Shown here in pieces: positions 1-64,000 of a DNA stretch of 64,000 nt. Made by a program: the position numbers and the translations under genes. Below the pieces are notes generated by a model, which was not told where the DNA came from, made no database searches, and was given only the letters and a program-made list of their open reading frames with translations. Position 1 is the first letter of the stretch; every line of letters starts with the position of its first letter. The DNA is taken from positions 1,364,001 through 1,428,000 of the forward strand of contig NC_060025.1 of assembly GCF_021134715.1 (NCBI RefSeq). The letters are read 5' to 3'. This DNA is from Daphnia pulex. Taxonomy: Eukaryota; Arthropoda; Branchiopoda; Diplostraca; Daphniidae.

Positions 1-3000
1 GACCGCTAGGTAGCGTTGTGGCGATTTTTTTTTTATTTAAAGTTTGTGACTCTTTCGGCGTGCCATAGGGTATGGCTGCCATAATAGCGTGCCATACGTA
101 ACTAAACTGATTAAAAGCTATGCCGTCTAGCGTCAGAAAAAAGAAACGTTCAACAGTAACATGTAAACAATGTCCGCTTTAGCTCGTTGACACTCATTGA
201 AAGAATTAACAAACAAAGACAAATAACTTTGGTACTCGCGTAATATTCTCCCCTCCAATTTCTAACTCGTCTTCACCAAAAATCCACTGCAGCATCGCAC
301 ATATCACAAGAGACGAAATTCCCAAGGTATAATGTTTCTACAATGAGAAGGCAGTTTGACATTCGTGTATGTGCCTTGTCTATGGCATCTGTTCGTGATT
401 CCAGCTAGATACCTTTTAAACTTTTAACTTCATTCCTGTCATTCTGCACTTTGCCTTCTGATGAATTTTTCTTTTGTGTAGCTCTTGATGACCATGTTCC
501 AGCCGTTAATGGAGTACAGATGCTGACTGATGAGATGGTGAATGCTGTTCTTAAAGCTGTTGCTGTGGTGTCACATTTCATTGTGTTGTTTGTTCATTTG
601 TCAATCATGTCAAATCTCTTCCATATCTGGCACTCAAATCTCATCTGTGCAGTATACAACTGAGGTAACCTGATCTTACATGATTTAGGATTGATTCAAT
701 TGTGACAAAAAACTTTCTGTGCCAAACAAATAATAACACTGTGTGATTCTTCAATTCCAGAGATAATTACAGGTAATTGGTCAAGAGTCAAGACACAGTC
801 CAACACATTATGAACCATTTGTCAGCATGGAAAGCTGATGGATTTCACCACACCATTCACCCACCACCTGAGAGATCTGATAGACAGAACTATGAATCTA
901 AATGAGAAATTTCAATTAAAAATTAGTGAATACATTTTTCTTGTATTTAATAACATGGAAGAAGTACAGTTAACCTTAGCAGTATTCATATGTAAATAAA
1001 TTATTCAGTAGGTTATAAAAAAAATTCTTATCGCGTAATTTTTCTGTTAATATCATAACTTTTTCTCAAACTAGTTGTAGTCAAACAACGGAAATATCAT
1101 AATAATATTTAGTTCAGAATGGAAATAGTGGAATAAATAGAATTTCTTTAAATTTTGATTAAGCTCGTGAATAAAGTTCAATTCAAATCATTTTAAGGCT
1201 GGTGGACCAAATCTGTAATATTATGAATATCGATCCTTATTTTAGCTTGAGTTTAAAAGTTATTTTTCACCAGCAATGTTTTACTACAATCAAACCATGT
1301 CAAAAGTTGTAGCAATTCATATAACCACATAAACATATGTGCAGCATTATTATCCTGTTGTGTGTTGACAGTTATAGACCAATAAATGAATACAACCAGC
1401 ATTTGTTTAGTACAACTGCTAGATGTGGAATATGAAATAGAAAAACTTGCCAAACAATGAGTAAATTTAATGTGGGTAACGCCAAAAAACAGCGGGTATA
1501 GATATTCGTCATGTGGGAATGGAAGTAAAAAAATTAAAACAAGTATGAAATTTAAATTCACTACAAGCAGAAAAAGAATAATGTAGGAATATAAACGATA
1601 ACTTGCATTCTTAATTTATTCAGGATCAGACGTTCAGTGGACGCTCACTTTAACTTACTGAACATTAAATAGGCTGGCAGTACCGGGAATGACTCATAAT
1701 TTCAATGTGGTTAATTAACAAGTGAGCAGCTTGGATTGGATCATTAGAAATGTACAAAGTAAAACTAAAAATTAACAAAAATGGGCTTAAAACGATCAAA
1801 GCAGAATACTTCAGTAATTGACTCAACTGAATACTTCAGTATTGAACCAGGATTGAACCAACAAACAGAACAAAAATAAAAGACAAAAATTCAATACTCA
1901 CGCAATAGTTTCCTCTCCCAAATCATCAGCTCGTCGTCCCGAAAAAAATCACCATGACACACAGCAACAATGATGCATCCAACAATCTTAAGATTAAAAC
2001 TCTATGCTGCGTTGAGAACAGTTATAGGAATCAGTGAAGGTTGACCCACCCAGTGGTCCGTTGGGTAGTCGAATGATGCTGGACGCGTAGCTGGAGCAGG
2101 CACAACTCGGAGCGACGGAAGGAACGCACGCAAGTGTGCAGTACTGTTGAATCACAGCACGTCAGCCAGTCAGTCGTCGTTGATCTCTTGTCAGTTTCCA
2201 CCAATGGATGAAGTCCAGGGAATAGCGGCGCAGTATTAACCTGAAATGAGAATGTATGTCATTATATAGCAAAATCTTCAAAGAAGATTGTAGCGTCAGT
2301 AAACAAAAATTAAGATGAACGGCCCATTCTTAGTCTGAACTTAAGAGGGAAATTCAAGGGGTAGCATCAGCCAACAGGTTAATAAACAAAGAACCTAATT
2401 ATGATCTCTTTGTCCTTTTCCTCTTTCCTGGAAGGAAAACCAGGATGCTGATTCTCTTTCAGTCTAATACACAAAACCTAATAAGAAACAAAACAAAATA
2501 ATCAAAACTGCTGTCAACACATGAATTGAATTCTCTAAATTCTATGTCAACATAACTTACAGTTACAGATGATTGATGGTGGTGGCTGTGATGACTGGTG
2601 ATTTAATAGAATTTTGGTGGTTGGCTGGTTGCCAATCACATCACTATAATAGCCAAAAACTGTTTTCAATTACATATTAAGGCAAGAAATAATCTAGCAG
2701 CACATTTTTTACTTCCGTCTGCTATTGGAAGTTTGCTACAGCTTATTGTTGGGAATAAGGAAACGAATTTTCAGAAATACTACTCAAGAGAGAATCTGTT
2801 AAAATAAGAAATATTCAATTTACTAGTTTATATTTTTTGAGCTTGATATGGTGGCAAAGTAAACATGTTACACTAACCGTTTGCATAAAGTTGTTGTGGT
2901 TTATAGGAAAAATCCAGAAGTCATTTGTCATTTGTGAAAACTAGGATTGGTATGGGAATGCCCATGATCCATAAATATAAGCGGATGGTAAAACAGTCAC

Positions 3001-3775
3001 ATCTAGGAAAAGTAAAACACAGATGTGTGTGTAATTATGGTGATCACTCTATGGTTAATACAGACTTACTTTCATGTCATATTAAAATTATATTTGGTTG
3101 AATAAAATGATAAAAACAAAGATACTGAGATATGGTTGATGTGTTTGAAGAGCTTTTAAAAAATTCCTCACAGCCTAAGAACAGTACCTGATAAGGAGCG
3201 TGAAACTAGATTTCTGTGAATACATCAACGCAGTCTTCATAACTTGATATTCATAACTGCAAGCCTTGGTTCATTGTGTTTAACTACATAATACCGGAAC
3301 ATTTCTAGATCTTGTTTTACCATAAGGAGAAAAGAGAGGAGTCTGAATAGTCTGCAATACAACTCGGCGTGCTTTTGAGATATGCATGGTGATAATATCA
3401 CATATCAGAATCAGAACACTTAATTATCGAACACAAACACCACTCTAAATAAATGCAAAAAAAAACTCTTGACAATATCAACGGCAACTAAAATTCCTTA
3501 TGTTCTGTAAAATTTTGCATATTTTCATCCACTTTTAAAGAGATTAACACGCGCTGAGTACAGGGTGGGACGGTGGGATGCCATGTTGGTAGCAAAGAGG
3601 AAGGATAATGGAAATGGCCTAATAGACATTAGAGAGAGGGGGCGGTGTCGTCTGTTTGTTTTCTGTGACACCAGCGCACAAGCGGCAATGACGACTACTA
3701 ACGAATAAACAACTTGACAGTTGCTTCAAACGTAAAACAGTATTTTTGTGTGTTTGGTGTTTAAGCGAATAAACG
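1..3775. other. AT-rich intergenic sequence, no supportable gene
   Basis: Only short open frames (about 70 aa at 451-663 plus, 102 aa at 1253-1561 minus) occur here, and neither has family motifs or consistent splice sites. The stretch 480-570 reads as a coding-like segment (ALDDHVPAVNGVQML) after a possible acceptor, but I could not join it to another exon. A segment at about 112-150 resembles one inside the palindrome arms (see findings). The last ~200 bases are the upstream region of the gene starting at 3776. Confidence 0.5.
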
Positions 3776-4507
3776 ATGGATAGAACCGATGAATTTAATT
3801 TTCAAATAAATCACATTGTATCACAAAACGAAGCCGGATCGAATGTAGAATTGTCTAATGAAATCTCTTTCAACAGCAACGTCACCTCATTTGAAAATAT
3901 ATCATTTTTCATTACGACCCACAAATACCCGACTGGTTTGAATTTGAATCAAAAACGAAAAGCTGCTACCAATTTTGCCCTTATTGGTAAATAATCTTCA
4001 GTCATGTAAAAATATGTGATTTGATATTCATTTTTTTTTTAGATAACAAGCTTTACTATGTTGGCAAAAGCAAAACAGACAAAAGGCTTGTTATCTTGGA
4101 CGAAGATGGGAAGAAACAAGTTTTTGAAGATTGTCATGGGAGCACTTCTGAAGGAGGGCATGGGGGTCAGAAGAAAACACTGGAGAAAATAGAAAGCTTC
4201 TTCTTTTGGCGTGGAATGGTGAAAGATGTTGTCAACTGGGTATATCCTTAAAAAACCAAAATTTCAGAATAACTTATTTGATAACAATTACATTTTTTGC
4301 AATTTGCAGATAGCAGCCTGTGAAATTTGCCGTCAGAAAGAGGAGAAACGAAGTCAACTATGCAAAAAGGTCAAGACCATAGACTTCATTAGTGAAACAA
4401 TAAGCCAGCACTCTCCAGATGTATGTCTAGATGATGCCATCTATGTCATCACACTCTACCGAGCCACTCCACCGAGCCGATACCAAGAAAGACGTGTAAT
4501 GGGCTAA
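3776..4507 (+). CDS. Integrase zinc-binding (HHCC) domain protein, retroelement-derived
   Basis: Three exons, 3776-3986, 4043-4239 and 4310-4507, join in phase into a 201-aa protein; the introns are 56 and 70 nt with GT..AG ends. Exon 2 and the start of exon 3 encode the H2C2 module of gypsy-type integrases: a first His in CHGSTSEGGH, the second His in GGHGG, the KTLEKIESFFFWRGM block, and the paired cysteines in ACEIC. Nothing follows that resembles the DDE catalytic core, and no LTRs, gag or reverse transcriptase flank it. That fits either a domesticated integrase fragment or a remnant of a larger element. The N-terminal 70 residues are not recognisable. The start is the first ATG of the open frame, with an in-frame stop upstream not checked exhaustively. 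Function is unknown; DNA or RNA binding through the zinc module is inference. Confidence 0.72.
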
Positions 4508-5990
4508 TGGCTTAAAGCCAGAAATGAGAGCAGTCCGAGCCTCAGTGCCTCAGCCAAACTTCAGTTTTTCTCCTGTAATTCTAAATATACAAATTCTGAT
4601 GAGAGATGCAAGCACGTAATTTGAAATTGTGACAACCCAAGAAATCGAGTTCTTGTAATTGGGGCGGAAGCGACGATGGCTGCTAAACTATCCGAAACTA
4701 TCAATTTAAGCTCAAGGACCACTAGACAATTACACTGGGCAATCGATCTGCAAAGATTCTTCTAACGTAGGTCCAGAAGAAAGTTTCATCCTTCAGCAGG
4801 GATTAATGGAAGGCTTTTGACGGTCCAGCAATGTTATCAAATTCGAAATCAAGATTCGTCTGAATTAGCAGTCGGGATAAACCTTTTTCAAAATCGTCTC
4901 TCCCCTGAGGTCCGCTTGCGTAGTCGTCCATTTTTTTTAGAAAAAACGAGTCGTCAACCAAATTCAGCAATTTGTGTCGACTCGAGTCACGTGAAATCAA
5001 TGGGGTGATACGTGATGCCATTAAATAGAGGACTTGGATCTCTTGTTCTTCTGCCGTCAGGGGATGAGTGCAACATTATCAACGTCCGTCTACATCAGCA
5101 GCATTTTCTTCTACTATCGTGAATCACTCACTCTTCCCAATGTTGTTGTAAAAAACCATACTAACAGACCAGATCAGATCAAACCACGCCACCGACGAAA
5201 TGACGAATGATGCGAACATGCCATCAATTTGTATGATGTTGCGAAACAAAAATACTTCAGATGTGATGAAATATTATGATAATTAGAATTCAGATTCAAC
5301 ATGTGTCATTAAAGATTTAAAAAAAAAAAACATAATAAAACAAAAAGACTAACACGGCTCAACGAAAAAAGTAAGCGGTGTAGCGCGGTGTAGTCGAAAT
5401 TGCCTCAATGCCTCAATGTTCTCTAGATTGTTAATCAAACAACGAACATAAACGCCGCTGAATCTTGAATACCATTGCCAGAATTTACACCAAAATGGAA
5501 AACGTGAAATGTTTACCAATTTCCACTTTTAATAACGGCTTTGATATTTATAATGATAAGCTAAAACCAAAGTACAATATCAACTACCTAGATGGTTACC
5601 AATAATCTACTGTAATAAAACTAAACCACAGACTAAAAAACTAAAAAAACTAAACTAAAACTAAACTTAACCTGAACTAAACTAAAGCTAAATTAAAACT
5701 AAACTTATATTAAACTAAAACTATAACTATACTAAAACTAGACCAGCAAAACTAAATTTTTACCTTGGCTAACCAAAAGAGTGATGCGTATGGAAAATAG
5801 GATTATGGTATTGGAGTGACTACTATTTCTAGACCATAATGATACACCGTAATTGTGAAGGTAAGGTTATATTGGATAGGGAATTAACAAAATAATCCAT
5901 ACTTACACACACACATTTAACACGATAAAACATTCACAACCTTAGGCAAGAAAAAGTTATACCGTACCATTTAAAGATCTTCGAAGTCCT
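4508..5990. other. Intergenic, with an ACTAAA-rich degenerate tract
   Basis: No supportable gene. Between about 5620 and 5760 the sequence is a degenerate tandem tract built on AAACTAAA/AAACTTAA words. It lies just before the 288-bp array that begins near 5995. Confidence 0.5.
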
Positions 5991-5994
5991 TGGC

Positions 5995-8900
5995 TGTGGC
6001 GGGGACGATCTTGTAGTGGCGGCGGCGATCCTCGGTCCTGGGTCCCATCTAGAGTACATAAAAAAAGTATGGTTAGACACTTAGAATTAAAAAATATACC
6101 TGAGATCCATTGGCGAAGGTCCTAGCGTGCGGCGATCTTGAAGTGGCTCCGGTGGTGGCGGCGGCGGCGGTGGCGGCGATCCTCTCCAGTCTAAATAAAA
6201 TCCAAAAACATTAGTAAAAGAAGTCTAAGGCATTCAAAATCAAATAAAATGTACCTTCGACCCGTGGGCCAGGGTCCTATCTTGAAGCGACGATCTTGTA
6301 GTGGCGGCGGCGATCCTCCTTGGTCCTGGGTCCCATCTAGAGTACATAAAAAAAGTATGGTTAGACACTTAGAATTAAAAAATATACCTGAGATCCATTG
6401 GCGAAGGTCCTAGCGTGCGGCGATCTTGAAGTGGCTCCGGTGGTGGCGGCGGCGGTGGCGGCGGCGATCCTCTCCAGTCTAAATAAAATCCAAAAACATT
6501 AGTAAAAGAAGTCTAAGGCATTCAAAATCAAATAAAGTGTACCTTCGACCCGTGGGCCAGGGTCCTATCTTGAAGCGACGATCTTGTAGTGGCGGCGGCG
6601 ATCCTCCTTGGTCCTGGGTCCCATCTAGAGTACATAAAAAAAGTATGGTTAGACACTTAGAATTAAAAAATATACCTGAGATCCATTGGCGAAGGTCCTA
6701 GCGTGCGGCGATCTTGAAGTGGCTCCGGTGGTGGCGGCGGCGGCGGTGGCGGCGATCCTCTCCAGTCTAAATAAAATCCAAAAACATTAGTAAAAGAAGT
6801 CTAAGGCATTCAAAATCAAATATAATGTACCTTCGACCCGTGGGCCAGGGTCCTATCTTGAAGCGACGATCTTGTAGTGGCGGCGGCGATCCTCCTTGGT
6901 CCTGGGTCCCATCTAGAGTACATAAAAAAAGTATGGTTAGACACTTAGAATTAAAAAATATACCTGAGATCCATTGGCGAAGGTCCTAGCGTGCGGCGAT
7001 CTTGAAGTGGCTCCGGTGGTGGCGGCGGCGGCGGTGGCGGCGATCCTCTCCAGTCTAAATAAAATCCAAAAACATTAGTAAAAGAAGTCTAAGGCATTCA
7101 AAATCAAATATAATGTACCTTCGACCCGTGGGCCAGGGTCCTATCTTGAAGCGACGATCTTGTAGTGGCGGCGGCGATCCTCCTTGGTCCTGGGTCCCAT
7201 CTAGAGTACATAAAAAAAGTATGGTTAGACACTTAGAATTAAAAAATATACCTGAGATCCATTGGCGAAGGTCCTAGCGTGCGGCGATCTTGAAGTGGCT
7301 CCGGTGGTGGCGGCGGCGGCGGTGGCGGCGATCCTCTCCAGTCTAAATAAAATCCAAAAACATTAGTAAAAGAAGTCTAAGGCATTCAAAATCAAATAAA
7401 ATGTACCTTCGACCCGTGGGCCAGGGTCCTATCTTGAAGCGACGATCTTGAAGTGGCGGCGGCGATCCTCCTTGGTCCTGGGTCCCATCTAGAGTACATA
7501 AAAAAAGTATGGTTAGACACTTAGAATTAAAAAATATACCTGAGATCCATTGGCGAAGGTCCTAGCGTGCGGCGATCTTGAAGTGGCTCCGGTGGTGGCG
7601 GCGGCGGCGGTGGCGGCGATCCTCTCCAGTCTAAATAAAATCCAAAAACATTAGTAAAAGAAGTCTAAGGCATTCAAAATCAAATAAAGTGTACCTTCGA
7701 CCCGTGGGCCAGGGTCCTATCTTGAAGCGACGATCTTGAAGTGGCGGCGGCGATCCTCCTTGGTCCTGGGTCCCATCTAGAGTACATAAAAAAAGTATGG
7801 TTAGACACTTAGAATTAAAAAATATACCTGAGATCCATTGGCGAAGGTCCTAGCGTGCGGCGATCTTGAAGTGGCTCCGGTGGTGGCGGCGGCGGCGGTG
7901 GCGGCGATCCTCTCCAGTCTAAATAAAATCCAAAAACATTAGTAAAAGAAGTCTAAGGCATTCAAAATCAAATAAAATGTACCTTCGACCCGTGGGCCAG
8001 GGTCCTATCTTGAAGCGACGATCTTGTAGTGGCGGCGGCGATCCTCCTTGGTCCTGGGTCCCATCTAGAGTACATAAAAAAAGTATGGTTAGACACTTAG
8101 AATTAAAAAATATACCTGAGATCCATTGGCGAAGGTCCTAGCGTGCGGCGATCTTGAAGTGGCTCCGGTGGTGGCGGCGGCGGTGGCGGCGATCCTCTCC
8201 AGTCTAAATAAAATCCAAAAACATTAGTAAAAGAAGTCTAAGGCATTCAAAATCAAATAAAATGTACCTTCGACCCGTGGGCCAGGGTCCTATCTTGAAG
8301 CGACGATCTTGTAGTGGCGGCGGCGATCCTCCTTGGTCCTGGGTCCCATCTAGAGTACATAAAAAAAGTATGGTTAGACACTTAGAATTAAAAAATATAC
8401 CTGAGATCCATTGGCGAAGGTCCTAGCGTGCGGCGATCTTGAAGTGGCTCCGGTAGTGGCGGCGGCGGCGGTGGCGGCGATCCTCTCCAGTCTAAATAAA
8501 ATCCAAAAACATTAGTAAAAGAAGTCTAAGGCATTCAAAATCAAATAAAATGTACCTTCGACCCGTGGGCCAGGGTCCTATCTTGAAGCGACGATCTTGT
8601 AGTGGCGGCGGCGATCCTCCTTGGTCCTGGGTCCCATCTAGAGTACATAAAAAAAGTATGGTTAGACACTTAGAATTAAAAAATATACCTGAGATCCATT
8701 GGCGAAGGTCCTAGCGTGCGGCGATCTTGAAGTGGCTCCGGTGGTGGCGGCGGCGGCGGTGGCGGCGATCCTCTCCAGTCTAAATAAAATCCAAAAACAT
8801 TAGTAAAAGAAGTCTAAGGCATTCAAAATCAAATAAAATGTACCTTCGACCCGTGGGCCAGGGTCCTATCTTGAAGCGACGATCTTGTAGTGGCGGCGGC

Positions 8901-10056
8901 GATCCTCCTTGGTCCTGGGTCCCATCTAGAGTACATAAAAAAAGTATGGTTAGACACTTAGAATTAAAAAATATACCTGAGATCCATTGGCGAAGGTCCT
9001 AGCGTGCGGCGATCTTGAAGTGGCTCCGGTGGTGGCGGCGGCGGCGGTGGCGGCGATCCTCTCCAGTCTAAATAAAATCCAAAAACATTAGTAAAAGAAG
9101 TCTAAGGCATTCAAAATCAAATAAAATGTACCTTCGACCCGTGGGCCAGGGTCCTATCTTGAAGCGACGATCTTGTAGTGGCGGCGGCGATCCTCCTTGG
9201 TCCTGGGTCCCATCTAGAGTACATAAAAAAAGTATGGTTAGACACTTAGAATTAAAAAATATACCTGAGATCCATTGGCGAAGGTCCTAGCGTGCGGCGA
9301 TCTTGAAGTGGCTCCGGTGGTGGCGGCGGCGGCGGTGGCGGCGATCCTCTCCAGTCTAAATAAAATCCAAAAACATTAGTAAAAGAAGTCTAAGGCATTC
9401 AAAATCAAATAAAATGTACCTTCGACCCGTGGGCCAGGGTCCTATCTTGAAGCGACGATCTTGTAGTGGCGGCGGCGATCCTCCTTGGTCCTGGGTCCCA
9501 TCTAGAGTACATAAAAAAAGTATGGTTAGACACTTAGAATTTAAAAATATACCTGAGATCCATTGGCGAAGGTCCTAGCGTGCGGCGATCTTGAAGTGGC
9601 TCCGGTGGTGGCGGCGGCGGCGGTGGCGGCGATCCTCTCCAGTCTAAATAAAATCCAAAAACATTAGTAAAAGAAGTCTAAGGCATTCAAAATCAAATAA
9701 GGTGTACCTTCGACCCGTGGGCCAGGGTCCTATCTTGAAGCGACGATCTTGAAGTGGCGGCGGCGATCCTCCTTGGTCCTGGGTCCCATCTAGAGTACAT
9801 AAAAAAAGTATGGTTAGACACTTAGAATTAAAAAATATACCTGAGATCCATTGGCGAAGGTCCTAGCGTGCGGCGATCTTGAAGTGGCTCCGGTGGTGGC
9901 GGCGGCGGCGGTGGCGGCGATCCTCTCCAGTCTAAAGAAAATCCAAAAACATTAATAAAAGAAGTTGAAGGCATTTAAAATCAAATGAAATGTACCTTTG
10001 ACCCGTGGGCCAGGGTCCTATCTTGTAGTGGCGGCGGCGATCCTCTTCGGTCCATG
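5995..10056 (-). repeat. Tandem array of a 288-bp unit with exon/intron-like modules
   Basis: The landmark AGTACATA recurs at 6053, 6341, 6629, 6917, 7205, 7493, 7781, 8069, 8354, 8642, 8930, 9218, 9506 and 9794. The spacing is 288 bp throughout, except one 285-bp unit that lost a GGC triplet. Copies are almost identical; differences are single bases and GGC-tract length. Read on the minus strand, each unit is a 91-nt GC-rich module A, a 51-nt AT-rich spacer (GTATAT...CTCTAG), an 82-nt module B and a 64-nt spacer (GTACAT...ATTTAG). Both spacers have donor, branch-like (CTAAC, CTAAT), pyrimidine and acceptor signals and typical local intron length. A and B are themselves related (GAGGATCGCCGCC start, CTTCAAGAT/CTACAAGAT middle). 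Because 91 and 82 are each 3n+1, successive modules shift frame, so no long spliced protein results. It could be a non-coding transcript, a decayed repeat gene or a satellite. Confidence 0.9.
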
Positions 10057-13000
10057 ATCCTAATTACATCAACGACAAATGATGGATAAACTTTATAGTT
10101 TTTTAAAACCATAATCAATTAAGCAAAAATAGAATATATACAGCTAAAACATTGAATTTAAATTGCAATTTCCTGAAAGAAAAAAGGTTATTAGTTGACA
10201 CGTTAGGGTTGGGGATTGCTAAAGACGAATTTTCTACACCACAGAGCTACCACAGTAAATTGGCAACTAACTCTATCGTGAACTTAAACCTTAACTTAGC
10301 TTAACCTACAATAGCCTTAGCTTAGCTTAACGGCTTAACTTACAATATCGTTAACTTATGCTTAACTTTAACCTTAATTAGATTGGCTTACTCTAATTAT
10401 AAGTAGCTACTGGTGTGGACAACAAATAAGGTGAATCAATCTACGAACACTACAAAGTGCAGATGCAATTGTGCTGATATAGTGATGAGATAGTAAAACA
10501 AAATCTACGACACAAAACACTACAGAGAAACCACGACAAATTGTGTAGGCATTGCATAAAACGAAATTAATCCAAGTGCAAAGGTGTGATGCGTGAAGAT
10601 GCAAAACTACAGCAGCAAACTAGAGACAAGTGCACACCGTGCGAATACGTGGACTACTGAGCATTTTTTGGTCTCTGGAATGCCCATCGGCACGCCGATT
10701 TCCCGCAGCAAAACCCCTGGAGGTATTTTTCAGTATTCGAGGTCAGATGAAAATGGAGCAATTGAAGGGGGGAGTAACCTTTATTGACCCAATTTGAACT
10801 CAACATCGTTTGGTAGCGAACAGCCTTGATACAGTTTTTTTGTCTCTCCTCCCCTTTAATCCTTGTGATGACGCTGGCTTGACAACATCATCTCACATTT
10901 ATGCAAGTCAACTCATTTAAATAAGTGTAAGTGTTAATTTCAAATGTTGCTTCATGCATGCTGAGAGGGGGGGGGATCTAATGCCAAAATTTTGACCTAA
11001 TTAGGTTATTTGAAGATAATGTAGATAATACTTAACTGGCTTATTTGTTATCACAAAAGATAAAGATAGTTTTATTAGCTTAAAAATTTGCACAAATAAT
11101 ATTACCTAGAATACAGTCAGTCATGTTCCAACAATTTCACGAATGGCGTTACGAATGAAAGGGTGGACAATATTGGCATCTGAATAAAGAGAAGAATTTA
11201 AGACATTTTTGTTTTGTTTTTGAAATGTGTCCACGGTTCCATGTGATTACTTATTCTTTTACATGAACCTCGCGGAATTTTTAATCTTGAACGAAGAATA
11301 ACTAAGAAAAACTTCGTAATCCAAGGACCATTTGGCAGCTGCTGTTGAATTGAAGGTCACTTCTCCGGGCCGATGTTACTGCACCTTGTTGTCGCTCCTG
11401 ATTGGCGATGACTTGAATATAGGCAGTCAACTGGGGAAATTTAGCATCATCTGTTTTTTTTTCCCTTTATTCTCGACTGTAATTGCACAAGAACTGATTC
11501 TCCATCTGGTCTATGATTAAGAAAATATAAAAACAAGTTTTAAAGAAATTTTGAATGTGATGGCTTTTTCATCTTCTTCTTGGTTTACCTCAACTTCCAA
11601 CTACTAATTTTAACTAACCCTAATACCAATGTGAATATTGGTACTTGGGCTGAAGTCGTTTTTTAACTTCATAGAGTCTTAATCTCAAAGTGCTGCTGGT
11701 GCTGGTCATCATGCTGGTGGTAGAAAGAGTGGCAGCTTTAAAAACAATGTAAATAAGAATTTAGGTCTAACAAATATTTCAAGCATTTCATAAATAGGCT
11801 TACTTATTTCTTTTGAAAGAAGAAAAGGTTTGAAGATTTCAGTCAAAAGTTTCCTCTTGCAAACTGAACTATCGTTGATAGTGTGCACTTCTCCTACATG
11901 AGAAATGGCACTCAGACCTTCAGACCTACAACAAAGGTAGCTTTAAGCTCCACAGTGAAGTAATGAAAATGATGATGAGCAGTAAAATAATGTGACCTCT
12001 TTAAAGTTAGAATAAAACATATTCAGCATTCAGGACTTTCAATAGTTAGCCCAATAGTCAACATCCTGTTTTGAAATATTTCCATGCATGTGTCCATTTC
12101 ATATTTAATGCCCCTTGCTAATCTGTTAAAATAAGTGAAAAATTTAGTGAGAGTTAAGGGAAACAGAAAATTTTGCAATAATTACGATATAGCTCATTGC
12201 TCAACTTTACACGAAGCATTGCATGTGCAAAGAAAACATTGATTCTATCATGCAGATATTAGTGATTGAAAAGGGTAATAGTTGCAACAGGCCATCAGTT
12301 TCTAACACAGAAACTTTTTAAAAATTTTCTTTATGCTTTATGCAGCTTTGTGCCCCAAACCAACAGAATTTAGTCTTAGACAATAAATTACTGTTTGTCT
12401 AGATTCTTTCCATTTTATGTAGTCTTAAAAACAAAATTCTATAAAATAATTATGAGAAGATCAAAGAAATCTCAGTTATATTTATGTAAAAATTTCTTTT
12501 CTTCGGTGTTCGCCGTTCGGTCTAACAATTCGCCACGTGGAAATAAGCCAGACGACAACAAGCAATCATGCATGATTCGATAGAGCAGTTCAAAATTCCT
12601 CTACTAGGTGGCAATAAAGAATAATTATTGCGGGTTTTTCAAAATGGTGTTAATCGTTATTTTATAATGGCAAAATCAGGCAATTTCATTTAAGTTTAAA
12701 ATTTAGCCGTCAGCAAGTAAAAATTCTTCTCAAAATAAATAAAGAACACACTTGTTTAGAAACTTGTTTATTTACAATTAACTAAGAAGAAGAGGGCTAT
12801 TTTCCGGGCATTTCCACAGATTTCAGAATTACTAGCAAATACCAACGGCAAAATAAAACATATTAAAAAAAACGTCGTTGATTTGAAAATAATAAGTAAA
12901 ACTAACACAAATACAGTAAATATGTTTTTAATTAGACAAAGATGGAAAGTTGTTGAGTGACAAAGTTGTTTTACTAACAAGATATAAATAAACAATAAGA

Positions 13001-13084
13001 CTTTTTATGTACTCCACCAACCCATTGAACCCAATCCATCGAAACAGATTCCAATTTCAGATATTTTTTTTGTTTTGTTACCAA
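10057..13084. other. Intergenic between the 288-bp array and the Ig/FN3/DB gene
   Basis: From about 10255 to 10385 there is a degenerate CTTAAC/CTTAGC tract. At 10660-10785 an open stretch (GTPISRSKTPGGIFQY) looks somewhat protein-like, but I could not place it in a family or connect it to other exons. A G-run sits near 10968. The remaining sequence is AT-rich and I see no gene. Sequence just below 13085 is the 3' UTR side of the minus-strand gene. Confidence 0.45.
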
Positions 13085-16000
13085 TTATTTTAGCCTCTTG
13101 AATCCCGCGCCGTCAGTTCCCAATCGCAGTTCTTCGTAAAGTGTTGGACCAACTTCCGTGGCAGGAGCTGCCTGAAGGGACTCCTGCTTCCAAGCTGCGC
13201 TAGGCACTTCACTTGTATCATTAACGACTTCATTCTGAACAATTTGCAACGTATCGTTGGGTTGCTGACTGCTTCCGCGGAAAGGAGGATTGTCAAAACG
13301 CGAGCATCCTGAAAGCTTGATACCAAGAATGTTCTTTTTCCGCAAAATATACACGGCGCCAACCACGGCGCAGATAATAAGGATCAGTGCGACCACTACT
13401 CCTACGGCAACTCCAACGTGCGGATTGTCTGAAATATTGACAATTTATTTGGTTAGAGAGAAAAACTTACAAAAATTACGAAAATAAAAGTTACTTGAAT
13501 GAGTGCTGGCTGAGATAATATATTTGTCACTTAGAGTGAATGAAAGAGGTTCCGTCAGAGTGCTAGTTCCGTCACGGTTTCCAGCTTTGACGACCAGTTC
13601 GTAAGGCACGTTTTCTTTTAAGCCGGCAAGGTTTAGCCAGGTCAGGCGAGTATCGTTCTTGTCGGTTTGTTTCACACCCTGAATTCTCCAGAAAACCCTG
13701 TTGAGAATAACAGAAATACCAAGATTATTTTTGATTTGAAAAATGAAATAATTGGACCTGGTTGAAGCTTTATTAAAAACAATTCGTTATTAGTTACCTG
13801 TAAAGTTCGACTGTGTCAGGATTCTTAAGTGGGGCATCCCACAGAACTTTAATCGAGTTATCTTTCTCAAGTTCAATTCGTACGTTACGTGGTGGTCCAG
13901 GAATACGCTCTATAAATGTTTCAAACAATAAACACCATCAATTTTAGCTTTCAATCAAATAGATCCCTTTGTTTCCGATTAATGTACCTTTTCCTTCGTG
14001 GAAACACGAAATGATGGGCTTTGTGTAAGCGAGAGCGCACAGTTCAGTGCTGGACACCGCTTCTCCTCTGCACCAATCCAAACAACGACGAGGTACACCC
14101 CATTGAGTACAACATCCACGGTGATCTGAGCCATCTGTTAAGAATGCCATTAATTATAACCTAAACTTTCTTCAAACTTGAAATTTTCTAATATTTACCA
14201 GCTGCACATCGCATCAGTTTGTGGAAATCACCGATACATTCAGGCCTATCAATGACACTCTCAATATCTAAAAATAGAGTGCAAGCATCTAAGCAGGTAG
14301 AAGTGACATTTTGTTCTTCACAGCATTTCGCCACGTTCATAACCGAAGGCGCCTAGAGATTATACGAAACAAATATGAATACTGAAATCCTTTTTAACCA
14401 GTAGAAAAATGGCAAATTTTACGGTTTTTTGACGCGCTTGAAGTTTCATAACTTGAGCAAAAGTTCCAAAATTGTTTTGAGCATTGCAGTAATAGACTCC
14501 CGAGTCGGAGGCGTTCATATTCTTAATTGTCAGCTGCATTATGTAATTGGCGTCAGGCTCCTGTAACGGAATGAAACGTTTAGCTCCTTTTTGTTAACCT
14601 AACTGTGATTACTTACTTGACTCTCTCGAAGAATTCTGATGTCGTATTTGCTGCTGTTGCCAATTTTGTCCATGGCACTGGAGTCTCGGCTGAAACTCAG
14701 TTTTGGCGTTGGATGAGCATCAACTTCACATTCGAGGGTTACGTCATCACCGAGTGTCGCCATTGTAATAAGCGAACCTGAAATACTAGGTCGACCTAGA
14801 ATCGATCAATAAGAGAAACCAATTGAATTAACTTCATTAGCCACATCGTAAAACTGTATGAGCTACTTACGGCCAATGATGATACGTTTGAAAGCCTCTG
14901 AAGATGGGCCGTATCCGTTATTTGCATAGCAGGTAATATGATTCATTGAGCGGCTAACATTGGATAAAACAGCAACCATGTGTCGAGTTTTTTCCTGTTT
15001 GATTAATTTCCCTGAAATGTAAAGTGAAACGATGGGCATTGGCGTGCCCATAGCGGCGCAAATGACAGTCATGCTGCCTCCTTCAAGCACAATGTTCATC
15101 GGATGGATAGTGGGCACTTCAACCACCGCTTCGTACGCCGGATCGGTCCAAGCCATCAAAGTTTCCGACGGCCGGCTCTCGCCATTTTCATTTGAAGCAG
15201 TAACATAAAAGATATGCTGGGAACTAGCCGTCAAATTATCCAGTCGGTACGAAGTAATCTTTGTGGGTGAGGAGTTGAAAGATTTTTCGTCCCTTTTGCG
15301 ATAGTAGAAACTGTGAAATAATAAAGAAAATCGTACTGACATTTACGTCTCAAATTGCGTTAAATTAAATATGTTGTACTTGTAGGTGAGACGGTCAGTG
15401 GGGTGAACGAGTGCGGGTTGCTGCCATGAAACTATGATGTAATCGGCACTTCGGCTAGTGACTGAAATTCCTTGCGGAGCTGATGGGACGCCGGAAATAG
15501 TTCCATTGGATAAAGCTATCCAAATAAAAGGGTTATAATATGTCCATTAAATTGGCGAGAATAATAAAAAGGGGGTCAACCTTCTTTAGTGATGTTGATT
15601 GTTATTACAGACGACGGGAGAGAAGTGCCGTGATCGTTGACAGCCAGTACAAAGAAATTGTAAAGCTGCTTTGACTGTAAGTTGGTGATAACTGCTTGAG
15701 TCTTGGTAACATTAAGTTGTTGATCCATTTCAAAAGAAGTGCTGGCAGCTTTTGAAGCTAACTCGTCAATCATGGAATAATGGACTACATATTGCTCGGC
15801 GTTGCTATCAACTGGTGGCTGCCAAGTTAGTGTCACGCTGTCGTCCGTGATGGCAGTCGCACGCAGTTCAATAATAGGGCCAGGTATCAATCCAGTGCCT
15901 AATTTGAATTCAAAATTATTTCCAAAATGAATCAAATGATTAAAAAGAATTCAAATTCGTACCTTCTTCGAAACATTGAATGACATTGCCAACGTACGGG

Positions 16001-18847
16001 AGACAAGCGGCCGCTGTGACAATAAGTTCTTCAGTTACATGTCCAGTGCAGAATCCAAGACAAGGTTGTGGAATTCCTCGTCGTTCACAACATTTCACGT
16101 GATTACGTCCTCCGGCACCGCACCTCAGGAGCTTGGGAAACTCTTTGGAGCAGGTCTGAGTCAGCTGTCTCAAATCGCTCAGTTTGGCGCTGTAATCACA
16201 CAGAGGCATACATTTGCTGCTGATTCCAACCGTGTTACAACAAGCGCTGACGTTGTAAGCCATTTCCGATGAGGCAGCTTCCATTTGACCGACGGCAGTG
16301 CGGAATAGAATTCTCGTCGATGGTTCGCCGATTCCGTGTTCGTTGATGGCATTGACATAGACTTCGTATTCACTGGAAACCATCAGGTTTTCTAGAATGT
16401 AAGGCACAGCTTTGCTGTTGATAGTTTTGTATTCGCCGTCGCTAGAAGTGGGTCGATAACGGATGTTGTAAGACATTACTGTTTTGCCTAGTATTTTGGG
16501 CATCTCCCATCGTAAAATAGCGAATGTCGGATTGATGTTGGTAACCCGGAAGGCAGCTGGTGGGCCTGGAAGGACGCCGTATCCTTGTAGGAGGCAGTTG
16601 CTGAGCTCGCTCATGTACTGGATGCAACGGAACTGATTATAATCCACTCGCGTAATATTTCCGGTACACAGTTGGATGCAAGGCTCTGGTAAACCACGAG
16701 ACTTGCAACAGGCCGTGTGGTCGATTCCATTGGCCAAGCATGAGAAACTGTCACTAGCCCACGGAGCGCAAATCATTAGATCCGGCAGACTCACATCGGC
16801 CGTACGGACTGGATCACAAAATTTGTCTACACATCTGTCAGAATGAAAAGAATAATTTATGGTTGTTTTTTCATTGCTAGATTTTATTCTGAGGAGGAAT
16901 ACATGCCTGTTGTGGTAAACACCCTTTTTAGTGCAGCATTCCTTAATATCAGGAAGGGATGGCGCCGTCAATGCAGGTGTTTTATTCTTTTGGACCGTTT
17001 CGGTTAGTGAACGAACTTTTAGTGAAGGCAAACTGCTTCCGCGGTTGTTGTACGATGTCACCTAAAACAGTAGTTGATGTATTATAATCTGTGCTAATGT
17101 TAAGTAAAAGTATAAATGTGAAATAACTTACCGTGATTTCGTACATGGTGAACGAGTTCAAGTTGTCAACCGTCGTCGAGTTTTGATCAGCTTGAACCTA
17201 AAGTTGAAGAGAACATTTAAAAGATTAGTTAGATTGAAGCCTAGTAATTTAAAATGGACAAACCTTGATTTGCATGAAGAAAGGTTCATTGCGCAAACCA
17301 ATGAGTCCCTTGCCAGCGGAATCTTTTCCAACACCGTCGAAAAACCCTGGTTTAGTGTCCAACGAATCGAAACCAGGCAAAGCAGAAATGTTGACATAGT
17401 AATGAGTAATGGTGTCGTAGTTCCTTAAAGGACGTTGCCATGAAATCTTCAAGGCCTTGTCAGACAGAATGTCTACCAACACGGATTCTGGAGCGTTCGG
17501 TAAAATCTCTGCAAATTAAAAATTATAGCATTAACAATTAATTCAAGAAAAATATTTTGATAGCGATAATTTAGATATGTCTGATCAAACTAGACTTAAT
17601 GTAGTAGCTTTACCTATTCCTTCGGCGATACAAGCCAAAGTTTTTTCCGTGTAAGCTGAGCAAGAGACGTGTGTTCGAATATCATCAGTGGGGATTGTGT
17701 ATTCGCCACGACAAATGTCTTGGCAAACATCTGGTACTCCTTCTTCAATGCAACAAGGGACGTGATTCGTACCATCTATCACAAAAGAAACATGATTTTA
17801 AATCAAAATGAAGAAATTACAAACTGATCAGGCACAGCAGTTTCACTGTAGTAGGTTAAGAGGATTTTTCTCTTACCAGCCATGCATTTGACGATGGATG
17901 GGAAATCCGCCTCACACTGCTCCGGATCTTGTCCAGTTGTGCCGTCCAAAATATTTTTCAAATTACAAAAGCCCATACAGGCAGAAGTGACGTTATAGTT
18001 GATGCAACACTCTGTGTAGTTGTGAGCGATGATTTGGCTGGATGTGGAATCGGTTACGCCTGTTGTATTGCTGGGGGCCGGTTTCGAATCAGTTGGCGGT
18101 TGAAGATTGCTTGGAACAACTATCACCAAATAGACACAACGATTAGCATCTGAATTTAACGTAATTTAAACTAAAAAAACAATGAGCGACTCACCAAAAA
18201 CGGAATGATACGAACGGAGGATTGGATTACTGTTAATTTCACAGATGTAAGTGCCAGTATCAGTTGGTCGAGAATTTTTAATGACCAAAACCCACACGTC
18301 CCCACCTAAATTTAAGAAAGCAAACAATTATAAAATGCGAAAAAATTATAAATCTCAAGAAATAATTTATATTCATACCAGATGCTACACCTCCAGGAAC
18401 ATTGGGAGCTAAAGATGTGAACAAAGGTCAGATAGATAAGCCAATTTAAATATTGCGATTTGAACCGGTGAGTTTGTTACCGGAGTCGTGGAGAATGTCG
18501 AAACGTGAATCGGAAGTGACTCTGTTCTCGCCAGCCGTAAGAATACGAGGAGCTCCGCGCTCCTTATCTTCTCTTTTCCATAATAAAGTGTTGGTTTCAA
18601 GATTGCGCACAACACATGTCAGTAGGGCGTCCTCCCCTTCAAAAACGTGGAGGGGTTGGCGAATGCTGTCTCGCAAGGTTGGCAATGCTACGAAATTGTA
18701 AAAGTTTCGATTAATATTTTAGAAATTAGGTTAGGTTATTGGACAGTATAAAACACGCATACAATTTGTTAAGAAATGGTAAAATGAAATATGCTTACCA
18801 CTGGTCAGTGCGATAAAACTTATGGCGACTAAAAGCTGAAGCCCCAT
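13085..18847 (-). CDS. Ig-like, fibronectin III and DB-module transmembrane protein
   Basis: About 20 exons on the minus strand encode roughly 1,440 residues. Order: signal peptide (MGLQLLVAISFIALTS, exon 18799-18847); an Ig domain ending DTGTYICEIN; DB cysteine module (ECCINYNVTSAC... then CCIEEGVPDVC); FN3; DB (GIDHTACCKSRGLPEPC); FN3; DB (CCERRGIPQPC); two FN3; two Ig (the second ending DSGVYYCNA); DB (CCTQWGVPRRC); FN3; a membrane helix (VVVALILIICAVVGAVYI) at about 13345-13400; and a ~90-residue cytoplasmic tail. Each DB module has paired CC residues. This Ig/DB/FN3 combination is known from nematode IGDB-type proteins, so a cell-surface adhesion or receptor role is likely but inferred. 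One junction (16835-16906) appears to use a GC-AG intron. A 5' UTR intron is likely, since an acceptor sits about 20 bases upstream of the ATG. No kinase or phosphatase domain is present. Confidence 0.88.
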
Positions 18848-21800
18848 TTCGATCAAAGTAATTCGATTCTGAAACAAAAAGAAACATTATTAGTCGATCG
18901 AATTCAATGCGAAGATATTAATCAAACAGTTCATGTCTAAGCTGAATTTTTCTATGTTCTAGAGCGATTTAAAAAATAGCAAATCATCTGCAAATCAAAT
19001 CATTTCGAAATCTTTGGCGCTAAAGAGCTCGAGGGGATGGCACGACATCTGGCGGTAAAACTTGCTTAAGTCTACAGATATCTTTTTTAACCGTTAGATG
19101 GCGTAACGACTAAGCAACGGTTTTGAATGTTTTGATTTCGCTATCAAAGCTTTGATCGTGATTTTAAATTGGACCGAAACTTGATTGAGCTCACGGCAAG
19201 TCTGGCGGCATTAAAAGTAAATCGCACACAAATATTCGAGGTGACTTAACTTCTAAGTATTTACATTTCAAGTAGAAGCAAACAGGGTCTTTGGCGCACC
19301 TAATATCATAGAGCCTTTAGCGCATAGTGCTTTTAAAATATATAAAGAAACGAATCAGTGCGGTTTTTCAGTTACACTGTCAGACAACCTATACAAATGA
19401 AAACAGCGCAACGGTTGACAAAGACTGGAAGCAATTTCGTACCGTACAAGGAGAAGGCCGGATGGATCATTTATAACAATAGGCTCGATATGAAAATTGC
19501 TCATCGAACGATTGTTAAACCAACAAAGTCTAGTTTTCAAAGAAATCGGGTCAAGAACATTCGAAAGCTAAAGTAATATAAACGAACTATCAATAAATTG
19601 CTAGTTAAACACAGATTTTATTATGTTGTTGCGATGAGAACGCAAGTTATATTTTTCCGCTGATTGTCGTAGTGAAGGCCAGTATTTCTTAATTACATCA
19701 TGATTTTCAGTTTTCATTGGACGACCAGAATCGATATGTTTCTGTAATTCGAGCTTTGGACAATCGAAAACTTTGAGATTTACTGCGTGAATATTCAATA
19801 GAACTTGAAGATGATGTAGCCAATGCCAATATCACAGAACTTCTTTGTGCCCTAGGCTACTACGCAGGCTTTCGAGACCTTGACGCGAGGCTATTAGCAT
19901 TAGCTTGCGGAACTCTTTTTTTTTCTCTTCTTTAAAACATGCAGTGACTTTATTACCTCAAGGACCTGTTCGTGAAAAAGAAAAACGAATTGAAAAAAAA
20001 ACAAAAAAGGGAAGAACGCGATTTGATTTGGCGATTGTGCCATCAAGTCTTGGTTTTCTGTACGCAGTTTCCAAGTGGAATGACCGTAAAGAATAACAAA
20101 AAAGAAATATTTTGGGCAAGTAAAAATTCGACAAATAAATGTTGATCGCTTTTTGATTATTCTCAAGACCGCATTGGAAGGACGAATATAAAATTGAATA
20201 TGCTAATTAAGTAATAATTCTACAATGTTGCCACCAATAATGAAGAAAACCAAAATCAAATCTACCATTATGTTGATTAATAATCCCACAAACGTGCACA
20301 GTTTCTACGAAATTTAAAATTAATAATTTACATAGATGATTAGATCCTACACGATTTGGTTAGTTCTTCTGCTGTACACACTGGCGATTATATTCTTTTT
20401 GGCGGAAAAAAGTGAAGGTTACATAGTCAATCTGTCTTTACAAGTACTGTAATGAATACGACCTTGAGAATAATAGATTTGCTTTCATTTGCATTTTGAC
20501 TTGTTCTAAGAAATTCTTTATTTTAATTTTTTGTACGCTTTAAGTTAATCGATATCACGCTTCAAAATCAACTCAAATAATAGCCTAATAACATTTCCAT
20601 AATCTGACTTACCTGAAACAGAGATCAGCTGTAGTTCACCCAGTGAATGAAGTAAAGGGAATCACAATTCTGAATTGATAAGCTTGACGCGAGAAAGCTT
20701 TATAGTTAAAAGATATATATTTTGATGAAATAACAATGTATTCGAGTAAAAAAGATTCGTTCACAGCATGTGCTGAGCCGATGCGTGCGTTGTCTGTGGA
20801 GTCTGGCCACCAACTGAGGGTAGTTTTCCAACATTCAACCAAGATAAGTATGGGAGTACCTCGCGAACTGGTCATGTCCCAAGGTCTTTCAAAAAATCAA
20901 AGGCGAATTGCGCTGTGTTAGAACTACAGGAGGGCAATAACAATACGAAATAAATATATATCGAAAACTCAACATTTATAGCCACAGGTATGTATGGCAA
21001 CCTTTGTGTCGATTTAGATTTCACAAGTCACTTTTGACCACCTCAAATGAGATGTCAAATAATGATTTTGTTGCTGTTGCACGTTATTCAATCTTAATTC
21101 AAAATGAACTGGCTAAAAGAACCGACAATTATATTTTAAACCAGTGGATATTTTGTCTCATTAGGATTACAATCGCAAAAATAAAGCCTGAGATGACCAA
21201 AAAAGATGCATCAGCTCTTGAAACACGAAATAAATATAACCAAAGAGGAGGTAGCCGGAGAGAGATGAACACGAAGGTCAACCCACTCCTTATCACCCAA
21301 CTCCATCAGCAGACGAAAACACTGCTGCTGCTGCTGCTCTCCCTTTTCTTCAGGTGCAAACCGAAGAATACATTCATTCGGCAGGTCAACGTACCTTCAT
21401 CTATCTTGAAACTCGTCCCCTGGTATACTGGATCATCACCGAAAAAAAAAAAGAAATATACAAGAGTCGGTGTTTTGTTGCAACCAACAAGGTCGTGTGT
21501 GTGTAAGATGGATGCGTGCTGCTGCTGCTGCGTTGCTGTTACCATTTTCGTTCCATCGGCGATATCGCTGGACAATGCCAATACGCACATTTTCAAATAA
21601 TACTTTTAAAAAAAATTTATTTAAATTAACTATAGGTGAAAATTACCTGAAAATCAATATCACTGTAAATAGAATCCGAGTTCAACAAAGTTCAAGCGCA
21701 TCAATTATCTAAATGTCTTCGTTGTCAAGACGAAGTAAATGTGAGCTGCAAGTAGTTGGTTTTCTTGTTAATGGATATTGACGGGAAATAACTTTTAGAA

Positions 21801-22979
21801 GAAATAGATTGACCTTGAAAAAGTCAAACAGATTAACAAAGCGAGGTCAACAAGCGCTCTTTGTTTTGACTATAATTACCTGTATGAATTTTCCTTATAA
21901 AATTTATAACACTTGACTTTAAGTTAGAATAACATAAATGACGACAGATTTCTTGGGCTTTGGTCGCTGAGGACAAGTGTGTTCAAATTGTTCAAGTTCG
22001 ACAGTGAAAGTTTCGAATTGTGTCTCAGAAAATCAATAAAAATAAAATAGTTCAATTAATATGAAGAGCAGAACAATGTTTCAAGGTTATGGACTTGGGC
22101 CATTGTTGGACGAAGCGTATATATGAGAATTATTTCTACTTGTCCTTGAAATTATTACGGAACATTTGTTTTAACTAAAAAAAAAATTTTAGTGGTGAGA
22201 ATGAGTTTTAAAAAATAAATTTTGTTACCTGCAAGGTCATTGTTGCACGTCCAAATGTACAACGTTATTCAATTCTAAAGACACGAATGTGATCCCAGTT
22301 CAGGAATAGTATGCGCACATGCACCACACAGGTCAACGACTTCTCAAGTTTACCTGTGCAAGGGTGTGGCACAGTTCTCCGGGTCTCCTAACAAGAAGTA
22401 AGCGATTCAGGGGTTAACAAACTGTCAAACAAAACACTGATACTGAAACATAACTGAAAGATAATACAAAGTTATTTCTATCACATACCATTTTCGCTGC
22501 CTGGCACTGATACCTAAATTTACACACACGTACAAGAATTGAAAGTAAATTGATCAAGCGGAAAAACGTTCCGTTAAAATCTCTCTGTGGGACAGAACAA
22601 CAAACGAATTATTACAATTTTGAATTCAATTGAAGCAGTAATTCCAGTATATTTTATTTGGTTGCTTCCACAACTTTTGTTCAGAAAATACTTTTGATAA
22701 AAGAAAGACAACAAACAATCAATCAAAAGGCAGTCGGGGTTCTTCTTTGTTGGAAAACAATCCATTTCCCTTCCGGACAATAGTTCTTAGAAATGGCAGA
22801 GCTGGAACGGTAGTAAATCTATAGAAAGATGACATAGTAAAAATAGAGTACAGTAATGCAGTAAAATACAGTCAACAGGTGTAAAAACCTGCCCAACTGC
22901 CTCAACAACTGTACACTTACTAGCAATAGATGGCAGCATAATCTCTGTTGGATGCAATCCTGTAACATGTTTCAAAAAT
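18848..22979. other. Upstream region of the Ig/FN3/DB gene and unresolved sequence
   Basis: A donor-like site near 20610 (minus strand) could end a non-coding first exon of the Ig/FN3/DB gene. At about 19700-20095 the plus strand has coding-like fragments in more than one frame (e.g. ITELLCALGYYAGFRDLD, then LAIVPSSLGFLYAVSKW) broken by stops, suggesting a decayed gene I cannot name. A short CTG/CAG run lies near 21320-21345 with another at 21520-21535. Two related TGGCG motifs occur at 19045 and 19095. The 198-aa open frame at 21004-21600 shows no domain and is probably chance. Confidence 0.4.
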
Positions 22980-24150
22980 TTACTGAATTGAACTGATTAT
23001 TTCAATTAACTTGTATAACCCTTCCAGGTAATTAGAGTCTTGGGAATCGTGAGCCGGGAAAACGTGTGCAAAATCAATCATTCGAATTCGAACGTTCAAG
23101 ATGTTGGACCCTTTTTTTAACAAGTCAGCATCATAGACGAGAAGCAATGATGTCGCGTAAAACAAATAGTGGCGTTGCTCTTCGAACCAAAGACGAACAG
23201 CATTTAATTGGTTCAACACCTCCGCCAATAGTCTCCTTTCTATTACCTGCGTACTAGAAAATAAAGACAAATTTTACCAAAAGATTTATACAGATAAATT
23301 GGTTGTAATGTGTTACCTGTTGAAGTATAGTAAAAAAGCTTAGTGTTTAAATGATTAGCATAATTCTATCAAAATATTCTTTTTTAAAAGGTATGAAGTT
23401 ACCATCTCTTACGGAATCACAGTTTAAACTACGCCCGTAGTGTTTATCCAATTTTAGTACTTTATCAGATGCCAGATCATAGATACACATTCCAGGGATA
23501 CAAAACCCCAGTGGATCTTTGGTGCCTCTATATTTCATCTATAAACACAAATAGAAATGAGTTAATTATTTTTAAAAAATTGGATGTGTTAAATTTGTTT
23601 CACATTTTCTGCATGTTGCTTCTCCGGGGAAGAATATGGATCCCAAGTTTGTCGCCCAATTTTTATGTCTGCAATGCACGGTTTAGCCATTCCTGCAGCA
23701 ACGTCTTCCAGCTTAATGAAGTAATGTGCTGAAAAAATAGGAAAAGTTATTGTTTAACTATTTTTCATAGCACACTGACAATTAAGACAGTCTTACTAGC
23801 TGTATCAGTAACAAACTGATGCAGACCAAAAAAGTGTGGGACAATTTGCTTAAGTTTAGAGACGACTGGATGAGAGGATTGAAATACTTGCTCATAAAAT
23901 TCTATTTCTGTTTTCCCTCTTTGGTTGTTTTGGACTGGTTTCATAACATATCCGTCAATGTGCTTCAACATTCCTTACAACAAAAACATATTTAGTGAGA
24001 CATTGTAGGATAAATATAGAGTATTTTCGCACCTGTGTAAAGCTTTCCGTGTTCATGCCTGTGCCCAGCAATCTGATGCTCCAACACAACAGTTTCATCA
24101 GGCAACTCAAATAGAGATGACATCATAAGAGTAAGGCTATTTTTTGGCAT
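22980..24150 (-). CDS. IPMK: Inositol polyphosphate multikinase
   Basis: Six exons, 24033-24150, 23797-23973, 23604-23728, 23403-23538, 23317-23338 and 22980-23253, join in phase to 283 aa. Family motifs are in order: PCIADIKIG with TWDP at residues 115-127 (the PxxxDxKxG inositol-kinase signature), GMCIYDLASDKV and HYGRSL in the middle, SLLLVYD at 228-234, MIDFAH at 251-256 (metal-binding Asp) and DSNYLEGL at 265-272. It phosphorylates soluble inositol phosphates (IP3 to IP5) and in some animals PIP2, in nucleus and cytoplasm. The length matches the compact fly and plant enzymes rather than the longer human protein. Exon 5 is a 22-nt microexon that supplies FLLYFN and restores the frame. The exon 3 donor (AAT/GTGAAA) is weak but keeps phase. 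The start is the first ATG, after a GTGCTGC context. Confidence 0.9.
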
Positions 24151-24765
24151 GCAGCACAGAAGAGGGAAATATTGATGACTTTATACTGAAAACTGCTTAA
24201 ACTGAATTCCGTTTTGAAGAACCCTGGCAATTAAAAGAAATTGAAATATTTTTTTATGTATAACGTGAAAAAGGAAAAACCCACCTAAAAACCAAAATAA
24301 CAAATCATCAAAAGCTTGCCAACTGCCATGCCCTGCAAGGTAATTTAGTAAATTATGATGTGATGATGGAATAAAATCATCTACAGTTTAACTAAATAAA
24401 CGACGAAAAATCGGTGACAGCTAGTAGTGAAAGCCCAAAAGTAAGTAATGCACCAACCCAAATTACTTCCTACTGAATCTGATACGTGAACGAGTTTGCA
24501 CGGGAAAAGAAAACTGATAAACAAAACCACGAAACTACAAAAAAACCAAACTGAGGTGAAATGCAACGGGTTGAGGTTGACGTATCGACGCAAATTGCGC
24601 GGACCACTTTGCGCGGATTGTTTCTTGCGCGCAAAATACTAGGGCCGTTCAAACGGTATTTTAAAAAGGCCATCGGGCCATTGGGTGTCTCGTGTCTGTA
24701 TAGTTGAAGACTCCTTTCTTGAGACTCCTTTTGAATAATAATTTGAATAATGATTAGTATAAAAT
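24151..24765. promoter_or_regulatory. Upstream region of IPMK
   Basis: No gene is visible. A GC-rich patch around 24590-24640 contains several GCGC words (ttgcgcggac, tgcgcgcaaa), the most CpG-rich sequence locally, and may mark the minus-strand promoter of IPMK. No TATA box at a convincing distance from the ATG was found. Confidence 0.3.
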
Positions 24766-24769
24766 GGTT

Positions 24770-25840
24770 CTATTTTTCAGTTTTCAGACTCCTGCATTCA
24801 AATTTTAATCGCTAGATCGCCAAGCAAACTGTTGGTGTCTTATGTGGAAAAAGACGAAAACTTGAAACCGTGGAGTATTGATGCAGCAAACAACGAAGGA
24901 AAACACCATTAGGAGTAGCGTTGGGAAGTTAAACTACGAATTGATTGACTTTCTGGTCGGTGCCGGTGCAAACCTTCAAGCCATCGACCATAAGGGTGGG
25001 TGATGCTCCATTTCATTATGCTGCGCATTTATTCAGCGAAAAGTAAAGGCCTTCGAAATGGCCAAATCAGGAAAGTTCCCCTGCTATTTTCAAGATAAAT
25101 ATTTTTGATCAACAGCCGAATATGAGTTTATCTAGGATAATGATGTCTATAACATTCAATTACGCTTTCACTTCACCGGCTCTACAATGGACTGAAAATT
25201 AACTATCCTGGCAAGAATCTGTGTTCCGTCGCTACCATTGTCTCTTATCTCGTCGCAAAAGGAGGAATTCCCCCAAATTTAACGTTTCCTGACATAAAAC
25301 GACTCATAGGCGACAGCTTCCTCTACGAGTAAATAACCAAAATTTATCCTGATCCTAATTCGATAGAACTCAGAACTTGAACAGTCAAGGCTGTCAGCCT
25401 GTCACCACTGGTCTCACCCTATTGAAATGAATGAAATAAATCGTGAGCAGTGAATAAAATTAGGTGATAAACCTGCAAAAACATTTGATTGGCATTGGGA
25501 TCGGCAGAGGTCAAACCCGAAATCCTATGGCATGCAAGTTGAAAGCGGAAACGAGCCAGTTACAAGTGATGACGTCACTTCGAGATCCGTTGCCTTCTCA
25601 GAGCGGAGTGGCGACTGGAGATTCCGCAACCACGGTAACAGTTCACTTTTTACTCTTTTCCACCCATGCCGAACGAAGATGTTCCAGGTACAGTGACGCC
25701 AACCGGAGATGCAGCAGCCAACACCAACCCGGCGACCAGTGATGACGATTGCCTTGACAACGACGGGCAAGAGAGTTAGAAAATCAACCGAAATAGAATC
25801 GGAAACTCCATCAACAACGAGTAGCAAAAGAAGGAGAAGT
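24770..25840 (+). pseudogene. Decayed 3' half of a mind bomb-like gene (relic 1)
   Basis: The sequence parallels the intact gene's exon 11 (30609-30881), exon 12 (30980-31232) and C-terminal exon, in the same order. Shared blocks include the acceptor and start ATCGCCAAGC, the AACTACGAATTGATTGA ankyrin segment, GCCGGTGCAAACCT, and the later CTCGTCGCAAAAGGAGG block at about 25250. The frame is broken by an indel near 24915 and by an extra GG in the AAGGGTGGGTG region. At 25670-25830 it retains an acidic and Ser/Thr-rich tail ending in a TCCATCAACAACGAGTAGC segment, related to but longer than the intact gene's terminus. No RING finger is visible. Confidence 0.8.
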
Positions 25841-27050
25841 AGTGAGAGAAATTTGATTAAGACATCTCAATAATCTTTACCTCTTAATGGGACCTAGAAA
25901 ACTTACTCCCATTATCTAATTTTTGTTGTGCCTCCTTGTGTGAAAGAAATTCGATGGTGAGACTGAAAGCAACAGAGGTGAATGTTATCTTCTGTTCATT
26001 GCAAAGAAGGAATTGCAAGGAAGTGTTGCAACAACTTTTGGATTTTTCTAAAAATTTTCAATAAGAATATATGTTTGGTGGTCTATTAGATTATCTAAAT
26101 AGAGATTACCTATTTTGAACTTCTGATTAAGTGTGAACTCGTGAAGTGTGCTCCGAGATTGGCATGACATATTATCAATGTGGGAAGGGAAAAGGATTCC
26201 TCCAAGTCCTTGCGAAGTTTTACTGCAGGTTTCCATGTTGGTGTTGATTGACCTACAGAAAACACGAAAATCCAAATTTTGTTTTGTTTTTCAACTTATG
26301 CTCTGGACAATCACAGGATAATTTGTCAGTAATCTGTGACACTTAGACTGTCTGTAGTCGTGTAGACATTGACAGACAGTCACAGTAGCCTCCTAGTTGG
26401 AACAAAGCATATGGGTTTCAAATGTAAATTTCTCTGTTTAATACATTAAGCAGTTAACCCAACGTATTAATTTAAACCTAAGGGTGTGATGAATGAGGAA
26501 TTTTCAAATGAAATATGTTTTTTTTTCCAGTTTCTTGGCTAAACGCAAAGGTTTGTTTACTTTTTTGTTGATGCATTTGTCTGCTATTTTATTAGTTATG
26601 TCTATTGCCGCTATGGTTATTATATACCCGTTTGCTATTTCCATTTTTGCCCTCTCCCCCCTAAAAAATTTCTTTTGTCACCTAACCTTCACTTTTTTTG
26701 TCTTTTTTGTTTGTCTTTTTTGAGTTGGCGCCCACTCGGCTGTGGAAGGGGGCTTCCGGGCTTCTGTCTGCAGTCGTTGCTGGTTTTTCGTCGAGAGCGG
26801 TTGTTCTGCGTTATTCTGACTATAAGTTTTCTGCGCTGCTGGCCTTGTTTCTCTGCACAGACTGTGAGTGGGCCTAACTCATTTGAAATTACGTTTACAA
26901 TTACTTTACTCAACTTTTGCGTGTGTATTAAATTGATATTGCATTACCGATGTTAGCTATTCCGCTACCGCGTCCTTCGTTTAAACAAACCGCCATAGTT
27001 TTATAGGATTAGAAGTTTAATTTTTAACAAGTCTTTTCGTCATCGGCGGC
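25841..27050. other. Intergenic, no gene seen
   Basis: AT-rich sequence with short open frames only. The 26493-26723 plus frame is hydrophobic and T-rich, as expected from pyrimidine-rich DNA, and has no supporting features. Confidence 0.4.
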
Positions 27051-27054
27051 GGCG

Positions 27055-27185
27055 AAACCTGTTGGTTACACCAATGATTAACTGGCGGGACTGATGCGAG
27101 TCGTGCGAGGTTGGAACTGGGAATGGGAGTATGGGACACACAGGACGGTGGTGAAGGATTTGTCGGAACTGTTTGAGGTTGTGTT
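27055..27185 (+). pseudogene. Relic of the first exon of a mind bomb-like gene (relic 2)
   Basis: The segment from GGTTACACCAATGATTAACT to TGTCGGAACTG copies the intact gene's exon 1 (27690-27786). It carries a TAA where the intact copy has GAA, and small insertions in the TGGGAATGGGA block shift the frame. No following MIB exon is found before the intact gene starts at 27677. Confidence 0.8.
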
Positions 27186-27676
27186 GCAAATGGTGAAAAA
27201 ATGAACCGTCGAAAATATTCAATTGTTACAGATTGGGATGATGCAAAGCGTGAGGTCCAACTTGTCAAGGCGCGTTGTTAAAAGCTTTTCCGTATTACTC
27301 TAACTATTTACACTGTTGTTTGGTATATGTTCACATTCAACATGTCGCCTTTAATCTGTCTTCCAGAGAAGTTCTTCTTCATTTATTCTGATTAGTTTTT
27401 ATTTGCGCTGGCGTTGTGTCGCTGCTATGAACTGTACGTGATTGATTCTAACATGTGTTTGATGTACGTTTATATACGCTAACCATCGAACCTAACGTTT
27501 TCAGGATCTTTTACTGAAACTTTATCATTAATGTTCCATATTAATAAGTGTAGACTGTAGAGGGTTTCAATAACTTATTTTTAGTAAACATTGTTACTAT
27601 TAGGCCTACTATTAACTTTTTAGTCAATAATACAATAACGTCTACCTCTCTAGGTTATTGGCTCGATTCGATTAAA
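27186..27676. promoter_or_regulatory. Upstream region of the mind bomb-like gene
   Basis: About 490 bases with no gene. It should contain the promoter of the gene at 27677, but I see no clear TATA box or initiator. Confidence 0.3.
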
Positions 27677-30600
27677 ATGGGATCTATTGGTTACACCAAA
27701 GATGAACTGGTGGGACTGCGGGTCGTGCGAGGTCCCAACTGGGAATGGGACACACAGGACGGTGGTGAAGGATTCGTCGGGACTGTTGTTGAAAATATCC
27801 AAAATTCCGGGTAAATATGCACATCAATGAAACAAAAAACAAAAAGGATCTTTGGAATGGAATCTTTGTGATAGGAGGGTAAAGGTGCGTTGGGATTCAG
27901 GACAGGAGTTTATTTATCGCATCGGCGCCGAAGACGCTTACGATCTGCGCGTAAGTCCAGTCACCAATCTCACCATAAATTGACTTAATAATTATTATTT
28001 ATTTGTTCCGTTTTTCTGCACCTTTAGTGTATTAATCTCTTTTGTCTTCTAATTGTTTTACTTTTCCAGTTTAATATTTTCTTTTTGTATTTTTCTTTCA
28101 AGGTTTTGGACAGTTCAACCGTCGGGGTGAAACATCCTGGTGTCGAATGTCGAGGGTGTGGCCAGAAAGACATTGCCGGTTTGAGTTGGCAATGCTTCGA
28201 TTGTCCGATGCCAATCAATTTGTGCACTTTTTGCTTCACAAATAGAAAACGCGAACAAACTCACGTCATCTTCCAACGTTACGATCGACCATTATCTGAT
28301 CCGTAAGTGACGTAGTCATTTTTCTTGAATTGATTTGATTTGAATAATGTTAATCCTATTCAACCTTAAATTGTTACGAATTGCTTTTCTTATTTGATTC
28401 ACAGAATGGTTGTCCGTTTGCATCCTGACCAGCCAAGGATCCCATTAAAAGGAATTTTCCCTGGTGCATTAGTGAGAAGAGGTGCCGACTGGAAATACGG
28501 TGACGAGGTGAGTCTGCAATTCTTGTTAGTAAATAATACCATGAAACTAATTCAATCCCGAAATAAAATTTTCTCTCTTTCATTTCAGGATGGATGGAAA
28601 GATAAAGAGGCAAACCCACCAATCGGTAAAGTGGTGCCGACACCAACCGGCCGTGAGATGACGTCGGGCAAAATTTGGGTCCAGTGGCCGTGTGAATTGG
28701 ATAAATCCTACCCCTATCGTGTGGGTTTTAGTGGCAAAATGGATCTGAAAATGGCCAAGGCTGGTGTTGGCGGACAATATCAGCCGGACACTCTACCCGT
28801 TCTCAAGATCTCAAAGCCGAGGGTGAACGAGAAAACAAATGAAGTCGTCGCAGATCCTCCACTCGTCGTTGGAGACAGGGTCAAAGTTGTGGTTGGACTA
28901 GAGGACCTAAGGGAAATGTCGGTAGATTGCGGGATAGGCTGGAACGCTGGCAAAATGAAAAAGGTAAAGCACTTTGCTTTTGAATATGCGATGTGTGTCA
29001 ATCGGTGGAAGGGGCGCCTAATGTTTAATTCTATATTTCAGGTGGCTAATGAGATTTTGATAATTAAGGATATTGACAACAAAGAAAACACGGCGAAGGT
29101 GGTATTAGCAAATAAAAATAGCAAATTATATGATCCGAAGCGTTTTTCGCTTCCCGTAAAGGCAATTCGAAGATTAACTCCGTGGCTACCAGTTGGCGCC
29201 GTGGTGCAAGTCATTGATAAACCTTCAAATGGCATGGTCATGGTACAAGACGTGGTATGACACAGTTTTTATTTCTATCCAACTTTAATTTACATTACAT
29301 TTTCTTTGAAAAACAAATGAATAGATGGCGGGCGTTTTTGGACGCGTTAAGCGAGTAAATTTCGATGGGAAAACGGTGGATATGGAATTCTTTACATCCG
29401 GTGGTAATGTTATAAAAACAGTCGATGTCGATCAACTGGAAAACAAACTCGTTGATGTGTCGGTGGTCGAAAAAGTAGATTCTATTAGAAAATCAATTAG
29501 AAAAGAGTTGGCCAAGTTACTCTTGTCGGAGGTAGAGAAAGGGTCCATCCTCTCCGTTCAATTCCTGCTGAAGACTTATCCAGATATCATCAATTGTCAA
29601 AGTCGTTACAATGGAAGAAATTCGACTGCGCTCAGCGTCGCCTGCCAGAAGGGAAATGTGGAGATGGTCAAATTGTTGTTGACGCATAAGGCGTCGGTGG
29701 ACATCGCTGATGAAGAAGGTAAAGAGAAGGTTGAAAAAGGTTGCGAATATTGTGGCGAACCAGACGATGATAGTGACGATGATAGCGACGATGACGTTGA
29801 ATCCCACAAAAAAGGCATGCCCATTCACCACGCTGCTATCAGGTATGTTACGGAATTTTAATTAAAATCGGACTGCGATTGAGATTTTGTTATTGCATAA
29901 ATAGGCATTAGGCAGTATAAAAGATATACTTTTATTTTTCCCCTTTCTAATATTACAAAAATAGAAATCATCCGGAAGTATTGCGACTGTTGCTGGGAAA
30001 CGGGGCTTCATCTAACGAAATCAATGGGAAAGAAAGAACTCCGCTTCACTTGGCAGCCATGAAAGGATACGTTGAATGTGTTCGAGTATTGCTGGAAGAC
30101 GAGCGATGTGATCTAGCTATTAAAGTAATTATTAACTGCCATTACTTTTTGGTCCATCATCTATTTCGAGTCAAATTAACGATTTTCATTTATAGGATCG
30201 TTATGATGACACAGCCTTCGAATTGGCCGTTGAGTCTTCTGTTCAATCTGTGGAATTGTTCAATTTGTTCCGCGCCACCGGCAGGTTGATTATAATTGAA
30301 AAAGATCATTGGGGGAAAAATCTTCTTCACTTGGCCGCAGAATATAAAAATTTTGAGTAAGAAAAACCTTTTTATCGTATGTTGCTATCGTTCACTGTTT
30401 GAAATTTACTTTTCAAATTTTTAAAAATAATAATTCAGAGCAGCTAAGTTGTTATTGAGTTGTCCGGAAGGAAAGAAATTGGCGTGTGAGTGTGACTATT
30501 ATGATAAGACACCGCTATTCATAGCATGCGACGAAGGTCATAATCAGGTGAGTTTTCAGTTCTTTTATTTAGTTTTCAAACTCTTGCATTCGCTATGTTT

Positions 30601-31425
30601 ATCGCTAGATCGCCAAACTGTTAGTGTCTAACGTGGATAAAGACGAAAACGGGAAACCGTGGGGAATTGATACACCAAACTACCAAGGAAAGACACCGTT
30701 GATGAGAGTCGTGGAGAAGTTCAACTACGAATTGATTGAACACCTGATCGGGGCCGGTGCAAACCTCCATGCCACAGATAAAAAGGGCGATGCTCCATTT
30801 CATTACGCTGCGCGTTTGTACCGAGAAAAGAAACGGCCTCTCGAATGGCCAAATCAGGAAACTTCCCCTGAAATCTTCAAGGTAAATAATTGTTATCAGT
30901 TAATGCAATAGAAAATGAATTGATAACGGAAATGTATGTACATCTGTAATATACCACTACTCTTTTATTTCTTTAATAGCTGTATAATGAATTAAACACG
31001 AAGCATCCTGGTGAAAACCTGTCACCCCACGCTGCCGTCATCTGTTACCTCGTCGCAAAAGGAGGATGTCCTCAAAATATTACCTTTCCAGAATTTAAAA
31101 AACTCGTTGGCGACGACTTTTTGCACGGCGACGAAATTATTAATTTTTTTCCCGATCAACTTAATTCGATGTCGCAAAACGTCGGCAATCAATTGCAATA
31201 TTCTCAACCTGCTGGATGGAGTGAAAGAAATGGTGAGCAGCAAAAAGAGCAATGTATTACTAAAATCAAAAACAAAAATGTAATATATTTATTTTCCTGA
31301 AAAAATTTACGTTCAAAGTCCGAAATGCTCACGAAGAGCATTTGCCCAGCAAGAGAGGAAGACAATCGACTGTCACAGAATCGGATGTTCCATCAACAAG
31401 CAACAAGAGGAAAAAGAAGACGTAA
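27677..31425 (+). CDS. Mind bomb-like protein without RING finger
   Basis: Thirteen exons join in phase to 893 aa: 27677-27810, 27875-27950, 28103-28302, 28405-28507, 28589-28963, 29042-29254, 29325-29842, 29965-30124, 30196-30356, 30439-30547, 30609-30881, 30980-31232, 31319-31425. Domains: MIB/HERC2 (residues ~5-70; [18 protein letters not shown]), ZZ zinc finger (~83-125; CRGC, CFDC, CTFCF), a second MIB/HERC2 (~150-215; [12 protein letters not shown]), mind bomb SH3-like repeats (~225-440), and ankyrin repeats (~465-790; [19 protein letters not shown]). Mind bomb proteins are E3 ligases that ubiquitinate Notch ligands through C-terminal RING fingers. Here the C-terminus is a short basic tail (SNKRKKKT) with no RING cysteines. 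It may bind targets without ligase activity, or act with a partner; this is inference. An Asp-rich run ([11 protein letters not shown]) interrupts the ankyrin region. Three decayed relatives flank it. Confidence 0.88.
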
Positions 31426-31790
31426 TGCAGAAAATGACAGTTGACCTTCTAATTAAAAATCTTAATGTTTAATTATGTGGCCTAATTATACACATAAAAC
31501 TTTTTCCCTCATATTGGTTTTTCTGTATTCTCCCAAAGAGTCCCTTACAATTCTATTAAGTAGATTTGGTAGTGAGAAGTTCACTAGACTTATTTTCATC
31601 TTGTTCATTGAAGAGATTGCATAAATATTTCTAGAAGAACTCGATCTTTTATACGTATCGATTTCATGTAGATTACTATACTCGCCACGTTTTGCGCTTC
31701 GGGGGAATTATTAGACGGGAGGAGGAGTCACAAAAAATCAGACAACGACGCATGAAGATGAAATCCGGTCAGTGTGGTAAAATGGACAGG
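31426..31790. other. 3' flank of the mind bomb-like gene
   Basis: Probable 3' UTR and spacer. No open frame of note is seen before relic 3 begins near 31795. Confidence 0.4.
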
Positions 31791-31794
31791 TAAT

Positions 31795-32450
31795 TTAATT
31801 TAGAGCGACAAAGTTGTTATTGAGTTTTCCGGAGGGAATGAAATTGGCGGGGGAGTTTGAAGAGTGTGGTAGCCAGACGCCGCTAAATGAGGCCTGCTGC
31901 TATGGACATAGTCAGGTGAGTTGTTCTCGTTAAGTTTTATTCAGTTTCAAGTTCTTTTTGAATAAATATTGATTGATGATGTGCATTCAAATTTGTATCG
32001 TTAGATCGCCAAGCTAATGGTGTCTTACTTGGATAAAATCGTAGACGGTAAACTTCCTTGGGGAATTGATACACCAAACTACCAAGGAAAGACACCGTTG
32101 ATGATTGTCTTGGAGTTGTTTAACTATGAATTGATTGAACACCTGATCGGAGCCGGTGCAAACCTCTAAGCCATAGATAAAAAGGGTGATACTTATTCAT
32201 TTCATTATGCTGCGCGTTTGTACCGAGAAAAGGTAACGACTTTTAAAGGAACAAAAAGGGGAGAAACGAATTTTATTAGTTGGCCAAATCAAGAAATTGC
32301 CCCTGCAATCTTCAAGGTAAATATTATTTGCATAAGAAATACGAATTGATCTGAGAAAAAATATCTGATGTTCTCTTTCAATTATTGCTCTTTTATATCT
32401 TTAGATTTACAATGAATTGAAAACGAAACATCCTGAAGAGAATTGTTATG
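31795..32450 (+). pseudogene. Partial duplicate of the mind bomb-like gene (relic 3)
   Basis: It duplicates exons 10 to 12 of the intact gene. The exon 10 match (31801-31915) is still open (KLLLSFPEG...PLNEACCYGHSQ). The exon 11 match (32005-32315) keeps [14 protein letters not shown] and [15 protein letters not shown], but then reaches TAA where the intact copy has CAT. It also has an insertion splitting the YREK block and only the first ~45 bases of exon 12. Splice sites at both ends are retained, so it is a recent duplicate. Confidence 0.82.
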
Positions 32451-33212
32451 ATAATGTTTTTAAGTTTTATTAATCAAATTTTTATGGTTTCAAGGATTAT
32501 AAACGAGGAGGTTCTGAAGTTGCGGAAAATCCCCCTTGGTCATTGCGTGCCGTGAACGACAATCAAATAAAATGTCAATGTAGTTCGTCATTTCTTCTGC
32601 ATGCAACGCTAGCCTGTCAACAACCTGTCAATTCCGAAAAATGTGAACGTCGGTATTCTTTAATCGTTTATACTCAAATGTCAAATGTAATGATTTACTT
32701 GTTAAGCCACTTGGTTATTCCTCGGCCAATAGTTTTTCCCGTTAAACGGGAAAAAATGCAAATAAGAAATTCTTATTAATAAAATGATAAGAATGATAAG
32801 AAATTTATAATAAATAAGAAATTCTTATTATTTGAATTTTTTAATAGCTGTTAAAATTAATCCTTATTTTACCTTTTTTGCTGTGAATCTGTGATGCCGA
32901 GTTATTATTACAATTTTAAAAAACATTTTTTTATTTTTTTAAATATTCAAAAACAAGTGCGAAGTAGCAGAACAGTCATTTTGGGCATTAGGGCAGCCAC
33001 ATTTTTCAATCTCCCAAGAAGTTCATCTTTTTGCCATTGGCGATTTGGCGCCTTGTGAAAATCAGTACACAAAACGTGGGGAAACGCAAGTTAAACCGGC
33101 ATATTCGTCGGCATTTTAATAAGGAAATTCTAGGAGCACTCTCTTGTTTTCAAAACTATAATCGTAACTAGTTTGAATGCAATCGAAAGGCTTTAAAAAC
33201 TAATTCGTGAAT
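32451..33212. other. Intergenic and 5' region of ELYS
   Basis: Contains two copies of the palindromic word AATAAGAAATTCTTATT, at about 32761 and 32814, and otherwise AT-rich sequence. The ELYS promoter must lie in the last few hundred bases; no TATA box was identified. Confidence 0.4.
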
Positions 33213-36200
33213 ATGGAGTGGATTGAGCCCGTCGATGTGAAGTCTGCTGTGAAATTCTCGTCTTCACTGGTGAACTCGGCAGATGAAGAATGTCGAAATA
33301 TTATTCATGGATCTATTACTGGTAAGGATAATGTCTTCTAACAGACGTAACCCAAAAACTATTATTCTTATTTCTGTTTTCAGAGTCCAACTTGGCGTGG
33401 TTTGCCTGTGGAGACAGGCTCGATGTTGTGTCAACAACACACAGCGGAGTGCAGAGTAGACATTTCCAATGTCCACTAGGGCGAGAATTTGAAATCACTT
33501 GTGTAGCATCAATTCCAAATGAAAATCTTGCCCTTGTCGGTTTGAGTTCCAGTACTGGCTCTGGTGCTGTAGCTCTTTACAATTATGTCACGTCAATGAT
33601 TTTAAATTCTTGGAGTGTTGCTCATAAGGTATAGTTTAAGTTAAGAATTAATTCAAATTCTTTTATAAATCCTCTTTTTTTAAATTTACAGGTCACTTGC
33701 ATTTGTAGCATGGAAATTCCAAATGCGAGTTACAAGCAATTTTTGAAATCTGACTGCTTTCTATTTGCACTGGGCACAGAAGAGGGTCATGTTATGTTAC
33801 TGGCCATTGATCAACATTTCAAGTTTTGTGCTGGCACCCATCTACTAGATTTGAATTTTGTTCACTATGTCACACCAGATGACATTTTACAAAAACGAGT
33901 ATTTTTCAAACCTCCAGTGGTTTTGGCCATTCCTCTTAATGACTCCATGTACAGGTAAATTCACCAAAAAAATATTTACTATAATATATTTTTCAAATTT
34001 TTTTTATCATTTTAGGGCTGGTAAATTTGTTCTAGAGTCTATGCATGAATCTAAGGCAGTGCTGAGTGTACGACAAGAAGAAATTAGTGCAACAGTGGTT
34101 AAATACATACCACAGAATCAAACCCTATGTGTTGGTTATAATACTCAAGGAGCTTTTCAAATGTTTAGCCTAAAGTCATTGGAATTAGATTTTAGTGGCT
34201 TTGCTCAAGGTAGATGTAATATGAAATTCTTTTCAAGAATACAAATTATCTCATGATTCAATTTCTAGGTTGTAATGGCGAGCAACTAGGGAGAATTCTG
34301 GATTTCGTGTTTTTGGAGCCCGAAGATGACCCACGACATTTTTGCTACCTGACTGTCGTAGCGCAGAATTCTTGCGAGGCTTATGCTGCCCCTTACGCCC
34401 TGCTTTACTCGTTGTCGTACGTAATCAAAGAGGTAGTCTCTGAGGGACGTATTTTATATGAAGATCTGCAGTACATAACGCTAAGATGGGATCTTAACTT
34501 TGGACCCTTGATCGTAAGTCAACAAATGTAATCAATCATTGAATCCATAATCATTTTTTCTTTGATTGTTGCAGCTTCCCGAGGATTCCGATGAAGAGAA
34601 TGTCGAATTATTGACATGCAAAAGTCTTGCCTCGTCAAGTAGCCATGGCAATCCGAGAGCGACCACTGGTCATGGCCTTTGTTATTTCGCCATGACCTGG
34701 AAAAGCGGAGTGAACTTGGCCATCTTTGACCTGAACCAATGGTACCAGGCCCAGATGCCTCCTCGATGGATCTTTGACGATTCGTCTCGAATGTGTCCTT
34801 TTATGGGATTCTACCAGGCCCAAACATCCGCGAGCGCTCGTTCGGTCCGACAAGTGTGGATTCAACCGTCCACGCTGTCCATCTTTCATCGGTCATCCAC
34901 CACACCCACCGAAGGATTCTTTTACCCATCGGCCCTGAGTTTCCGTGCCGTTGTCGTCTGTCCCCAAGAGTCGGAAATTGTTTTGTTCTTGGGCATCCAG
35001 TCGTTCCTTCTCCAAAAGTTATCACAAGCAGGTGCTCAAGTTCTAAATCACCCTCACCGCTTCTACGTTCAGGTATACAACTTTGAATTTTAAATTTCTG
35101 TCGTAAGTTTCTAACATGATTTTGTTTTACTTTTAGGCGATGAAGGCCGGTCTGACACCTACTGAGACCGTCGCGCCCCACACAACCCAAATGACGGAAG
35201 CTTTATTGAACATTGGTCTAGAGAACAACTCGAGATCTTTCTTGGTTTCCTGCATCAAGGACGAAGGAGCCAATTTGAACTTTGTGGAGAAATGGGCATG
35301 GCAGCAGGTGGTCAACTTGAAATCGCTGCGAGAAAACCTTTGCCACATCCTTTTCGACCATTCGACCCAAGATATTGAGCGACAGATGCACACTCAACTC
35401 TATCACGTGACGCATCAGTTCAACAATTTGGCAGTCCTCTACGACGTGATGGACAAGCGCATCCGGGCCTTGAATTCCGGTGTCAATGACAAACTCCGCG
35501 ACAAATCACGAGCTATTTACCTACTAAGTTTGCATTTGGAGACTGTCCTCTGGTTCCTTCATGGTGGACTCTTGCCGGAAGTGGACGAGGATAGCGTTGA
35601 AGACGAGGAGTGCACCAACTCTCTGCCTTACCCACGCCGCAAACTTGAGCATTTCTACCGGAGCAGAAAGATGGAAATTGAAAGTCTCAGCTCTTCTGTC
35701 AAAGCAGCCGAAGTGTTGCTGATTGAACAACTGGTCCCTTCATCCGTCGTTTCATTGTGGGCGGAAGAAAGAGGAACGGTCAATCCACAAGAAATTCAAA
35801 CTTATCCTCCTCCATCACTGTACGCGCTGCTTTCGGCTTATTTGCGACCGGATGTGGATGACGTAACGAAACATCGACTTGTGCAGTACGTGTTTATGGA
35901 TCTGACGTGGATTTACGGTCCCCGTACCAATTTCGGTAACATTTTGCAGCACCTGGTGACGTTCCCGTCGACCTACTCGCTGAAGCCCAGCATGATCAAG
36001 GTGACGCAAGCTTTTTGGCATTTGGATCACCAGAACTTCGACGACGCTCTCAGCATGTTGCTGGATCCTTTGGTACACACGATGGACATCACCAATGCGC
36101 AGCAGAGGGCCATCCTTCGTTCGTTTCTCTACCAGGATAAGCGTCGTCACGCTCTCAAATACGCCACTCTGCGCCAGCCAGTCTGTCCTGAATTAGAAGA

Positions 36201-39200
36201 CATTCAACTCCACCTAACGATCCTCATCGCCAACGGATTGATCAGCGACGCCCTTAGTTACATCAGACGCAACAGGAACCAGCGCAACAGCGTCGAACTG
36301 ATGCAGCACCTCCTCAACGGATGCCAGGAGATGCGAAAGATCAGCGTCCTCCTGACATTGCCTTTGTCCGATGAAGAAGAGGATCACGTTACGAATTTCT
36401 TGAAACAGAGCAGGAATATCGACCTCCAGGAAGCTCTGCTCCTCTTTTACATCCAACGGTGCAAGTACCCCGACGCCATCGCTTACAGCCAACGTTTGAA
36501 CCAAATGTGGCCGGCCCGCGACGCCATTTCCAGGGAGCGTTTCAATCGCCGTGAAATGCTGATGCAGACGTTGATCGGCGCCTTACCTCCCATCACCTGC
36601 AAATTAGCCGCTATCGCAAATTCACGACCCACATCTTCATCGACTTCTTCCGGAGGTTCGAAATTCCCGCGACCGCTTTCCGTCGCCGTTTTACCGGCCA
36701 CTTCTAAAATTCAGTCGACTGGGTCAAATTTCTTCCGCACGGTGATTGAGCAGTCCCGAGCCACTTGGCTCATTGAACAGAAACTTCACCAAGAGGTTCA
36801 GACTCCGTTGAGACCCAGGAAACGCAAATTTGACATGCCAGAGGCCGGATCGTATCCGGATGAGACCCAACTGGAAACGACTCCTTTCTTGTGCAACATT
36901 GTCCAACCCGCACAGCGCAACATCACCCTGGGCATGTCGCTATGTTTCCCGTCTCCTAAAGCCAACGCAGACTCTTCCTCGATGGATATTACTTCCGTTG
37001 CCCAACTGGATGCGGATATCAGTCATCCGAAACAAGGAAAACGACCACGATTCTCTCTGTTTCCCAAAGCCATTGCAGCTGTCAAAACAGATGCTGAAGT
37101 TGTGTCTGTTCTTCAAACTCCGCCCATCCGCCGATCTAGGGCGTTCCATTCTTCAGTGTCCGAAGTAGATGGCAACAATAGCAGTCGACCTTCGTCCATT
37201 TTGAAAGATAAGATGCGTCGCTTCATGAACTTTTCAGCGTTCGACGCCGGCGGCCGCCCCATCAGCGATGCCGATCCGTCGGAATCAGAGACGGAAATGG
37301 AGATTTCGACAGCGTCGGCCAAACATCTTCGTTTCTCTCTACCGCAATCACAAGTTATCGCCTCTCCCCCGTTGGCATTAGACATGTCTGAAATCCCCTC
37401 TGCGCCGGAAGCAGTGGAGGATGACATGGAAGTGGTGATGGAAGAAGATGTCCAAGCAGAAGTGACACATTCCAATCTACAGACGGAAGAGTCTCAATTC
37501 CTCAGTTTCGAAGAAGACAGCGAACCTCTTCCTCCTCAACCTTCTCTTCCGGAAGTTGCTCAAGCGGAAGTGCCTGAGGAAATCGTCCATCCACAAGAAG
37601 AGATCCTTGCTCCAGTAGCCCTGGAAGAGGAAGATGTTGTCGATGATGTTGTCGATGATGTAAACGATGTCGATTATGTCGATGATGGTGAACATTCTGA
37701 TGTTGGTATGGAACTGACGAACTTAGAGGCTACATCCATCCAACCTGCTCAACTCTTTACTATTCTCGAGTCTCACACTGTCGTGATGGACGATGACTTC
37801 GAGAGGGTAGAAGCAACGACGTTGACGACTTTGGACCCCATCACCGTCGCCGAGAAAGAACCTGCGTCATCTCTTCCGATTCCCTCACTGCAATCGAGAC
37901 CTCAGCAACAGGAATCGAGTGGATCGTCTAATAGTGATGAAAGCGAAATTGTCTGCCTGGATTCCAGCAGTGACGAGGAAGCAGCTGGTGCTGAAGCGAC
38001 TGGCCAAGTAGAAGGTGAAGACTTAGACGAAGAAGAGGAAGAAGATTCTGAAGAAATTGAGGAAGAGGAACAAGAAGAAGAAGAGGAGGAGGATGAAGGA
38101 GTCGAAGGTGCTGAAAGAGAAGTAGGAGAAGTTCAAGATGACGAAGAAGTCGAACAAGTTCAAGATGACGAAGAAGTCGAAGAGGAAGAAGTTAAAGATG
38201 ACGAGGAAGTCGAAGAAGAAGAAGAGAGAGACCAGGAGGATGAACCTATTGCAATTGCCGAAAGGTCAATTGAAGAAGTCGACGTACAATCTGACAGCGA
38301 TGAACAAGAAGTCTGTGAGGATGTTCCTAACGTTCCCGAAACTCGTACGGAATTTATCTCTGAACCAGAAGACGAAGAATCGAATACCGTACCCGATGCC
38401 CCTGAAGAAGATCATCAGCCCGAACGGGAAGCGACTGAAGCTGATCTTAAAGAAGATGACTTGCAAGAAGAATCTTTTGTCCCATCCATCGACTCTAATG
38501 AAGAGGACGACGTTTCCGAATACTCTCACAGTATGGAAGGATCTGACGAAGAACAAGAGCCTCAGGTCAAAAACGAAACACTCGATGATTCATCTTCCTC
38601 ATCTGAAGCAACTGGGAGAAGCCTAAAATATTCATCGGCCGGGCAGACTACCATGTCTAACACCACTTACAAGAAGCGATTCACAATGTCTTCGTCTTCG
38701 TCTTCTTCATCCGAAGAGGAGGAGGAAGAAGAAGAAAAACCAACCATTGAATCTGACGAGGAGCTCCGCCAGCAAGAAATGGCTGCCCTTCGTAAACCTG
38801 TCGTCAGCGGCTACAGTCAAGTTGAACCGGACTTGGAATGTATTATCGATGAGGAAGAAGAGGCTGCAACTCCTGTCGACCAAGAACCAGTCAAAATGGA
38901 AGAGGAAGAAGAGGAGGAGGAAACTCAACAAGATCCAGCGCAAATCAGTGGCTACAGCCAAGTCGAACCTGATTTGGAAGACATTGAAGTCATTGAAGAT
39001 GAAGAAGAACAGCCAGAAGCCGCTACTGTTGAACAACCGACTGCAGAACTCAGCGCAGATCTAGTCGATTCACCGCAAAGTCCCGTATCTGAAGGAGCTG
39101 CTGCGACTTCTTCGTCGGAAGACGATGATAGTTGCGTGGAAGTTGACTCGGATGACGAGAAGAATGAAGAAGAACAAGAAGATGAGGAAGAGGAAAATTT

Positions 39201-41812
39201 TGAGTTACAACTCACAGAGACGCCAAAGTCCAATGTGACTCGTCGCTCATCCCGTCGCCGTCGGTTTTCCATGTCATCCGCCGAAGATAGCCCCGCAGAA
39301 AATGAAACAATCCACGAGGAAGAAGAAAGTCAACATGAAAATCAAGTCATCCCAGAGGAAGAAGAGAGTCTACGTGAAAATCAGGTTACCCCAGAGGAAG
39401 AAGAAAACCAACAAGAAAATCAAGTAATCGAACCGGAATTGACGCCTACTTCCGATTCTCAAAGTGGCCAACTTAACCCGGATGAAATTGCCGAGCAAGA
39501 AAGGCAGCGCAAACTCCGCATCCAACGGAGTAGCGTCTTTAAGGTATTAATCGCATTTTCAATATTGTGAACTTTTTCAACAGTTTTGTTTCTTTTCCAT
39601 TCAGAGTCGACTTCATCTGACGGATAGTGAGGCTTCATCCAGTGAGGAGGAGGAAGAAGAAATCCAAGAGCAGGTTCATCATGTGGCTGAAAGTGAAACG
39701 GAGCAAGCTCCTGTGGTTGAAACGGAGCAAACTCTTGCGGTTGAAATGGAACAAACTCCTGCGGTTGAAATGGAAAAAGAGCCCAGTGAGAATCCCGTTG
39801 AGGAGGAAACAGAAGAAGAAGTACCTGAATCCAAAGTGGAACCCAACGAATCTGATGAAGAACAGCTGGAGGAGGGTGGCATTGAAGCTGAAAATTCGGA
39901 AGAATCTAGCCGTTCCGAAGGTTCAACGACGGATGAAAACGAGGAACTGCGGGATATTTTACAAGCCCACGAGAGCGTCGAAATTCCTTACATCCCAAAC
40001 ACTACCATCATCACCACAGGATTGCATCTATCGACGATAGATGAGGAGCGATCCTTAGACCAATCAGTAGCCTCGGCCCTTATCAAATCGGGCAGAAGTC
40101 CTACGCTGGATGCTGTTGGTGAAGAGGAGGAAGCACAAGAGCCTCAGGCAGAGACATTAGAAGAGGCAGCCGAAATGAACACAGAAGAACCTTCTGAATC
40201 AAACGCACATTTAGATACTTTAGAGGTAGCTAAGGTGGAAGACGGATCACTCAGAACTTTTGAACAGTTGCAGCCATTGTCTTCCGAAGATGAAGAAACG
40301 ACTGTACCGACCCTCCCGAAAAGGGGTAGAGGACGACCCAGGTCGTCAAAACTCGTTACTCAAGTTTTGCTTCCATTTAACTCGAGACGGAGCATCTGGG
40401 ATAGCGATAACCGTGAAGATCGGGATCGTTCGCCTGAAGGCTACACCTCTGAGCCACCACAGACGTTTGAAGATATTCTTGACGCCACAACCAAGAAGAG
40501 AACAAGGAGAAACAGTTCATCCGTCCCCAGCGTTTCTTCGCAAGTTGTAACTCGACGTCGATCCACCCGTCTGTCGACTTCCATTAGCGAAGCTCCTCCC
40601 ACTCCTATCAACGAGGAAGCAGCTTTCTCAACAGCGATGGCTGCCCTCGAAACTACTCCGCAAAAGTCTACCAACAAGAGGTATTCAGGTTTGGCCGAAC
40701 AATCATCGGCTCCGCCTAGTTGCGAAGTTAGCCCGTCCGACAGTACCTATTCCGGAAGGAGTAGCGCGCCAGGTACTCCAATGCGACGATCTGCCCGGAT
40801 ATCAGCCTTGCGCGATAGAACTCCTGAACCGACGGCCTCAACGGATGCACTTTTAGCTGGTCTTGCCGGACGCATTCGCAGACACAGTTCTGGTCCTGGA
40901 GGTCCCGATGTGACGACGGCTTCACCTTTGCGGCGATCCGGTCGAAAGTCCAATGTTTCCAGAGACAATTCGCCAACGGATAGTTGGACGTCAGAACCGC
41001 CTCCACAGAGTACCAGCCGGGAATTGACACCCAGTCGGAGGAAACACACGCCGGCCAAGGGGTTGCTGCTGAGAAGCGCCCAAAAATCGGTGGCCCTCAA
41101 TTTGTTCCCTGTTGAAGAAGAGAAGGAAACCGAATTCCAGCTACCGGAAGAATTTCATCACAAGATGCAAGCCGGATTGTCATATCAGGATCTCTCTGTT
41201 GCCCCAGTGGACTCGGACGAGTCCATTAGTCACGATGAAATGTCTCTCCAAAGTGATAGCAGCAGCGTCAAGAAACAGAAGAAACCTCGCAGCCGACCTT
41301 CGTCCGTGTCGTCCGTGTCGTCCGGCCGTTACAACCTGCGACGAGGTGCTAGTGTACGACCTTCCGAGTTGGACATCATTTCCGAAGAAGCCGCTGCTGC
41401 AGCAGCTGCGGAATCGGCGACTTCCAGCAACAAGCGAAGTCGAGAAGATGGTTCAGAAGAAAGCTCAGACCAAGGAGAACAAGCTGGTCCGTCTCAGGAA
41501 GAACCAGTTGAGGAAGGAGAGGGAGACGAAGGTGAAGAGTCGAGCCAAAAAGCGGCCCAACCCAAGAGGGTGGTTCGCAATAAGAAAAGAAAGACCACCA
41601 ATAAACAGGAAGAAGAAGGTCCGGGTAAGTTTTGCTTTTTTTTTAAATTGATTATTCCTTTAATTTAATTAACTTAATTTATTCATAATTGTGTAGAAGA
41701 GCTACGTTTCGCTCCCACATCCCGACCACCGCCTAAAAATCTTCCGAAACGAGATCCGGTCATCAAAGCTCGAACTTCGTCTGTGCGACGTTCGATGCGA
41801 CTGGATAAATAA
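33213..41812 (+). CDS. AHCTF1: ELYS/AHCTF1-type nucleoporin with AT-hook
   Basis: Nine exons join in phase to 2,698 aa: 33213-33321, 33384-33628, 33692-33954, 34016-34209, 34269-34513, 34575-35072, 35137-39543, 39605-41624, 41697-41812. Residues 1-~500 read as the N-terminal beta-propeller. The helical ELYS domain lies at about 735-970 (YPPPSLYALLSAYLRP, LVQYVFMDLTWIYGP, ALSYIRRNRNQ). The rest is disordered: serine clusters and long Glu/Asp runs (about 1310-1800), then a basic C-terminal third with an AT-hook (KRGRGRPRSSK, near residue 2225) and RRS/RRST patches. ELYS docks on chromatin and recruits the Nup107-160 complex to seed nuclear pores after mitosis; AT-hook and basic tail are the chromatin-binding parts. 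Exon 7 alone is 4.4 kb. Two SGYSQVEPDLE repeats sit in the acidic region. Antisense open frames over this gene are compositional shadows. Confidence 0.92.
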
Positions 41813-42224
41813 GAATTGGTGCACCAATACTAAAAGGAACATAAATCGATTACTCATAAAACAAGAAAATAGGAGAACCAGAAAAGAGATAACTTAATTT
41901 TTTTTTCTTTATTATTTTAAGTCGAATTCCCCCCCCCCTCCTCCGCCTACCTGTTTAGTTATCATAATATTATGTAATTGGCTTTATCATTCATCAAAGT
42001 GAATAAAATGATGTGGTAATGAAATTCATATAAAAAAGGCTTCCCTGGTAAAACGATAGGTGGTGGTTGCGTGTGTTTTGGACATGTTTCGAGCGGAGTA
42101 CTGTCTCCATGACAACGGGGGGTTTCAAGCGAACCAAACAGTCGAGTGTATTTGTTAGTGGTCTGGTGGCCTGCGAACAATGAATTGAAATCACGGACGC
42201 ACGAAAGGCTTTTTTATTTATGAC
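41813..42224. promoter_or_regulatory. ELYS 3' end and IFT74 upstream region
   Basis: A 412-bp spacer between co-directional genes. It holds a C-run with CTCC words at 41929-41945 and an AATAAA signal near 42002. The last ~200 bases presumably hold the IFT74 promoter; no X-box was confirmed by eye. Confidence 0.35.
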
Positions 42225-44748
42225 ATGGAAAGACCTCAAACTCGACGTGGAAGTTCCGATACCAGTTCCTTTTGGGAGCAGCAACAACCAGAGAGCAACA
42301 ACAGCAGTCAAGGTGGTGGAGACGGCGGAATTACTAACTCATCATCTAGACCCTTGACGAGAATGGTAATTTATTTACATATTTGAAACTGTTTGACGAA
42401 TTTAACCAAAAATTTTTTTCAAATACTTAGGCGAATGAATACGGAGTACAGAAACCAGCCGCAGGAATTATGTCAGCTGGATTTGCACAGCGGATTTCAA
42501 CTGTCAACCGACCAGGATCTCGCGTCGGCACTGCCGCATCAGGAGCTAACGCAATGCGGGCAGTTACAGCTTACAATTACGTACGATTACCCTTTATTTT
42601 ACACGATCACATTATATGATTATTTCAAATTTCTGAATAGAATGCAGCTGCTGTTGAACGACCAACAACCCAGCAAGGACTTGGAGGATTGAAAACAGCT
42701 TCAAGAGGTCTCCCACAGAGGCAAATACAAGACAAGTCTTATTGTAATAAATAGCAAAATTTAAATATCAAAAGAAAACTGTGCTAACCAAACTTTCTCT
42801 TTTCAGATCTGGGTGTTTTGCGAGCCAAAATGACGGAAGTGAATGCCGAAATGGCCAAGCTCACTAAAGGGATTGAGAAAAATAACAAGGAATTGCAAAG
42901 TCTACCATCTTTGGAAAAGAGGGTCAAAGAAATGGCGGCGGAAATTACAGGTATTATTTTCCTATTTTCGCTGTTCTGTTTAACATCCAATGAAACATGT
43001 TCTATTGTGACGAGGTAGATTTGCAGAGTCAGGCTGCCGATTTGAATTTACTCCAAGAGAAGATCGCCATCAGCAGCGACGCCGCTCAAATGGAGATTGA
43101 ACTTCAATCGTTACTTGTCCAGAACGAACGAGAAGCTCACGAAGCCGAAGACCTTTTCGACGTTGTCAAAACAGTCAAAGAAAAGATTGCAGCGTTAGAA
43201 AGAGAAATACAAATGGTGAGTTCCTGAGTGTATACTAAATAGCATTTGTCATCTTAACTGAAATGTGTCTTATATTTAGGAAAACGACGAAGCTGAGAAA
43301 TTCATCACGACCTTAACACCAGGAGAGCAGGAAAAGTACTCTCAACTGAGGACTGAACAGAACATACTGGCCAAAGAAGTTGAGAATACAACCACCCAAT
43401 TGAGTGCACTGGAAACTAGGGCTCGGAAACTGGAAGAAGAACTACGTCCGTTTCCAGTTAGTTCGTTTTGACTTTAAATTTCTTAACTTGTTAATGACTT
43501 ATCCCTTAATTGCCAATTGCAGGCGAAAGAAGAAATGTTTCGATTGCGCAAAACTGTAGTCGAATTGGAATTCAAACACGAGCAAATGAAAGAACAAGAC
43601 GCTAAACGTCTTGACCCCGAAGGCGAACGAGCCCAGCTGGTGGCCAGTGTCAAGAGTGACAATGCCGAAGTGGCAGCCATGGAGCAACAAATCAAGGAAC
43701 TTTTGAGCGAGACGGAAAGATTGCAAAATGAACTCCAGGAAATTGACAATGTATGTCAGATTTTTCTAAATTTTCCTTTAGTTTTCTTTTCGACTAACTT
43801 TTAATTTTCCATTCAAGACATACGAAGAGAGTCAGAGCGAACGAGGTCAAAAGTACCGAGACTTGAGGAAACGGGAGCAAGTCATGGACGAATTTTTGAA
43901 CTCGTGGGAAGACAATTACGCCGGTGAAATGGACCGTCTGAGAGAGCTCGAGACTCTCATCATGCAAACTTTGAATAAGGTTGGCAAACAGCAGTCGCTA
44001 ATGCAGTTGGTCCCGAGGTAAAGTTTCATTGTAATTGCCATTTATTATTTACGACTAATTTGGCTTATCTGTAGCATATCGGAATACTCGACGGCCAAGG
44101 AAGACTACCTGGTGAAAGAAGGAGAATTGGAGAAATCTCGTGCGACAGTTGAAGGCATCGCCATCGAATACCAACGATTGCAAAACAATTTGCAAAAGGT
44201 AAAAACACATCCTTCCACGTTTTACGAGCGTCATTTAGAGTATGGATTATTGAACTAGATGGAGGACCTAGAGAATAAAATTCAAGGCGAATTAAAGACT
44301 TTGAAAGATCAGCTGGAAACCATACAGACAAACTCCATCAAATTCACTGGCGTTGATGACTTGAGACACGAAACTGAAGAAAAAAGAAACCGACTCTTAT
44401 TGGAACAGGATGATTTAGCTGATAAGAAAAGCGAAATTCAAGCTCGGGTTAATCAACTACAAGTCCAGTGCGATAACCTACAGGTAACCAAAACAATCAA
44501 GTTAAGTCTATTGGGCGAAGCGAGTAAGTAAGTTGAATGGTTGTTTCCAGGTGGAACTAGATAAGAACGAGACACATGTAACCCTTCATGTTTTCGATGA
44601 AAAACTTCGTTTGCTCGAGGAAGATAACGAGTCGATGTCAAAATTTATCAATGAGATTCAAACCACTTACGACATCCCGGCACGTCGTGACGCCACGATG
44701 GAAATCGTACGAAAGTACATGGACAATCTGCAATTGACACACACATAA
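42225..44748 (+). CDS. IFT74: Intraflagellar transport protein 74 homologue
   Basis: Eleven exons join in phase to 628 aa: 42225-42365, 42431-42580, 42641-42743, 42807-42950, 43019-43215, 43280-43456, 43523-43750, 43818-44017, 44075-44198, 44259-44483, 44551-44748. The N-terminus is basic and Ser/Gly-rich, followed by the diagnostic block RPTTQQGLGGLKTASRGLPQ and DKSYYLGVLRAK (about residues 100-140). The rest is nearly continuous coiled coil (EKRVKEMAAEIT, LQSQAADLNLLQEKI and so on). IFT74 pairs with IFT81 in the IFT-B complex and helps carry tubulin into cilia. Human IFT74 is about 600 aa, so this is full length. In arthropods cilia are confined to sensory neurons and, in some, sperm. The stop is 109 bp from the stop of the convergent glucosidase II beta gene. 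Confidence 0.93.
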
Positions 44749-44857
44749 GATGAAAAATATTATACACAAAAAAAAGTAAGTTCATTTGTAAGTGTATTGC
44801 AAAAGGAATGTTGCTTGGAAAGCAAATAAAGTTGTTTGCACAGTAATTCAGAACTCT

Positions 44858-46828
44858 TTACAACTCGTCGTGAATTTCCGAATCACCATCGTCGGGTTTC
44901 TTGGGTTCACCACAGGCAGCAGGCGTCGTGAATTTCATTTCGTATTCACAACGGTTAGGCTCGGAAACGGAAAGGAGTTGATTCTCCATTCCGCAAGACA
45001 AGTGAACCTTGAGAGACCGCTGGGGACCGTTCCAGCATTGAACTCCTTTGTCGTACTTCATGGCGCCGTATTTGTTTTCTGCGGGACCATCCCAAGAATC
45101 CCAAGATCCTAGACGAGTCTCACTGCCGCCATGTTTGGGACGTTGACTCCCGTTATCGAACGGGCACAATTTGTAAGTGTATTCCCTATCACTGTACTCG
45201 TAGCACTGACCGTCCATCGGCTGGTATTCTTCGTTCGGGCCGTAGTCTTTGGAATTGGATTCTTCCAACTGACGGATTTCTCGCTCGAGGTCTCTCAGTC
45301 GTCGATCAGCTTCATCATAGGAATTACGGGCTTTATTGGCCGCTTGAAAAATAGAGAGGTAATGTTTAGACTAACACTTTGATTTAATATTGTAACATGC
45401 TAGTTACCTTCGATAAGCTCTTGTGTCTCGGCATCATATTCCACTGAATTAGGAGTAACAGGGGAAGGTTTCACCGGTTCTGCTTCTTCTTCGTGTTCCT
45501 CGTCTTCTTCTTCTTCTCCCTCAGTCTGTGCAACATTTTTACTGTTAGTTTAATACTGAGTAGAACTTTAGTCTGTAGATTTACTTCTGGCATAGATTCG
45601 TCTTGTTGATGGTCATCAGGCAGTGGGATTTCTCCAGTTTGCTGATCAGGTTGAGATGGGTTTTCCAAGCCTTGAGCTTTCATGACAAAGGGTTTAATCA
45701 AAGGCCAGCCGGTAGCGATGAAATCGCTTTTTTCCATTTCTTCTTCGTTGTGCAAAAAGAATTTGGCTTCATCAACAGTGACTGTGCCGTCTTGATTCTG
45801 ATCAAACGCTACGTGGGTTTGAAGTTCCTCGACTTGAAGCTTACCATCTTGATTGCTGTCTAGCCAATCAAATGCCTATAGGAAAAAAAAACTGTAATTA
45901 AAATAGGGTAGACTAGGATATAAATATGATAAGGCATTACTTTGGAAGCCTCAGTTTCTTGCTTGGATCTTTCAATTTCCTCCTTTTCTTTCACAGCTTC
46001 TTGTTCAATTTGACGATATTTATCTAGGGCTTGCCTTTCAGGCTCTTCTGCTTCATGTTTCTCCCTTTCCTTTTCAGCACGCAGGGCTTCTGCCTCCACT
46101 TGTTCAGCTTTCAAAGCCATATTCCTCTCTTGTTGAGAAAGTTTAGCTTGTCTTCCCTTATTAATGTACTCCAACTTGATGGCATAGCCTTGACTTTCCA
46201 ACTCATATCTGTAGAAACAAAATGAATTTAGAAAACACTAGATAGACTCATTCTACAAATAACAAAAAGAATTATACCTTCTTTGGGCTTCTTCCTGGGC
46301 TGCTGAACCAAGTTCTTTACATGTGTTGACACAATTGGCACCTGACTGGTATTCATCAGCAGCATCACAACAGTCACAGATCCCATCATTGACCCGAGAA
46401 GAAGGAACAATCATTGCTTCATGGCCTAAATTGCGACAATAAAATGAGCCATTGGGGCAAGCAGAAGTCCCTGGTTCATCGCTACCATCCTGTAATAGAC
46501 AATGATTATAAACACTTCATTTACAATATATTGAAGTTATGTACCTGACAGTCACAGTAATCATCATTAACATATCTAAAAGGGAATGTTGCACTGCCAT
46601 CTAAGCAAGTAAAATCAGCATCTGGGCTATAAAGAGAAGCTCCTGCAAAGGAAAAAAATGTCAGCCATACAAATTAAAACTTTTACTAAAATATTTACTT
46701 GCTAACGAAACTCCTCGCGGACGTGTTACTTGGGTAGCAGTAACCGTAGTTTGTTTCCAGAGAACTGCTGACGCACACAAAATGAGTACATTTTGAAAAA
46801 TGATTGCGCGAAATTCTTTATGAAACAT
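44858..46828 (-). CDS. PRKCSH: Glucosidase II beta subunit (80K-H type)
   Basis: Seven exons join in phase to 533 aa: 46699-46828, 46545-46642, 46278-46489, 45941-46208, 45585-45875, 45408-45525, 44858-45342. There is an N-terminal hydrophobic signal sequence (IIFQNVLILCASAVL). Next come two LDLa-like cysteine modules (DDYCDCQDGSDEPGTSAC, NDGICDCCDAADEY), a Lys/Glu-rich coiled coil, two EF-hand loops (DSNQDGKLQVEE, DQNQDGTVTVDE; residues ~240-275) and an acidic linker. The C-terminal MRH lectin domain (about 400-515) has GQCYEYSDREYTYKLCPF and ends in NRCEYEMKF, with its mannose-binding Gln, Arg, Glu and Tyr positions apparently kept. The final four residues are HDEL, an ER retrieval signal. 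The protein holds the catalytic alpha subunit in the ER for glucose trimming of N-glycans. Its 5' end is 498 bp from the divergent BTB gene. Confidence 0.94.
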
Positions 46829-47326
46829 TTTTCAGAACCCTGGTTTTCTATAATTTTTCTTAAGCTGAAAAAGTCAAAAGAATCCTTTTTAAGGTAGCCT
46901 AAGCAACCGGCTATCCACAGAAAACTGACGTCTGACGTGTAAACGAAAGAAAATCTAATATGCGGAAATGGTTGGCGGACTGGCGGTTGAAGAGTTCCCC
47001 TGGTGGCATTTTGTGGTAATATTATTTCCAAAGGCGGCAAGACGGCAGGCGCAGGCCTACAGGCTACAGCAATGCAGCACAGCATTCAAAGATCATCTTA
47101 TTAAGGATTTAGTCTGCTTACTATTCTCAAGTAAACTTTTCAACATCCGATTTAACTTATTCCAAAAAGATAAGGTAAAATTTCTCTGAAAACATATTTC
47201 GTGGTGTATTGATAAGAAATGTTTTTACGTGATGGAGTCTAAACTATAAGTTTTATTTTTCTAGTGACTTCATTCTGATTCACTTGTGTTTCTAAAACCG
47301 TGGCTTGTTGCTTGCTAGACATAAAA
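46829..47326. promoter_or_regulatory. Divergent promoter region, glucosidase II beta / BTB gene
   Basis: A 498-bp spacer between head-to-head start codons must hold both promoters. A GGCGG/GGTTGGCGGAC-rich patch lies at 46968-47060. There is no clear TATA box. A CTAG acceptor-like site ten bases before the BTB ATG (47318) hints at a 5' UTR intron. Confidence 0.45.
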
Positions 47327-48412
47327 ATGTCCGTCGATTCCCCCATTATATTGGTTGAAGAAATACGTCTCGGTTTGTTTCGAATTTACTGGGAGTTAGA
47401 CAACAGCATGTGGAAAAAAGAAGATGTCTACCAAGAAGAATTTGAACTGTGTGGATCGAAGAAGGGTAGAGAATTCTACCTCAATTTTGAACTCCAAGTA
47501 GTTGCAAGCAAGAATAGACCTTACGACTTCAAAATAACAATTGAAGATCTCTTGTGTACTGATGGTAATGATTCTGAAAAGGAAGAAAAAGAATCAACAT
47601 CCCAATCTCAACAAGAACAACCACAGTCCAAACGTCAAAAGTTAAATAAATCAACAGTGCCATCCAACATGCTGCCAGCTATGTTCCCCACCTACGTGTG
47701 GTTAGATAGCCATGTCAGTTCCACCAATGAGCTGCCACTTTTGGAAGATGAAGAAGGAATTTGGGAAGTGGCAGTTACTAACCCGAACATACAACCCTAC
47801 ATCGCTGTATGGATGGATTTCGGGACCAACGAAGTGAAGGAAAAACACGTCATTACCGGACTAGCCGATATGTTCCACAACCAAAAGCAATGTGATGTTC
47901 AGTTCGAGTTCAACGACGGGCAATCTGTTGGTGCTCACATAGTCATCCTGTCCGCCGGCAGCCCTGTATTTGCCGCAATGTTTCAGTCGGATTTCTTGGA
48001 GACCAAAACGCGTAAAGTAACCATCGTCGACGTCGAAATTGCTGTCTTTAAACAGTTACTCATCTTTCTGTACACTGGTAATGCTCCCAGATTAGCGGAG
48101 GAAAGCATCACGCGTCTACTCTTCGAGTTGGCTGATAAATACGGTGTTGGTGCTTTAAAGGATGAGTGCGTCGACGTGTTACTTACTCAATTCAACATTG
48201 AAAACGTTATTGACATGATGGTTTGGGCTCATTTTCACTCAATCGAAGAACTTTCTCAGAAAGCCATGAAGTTCTTGGTGAAAAACTTTCGCAAGCTCTG
48301 CGTCCAGCCCGAATGGATGGAACTGATGAAAAATCACCCTGATTTGTGCCTCCGTGCTAACCAACAAATGGCCGAACTTCTGCCCAAAACTGAATCGGAA
48401 GATTCAGAGTAA
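47327..48412 (+). CDS. MATH/BTB (SPOP-like) protein, intronless
   Basis: One uninterrupted 361-aa frame. Residues 1-~165 resemble a divergent MATH domain (REFYLNFELQVV, YDFKITIEDLL) with an inserted acidic/Gln-rich stretch (~85-115) that ends in a basic patch (SKRQKLNK). Residues ~180-290 are a BTB/POZ domain: KQCDVQFEFNDGQSVGAHIV, LSAGSPVFAAMF and VFKQLLIFLYTGN are diagnostic. The last ~70 residues look like the start of a BACK/3-box helix bundle. SPOP-type proteins are substrate adaptors for CUL3 ubiquitin ligases; that role is inferred. The lack of introns contrasts with its neighbours and suggests a retrocopy or a member of an intronless family. The ATG at 47327 is chosen because the upstream frame has only GTG. 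The stop overlaps a possible donor (CAGA/GTAACT), so a spliced longer C-terminus using an acceptor at 48714 is possible. Confidence 0.83.
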   Translation: MSVDSPIILVEEIRLGLFRIYWELDNSMWKKEDVYQEEFELCGSKKGREFYLNFELQVVASKNRPYDFKITIEDLLCTDGNDSEKEEKESTSQSQQEQPQSKRQKLNKSTVPSNMLPAMFPTYVWLDSHVSSTNELPLLEDEEGIWEVAVTNPNIQPYIAVWMDFGTNEVKEKHVITGLADMFHNQKQCDVQFEFNDGQSVGAHIVILSAGSPVFAAMFQSDFLETKTRKVTIVDVEIAVFKQLLIFLYTGNAPRLAEESITRLLFELADKYGVGALKDECVDVLLTQFNIENVIDMMVWAHFHSIEELSQKAMKFLVKNFRKLCVQPEWMELMKNHPDLCLRANQQMAELLPKTESEDSE

Positions 48413-49090
48413 CTATTCTTTTCTTTGATAAAATATGTTGTGTTCATTTTTTTCTCGAGTTTTTGCCGAGTTTGTGTCCGTTGATAAATAGCATATGTTT
48501 GGCTTCGAATTTGTTCAACTGAAAGAGAAGGTATCTGCAAATGTGAAGCCAACTGTAATCTTTGAAAGTCTTGATATCCTTCAGATAAATTTAAATTTCA
48601 CATTTAATGTATTAAAGAGCATGTGCAATTTCGCGTGAAAACATCATAATTTAAAAACAAAATTATTTCGTCGAGTTTTTTTTTTTTGAATTGCATTCTT
48701 TCTTTTTTATTTCAGTTCTTCAGAAAATCCTCGTTTGCAAATTAGTGGAGGTAAAAACATTTTCTTTATTTCTATCCTTATTCACGTATTTTATTATCTC
48801 TAACATACTGTTCCTTGTATTTTAAAAGTCACAACTGTTCAGAAATTCGACATCAGTCTTTCTTAATCAAAATTTCAGCAGCATCGAAAATTTTTCCAAC
48901 GAAGTGTTGTTTTAGTATAGTAAGGATAAAAGGGGGGAAATAATTATAATCAAAGGGTTATGAAGATTGGAGAGGACAATCGTCGAGCTAAAATCAAGTA
49001 AGATAATATACACAATTTTGTTTCTTTTGCTAAGAGACTTAAAAAGTACGAGGAGGAGGAGGACCTTCAAGTTTCAAATGACAACTCGTC
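48413..49090. other. Spacer with an isolated exon-like segment
   Basis: AT-rich. A strong pyrimidine tract and acceptor at 48700-48714 is followed by a 35-base GC-balanced segment and a GTAAAA donor. It could be a 3' exon of the BTB gene or an exon of the TRMT44-like fragment. A second exon-like piece (GTTATGAAGATTGGAGAGG...) ends at a GTAAGA donor near 48998. Confidence 0.35.
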
Positions 49091-49094
49091 TAGG

Positions 49095-49479
49095 AAGAAC
49101 ATTCGTAGTACCAGGTTTATTCCCGGGTGTCCCACCCCTTTAACGTGGTTGAAAAGTGAAACAACACGTAGGGCATATCAGCTTGACATATTCGAACTGG
49201 AAGACGACCATCCGGTTCTTGCAACAAACAGCTGCAATGCATATTGCTAAACTCTCCCAACTTCCCCGGGAATGGAATCGGGGTGGGGAAATTAAATTTA
49301 CAGATTTGGTGACACTAGTTCATCAGGACTTCAAAGATTACGATCAGTTAAAAAGCGAGTGCGGAGGAATTCAGACTTTATTGTGAAACCATATTTTTGT
49401 TGTGCAAAACAAGTGCGTTCGTTTTCGTGCTCCCAAGGAGTTGTCGGTTGAGGAATGGCGAAATCAACAGAAGCAATAG
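49095..49479 (+). pseudogene. TRMT44-like tRNA methyltransferase 3' fragment with in-frame TGA
   Basis: The plus strand encodes a segment like the C-terminus of TRMT44, the tRNA(Ser) uridine-44 2'-O-methyltransferase. It contains REWNRGGEIKFTDLV, then LKSECGGIQTLL, a TGA at 49384-49386, and a further 30 codons in the same frame (NHIFVVQNKCVRFR...SVEEW) to a TAG at 49477-49479. In the family the residue after TLL is usually Arg, so the TGA fits a CGA-to-TGA change. An upstream block (FIPGCPTPLTWLKS, about 49113-49155) also fits but lies in another frame. Methyltransferase-core exons are not visible upstream. It is best read as a decayed fragment; a sequencing error or a real stop codon cannot be excluded. 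Family recall is from memory, without alignment. Confidence 0.5.
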
Positions 49480-50194
49480 AACATAGAAGCCTACTAAAGC
49501 AACTAAAATTTCCCGCCTGGATACCATTGGTCGCTTATCTTTGGGAAATTTAACTGTGTCATTGGCAACCATCTCTCCACCCATGACTTATGTGTGCTTT
49601 TACTGCTTTATCAGTTTGAAGTTTGAATTCTTAAGTCGTAACTTTTTTAGGCGGTTGAGTTGCGCAAATTGGCAACGCTGCTTCAATTTCCACGAAAGTT
49701 CGTCTGCTCGCCTATGCTCATCAAATGCAAAAGTCAAAACGGTCAAAACATCAGAATTCTATTGTATCTTGTAAGTCGTAAACTCATAGAGTGTGGTTGT
49801 TCGTTGATTACTTTCAACGCGGTTGCAACAGAGAAGTCAAACCAAGGAAATGTGCGATCTACAAATCGGTAGGCGTCTAAGTGTGACAAAAGTATCTGCT
49901 TTCCAAGACTAAGAGTGTATGTACGTATCAAGCTTCATTGCGGCTTCCTTCTGAAAACAACTTCAGCTCAAGGTTTTAAAGTAAGTTTTTTGTAACATAA
50001 TTAAGTCTCATTAATTTATAAACATTTCTCATTTTCCGTATTTGTAAAAATCCGATCATTTCCCTAATATATTCATTCTTTCTGTACTTCTGATGGTTAC
50101 TAAATGTTTCTCTAACACGGTAACTGTTTATTTTGTATCAAGACGAACCTGATTTTTGAGATCCTCTTTGAATTTCCATTCAGTTTTGTATGTC
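49480..50194. other. Spacer before the visible palindrome arm
   Basis: No supportable gene. The palindrome's right arm leaves the window at 64000, which pairs with about 50195. Whether this spacer also belongs to the left arm cannot be seen from here. Confidence 0.45.
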
Positions 50195-51374
50195 AATAGA
50201 AAAAAATCCCAAGCCAAAATCACCCTTAATCGAAATTTTACCTGGACGTTCCTGACCAGATCCAGATTTTTGCTAGAAACAGTCCATTTCAACCCAAATT
50301 TTCCGAATTGAATTTTCTTTTCGTAAACTTCCGACGTGCCGGCTGTTTTGGTTGACGAAGAAAATGTTGAGACTGTGTAGCGTCACTCTATGTACGCTAG
50401 AACTAGAAGATGATCTGCGTCCTACTCGTCCTATTGTTGTCAGGCTTGTTTCATGTATTTATTTCGATTTATTTAAACTAAAACGTGTTTATAAATTTCC
50501 TTAAAAGAAAGCTGTAAATAATTGAAGACCAGAGAGTAGATTCCTTTGTTTACTTTTGATGTAATTTTACGTAAAATCTTAAGATGTGGTTTTATGTGAT
50601 TGAAATTTCATCGTTTACCCCTTTTTTTTGGTAATTGGGTAAGCTTGTTTACCCTTAAACTATGAAATCTCTTACATCTTAACAAATTTAAGTAACCGCT
50701 TAATTCTACTTTACTCCGTTTATATGGCTCGTAGGCCTAGTGAACAGAAAGTTACCGACGACGATGAGTAAATGTTCGTAAATGTTTCGTTTTTTTCGTG
50801 GTTTCGTATCAATTCAACTATTTTTTCTCTATGTGCGTTACTTTATAATATCTTAGGTTAAATTTTGGTATATTTTCAACATTTTCCAACTGATGCAGTG
50901 TTTATTAATTATTTTTCAATTACCATTGTAGAGTTCAACCTGCAGACGGGCCGGCCAGTTTGCATGTCCTTAACGCTTGAAGGTCACGAGGAAGATTACG
51001 TAAAACTGTCAATGCGGTGGTGTAAAGGTTGGGTGAGAACTGGACGTGTTGCATCATTATCAAGCAGGTACAAAAGCCGCAAGGCTCAGCCATTTGGTTT
51101 TCATTTTGATTTTGGTTTTTGTTTGATTTTGGTTTTTGTTTGATTTTGGTTTTTGTTTGATTTTGGTTTTTGTAGACCCATCCCCAGCAACATCAACCTA
51201 AAGAAGGAAAGCCCAGTTTGCATTTCCTTCACTTTCGAAGGTCACAGAGATCATTACGAAAAACGTGCCATGTGACGGCGGAGAGGTTGGGTGAGAACGA
51301 CACGTGTAACATCATTATCAAGCAGGTTCAAAAGCCGCAAGGCTTTAGAGGTGGGTCAGGGTGAGAAAAAGTCT

Positions 51375-51409
51375 TATAAAAGGAGAGAGAAGAGACGATT
51401 AAAATCAGT
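51375..51409 (+). promoter_or_regulatory. TATA box and initiator, repeat-protein copy 1 (left arm)
   Basis: TATAAAAG begins at 51375 and an arthropod initiator TCAGT at 51405, with its A at 51407, 32 bases downstream. It is preceded by GGGTCAGGGTGAGAAAAAG, also found before copy 2. The mirror lies at 62803-62837 on the minus strand. Confidence 0.7.
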
Positions 51410-52095
51410 CGAGTGAGGATCTCCGACACGGTAACAACTGCAGCGCTCTTGCATTTTTCAATGTAATTAGTTCGCAATCTCTGGTAAATATTCTGTCACT
51501 TGTATTTTTGTATCAAATTTTATTGTTATTTAGTCAGTTATAGTTGCATATTTATGTTCAAATTATTAATTATCTAGTAATCTATGGCGTTGTGCTGCTG
51601 CATTGGGTGTTGAATCATTGATGATTGGGTCGACCACTGGTGTACTGATGTCTCCTGGCCCTGTGTAGTGTATGGTTGATATCAAAGCACAACATTGCTG
51701 TCTTATTACTCAACATCAACCAATGCTGTTCCAGCTTACACCACCAAGGCTCCAATGTACTACACCACCAAGGCTTTAGAGTATTACAAGTTGCATTAAA
51801 GGGGAGAAAAAAAGGCTTTTCCGACCCGACAACAACTGCCGTGCACAATTTGTCACCAACTGCCTTTTCATCGTATAAAGGGGTAAATTTTCAGTTTTCT
51901 ACATAGAATTGTGAATCAACTCTCCTTTTTTAAAATTATGTCTTTATTATCGCATATTTATGTTCCAATTATTTATTGTATAGTAAACTGTGGCGTCGGA
52001 TCAAATACTACACCAACGAGGCTTCAAAGTATTACACTACAATTTATGCTGCTTCGAGATGTATCACCAAAGAGCCCGAGTACTACATCGTGATT
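51400..52095 (+). pseudogene. Tyr/Thr-rich secreted repeat-protein gene, copy 1, decayed (left arm)
   Basis: After the promoter comes a short exon and an intron ending near 51592. A signal-peptide-like exon is aligned with copy 2 (GTTGTGCTGCTG...GGGTCGACCACTGGTGTACTGATGTCTCCTGG) but frameshifted and stopped. Remnants of repeat units follow (TACTACACCACCAAGGCT at ~51757 and GAGTACTACATCG at ~52078). Without a continuous frame, no protein is expected. Confidence 0.6.
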
Positions 52096-52311
52096 GCATT
52101 CGTTTTAAGCCATAACCATTTGGTATTAATTTGATATTGTTTGGTGTAGACCCATCCCCGGCAACATCAACCTGCAGATGGGCCGACCATTACGTAAAAC
52201 TGTCAATGCGGTGATGTAGAGGTTGGGCGAGAACGGGAAGTGTTTGCTTCATTATCAAGCAGGTATAATAGCCGTAAGGCTTAAGAGAGGGGTCAGGGTG
52301 AGAAAAAGTCG

Positions 52312-52346
52312 TATAAATGGCAAGAGAAAAGTCGACAGCGATCAGT
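52312..52346 (+). promoter_or_regulatory. TATA box and initiator, repeat-protein copy 2 (left arm)
   Basis: TATAAAT starts at 52312 and initiator TCAGT at 52342, with its A 32 bases after the TATA start, exactly as in copy 1. GGGTCAGGGTGAGAAAAAG lies directly upstream. The mirror is 61869-61903, minus strand. Confidence 0.7.
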
Positions 52347-53121
52347 CGAGTGAGTATCTTCAACACAGCAACAACTGCATCGCAATATTTGTCACCAACT
52401 GCCTTCTTCATTGTACAACCAATTCACAATTTTGGGTGAACACTCATCTTTATTTCGAGTCGTGAATCAATTTTGTCTTGTTATCAGTTTATAACTTTAT
52501 ATGTGTAGTTTGAGTTTATATTCGATAATTAATGTTCCAATCGTTTACTGTCTAGGCGCCGTGCTGCTGTTTGGTGTTGTATCGCTAATGGTTGGGTCGA
52601 CCACGGGTGTACCGATGTCTCCTGGATATGGTGGATACCAAGCAACAGCAGCGAAAGAATACTACACCACGTCGCCGCCTTACTACACAACAACGTCTAG
52701 ATACGCATCATCTACTAACTACGCCGAGGCCCTCAAGTGCAACACCACCAAGGAACAATAGTTACGCTACAAATTACGCTGCCCCGAGTTGATCACCAAA
52801 GCGCCTGAGTACTACATCACCGAGGCTCCCAAGTACTACACCACCGAGTATTCTGTCCCAGCCTACTACACCGCGGTCCCCAAGTACTACACGACTACGA
52901 ATGCTTCCTCAGCCTACTACACCGAGGCTCTAACTTATTTCAATACCACAGCGGTCGAGTACTACACCGAATCACACAAGTACTACTCTGCCCCGAACTA
53001 CACAACTACAACTTAGGCGGCGAAGTACTACTTAGCCCAGGCTTACAACACAGCAGCTGCTCCTTCGTACTACATTGAACCGAAATACTACACCGAGTAT
53101 TACACTACACCCAAAGGGTAA
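52342..53121 (+). pseudogene. Tyr/Thr-rich secreted repeat-protein gene, copy 2, decayed (left arm)
   Basis: An acceptor at 52554 opens an exon with a hydrophobic leader (AVLLFGVVSLMVGSTTGVPM) followed by PGYGGYQ and KEYYTTSPPYYTTTSRY. The frame stops at 52759. The repeat continues in another frame from 52789 (TKAPEYYITEAPKYYTTEYS) and ends in TEYYTTPKG at about 53118, with further stops. Units are variants of (K/E)xxxYYT, a composition seen in arthropod secreted matrix, cuticle-like or adhesive proteins; the role is inferred. No initiator ATG is obvious in the first exon. It is probably a pseudogene, as both arms share the same defects. Confidence 0.6.
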
Positions 53122-53396
53122 CTATTCTGCTGTTACATAGTTTTGTATCAATTTATATATGTTTTTTTTTCTTTATGCCTGTTATTATTGAAAACTAAAG
53201 GATTCAAGGCCAACGTTTCATCGAGGCTCCTTAGTATTAAACAGCAACCTACGCTGTTCCATCTTAGGAAACATGGGTAAATGTTTTTTTTTTTTTTGTT
53301 TTGTTTTTTCATTGAGTTGTGAATCATTACATATTTTTCGATTGTTAATTTACTAGTTAAAAATTGAGAATTAATGTTAAAATTTTTTTCTGTCTA

Positions 53397-54861
53397 GTTA
53401 ACCATGGCTTCGTGCTCCTTGATGGTTGGGTGGACCACTGGTGTACCGATGTCTTCGAGTACGGTGGATACTAAACCGCAACGCCGGCGTCTTACTACAC
53501 ATCAACATACGCAATAACCGGATGCTACACCACCAACACCCTAGAGTGTCACACTGCAACATATGATTCCCCGAACTTCTACACCGAAGCATCAAAGTAT
53601 AACTATGCCCAAAGTTACAGCACGAAGGCAGCGGAGTAGTACAGCACGAAGGCAGCGGAGTAGCACAGCGCGAAGGCAGCGGAGTAGCACAGCACGAAGG
53701 CAGCGGAGTAGCACAGCACGAAGGCAGCGGAGTAGCACAGCACGAAGGCAGCGGAGTAGCACAGCGTGAAGGCAGCGGAGTAGCACAGCACGAAGGCAGC
53801 GGAGTAGCACAGCACGAAGGCAGCGGAGTAGCACAGCACGAAGGCAGCGGAGTAGCACAGCACGAAGGCAGCGGAGTAGCACAGCACGAAGGCAGCGGAG
53901 TAGCACAGCACGAAGGCAGCGGAGTAGCACAGCACGAAGGCAGCGGAGTAGCACAGCACGAAGGCAGCGGAGTAGCACAGCACGAAGGCAGCGGAGTAGC
54001 ACAGCACGAAGGCAGCGGAGTAGCACAGCACGAAGGCAGCGGAGTAGCACAGCACGAAGGCAGCGGAGTAGCACAGCGGGAAGGCAGCGGAGTAGCACAG
54101 CACGAAGGCAGCGGAGTAGCACAGCACGAAGGCAGCGGAGTAGCACAGCACGAAGGCAGCGGAGTAGCACAGCACGAAGGCAGCGGAGTAGCACAGCACG
54201 AAGGCAGCGGAGTAGCACAGCACGAAGGCAGCGGAGTAGCACAGCACGAAGGCAGCGGAGTAGCACAGCACGAAGGCAGCGGAGTAGCACAGCACGAAGG
54301 CAGCGGAGTAGCACAGCACGAAGGCAGCGGAGTAGCACAGCGTGAAGGCAGCGGAGTAGCACAGCGTGAAGGCAGCGGAGTAGCACAGCGTGAAGGCAGC
54401 GGAGTAGCACAGCGTGAAGGCAGCGGAGTAGCACAGCACGAAGGCAGCGGAGTAGCACAGCACGAAGGCAGCGGAGTAGCACAGCACGAAGGCAGCGGAG
54501 TAGCACAGCGTGAAGGCAGCGGAGTAGCACAGCACGAAGGCAGCGGAGTAGCACAGCACGAAGGCAGCGGAGTAGCACAGCACGAAGGCAGCGGAGTAGC
54601 ACAGCACGAAGGCAGCGGAGTAGCACAGCACGAAGGCAGCGGAGTAGCACAGCACGAAGGCAGCGGAGTAGCACAGCACGAAGGCAGCGGAGTACTACAT
54701 TGAACCGGAATACTCAACCGAGGGTCCAGTTTCACTACACTACAACCTGCGCTGCTCCCAGGTACTACACTGAGACTCCCAAGTACTACACCAAGGCAGC
54801 CGAATATTACACCACAAACTACGCTTCCGGATCTTACTACAAGGGGATTCCTAACTACTAG
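53397..54861 (+). pseudogene. Tyr/Thr-rich repeat-protein gene, copy 3, with expanded stop-bearing minisatellite (left arm)
   Basis: An acceptor-like CTGTCTAG before 53399 and sequence matching the leader exon of copy 2 (GGTTGGGTGGACCACTGGTGTACCGATGTC) show the same family. Degenerate YYT/NY units lead into 45 tandem 24-bp units. The sense frame of a unit reads S-T-K-A-A-E then TAG-CAC. After the array come intact-looking units (YYTETPKYYTKAAEYYTT), and the C-terminus ASGSYYKGIPNY ends at a TAG (54859-54861), with AATAAA at about 54939. The gene cannot make a full-length protein because of dozens of in-frame stops. Confidence 0.75.
53619..54698 (+). repeat. 24-bp minisatellite, 45 units (left arm)
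   Basis: Unit AGCACGAAGGCAGCGGAGTA + GCAC (24 bp). Minor variants at bases 4-5 (AGCGTG, AGCGCG, AGCGGG) are scattered. The first unit ends TAGTAC and the last ends TACTAC, while internal ones end TAGCAC. The ancestral coding unit was therefore probably (S/T)TKAAEYY, and TAG-bearing units were later amplified. The antisense strand is open in all three frames (489, 360 and 354 aa), purely because of the periodicity. Confidence 0.95.
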
Positions 54862-55048
54862 AGCCAAAATTTTATTTATATTTGCAGGTTATCTGGTCAT
54901 TGATCACTGGAAATTAATTGTTCAAATTAAATGAGAAAATAAAATTTCATGCGGGTAATTCTTCTGTAAGACTTTAATTCAAGCCTTTCGTCATTGCGAC
55001 GGATGTTTTTATTTATGTTGGACATCTTCAAGGCCAGTATGCCGGGTT

Positions 55049-55231
55049 TTGAATTGTTTGTTTAATGTTTTAGAAGTGACCACTGTCTTAGTCACTCTGC
55101 ATACGGACATGGTCTTGTATTTTGACGATGATGTTCCAAAGGGTAAGTTACGAAAGAAACTTGTAACTGTTGATTTTTCAAATAAAGTTAATAGGAAAGT
55201 GGCTGAACTTTGCATAAATGAAAGACTTTGA
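55049..55231 (+). CDS. Uncharacterised 60-aa ORF (left arm)
   Basis: An open frame with no recognised domain. The segment from TVLVTLHTDMVLYFDDD through VPKGKLRKKL to NKVNRKVAEL has balanced, charged, protein-like composition, and a TTTTAG acceptor-like site precedes EVTTVL. It may be a terminal exon of something larger. The exact copy is at 59560-59742 on the minus strand. Weakly supported. Confidence 0.25.
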   Translation: MNCLFNVLEVTTVLVTLHTDMVLYFDDDVPKGKLRKKLVTVDFSNKVNRKVAELCINERL

Positions 55232-55390
55232 GGTTGAGAAAAATATATTGATACAATTCCTAAACAAAACTTGGTATTAATTTAGAGCCAATGAACAAAA
55301 AAACTTAGAAAAGAATTGTGTTATATTGTCCCACCTCCACCCACAATTCCACCACATTTTACAATCACATACATACATACATACACTTAA

Positions 55391-55596
55391 GTTAACCCGT
55401 TGGCTGCCACGCCATACAACCCGTAGGTTGTTCTCTACGCGCCATGTCTGAAGGATCCATGACCAAGGTGGGACTTGCCATTGCTGACAAGTCCGGGGTG
55501 ACAGGGGAAGATGGAATGCACGCTATTAGGAGGCCTCTAGGAAGCCCGTGCTAAGGAGGTAGGGGGGAACAAAGGCGTGGCAGACAATGGGTTAAC
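55391..55596. mobile_element. piggyBac-like MITE (left arm)
   Basis: A 206-bp non-coding element bounded by TTAA on both sides. The termini are inverted: one end reads TTAACCCGTTGGCTGCCACG, and the other, reverse-complemented, reads TTAACCCATTGTCTGCCACG. These differ at two of 18 positions inside TTAA. TTAA target duplications with CCC-starting inverted repeats are typical of the piggyBac superfamily. There is no transposase, so it is non-autonomous. Confidence 0.75.
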
Positions 55597-56670
55597 AAAC
55601 ACAAACATTACCAACAACAAATGATGATCCGCGCTGACATTTTGGAGATACCGGCGACGTTTTGGTGTCCCTCTTCTCGACGTTTCCGCTGCATTACCTA
55701 AATAAAGAGAAAACAAATTCTTATTAAGTGACATGCCAATAAAAGTTACACAATACAGATACAATAATCTAATACCTATAAATTTAATCAGAAACAATAA
55801 TCTGGTTTTTTAGCTCAAAGATTTGAAAATGCAATTTTTTTAACTTAAAACCAAGCTTGCAATATTGAGAACTGTAACCAGAACAAAGCTCACTTGCTAG
55901 TTTTTTGAAAATTTTCCGGAAGTATACCGGAAGTAACCACAGCGCCTCAACCATTGAGCTGTAGTCAAATTAAACCACATATTCGTGATCTCCATGAAAT
56001 TTGGGGTCGATTAGATGTGATTTAAACGAAATCCAAAATTTGGCCAAAATCGAGAATTTTCCTGAACTATAGTTCAGGAAAATTTTCGAAACCGGAAGTA
56101 CGAAAACGTACAAAACAAAACATGAACTTTACCACAAATTTGACGAGGATCACGAATTTGTGATTCTTTTGTACGTCAGATGAATATTTACTGAACTACT
56201 GACTGAAATGAGCAAACCGGAAGTAGAAAAAAAAACACATTATTAAAAATCTAACAAGTGAGCTTTGTTGGGGGAATAGTTATCGTCAGTTATCACTAAA
56301 TATTTCAACAAAATATCTGCCAATAAATGTTTAAAGAGATGTGCAAAGTTACTGAAACTGACTGTTTTGACAGCTGACAATTATCGAAAAGCCATCTAGC
56401 GTTAGAAAAAAGAAACGTCTAAGTAACACTTCAGCGCGCAAGAAGGGCCTGATTTGGGAATTATTACACAGAACAGACAGAGAGTTTAACGCAAATGGAT
56501 TACTAGTAGATAATCTACGAAAATAAGTCAATTGTCCGGTACCTGGCCATAATCCCGTTGTGACTGACTGCAGGTGTGTCGCAGCAACTGAAGTGAACTA
56601 ACCCGCCAGTGAAGCAGCAAAGAAGCACTGAAGCAGTGAAGCTGGATGAGCGTACGTCTTGAAAATAAGG

Positions 56671-56787
56671 ATGGAGCAGAACGTTGGTGGAAGTCCCTCT
56701 TCTGTCATGGACAAACTCCAGCATTCAATTGCTCAAGGATGTCCGTGGGGATCTTGCATGCTCTGTAAAAAAAATGAGTTGCAATGA
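56671..56787 (+). CDS. 38-codon ORF near the palindrome core (left arm)
   Basis: ATG at 56671 opens MEQNVGGSPSSVMDKLQHSI and ends after a Cys-rich CPWGSCMLC at 56785-56787. A GTAAAAA donor-like sequence follows CTCT near its end, so it could be a first exon. Its phase does not fit the next ORF. Exact copy on the minus strand at 58004-58120. Confidence 0.25.
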   Translation: MEQNVGGSPSSVMDKLQHSIAQGCPWGSCMLCKKNELQ

Positions 56788-56869
56788 AAATATAAAAATA
56801 AAAAAAGCATATTAATCTTTACATTTTCTAAGAAGCACATTGAAATGTTCATGATGAAAAACCGTAATA

Positions 56870-57025
56870 ATGGAATTACAGCAGCCAACAGCATTACTCC
56901 TCGGGTGGGATAAATTTCCTGATGCCAAAGAAATGATCATGAAGTATTGCAGTAGCGTGGTGAAAGGTGATATTGATGCTTACCTTTATCATTTGGGTGA
57001 TGATTTAGTAAGGCATTTGACGTAG
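56870..57025 (+). CDS. 51-aa ORF beside the palindrome core (left arm)
   Basis: ATG GAA TTA CAG CAG opens a short frame whose composition is coding-like: LLLGWDKFPDAKEMIMKY, then VVKGDIDAYLYHLGDDL, ending RHLT and TAG at 57023-57025. I recognise no family. It ends 59 bases before the point where the arms stop being identical. Perfect duplication in the other arm (57766-57921, minus) prevents judging selection from the two copies. Confidence 0.35.
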   Translation: MELQQPTALLLGWDKFPDAKEMIMKYCSSVVKGDIDAYLYHLGDDLVRHLT

Positions 57026-57084
57026 TGTGGTTGGTGTGGTAGCAGTAGTGGGAAAATACCTTATCTCCTCACAGTTGTATTCCA

Positions 57085-57706
57085 ATTTATGTGGGCTTCA
57101 AACAGGAGTTTTAGGCTTTTGACAGTATGAGGATCTAATAGATGGTAATTGACTGAGCACTAAGTCAACTTGTTGGAATGATTGACAGTAGCTATTGAAA
57201 TATGCATCTAAAATTAGAAGAAATAAGTTTGTATAATAGAAAAATAAGGAAACTAGGTCAAGATAAACCTACATAAGATACCAAGTTCCATTTGGTATTT
57301 TAAATCACAGGAATATAAATATAATTAGCAACAATTTGTTTTGTTTCGCCCAATTCCGGCAATTCGTCTCGTTTCATGACATAGGAACAACAAGAACAAA
57401 AAGATTCAAAACTCATTACTAGATGTCGCTAGTGTCGCCCTTGTTATTGTTACTCCGTGAAACGAGTCGAAAAGGCGAAACAAATTGTAGCTAGTTAATA
57501 CTTATATTCCTGTGATTTCATATACCAAATTGAACTTCGTAACTAATGTAGGTTTATCTTGACCTATTTTCTTTATTTTTATACTGCACCAACTTATTTC
57601 TTCAAATTCTAGATGCATGCTGTCAGTCATTCCAACAAGTTGACTTTTAGCGCTGACCCATCATGCTGTCAAAAGCCTAAAACTAATGTTTGAAGTTCAC
57701 ATAAAG
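57085..57706. repeat. Palindrome core: diverged inverted repeat around a short spacer
   Basis: Inside the arms, inverted similarity continues but with many substitutions and indels. Matching blocks include GGTCAAGATAAACCTACAT (57258) with its complement near 57545-57565, CACAGGAATATAA near 57310 with TTATATTCCTGTG near 57503, and CAATTTGTTTTGTTTCGCC near 57335 with GGCGAAACAAATTG near 57475. A roughly 110-bp unpaired spacer (about 57360-57470) lies at the centre. The change from perfect to diverged pairing is abrupt at 57084/57707. Confidence 0.85.
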
Positions 57707-57765
57707 TGGAATACAACTGTGAGGAGATAAGGTATTTTCCCACTACTGCTACCACACCAACCACA

Positions 57766-57921
57766 CTACGTCAAATGCCTTACTAAATCATCACCCAAAT
57801 GATAAAGGTAAGCATCAATATCACCTTTCACCACGCTACTGCAATACTTCATGATCATTTCTTTGGCATCAGGAAATTTATCCCACCCGAGGAGTAATGC
57901 TGTTGGCTGCTGTAATTCCAT
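57766..57921 (-). CDS. 51-aa ORF beside the palindrome core (right arm)
   Basis: Identical mirror of the ORF at 56870-57025. The two copies face each other across the core, ends inward. Confidence 0.35.
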   Translation of the reverse strand: MELQQPTALLLGWDKFPDAKEMIMKYCSSVVKGDIDAYLYHLGDDLVRHLT

Positions 57922-58003
57922 TATTACGGTTTTTCATCATGAACATTTCAATGTGCTTCTTAGAAAATGTAAAGATTAATATGCTTTTTTTATTTTTATA
58001 TTT

Positions 58004-58120
58004 TCATTGCAACTCATTTTTTTTACATAGCATGCAAGATCCCCACGGACATCCTTGAGCAATTGAATGCTGGAGTTTGTCCATGACAGAAGAGGGACTT
58101 CCACCAACGTTCTGCTCCAT
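58004..58120 (-). CDS. 38-codon ORF near the palindrome core (right arm)
   Basis: Mirror of 56671-56787; same MEQNVGG start and CPWGSCMLC block. Confidence 0.22.
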   Translation of the reverse strand: MEQNVGGSPSSVMDKLQHSIAQGCPWGSCMLCKKNELQ

Positions 58121-59194
58121 CCTTATTTTCAAGACGTACGCTCATCCAGCTTCACTGCTTCAGTGCTTCTTTGCTGCTTCACTGGCGGGTTAGTTCACTT
58201 CAGTTGCTGCGACACACCTGCAGTCAGTCACAACGGGATTATGGCCAGGTACCGGACAATTGACTTATTTTCGTAGATTATCTACTAGTAATCCATTTGC
58301 GTTAAACTCTCTGTCTGTTCTGTGTAATAATTCCCAAATCAGGCCCTTCTTGCGCGCTGAAGTGTTACTTAGACGTTTCTTTTTTCTAACGCTAGATGGC
58401 TTTTCGATAATTGTCAGCTGTCAAAACAGTCAGTTTCAGTAACTTTGCACATCTCTTTAAACATTTATTGGCAGATATTTTGTTGAAATATTTAGTGATA
58501 ACTGACGATAACTATTCCCCCAACAAAGCTCACTTGTTAGATTTTTAATAATGTGTTTTTTTTTCTACTTCCGGTTTGCTCATTTCAGTCAGTAGTTCAG
58601 TAAATATTCATCTGACGTACAAAAGAATCACAAATTCGTGATCCTCGTCAAATTTGTGGTAAAGTTCATGTTTTGTTTTGTACGTTTTCGTACTTCCGGT
58701 TTCGAAAATTTTCCTGAACTATAGTTCAGGAAAATTCTCGATTTTGGCCAAATTTTGGATTTCGTTTAAATCACATCTAATCGACCCCAAATTTCATGGA
58801 GATCACGAATATGTGGTTTAATTTGACTACAGCTCAATGGTTGAGGCGCTGTGGTTACTTCCGGTATACTTCCGGAAAATTTTCAAAAAACTAGCAAGTG
58901 AGCTTTGTTCTGGTTACAGTTCTCAATATTGCAAGCTTGGTTTTAAGTTAAAAAAATTGCATTTTCAAATCTTTGAGCTAAAAAACCAGATTATTGTTTC
59001 TGATTAAATTTATAGGTATTAGATTATTGTATCTGTATTGTGTAACTTTTATTGGCATGTCACTTAATAAGAATTTGTTTTCTCTTTATTTAGGTAATGC
59101 AGCGGAAACGTCGAGAAGAGGGACACCAAAACGTCGCCGGTATCTCCAAAATGTCAGCGCGGATCATCATTTGTTGTTGGTAATGTTTGTGTTT

Positions 59195-59400
59195 GTTAAC
59201 CCATTGTCTGCCACGCCTTTGTTCCCCCCTACCTCCTTAGCACGGGCTTCCTAGAGGCCTCCTAATAGCGTGCATTCCATCTTCCCCTGTCACCCCGGAC
59301 TTGTCAGCAATGGCAAGTCCCACCTTGGTCATGGATCCTTCAGACATGGCGCGTAGAGAACAACCTACGGGTTGTATGGCGTGGCAGCCAACGGGTTAAC
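59195..59400. mobile_element. piggyBac-like MITE (right arm copy)
   Basis: Reverse complement of the element at 55391-55596 with the same TTAA ends and 18-bp inverted termini. It arose with the palindrome rather than by separate insertion, since the flanks also match. Confidence 0.75.
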
Positions 59401-59559
59401 TTAAGTGTATGTATGTATGTATGTGATTGTAAAATGTGGTGGAATTGTGGGTGGAGGTGGGACAATATAACACAATTCTTTTCTAAGTTTTTTTGTTCAT
59501 TGGCTCTAAATTAATACCAAGTTTTGTTTAGGAATTGTATCAATATATTTTTCTCAACC

Positions 59560-59742
59560 TCAAAGTCTTTCATTTATGCAAAGTTCAGCCACTTTCCTAT
59601 TAACTTTATTTGAAAAATCAACAGTTACAAGTTTCTTTCGTAACTTACCCTTTGGAACATCATCGTCAAAATACAAGACCATGTCCGTATGCAGAGTGAC
59701 TAAGACAGTGGTCACTTCTAAAACATTAAACAAACAATTCAA
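59560..59742 (-). CDS. Uncharacterised 60-aa ORF (right arm)
   Basis: Identical mirror of the ORF at 55049-55231; no recognised domain. Confidence 0.25.
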   Translation of the reverse strand: MNCLFNVLEVTTVLVTLHTDMVLYFDDDVPKGKLRKKLVTVDFSNKVNRKVAELCINERL

Positions 59743-59929
59743 AACCCGGCATACTGGCCTTGAAGATGTCCAACATAAATAAAAACATCCGTCGCAATGA
59801 CGAAAGGCTTGAATTAAAGTCTTACAGAAGAATTACCCGCATGAAATTTTATTTTCTCATTTAATTTGAACAATTAATTTCCAGTGATCAATGACCAGAT
59901 AACCTGCAAATATAAATAAAATTTTGGCT

Positions 59930-60818
59930 CTAGTAGTTAGGAATCCCCTTGTAGTAAGATCCGGAAGCGTAGTTTGTGGTGTAATATTCGGCTGCCTTGG
60001 TGTAGTACTTGGGAGTCTCAGTGTAGTACCTGGGAGCAGCGCAGGTTGTAGTGTAGTGAAACTGGACCCTCGGTTGAGTATTCCGGTTCAATGTAGTACT
60101 CCGCTGCCTTCGTGCTGTGCTACTCCGCTGCCTTCGTGCTGTGCTACTCCGCTGCCTTCGTGCTGTGCTACTCCGCTGCCTTCGTGCTGTGCTACTCCGC
60201 TGCCTTCGTGCTGTGCTACTCCGCTGCCTTCGTGCTGTGCTACTCCGCTGCCTTCGTGCTGTGCTACTCCGCTGCCTTCACGCTGTGCTACTCCGCTGCC
60301 TTCGTGCTGTGCTACTCCGCTGCCTTCGTGCTGTGCTACTCCGCTGCCTTCGTGCTGTGCTACTCCGCTGCCTTCACGCTGTGCTACTCCGCTGCCTTCA
60401 CGCTGTGCTACTCCGCTGCCTTCACGCTGTGCTACTCCGCTGCCTTCACGCTGTGCTACTCCGCTGCCTTCGTGCTGTGCTACTCCGCTGCCTTCGTGCT
60501 GTGCTACTCCGCTGCCTTCGTGCTGTGCTACTCCGCTGCCTTCGCGCTGTGCTACTCCGCTGCCTTCGTGCTGTACTACTCCGCTGCCTTCGTGCTGTAA
60601 CTTTGGGCATAGTTATACTTTGATGCTTCGGTGTAGAAGTTCGGGGAATCATATGTTGCAGTGTGACACTCTAGGGTGTTGGTGGTGTAGCATCCGGTTA
60701 TTGCGTATGTTGATGTGTAGTAAGACGCCGGCGTTGCGGTTTAGTATCCACCGTACTCGAAGACATCGGTACACCAGTGGTCCACCCAACCATCAAGGAG
60801 CACGAAGCCATGGTTAAC
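59930..60818 (-). pseudogene. Tyr/Thr-rich repeat-protein gene, copy 3, decayed (right arm)
   Basis: Mirror of 53397-54861 with the same leader remnant, stop-bearing minisatellite and ASGSYYKGIPNY end. It is 576 bp shorter because the minisatellite has 24 fewer units; flanks are identical where compared. Confidence 0.72.
60093..60596 (-). repeat. 24-bp minisatellite, 21 units (right arm)
   Basis: Same 24-bp unit as the left array. In the left array 24 internal units intervene between two blocks whose variant order (the run of four AGCGTG units, then single variants) matches here. One large internal contraction or expansion therefore explains the difference. Confidence 0.95.
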
Positions 60819-61093
60819 TAGACAGAAAAAAATTTTAACATTAATTCTCAATTTTTAACTAGTAAATTAACAATCGAAAAATATGTAATGATTCACAACT
60901 CAATGAAAAAACAAAACAAAAAAAAAAAAAACATTTACCCATGTTTCCTAAGATGGAACAGCGTAGGTTGCTGTTTAATACTAAGGAGCCTCGATGAAAC
61001 GTTGGCCTTGAATCCTTTAGTTTTCAATAATAACAGGCATAAAGAAAAAAAAACATATATAAATTGATACAAAACTATGTAACAGCAGAATAG

Positions 61094-61903
61094 TTACCCT
61101 TTGGGTGTAGTGTAATACTCGGTGTAGTATTTCGGTTCAATGTAGTACGAAGGAGCAGCTGCTGTGTTGTAAGCCTGGGCTAAGTAGTACTTCGCCGCCT
61201 AAGTTGTAGTTGTGTAGTTCGGGGCAGAGTAGTACTTGTGTGATTCGGTGTAGTACTCGACCGCTGTGGTATTGAAATAAGTTCGAGCCTCGGTGTAGTA
61301 GGCTGAGGAAGCATTCGTAGTCGTGTAGTACTTGGGGACCGCGGTGTAGTAGGCTGGGACAGAATACTCGGTGGTGTAGTACTTGGGAGCCTCGGTGATG
61401 TAGTACTCAGGCGCTTTGGTGATCAACTCGGGGCAGCGTAATTTGTAGCGTAACTATTGTTCCTTGGTGGTGTTGCACTTGAGGGCCTCGGCGTAGTTAG
61501 TAGATGATGCGTATCTAGACGTTGTTGTGTAGTAAGGCGGCGACGTGGTGTAGTATTCTTTCGCTGCTGTTGCTTGGTATCCACCATATCCAGGAGACAT
61601 CGGTACACCCGTGGTCGACCCAACCATTAGCGATACAACACCAAACAGCAGCACGGCGCCTAGACAGTAAACGATTGGAACATTAATTATCGAATATAAA
61701 CTCAAACTACACATATAAAGTTATAAACTGATAACAAGACAAAATTGATTCACGACTCGAAATAAAGATGAGTGTTCACCCAAAATTGTGAATTGGTTGT
61801 ACAATGAAGAAGGCAGTTGGTGACAAATATTGCGATGCAGTTGTTGCTGTGTTGAAGATACTCACTCGACTGATCGCTGTCGACTTTTCTCTTGCCATTT
61901 ATA
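61094..61903 (-). pseudogene. Tyr/Thr-rich repeat-protein gene, copy 2 with promoter (right arm)
   Basis: Mirror of 52312-53121 including TATA (61897-61903) and initiator. The same frame breaks are present; one base differs (ARTYF versus ALTYF in the second open block). Confidence 0.6.
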
Positions 61904-62119
61904 CGACTTTTTCTCACCCTGACCCCTCTCTTAAGCCTTACGGCTATTATACCTGCTTGATAATGAAGCAAACACTTCCCGTTCTCGCCCAACCTCTACA
62001 TCACCGCATTGACAGTTTTACGTAATGGTCGGCCCATCTGCAGGTTGATGTTGCCGGGGATGGGTCTACACCAAACAATATCAAATTAATACCAAATGGT
62101 TATGGCTTAAAACGAATGC

Positions 62120-62837
62120 AATCACGATGTAGTACTCGGGCTCTTTGGTGATACATCTCGAAGCAGCATAAATTGTAGTGTAATACTTTGAAGCCTCGTT
62201 GGTGTAGTATTTGATCCGACGCCACAGTTTACTATACAATAAATAATTGGAACATAAATATGCGATAATAAAGACATAATTTTAAAAAAGGAGAGTTGAT
62301 TCACAATTCTATGTAGAAAACTGAAAATTTACCCCTTTATACGATGAAAAGGCAGTTGGTGACAAATTGTGCACGGCAGTTGTTGTCGGGTCGGAAAAGC
62401 CTTTTCTCTCCTTTAATGCAACTTGTAATACTCTAAAGCCTTGGTGGTGTAGTACATTGGAGCCTTGGTGGTGTAAGCTGGAACAGCATTGGTTGATGTT
62501 GAGTAATAAGACAGCAATGTTGTGCTTTGATATCAACCATACACTACACAGGGCCAGGAGACATCAGTACACCAGTGGTCGACCCAATCATCAATGATTC
62601 AACACCCAATGCAGCAGCACAACGCCATAGATTACTAGATAATTAATAATTTGAACATAAATATGCAACTATAACTGACTAAATAACAATAAAATTTGAT
62701 ACAAAAATACAAGTGACAGAATATTTACCAGAGATTGCGAACTAATTACATTGAAAAATGCAAGAGCGCTGCAGTTGTTACCGTGTCGGAGATCCTCACT
62801 CGACTGATTTTAATCGTCTCTTCTCTCTCCTTTTATA
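62120..62837 (-). pseudogene. Tyr/Thr-rich repeat-protein gene, copy 1 with promoter (right arm)
   Basis: Mirror of 51375-52095, with the TATA box at 62832-62837 on the minus strand and the same leader-exon remnant. A purine tract near 62400 is 3 bp shorter than in the left arm. Confidence 0.58.
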
Positions 62838-64000
62838 AGACTTTTTCTCACCCTGACCCACCTCTAAAGCCTTGCGGCTTTTGAACCTGCTTGATAATGA
62901 TGTTACACGTGTCGTTCTCACCCAACCTCTCCGCCGTCACATGGCACGTTTTTCGTAATGATCTCTGTGACCTTCGAAAGTGAAGGAAATGCAAACTGGG
63001 CTTTCCTTCTTTAGGTTGATGTTGCTGGGGATGGGTCTACAAAAACCAAAATCAAACAAAAACCAAAATCAAACAAAAACCAAAATCAAAATGAAAACCA
63101 AATGGCTGAGCCTTGCGGCTTTTGTACCTGCTTGATAATGATGCAACACGTCCAGTTCTCACCCAACCTTTACACCACCGCATTGACAGTTTTACGTAAT
63201 CTTCCTCGTGACCTTCAAGCGTTAAGGACATGCAAACTGGCCGGCCCGTCTGCAGGTTGAACTCTACAATGGTAATTGAAAAATAATTAATAAACACTGC
63301 ATCAGTTGGAAAATGTTGAAAATATACCAAAATTTAACCTAAGATATTATAAAGTAACGCACATAGAGAAAAAATAGTTGAATTGATACGAAACCACGAA
63401 AAAAACGAAACATTTACGAACATTTACTCATCGTCGTCGGTAACTTTCTGTTCACTAGGCCTACGAGCCATATAAACGGAGTAAAGTAGAATTAAGCGGT
63501 TACTTAAATTTGTTAAGATGTAAGAGATTTCATAGTTTAAGGGTAAACAAGCTTACCCAATTACCAAAAAAAAGGGGTAAACGATGAAATTTCAATCACA
63601 TAAAACCACATCTTAAGATTTTACGTAAAATTACATCAAAAGTAAACAAAGGAATCTACTCTCTGGTCTTCAATTATTTACAGCTTTCTTTTAAGGAAAT
63701 TTATAAACACGTTTTAGTTTAAATAAATCGAAATAAATACATGAAACAAGCCTGACAACAATAGGACGAGTAGGACGCAGATCATCTTCTAGTTCTAGCG
63801 TACATAGAGTGACGCTACACAGTCTCAACATTTTCTTCGTCAACCAAAACAGCCGGCACGTCGGAAGTTTACGAAAAGAAAATTCAATTCGGAAAATTTG
63901 GGTTGAAATGGACTGTTTCTAGCAAAAATCTGGATCTGGTCAGGAACGTCCAGGTAAAATTTCGATTAAGGGTGATTTTGGCTTGGGATTTTTTTCTATT

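Follow-up and report, generated by a model that had tools for sequence, protein, structure and literature searches.

A giant palindrome of Daphnia pulex belongs to a family of related gene-bearing repeats dispersed at even intervals along the chromosomes

Background

The best-known cases of arm-to-arm gene conversion come from sex chromosomes, whose palindromes are each unique; those of primate sex chromosomes were reportedly treated by Rozen et al. in 2003. Long inverted repeats, dispersed at high copy number, also characterize the foldback transposons. Daphnia pulex, the species considered here, has environmental sex determination.

In the parts of the primate study consulted, sex-chromosome palindromes bear genes and have arms more than 99% identical that are kept uniform by gene conversion (PMC8981503). 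The palindrome described here likewise has large, near-identical, gene-bearing and homogenised inverted arms. Unlike those described in that part of the source, it has relatives across contigs C1-C12 at loci of common ancestry, its family has arms of about 4 to 9 kb or more, and a collar near the axis mostly escapes conversion. The willow report similarly concerns complex palindromic repeats, but, going by its title, on a sex chromosome (PMC7023750). Among invertebrates, inverted collinear gene blocks comparable to ours appear in the portions consulted on Folsomia candida (11-16 blocks) and Adineta vaga (17-19 blocks) (PMC5490193, PMC7953838). According to the same portions, concerted evolution in Folsomia was not supported by Ks values (PMC5490193), and D. 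pulex was excluded from the second survey for want of annotation (PMC7953838). The part consulted of a study on D. pulex DNA transposons uses the word 'palindromes' for Helitrons only (PMC2884549), and the titles and abstract beginnings among the matches listed from the open-licence literature do not describe the palindromes reported here.

Results

Structure of the palindrome

The initial annotation had placed a near-perfect giant inverted repeat at 50195-64000, at the end of the window (the whole stretch of 64,000 nucleotides analysed). The repeat is present and larger than claimed: those limits hold for the part mirrored inside the window, while the whole palindrome runs from 49268 to 64918, spanning 15.7 kb and overshooting the window end by 918 bp. 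The left arm (49268-57341, forward strand, 8,074 bp) has its gene modules directed inward and is followed by a 136-bp core without an inverted partner (57342-57477). The right arm (reverse strand, 7,441 bp in total) occupies 57478-64000 within the window and ends at 64918. Arm against arm, 38 mismatches were counted in 7,438 aligned bases (about 0.5%), and chance cannot be the source of such arm length and identity. The left flank shows no relationship to the right (52-55% identity more than 8.5 kb from the axis), and a blastn search at E 1e-3 detected no inverted repeats in window positions 1-49200.

Thirty of the 38 mismatches lie at most 520 bp from the axis and 5 in the outermost 55 bp, the other 3 being scattered over the remaining 6.9 kb or so of the arms. 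All 30 near-axis mismatches fall in the 489 aligned bases adjoining the core, so that symmetry stops short of the axis; this collar (56822-57997, reaching some 0.5 kb outward from the core in both directions) escapes homogenisation.

Gene modules and non-coding blocks

The arms carry gene modules with Tyr-rich repeats, pointing toward the axis. The gene-exon motif MVGSTTGVPMS, assigned to modules by eye, lies on the forward strand of the left arm at 52588-52619 (second module) and 53422-53453 (third module), with reverse-strand mirrors in the right arm at 61596-61627 and 60762-60793, respectively. The difference in arm length is mainly that of a 24-bp tandem array, which has 44.9 units in the left arm (53617-54694, forward strand) and 20.9 in its right-arm mirror (60097-60598, reverse strand). 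Where relatives encode YYTTKAAE, the same frame of the left array contains TAG, and the module is broken. In the window copy, in-frame stops interrupt this left-arm gene module, and inside, the right arm departs from the left by only 3 mismatches and a few length changes. One gene module is thus broken in both arms, which argues that conversion is independent of a working gene. At the related locus C9c a 311-codon YYT frame is open in both arms; searches with E up to 0.1 gave neither a Pfam nor a PDB-sequence match for it.

Closer to the core there is a conserved non-coding block (55860-56224, forward strand; strongest conservation at about 55950-56083), mirrored on the reverse strand of the right arm at 58571-58931. 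It contains nested inverted repeats and four CCGGAAGT sites, which we take to be ETS-like. The MITE that had been annotated in duplicate fits this mirrored block as far as its nested inverted repeats make it MITE-like. A second, less conserved non-coding block lies 1.93-2.10 kb from the axis, at 55311-55479 (forward strand).

A family of related palindromes

In the genome searched (133.19 Mb, 13 contigs) we counted 513 copies of the core motif and 372 of the gene-exon motif. Core-motif, exon-motif and block searches placed relatives on each of contigs C1-C12, so the family is not limited to one chromosome. Inverted arms were found in all ten loci compared, the window locus included, on five contigs, although this is no rate since the loci had been selected for opposite-strand pairs. 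No N was found in the ten compared regions. The inverted arms are about 99% identical over kilobases: main arm alignments reach 97.7-99.96% in nine of the loci, the tenth, C10c, being a decayed palindrome with patches 88-99.8% identical. The axis lies at a homologous place in eight of the ten, and eight loci have a marker block 1.40-1.83 kb from it. Over the first 0.5 kb from the axis, seven loci have 84-94% identity and C9c has 64%, and identity rises to about 100% further out (C10b and C10c have altered centres). Within the palindromes, as aligned, the two arms now match far better along most of their length than next to the axis.

Of 222 mapped loci, 77 had listed matches on both strands, and in 73 of these the hits are convergent; the other 145 had matches on one strand only, in lists that are incomplete. 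As a control in the same genome, trypsin (PF00089) gave at least 184 matches (150 of 544 candidates scored), and inspection by eye of the rows listed found no equal-scoring opposite-strand pair within 20 kb.

Arm trees

Left and right arms are nearest relatives in the mid-arm tree, and stand together in the gene-segment tree, in all nine loci having both rows in each case. In the near-axis tree, by contrast, four of six loci have arms that group with those of other loci; this tree holds 14 of 23 rows, C11, C7, C10b, C10c and the right arm of C9c being without a usable match. There the left arm of C10a joins the left arm of C4 with support 100/100, the differences being 15/295 between these left arms and 23/281 between the right arms, against 44/286 and 44/288 within the loci. 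Similarly, C9a-right and C9b-left show 0/417 differences and C9a-left and C9b-right 8/445, against 32/415 within C9a and 26/415 within C9b. The AU test, applied to groups named only after the tree had been seen, rejects clades uniting both arms of C10a (p 1.4e-48) or of C4 (p 0.0012).

Since arms cluster within loci in mid-arm and across loci near the axis, the palindromes seem to have been copied as palindromes, with conversion homogenising the arms and mostly sparing about 0.5 kb at the axis. A palindrome with two different arms predates the separation of C10a from C4 and of C9a from C9b. The arms are more alike than their age allows, the pattern of concerted evolution, and this is clear for C9a, C9b, C10a and C4. 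Near-axis divergence between arms is 6-15% in five of six loci, but the arms of C9d are identical and both arms of C10d fall with right arms (18/284 differences), showing that the collar is not spared everywhere. Loci have also swapped segments, since C9c is placed with the C10 loci in the gene tree (100/100) and with the C9 loci in the mid-arm tree (99/98).

Spacing along chromosomes

The loci are more evenly spaced than chance. In a genome-wide jitter test, the 222 mapped loci left 2 gaps below 45 kb against 22.8-25.5 expected, the lowest of 3,000 shuffles having 10-11; an earlier test with 200 loci gave 1 against 18-21. These loci were typed by hand from partial lists (up to 100 places for pattern matches, 40 scored candidates for DNA searches) and merged within 15 kb. 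By eye, all loci of two source lists are included except those at 3.88-3.90 Mb on C4, whose two entries look like arms of one locus; one entry was kept in the 200-locus test and both were left out of the 222-locus test. For six runs of loci, gap-variation p values range from 0.0003 to 0.06, and are optimistic because the runs were chosen by eye after the lists had been seen.

Discussion

The palindrome at the window end belongs to a family of related repeats dispersed at even intervals along the chromosomes, which goes beyond what the window shows. Very probably it is a gene-bearing palindrome whose older palindromic ancestor had two Tyr-rich-repeat genes converging on a shared non-coding core. 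The function and dispersal of the palindromes we infer. Gene conversion between paired arms would be the homogenising process; it may fail to reach the apex, or selection may oppose it there, given the instability of a perfect palindrome. Duplicative movement or segmental duplication may have carried blocks as large as about 19 kb to new sites, and loss of close neighbours by ectopic recombination would leave the even spacing.

Of the two readings in the initial annotation, the phylogeny supports the first, a genuine palindrome homogenised by conversion between its arms, and not the second, an assembly fold-back of one locus. That a haplotype or a chimeric read was folded back is extremely improbable: an arm difference of about 0.5% is of the order of two alleles, but the flanks are unrelated, the compared regions are free of N, symmetry does not reach the axis (30 mismatches in 489 bases, plus the unmatched core), ten loci on five contigs share the arrangement, and near-axis arms are closer across loci in four of six. 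The same cross-locus grouping tells against a recent, independent inverted duplication at each locus without conversion, to which we give next to no credence. It would explain arms nearly identical within loci, but not near-axis arms 6-15% apart in five of six loci when divergence is much lower elsewhere along the arms, and it is contradicted for C9a, C9b, C10a and C4.

A giant mobile element, that is, a foldback-type transposon with gene fragments spreading by transposition, is somewhat unlikely. Like foldback transposons, the palindromes are dispersed, with high copy number (513 core and 372 exon motifs) and long inverted repeats; they include a MITE-like block, and one sharply bounded block common to C10c and C10d sits in different flanks at the two loci. 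Unlike such transposons, they show no target-site duplication at the ends of C10c and C10d, the sole two copies compared, and no fixed ends common to copies within the stretches fetched, arms ending about 4 to 9 kb from the axis where the outer end was reached. The outer segments of C10c and C10d recur partly at C10a and C10b but turned up neither at the remaining six loci nor in the window, and the even spacing is a further objection. Maintenance as working gene pairs, giving a double dose and repair of a secreted structural protein, is unlikely. It gains from the frame open in both arms of C9c, but in-frame stops break one module of the window copy and, in several pairs of loci, similarity is higher in parts of the non-coding core than in the gene modules, although not in every pair (C4-C11: gene 94%, core 85%). 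Quite doubtful is the proposal that the palindromes act as chromosome elements at regular intervals, with about one every 110 kb where present, and that their mirrored non-coding core with four CCGGAAGT sites per arm is maintained for chromosome organisation, replication or recombination rather than for the protein genes riding on them.

Related palindromes within one genome are replicates for the study of conversion, in which its stopping point near the axis, its speed and the spread of damage versus repair can be measured. Should the even spacing hold in other Daphnia, it would raise the question of what prevents large repeats from lying close together on a chromosome.

Other readings of the conserved block and arms were considered. 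The initial annotation suggested that transcription through the core would yield very long hairpin RNA; the aligned block gives no sign of constraint at the RNA level. An RNA gene was rejected for the block, 0 of 96 pairs being compensatory in nine aligned sequences; Rfam gave 6 weak matches in window positions 48000-64000, every one under the gathering score, and a tRNA scan of the whole window found none. A CTCF-like motif, searched with what we take to be the CTCF consensus, was dropped as absent from the window arms; matches to it occur singly, in one arm of C10b and in both arms of C10c and C10d.

Structure and gene content of the palindrome

In the genome searched (133,188,837 bases, 13 contigs), the window corresponds to C9:1364001-1428000. 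The palindrome at its end has a left arm at 49268-57341 and a right arm at 57478-64918, separated by a core of 136 bp. The arms differ by 38 mismatches in 7,438 aligned bases: the 489 aligned bases nearest the axis (up to 520 bp from it) hold 30, the outermost 55 bp hold five and the stretch between holds three. The largest differences in length are found in arrays of a 24-bp unit (44.9 vs 20.9 units). By eye, three modules of a Tyr-rich-repeat (YYT) gene family were recognized on the plus strand of the left arm, of which the right arm is the mirror image. The third left-arm module is broken, because TAG occurs in its array units, in the frame reading YYTTKAAE in relatives; the unit of the right-arm array is identical to the TAG-bearing one. 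An open frame with a BTB match (E 1.2e-20) and a weaker BACK match lies at 47300-48412, some 0.9 kb beyond the outer end of the left arm. At 6004-10025 lie fourteen 288-bp units in tandem, 99% matching, each of which by eye resembles an exon with a short intron on the minus strand.

Related palindromes in the genome

A 3-kb query from the arm gave at least 221 genome matches (40 of 572 candidates scored), and among the matches listed many form opposite-strand pairs about 5-12 kb apart. A 32-base non-coding core motif was found 267+246 times (up to 3 mismatches) and a gene-exon motif coding for MVGSTTGVPMS 183+189 times; the reversed controls of both gave no matches in the genome. A third core motif gave 136+121 matches, and two exact motif variants, completely listed, gave 65 and 83. 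Among the matches listed, 35 of 67 exon loci have a core motif within 10 kb (3.6% expected by chance); the remaining 32 have none, which incomplete listing may or may not explain. Merging yielded at least 222 loci on contigs C1-C12, where, among the matches listed, the strand order is plus then minus in 73, minus then plus in 3 and mixed in 1, with 145 on one strand.

Arms were compared at the window locus and at nine matched pairs, picked as looking paired, on C4, C7, C9, C10 and C11; the pairs at C4:3.88/3.90 Mb and C7:11.317/11.325 Mb and single matches were left out. All ten loci, being preselected as paired, have inverted arms, and in nine the main arm alignments are 97.7-99.96% identical. 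Inner or outer pieces are 82-85% identical in C10a, C4 and C10d (palindromes are named by contig), and the arms of C10c are decayed, with patches 88-99.8% identical. Over the first 0.5 kb beside the axis, the two arms are 84-94% identical at seven loci and 64% identical at C9c; 6.3 kb are unmatched at the centre of C10b and C10c has no aligned centre. At greater distances the arms of every compared locus but C10c are about 100% identical. Homology breaks off sharply in C9a, C9b, C9c, C11 and C7 and fades gradually in C10d; for C10a, C10b and C4 the stretch examined does not reach one or both arm ends. The decayed C10c, whose left half is 98.9% like C10d while its right half is shortened and patchy, is a natural control for conversion under disturbed pairing. 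The longest YYT-repeat open frame of the ten palindromes belongs to C9c (311 codons, C9:1630558-1631490; mirror C9:1636684-1637616); its translation is the same in both arms and found no match in Pfam or PDB.

Common origin and probable arm-to-arm conversion

The left halves of different palindromes align collinearly, in the same order, and eight loci share a marker block at a distance of 1.40-1.83 kb from the axis. Trees were built from 20 arms of the ten loci plus three pieces of two further loci (23 rows), of which 20 were kept for the mid-arm, 19 for the gene and 14 for the near-axis tree. In both the mid-arm and the gene tree, the two arms of a locus are sisters or identical in 9/9 loci with both arms. 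Six loci have both arms in the near-axis tree, and in four of these the pattern is reversed, with arms grouping across loci. The left arms of C10a and C4 are joined (support 100/100) and their right arms share one fork with C10d; C9a-L groups with C9b-R (95/96), and C9a-R and C9b-L are identical (0/417). The AU test rejects joining the two arms of C10a (p 1.4e-48) or of C4 (p 0.0012), groups that were named after the tree had been seen. Two loci speak against cross-locus grouping: C9d, whose arms do not differ near the axis, and C10d, both arms of which are placed among the right arms.

In the simplest history, an ancestral palindrome, whose arms already differed, would have been copied whole, as a palindrome, and its arms would later have been homogenized outward of the collar (about 0.5 kb on each side of the core), in some loci through it. 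The loci also appear to have exchanged segments with each other, since the position of C9c relative to C9b, C9a and the C10 loci differs, with strong support, between the gene tree and the mid-arm tree, and since C9a and C9b are 93% identical in their cores and 79% in their gene parts.

Arm-to-arm conversion is established for large palindromes of mammalian sex chromosomes (PMC8981503), a sex chromosome of willow is reported to carry palindromes (PMC7023750), and the Ks values of Folsomia palindromes gave no support to concerted evolution (PMC5490193). A survey of palindromes in parthenogenetic animals omitted D. pulex because it lacked annotation (PMC7953838). In the open-licence literature searched we found no report of this Daphnia palindrome family.

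A conserved non-coding core

Left arms of nine loci were scanned in 50-column windows. Mean difference is 1-3% around 1.33-1.46 kb and 5-9% at 1.93-2.10 kb away from the axis; in the range of 0.64-2.15 kb, most other windows show 6-34%. In 16 of the 20 arms, the two arms of a locus not being independent, the first block carries four copies of CCGGAAGT at near-constant intervals; the other four arms have 0, 2, 3 and 3 copies, and the background is 3 copies in 49.2 kb of the window. Nested inverted repeats lie inside the block, and compensatory change is absent from its predicted pairs (0/96), which suggests an element acting at the DNA level, perhaps an old MITE turned regulatory. The best conserved part of the palindrome is not in every case the core; between C4 and C11, similarity reaches 94% for the gene part and 85% for the core.

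Dispersal and chromosomal spacing

A block with sharp ends and different flanks, about 16.4 kb long in C10c and about 18.8 kb in C10d, is common to these two loci; no target-site duplication is visible at its ends in either copy. C10a and C10b also have parts of its outer segments, whereas the window and the other six loci have none. Tentatively, the family may have spread as blocks that moved by duplication and had no defined transposon end.

Among the matches listed, 2 of 210 neighbour gaps are below 45 kb. With each locus given a random shift of at most 100, 200 or 400 kb, such gaps averaged 22.8-25.5 and never numbered fewer than 10 in 3,000 shuffles. Gaps below 300 kb (n=158, among the matches listed) have a median of 109 kb. 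Such even spacing would be expected if ectopic recombination between closely spaced loci were selected against, and equally if the loci had a role that needs spacing. By position, among the matches listed, loci on C2, C5, C7, C9 and C10 appear crowded in parts and absent over long stretches between.
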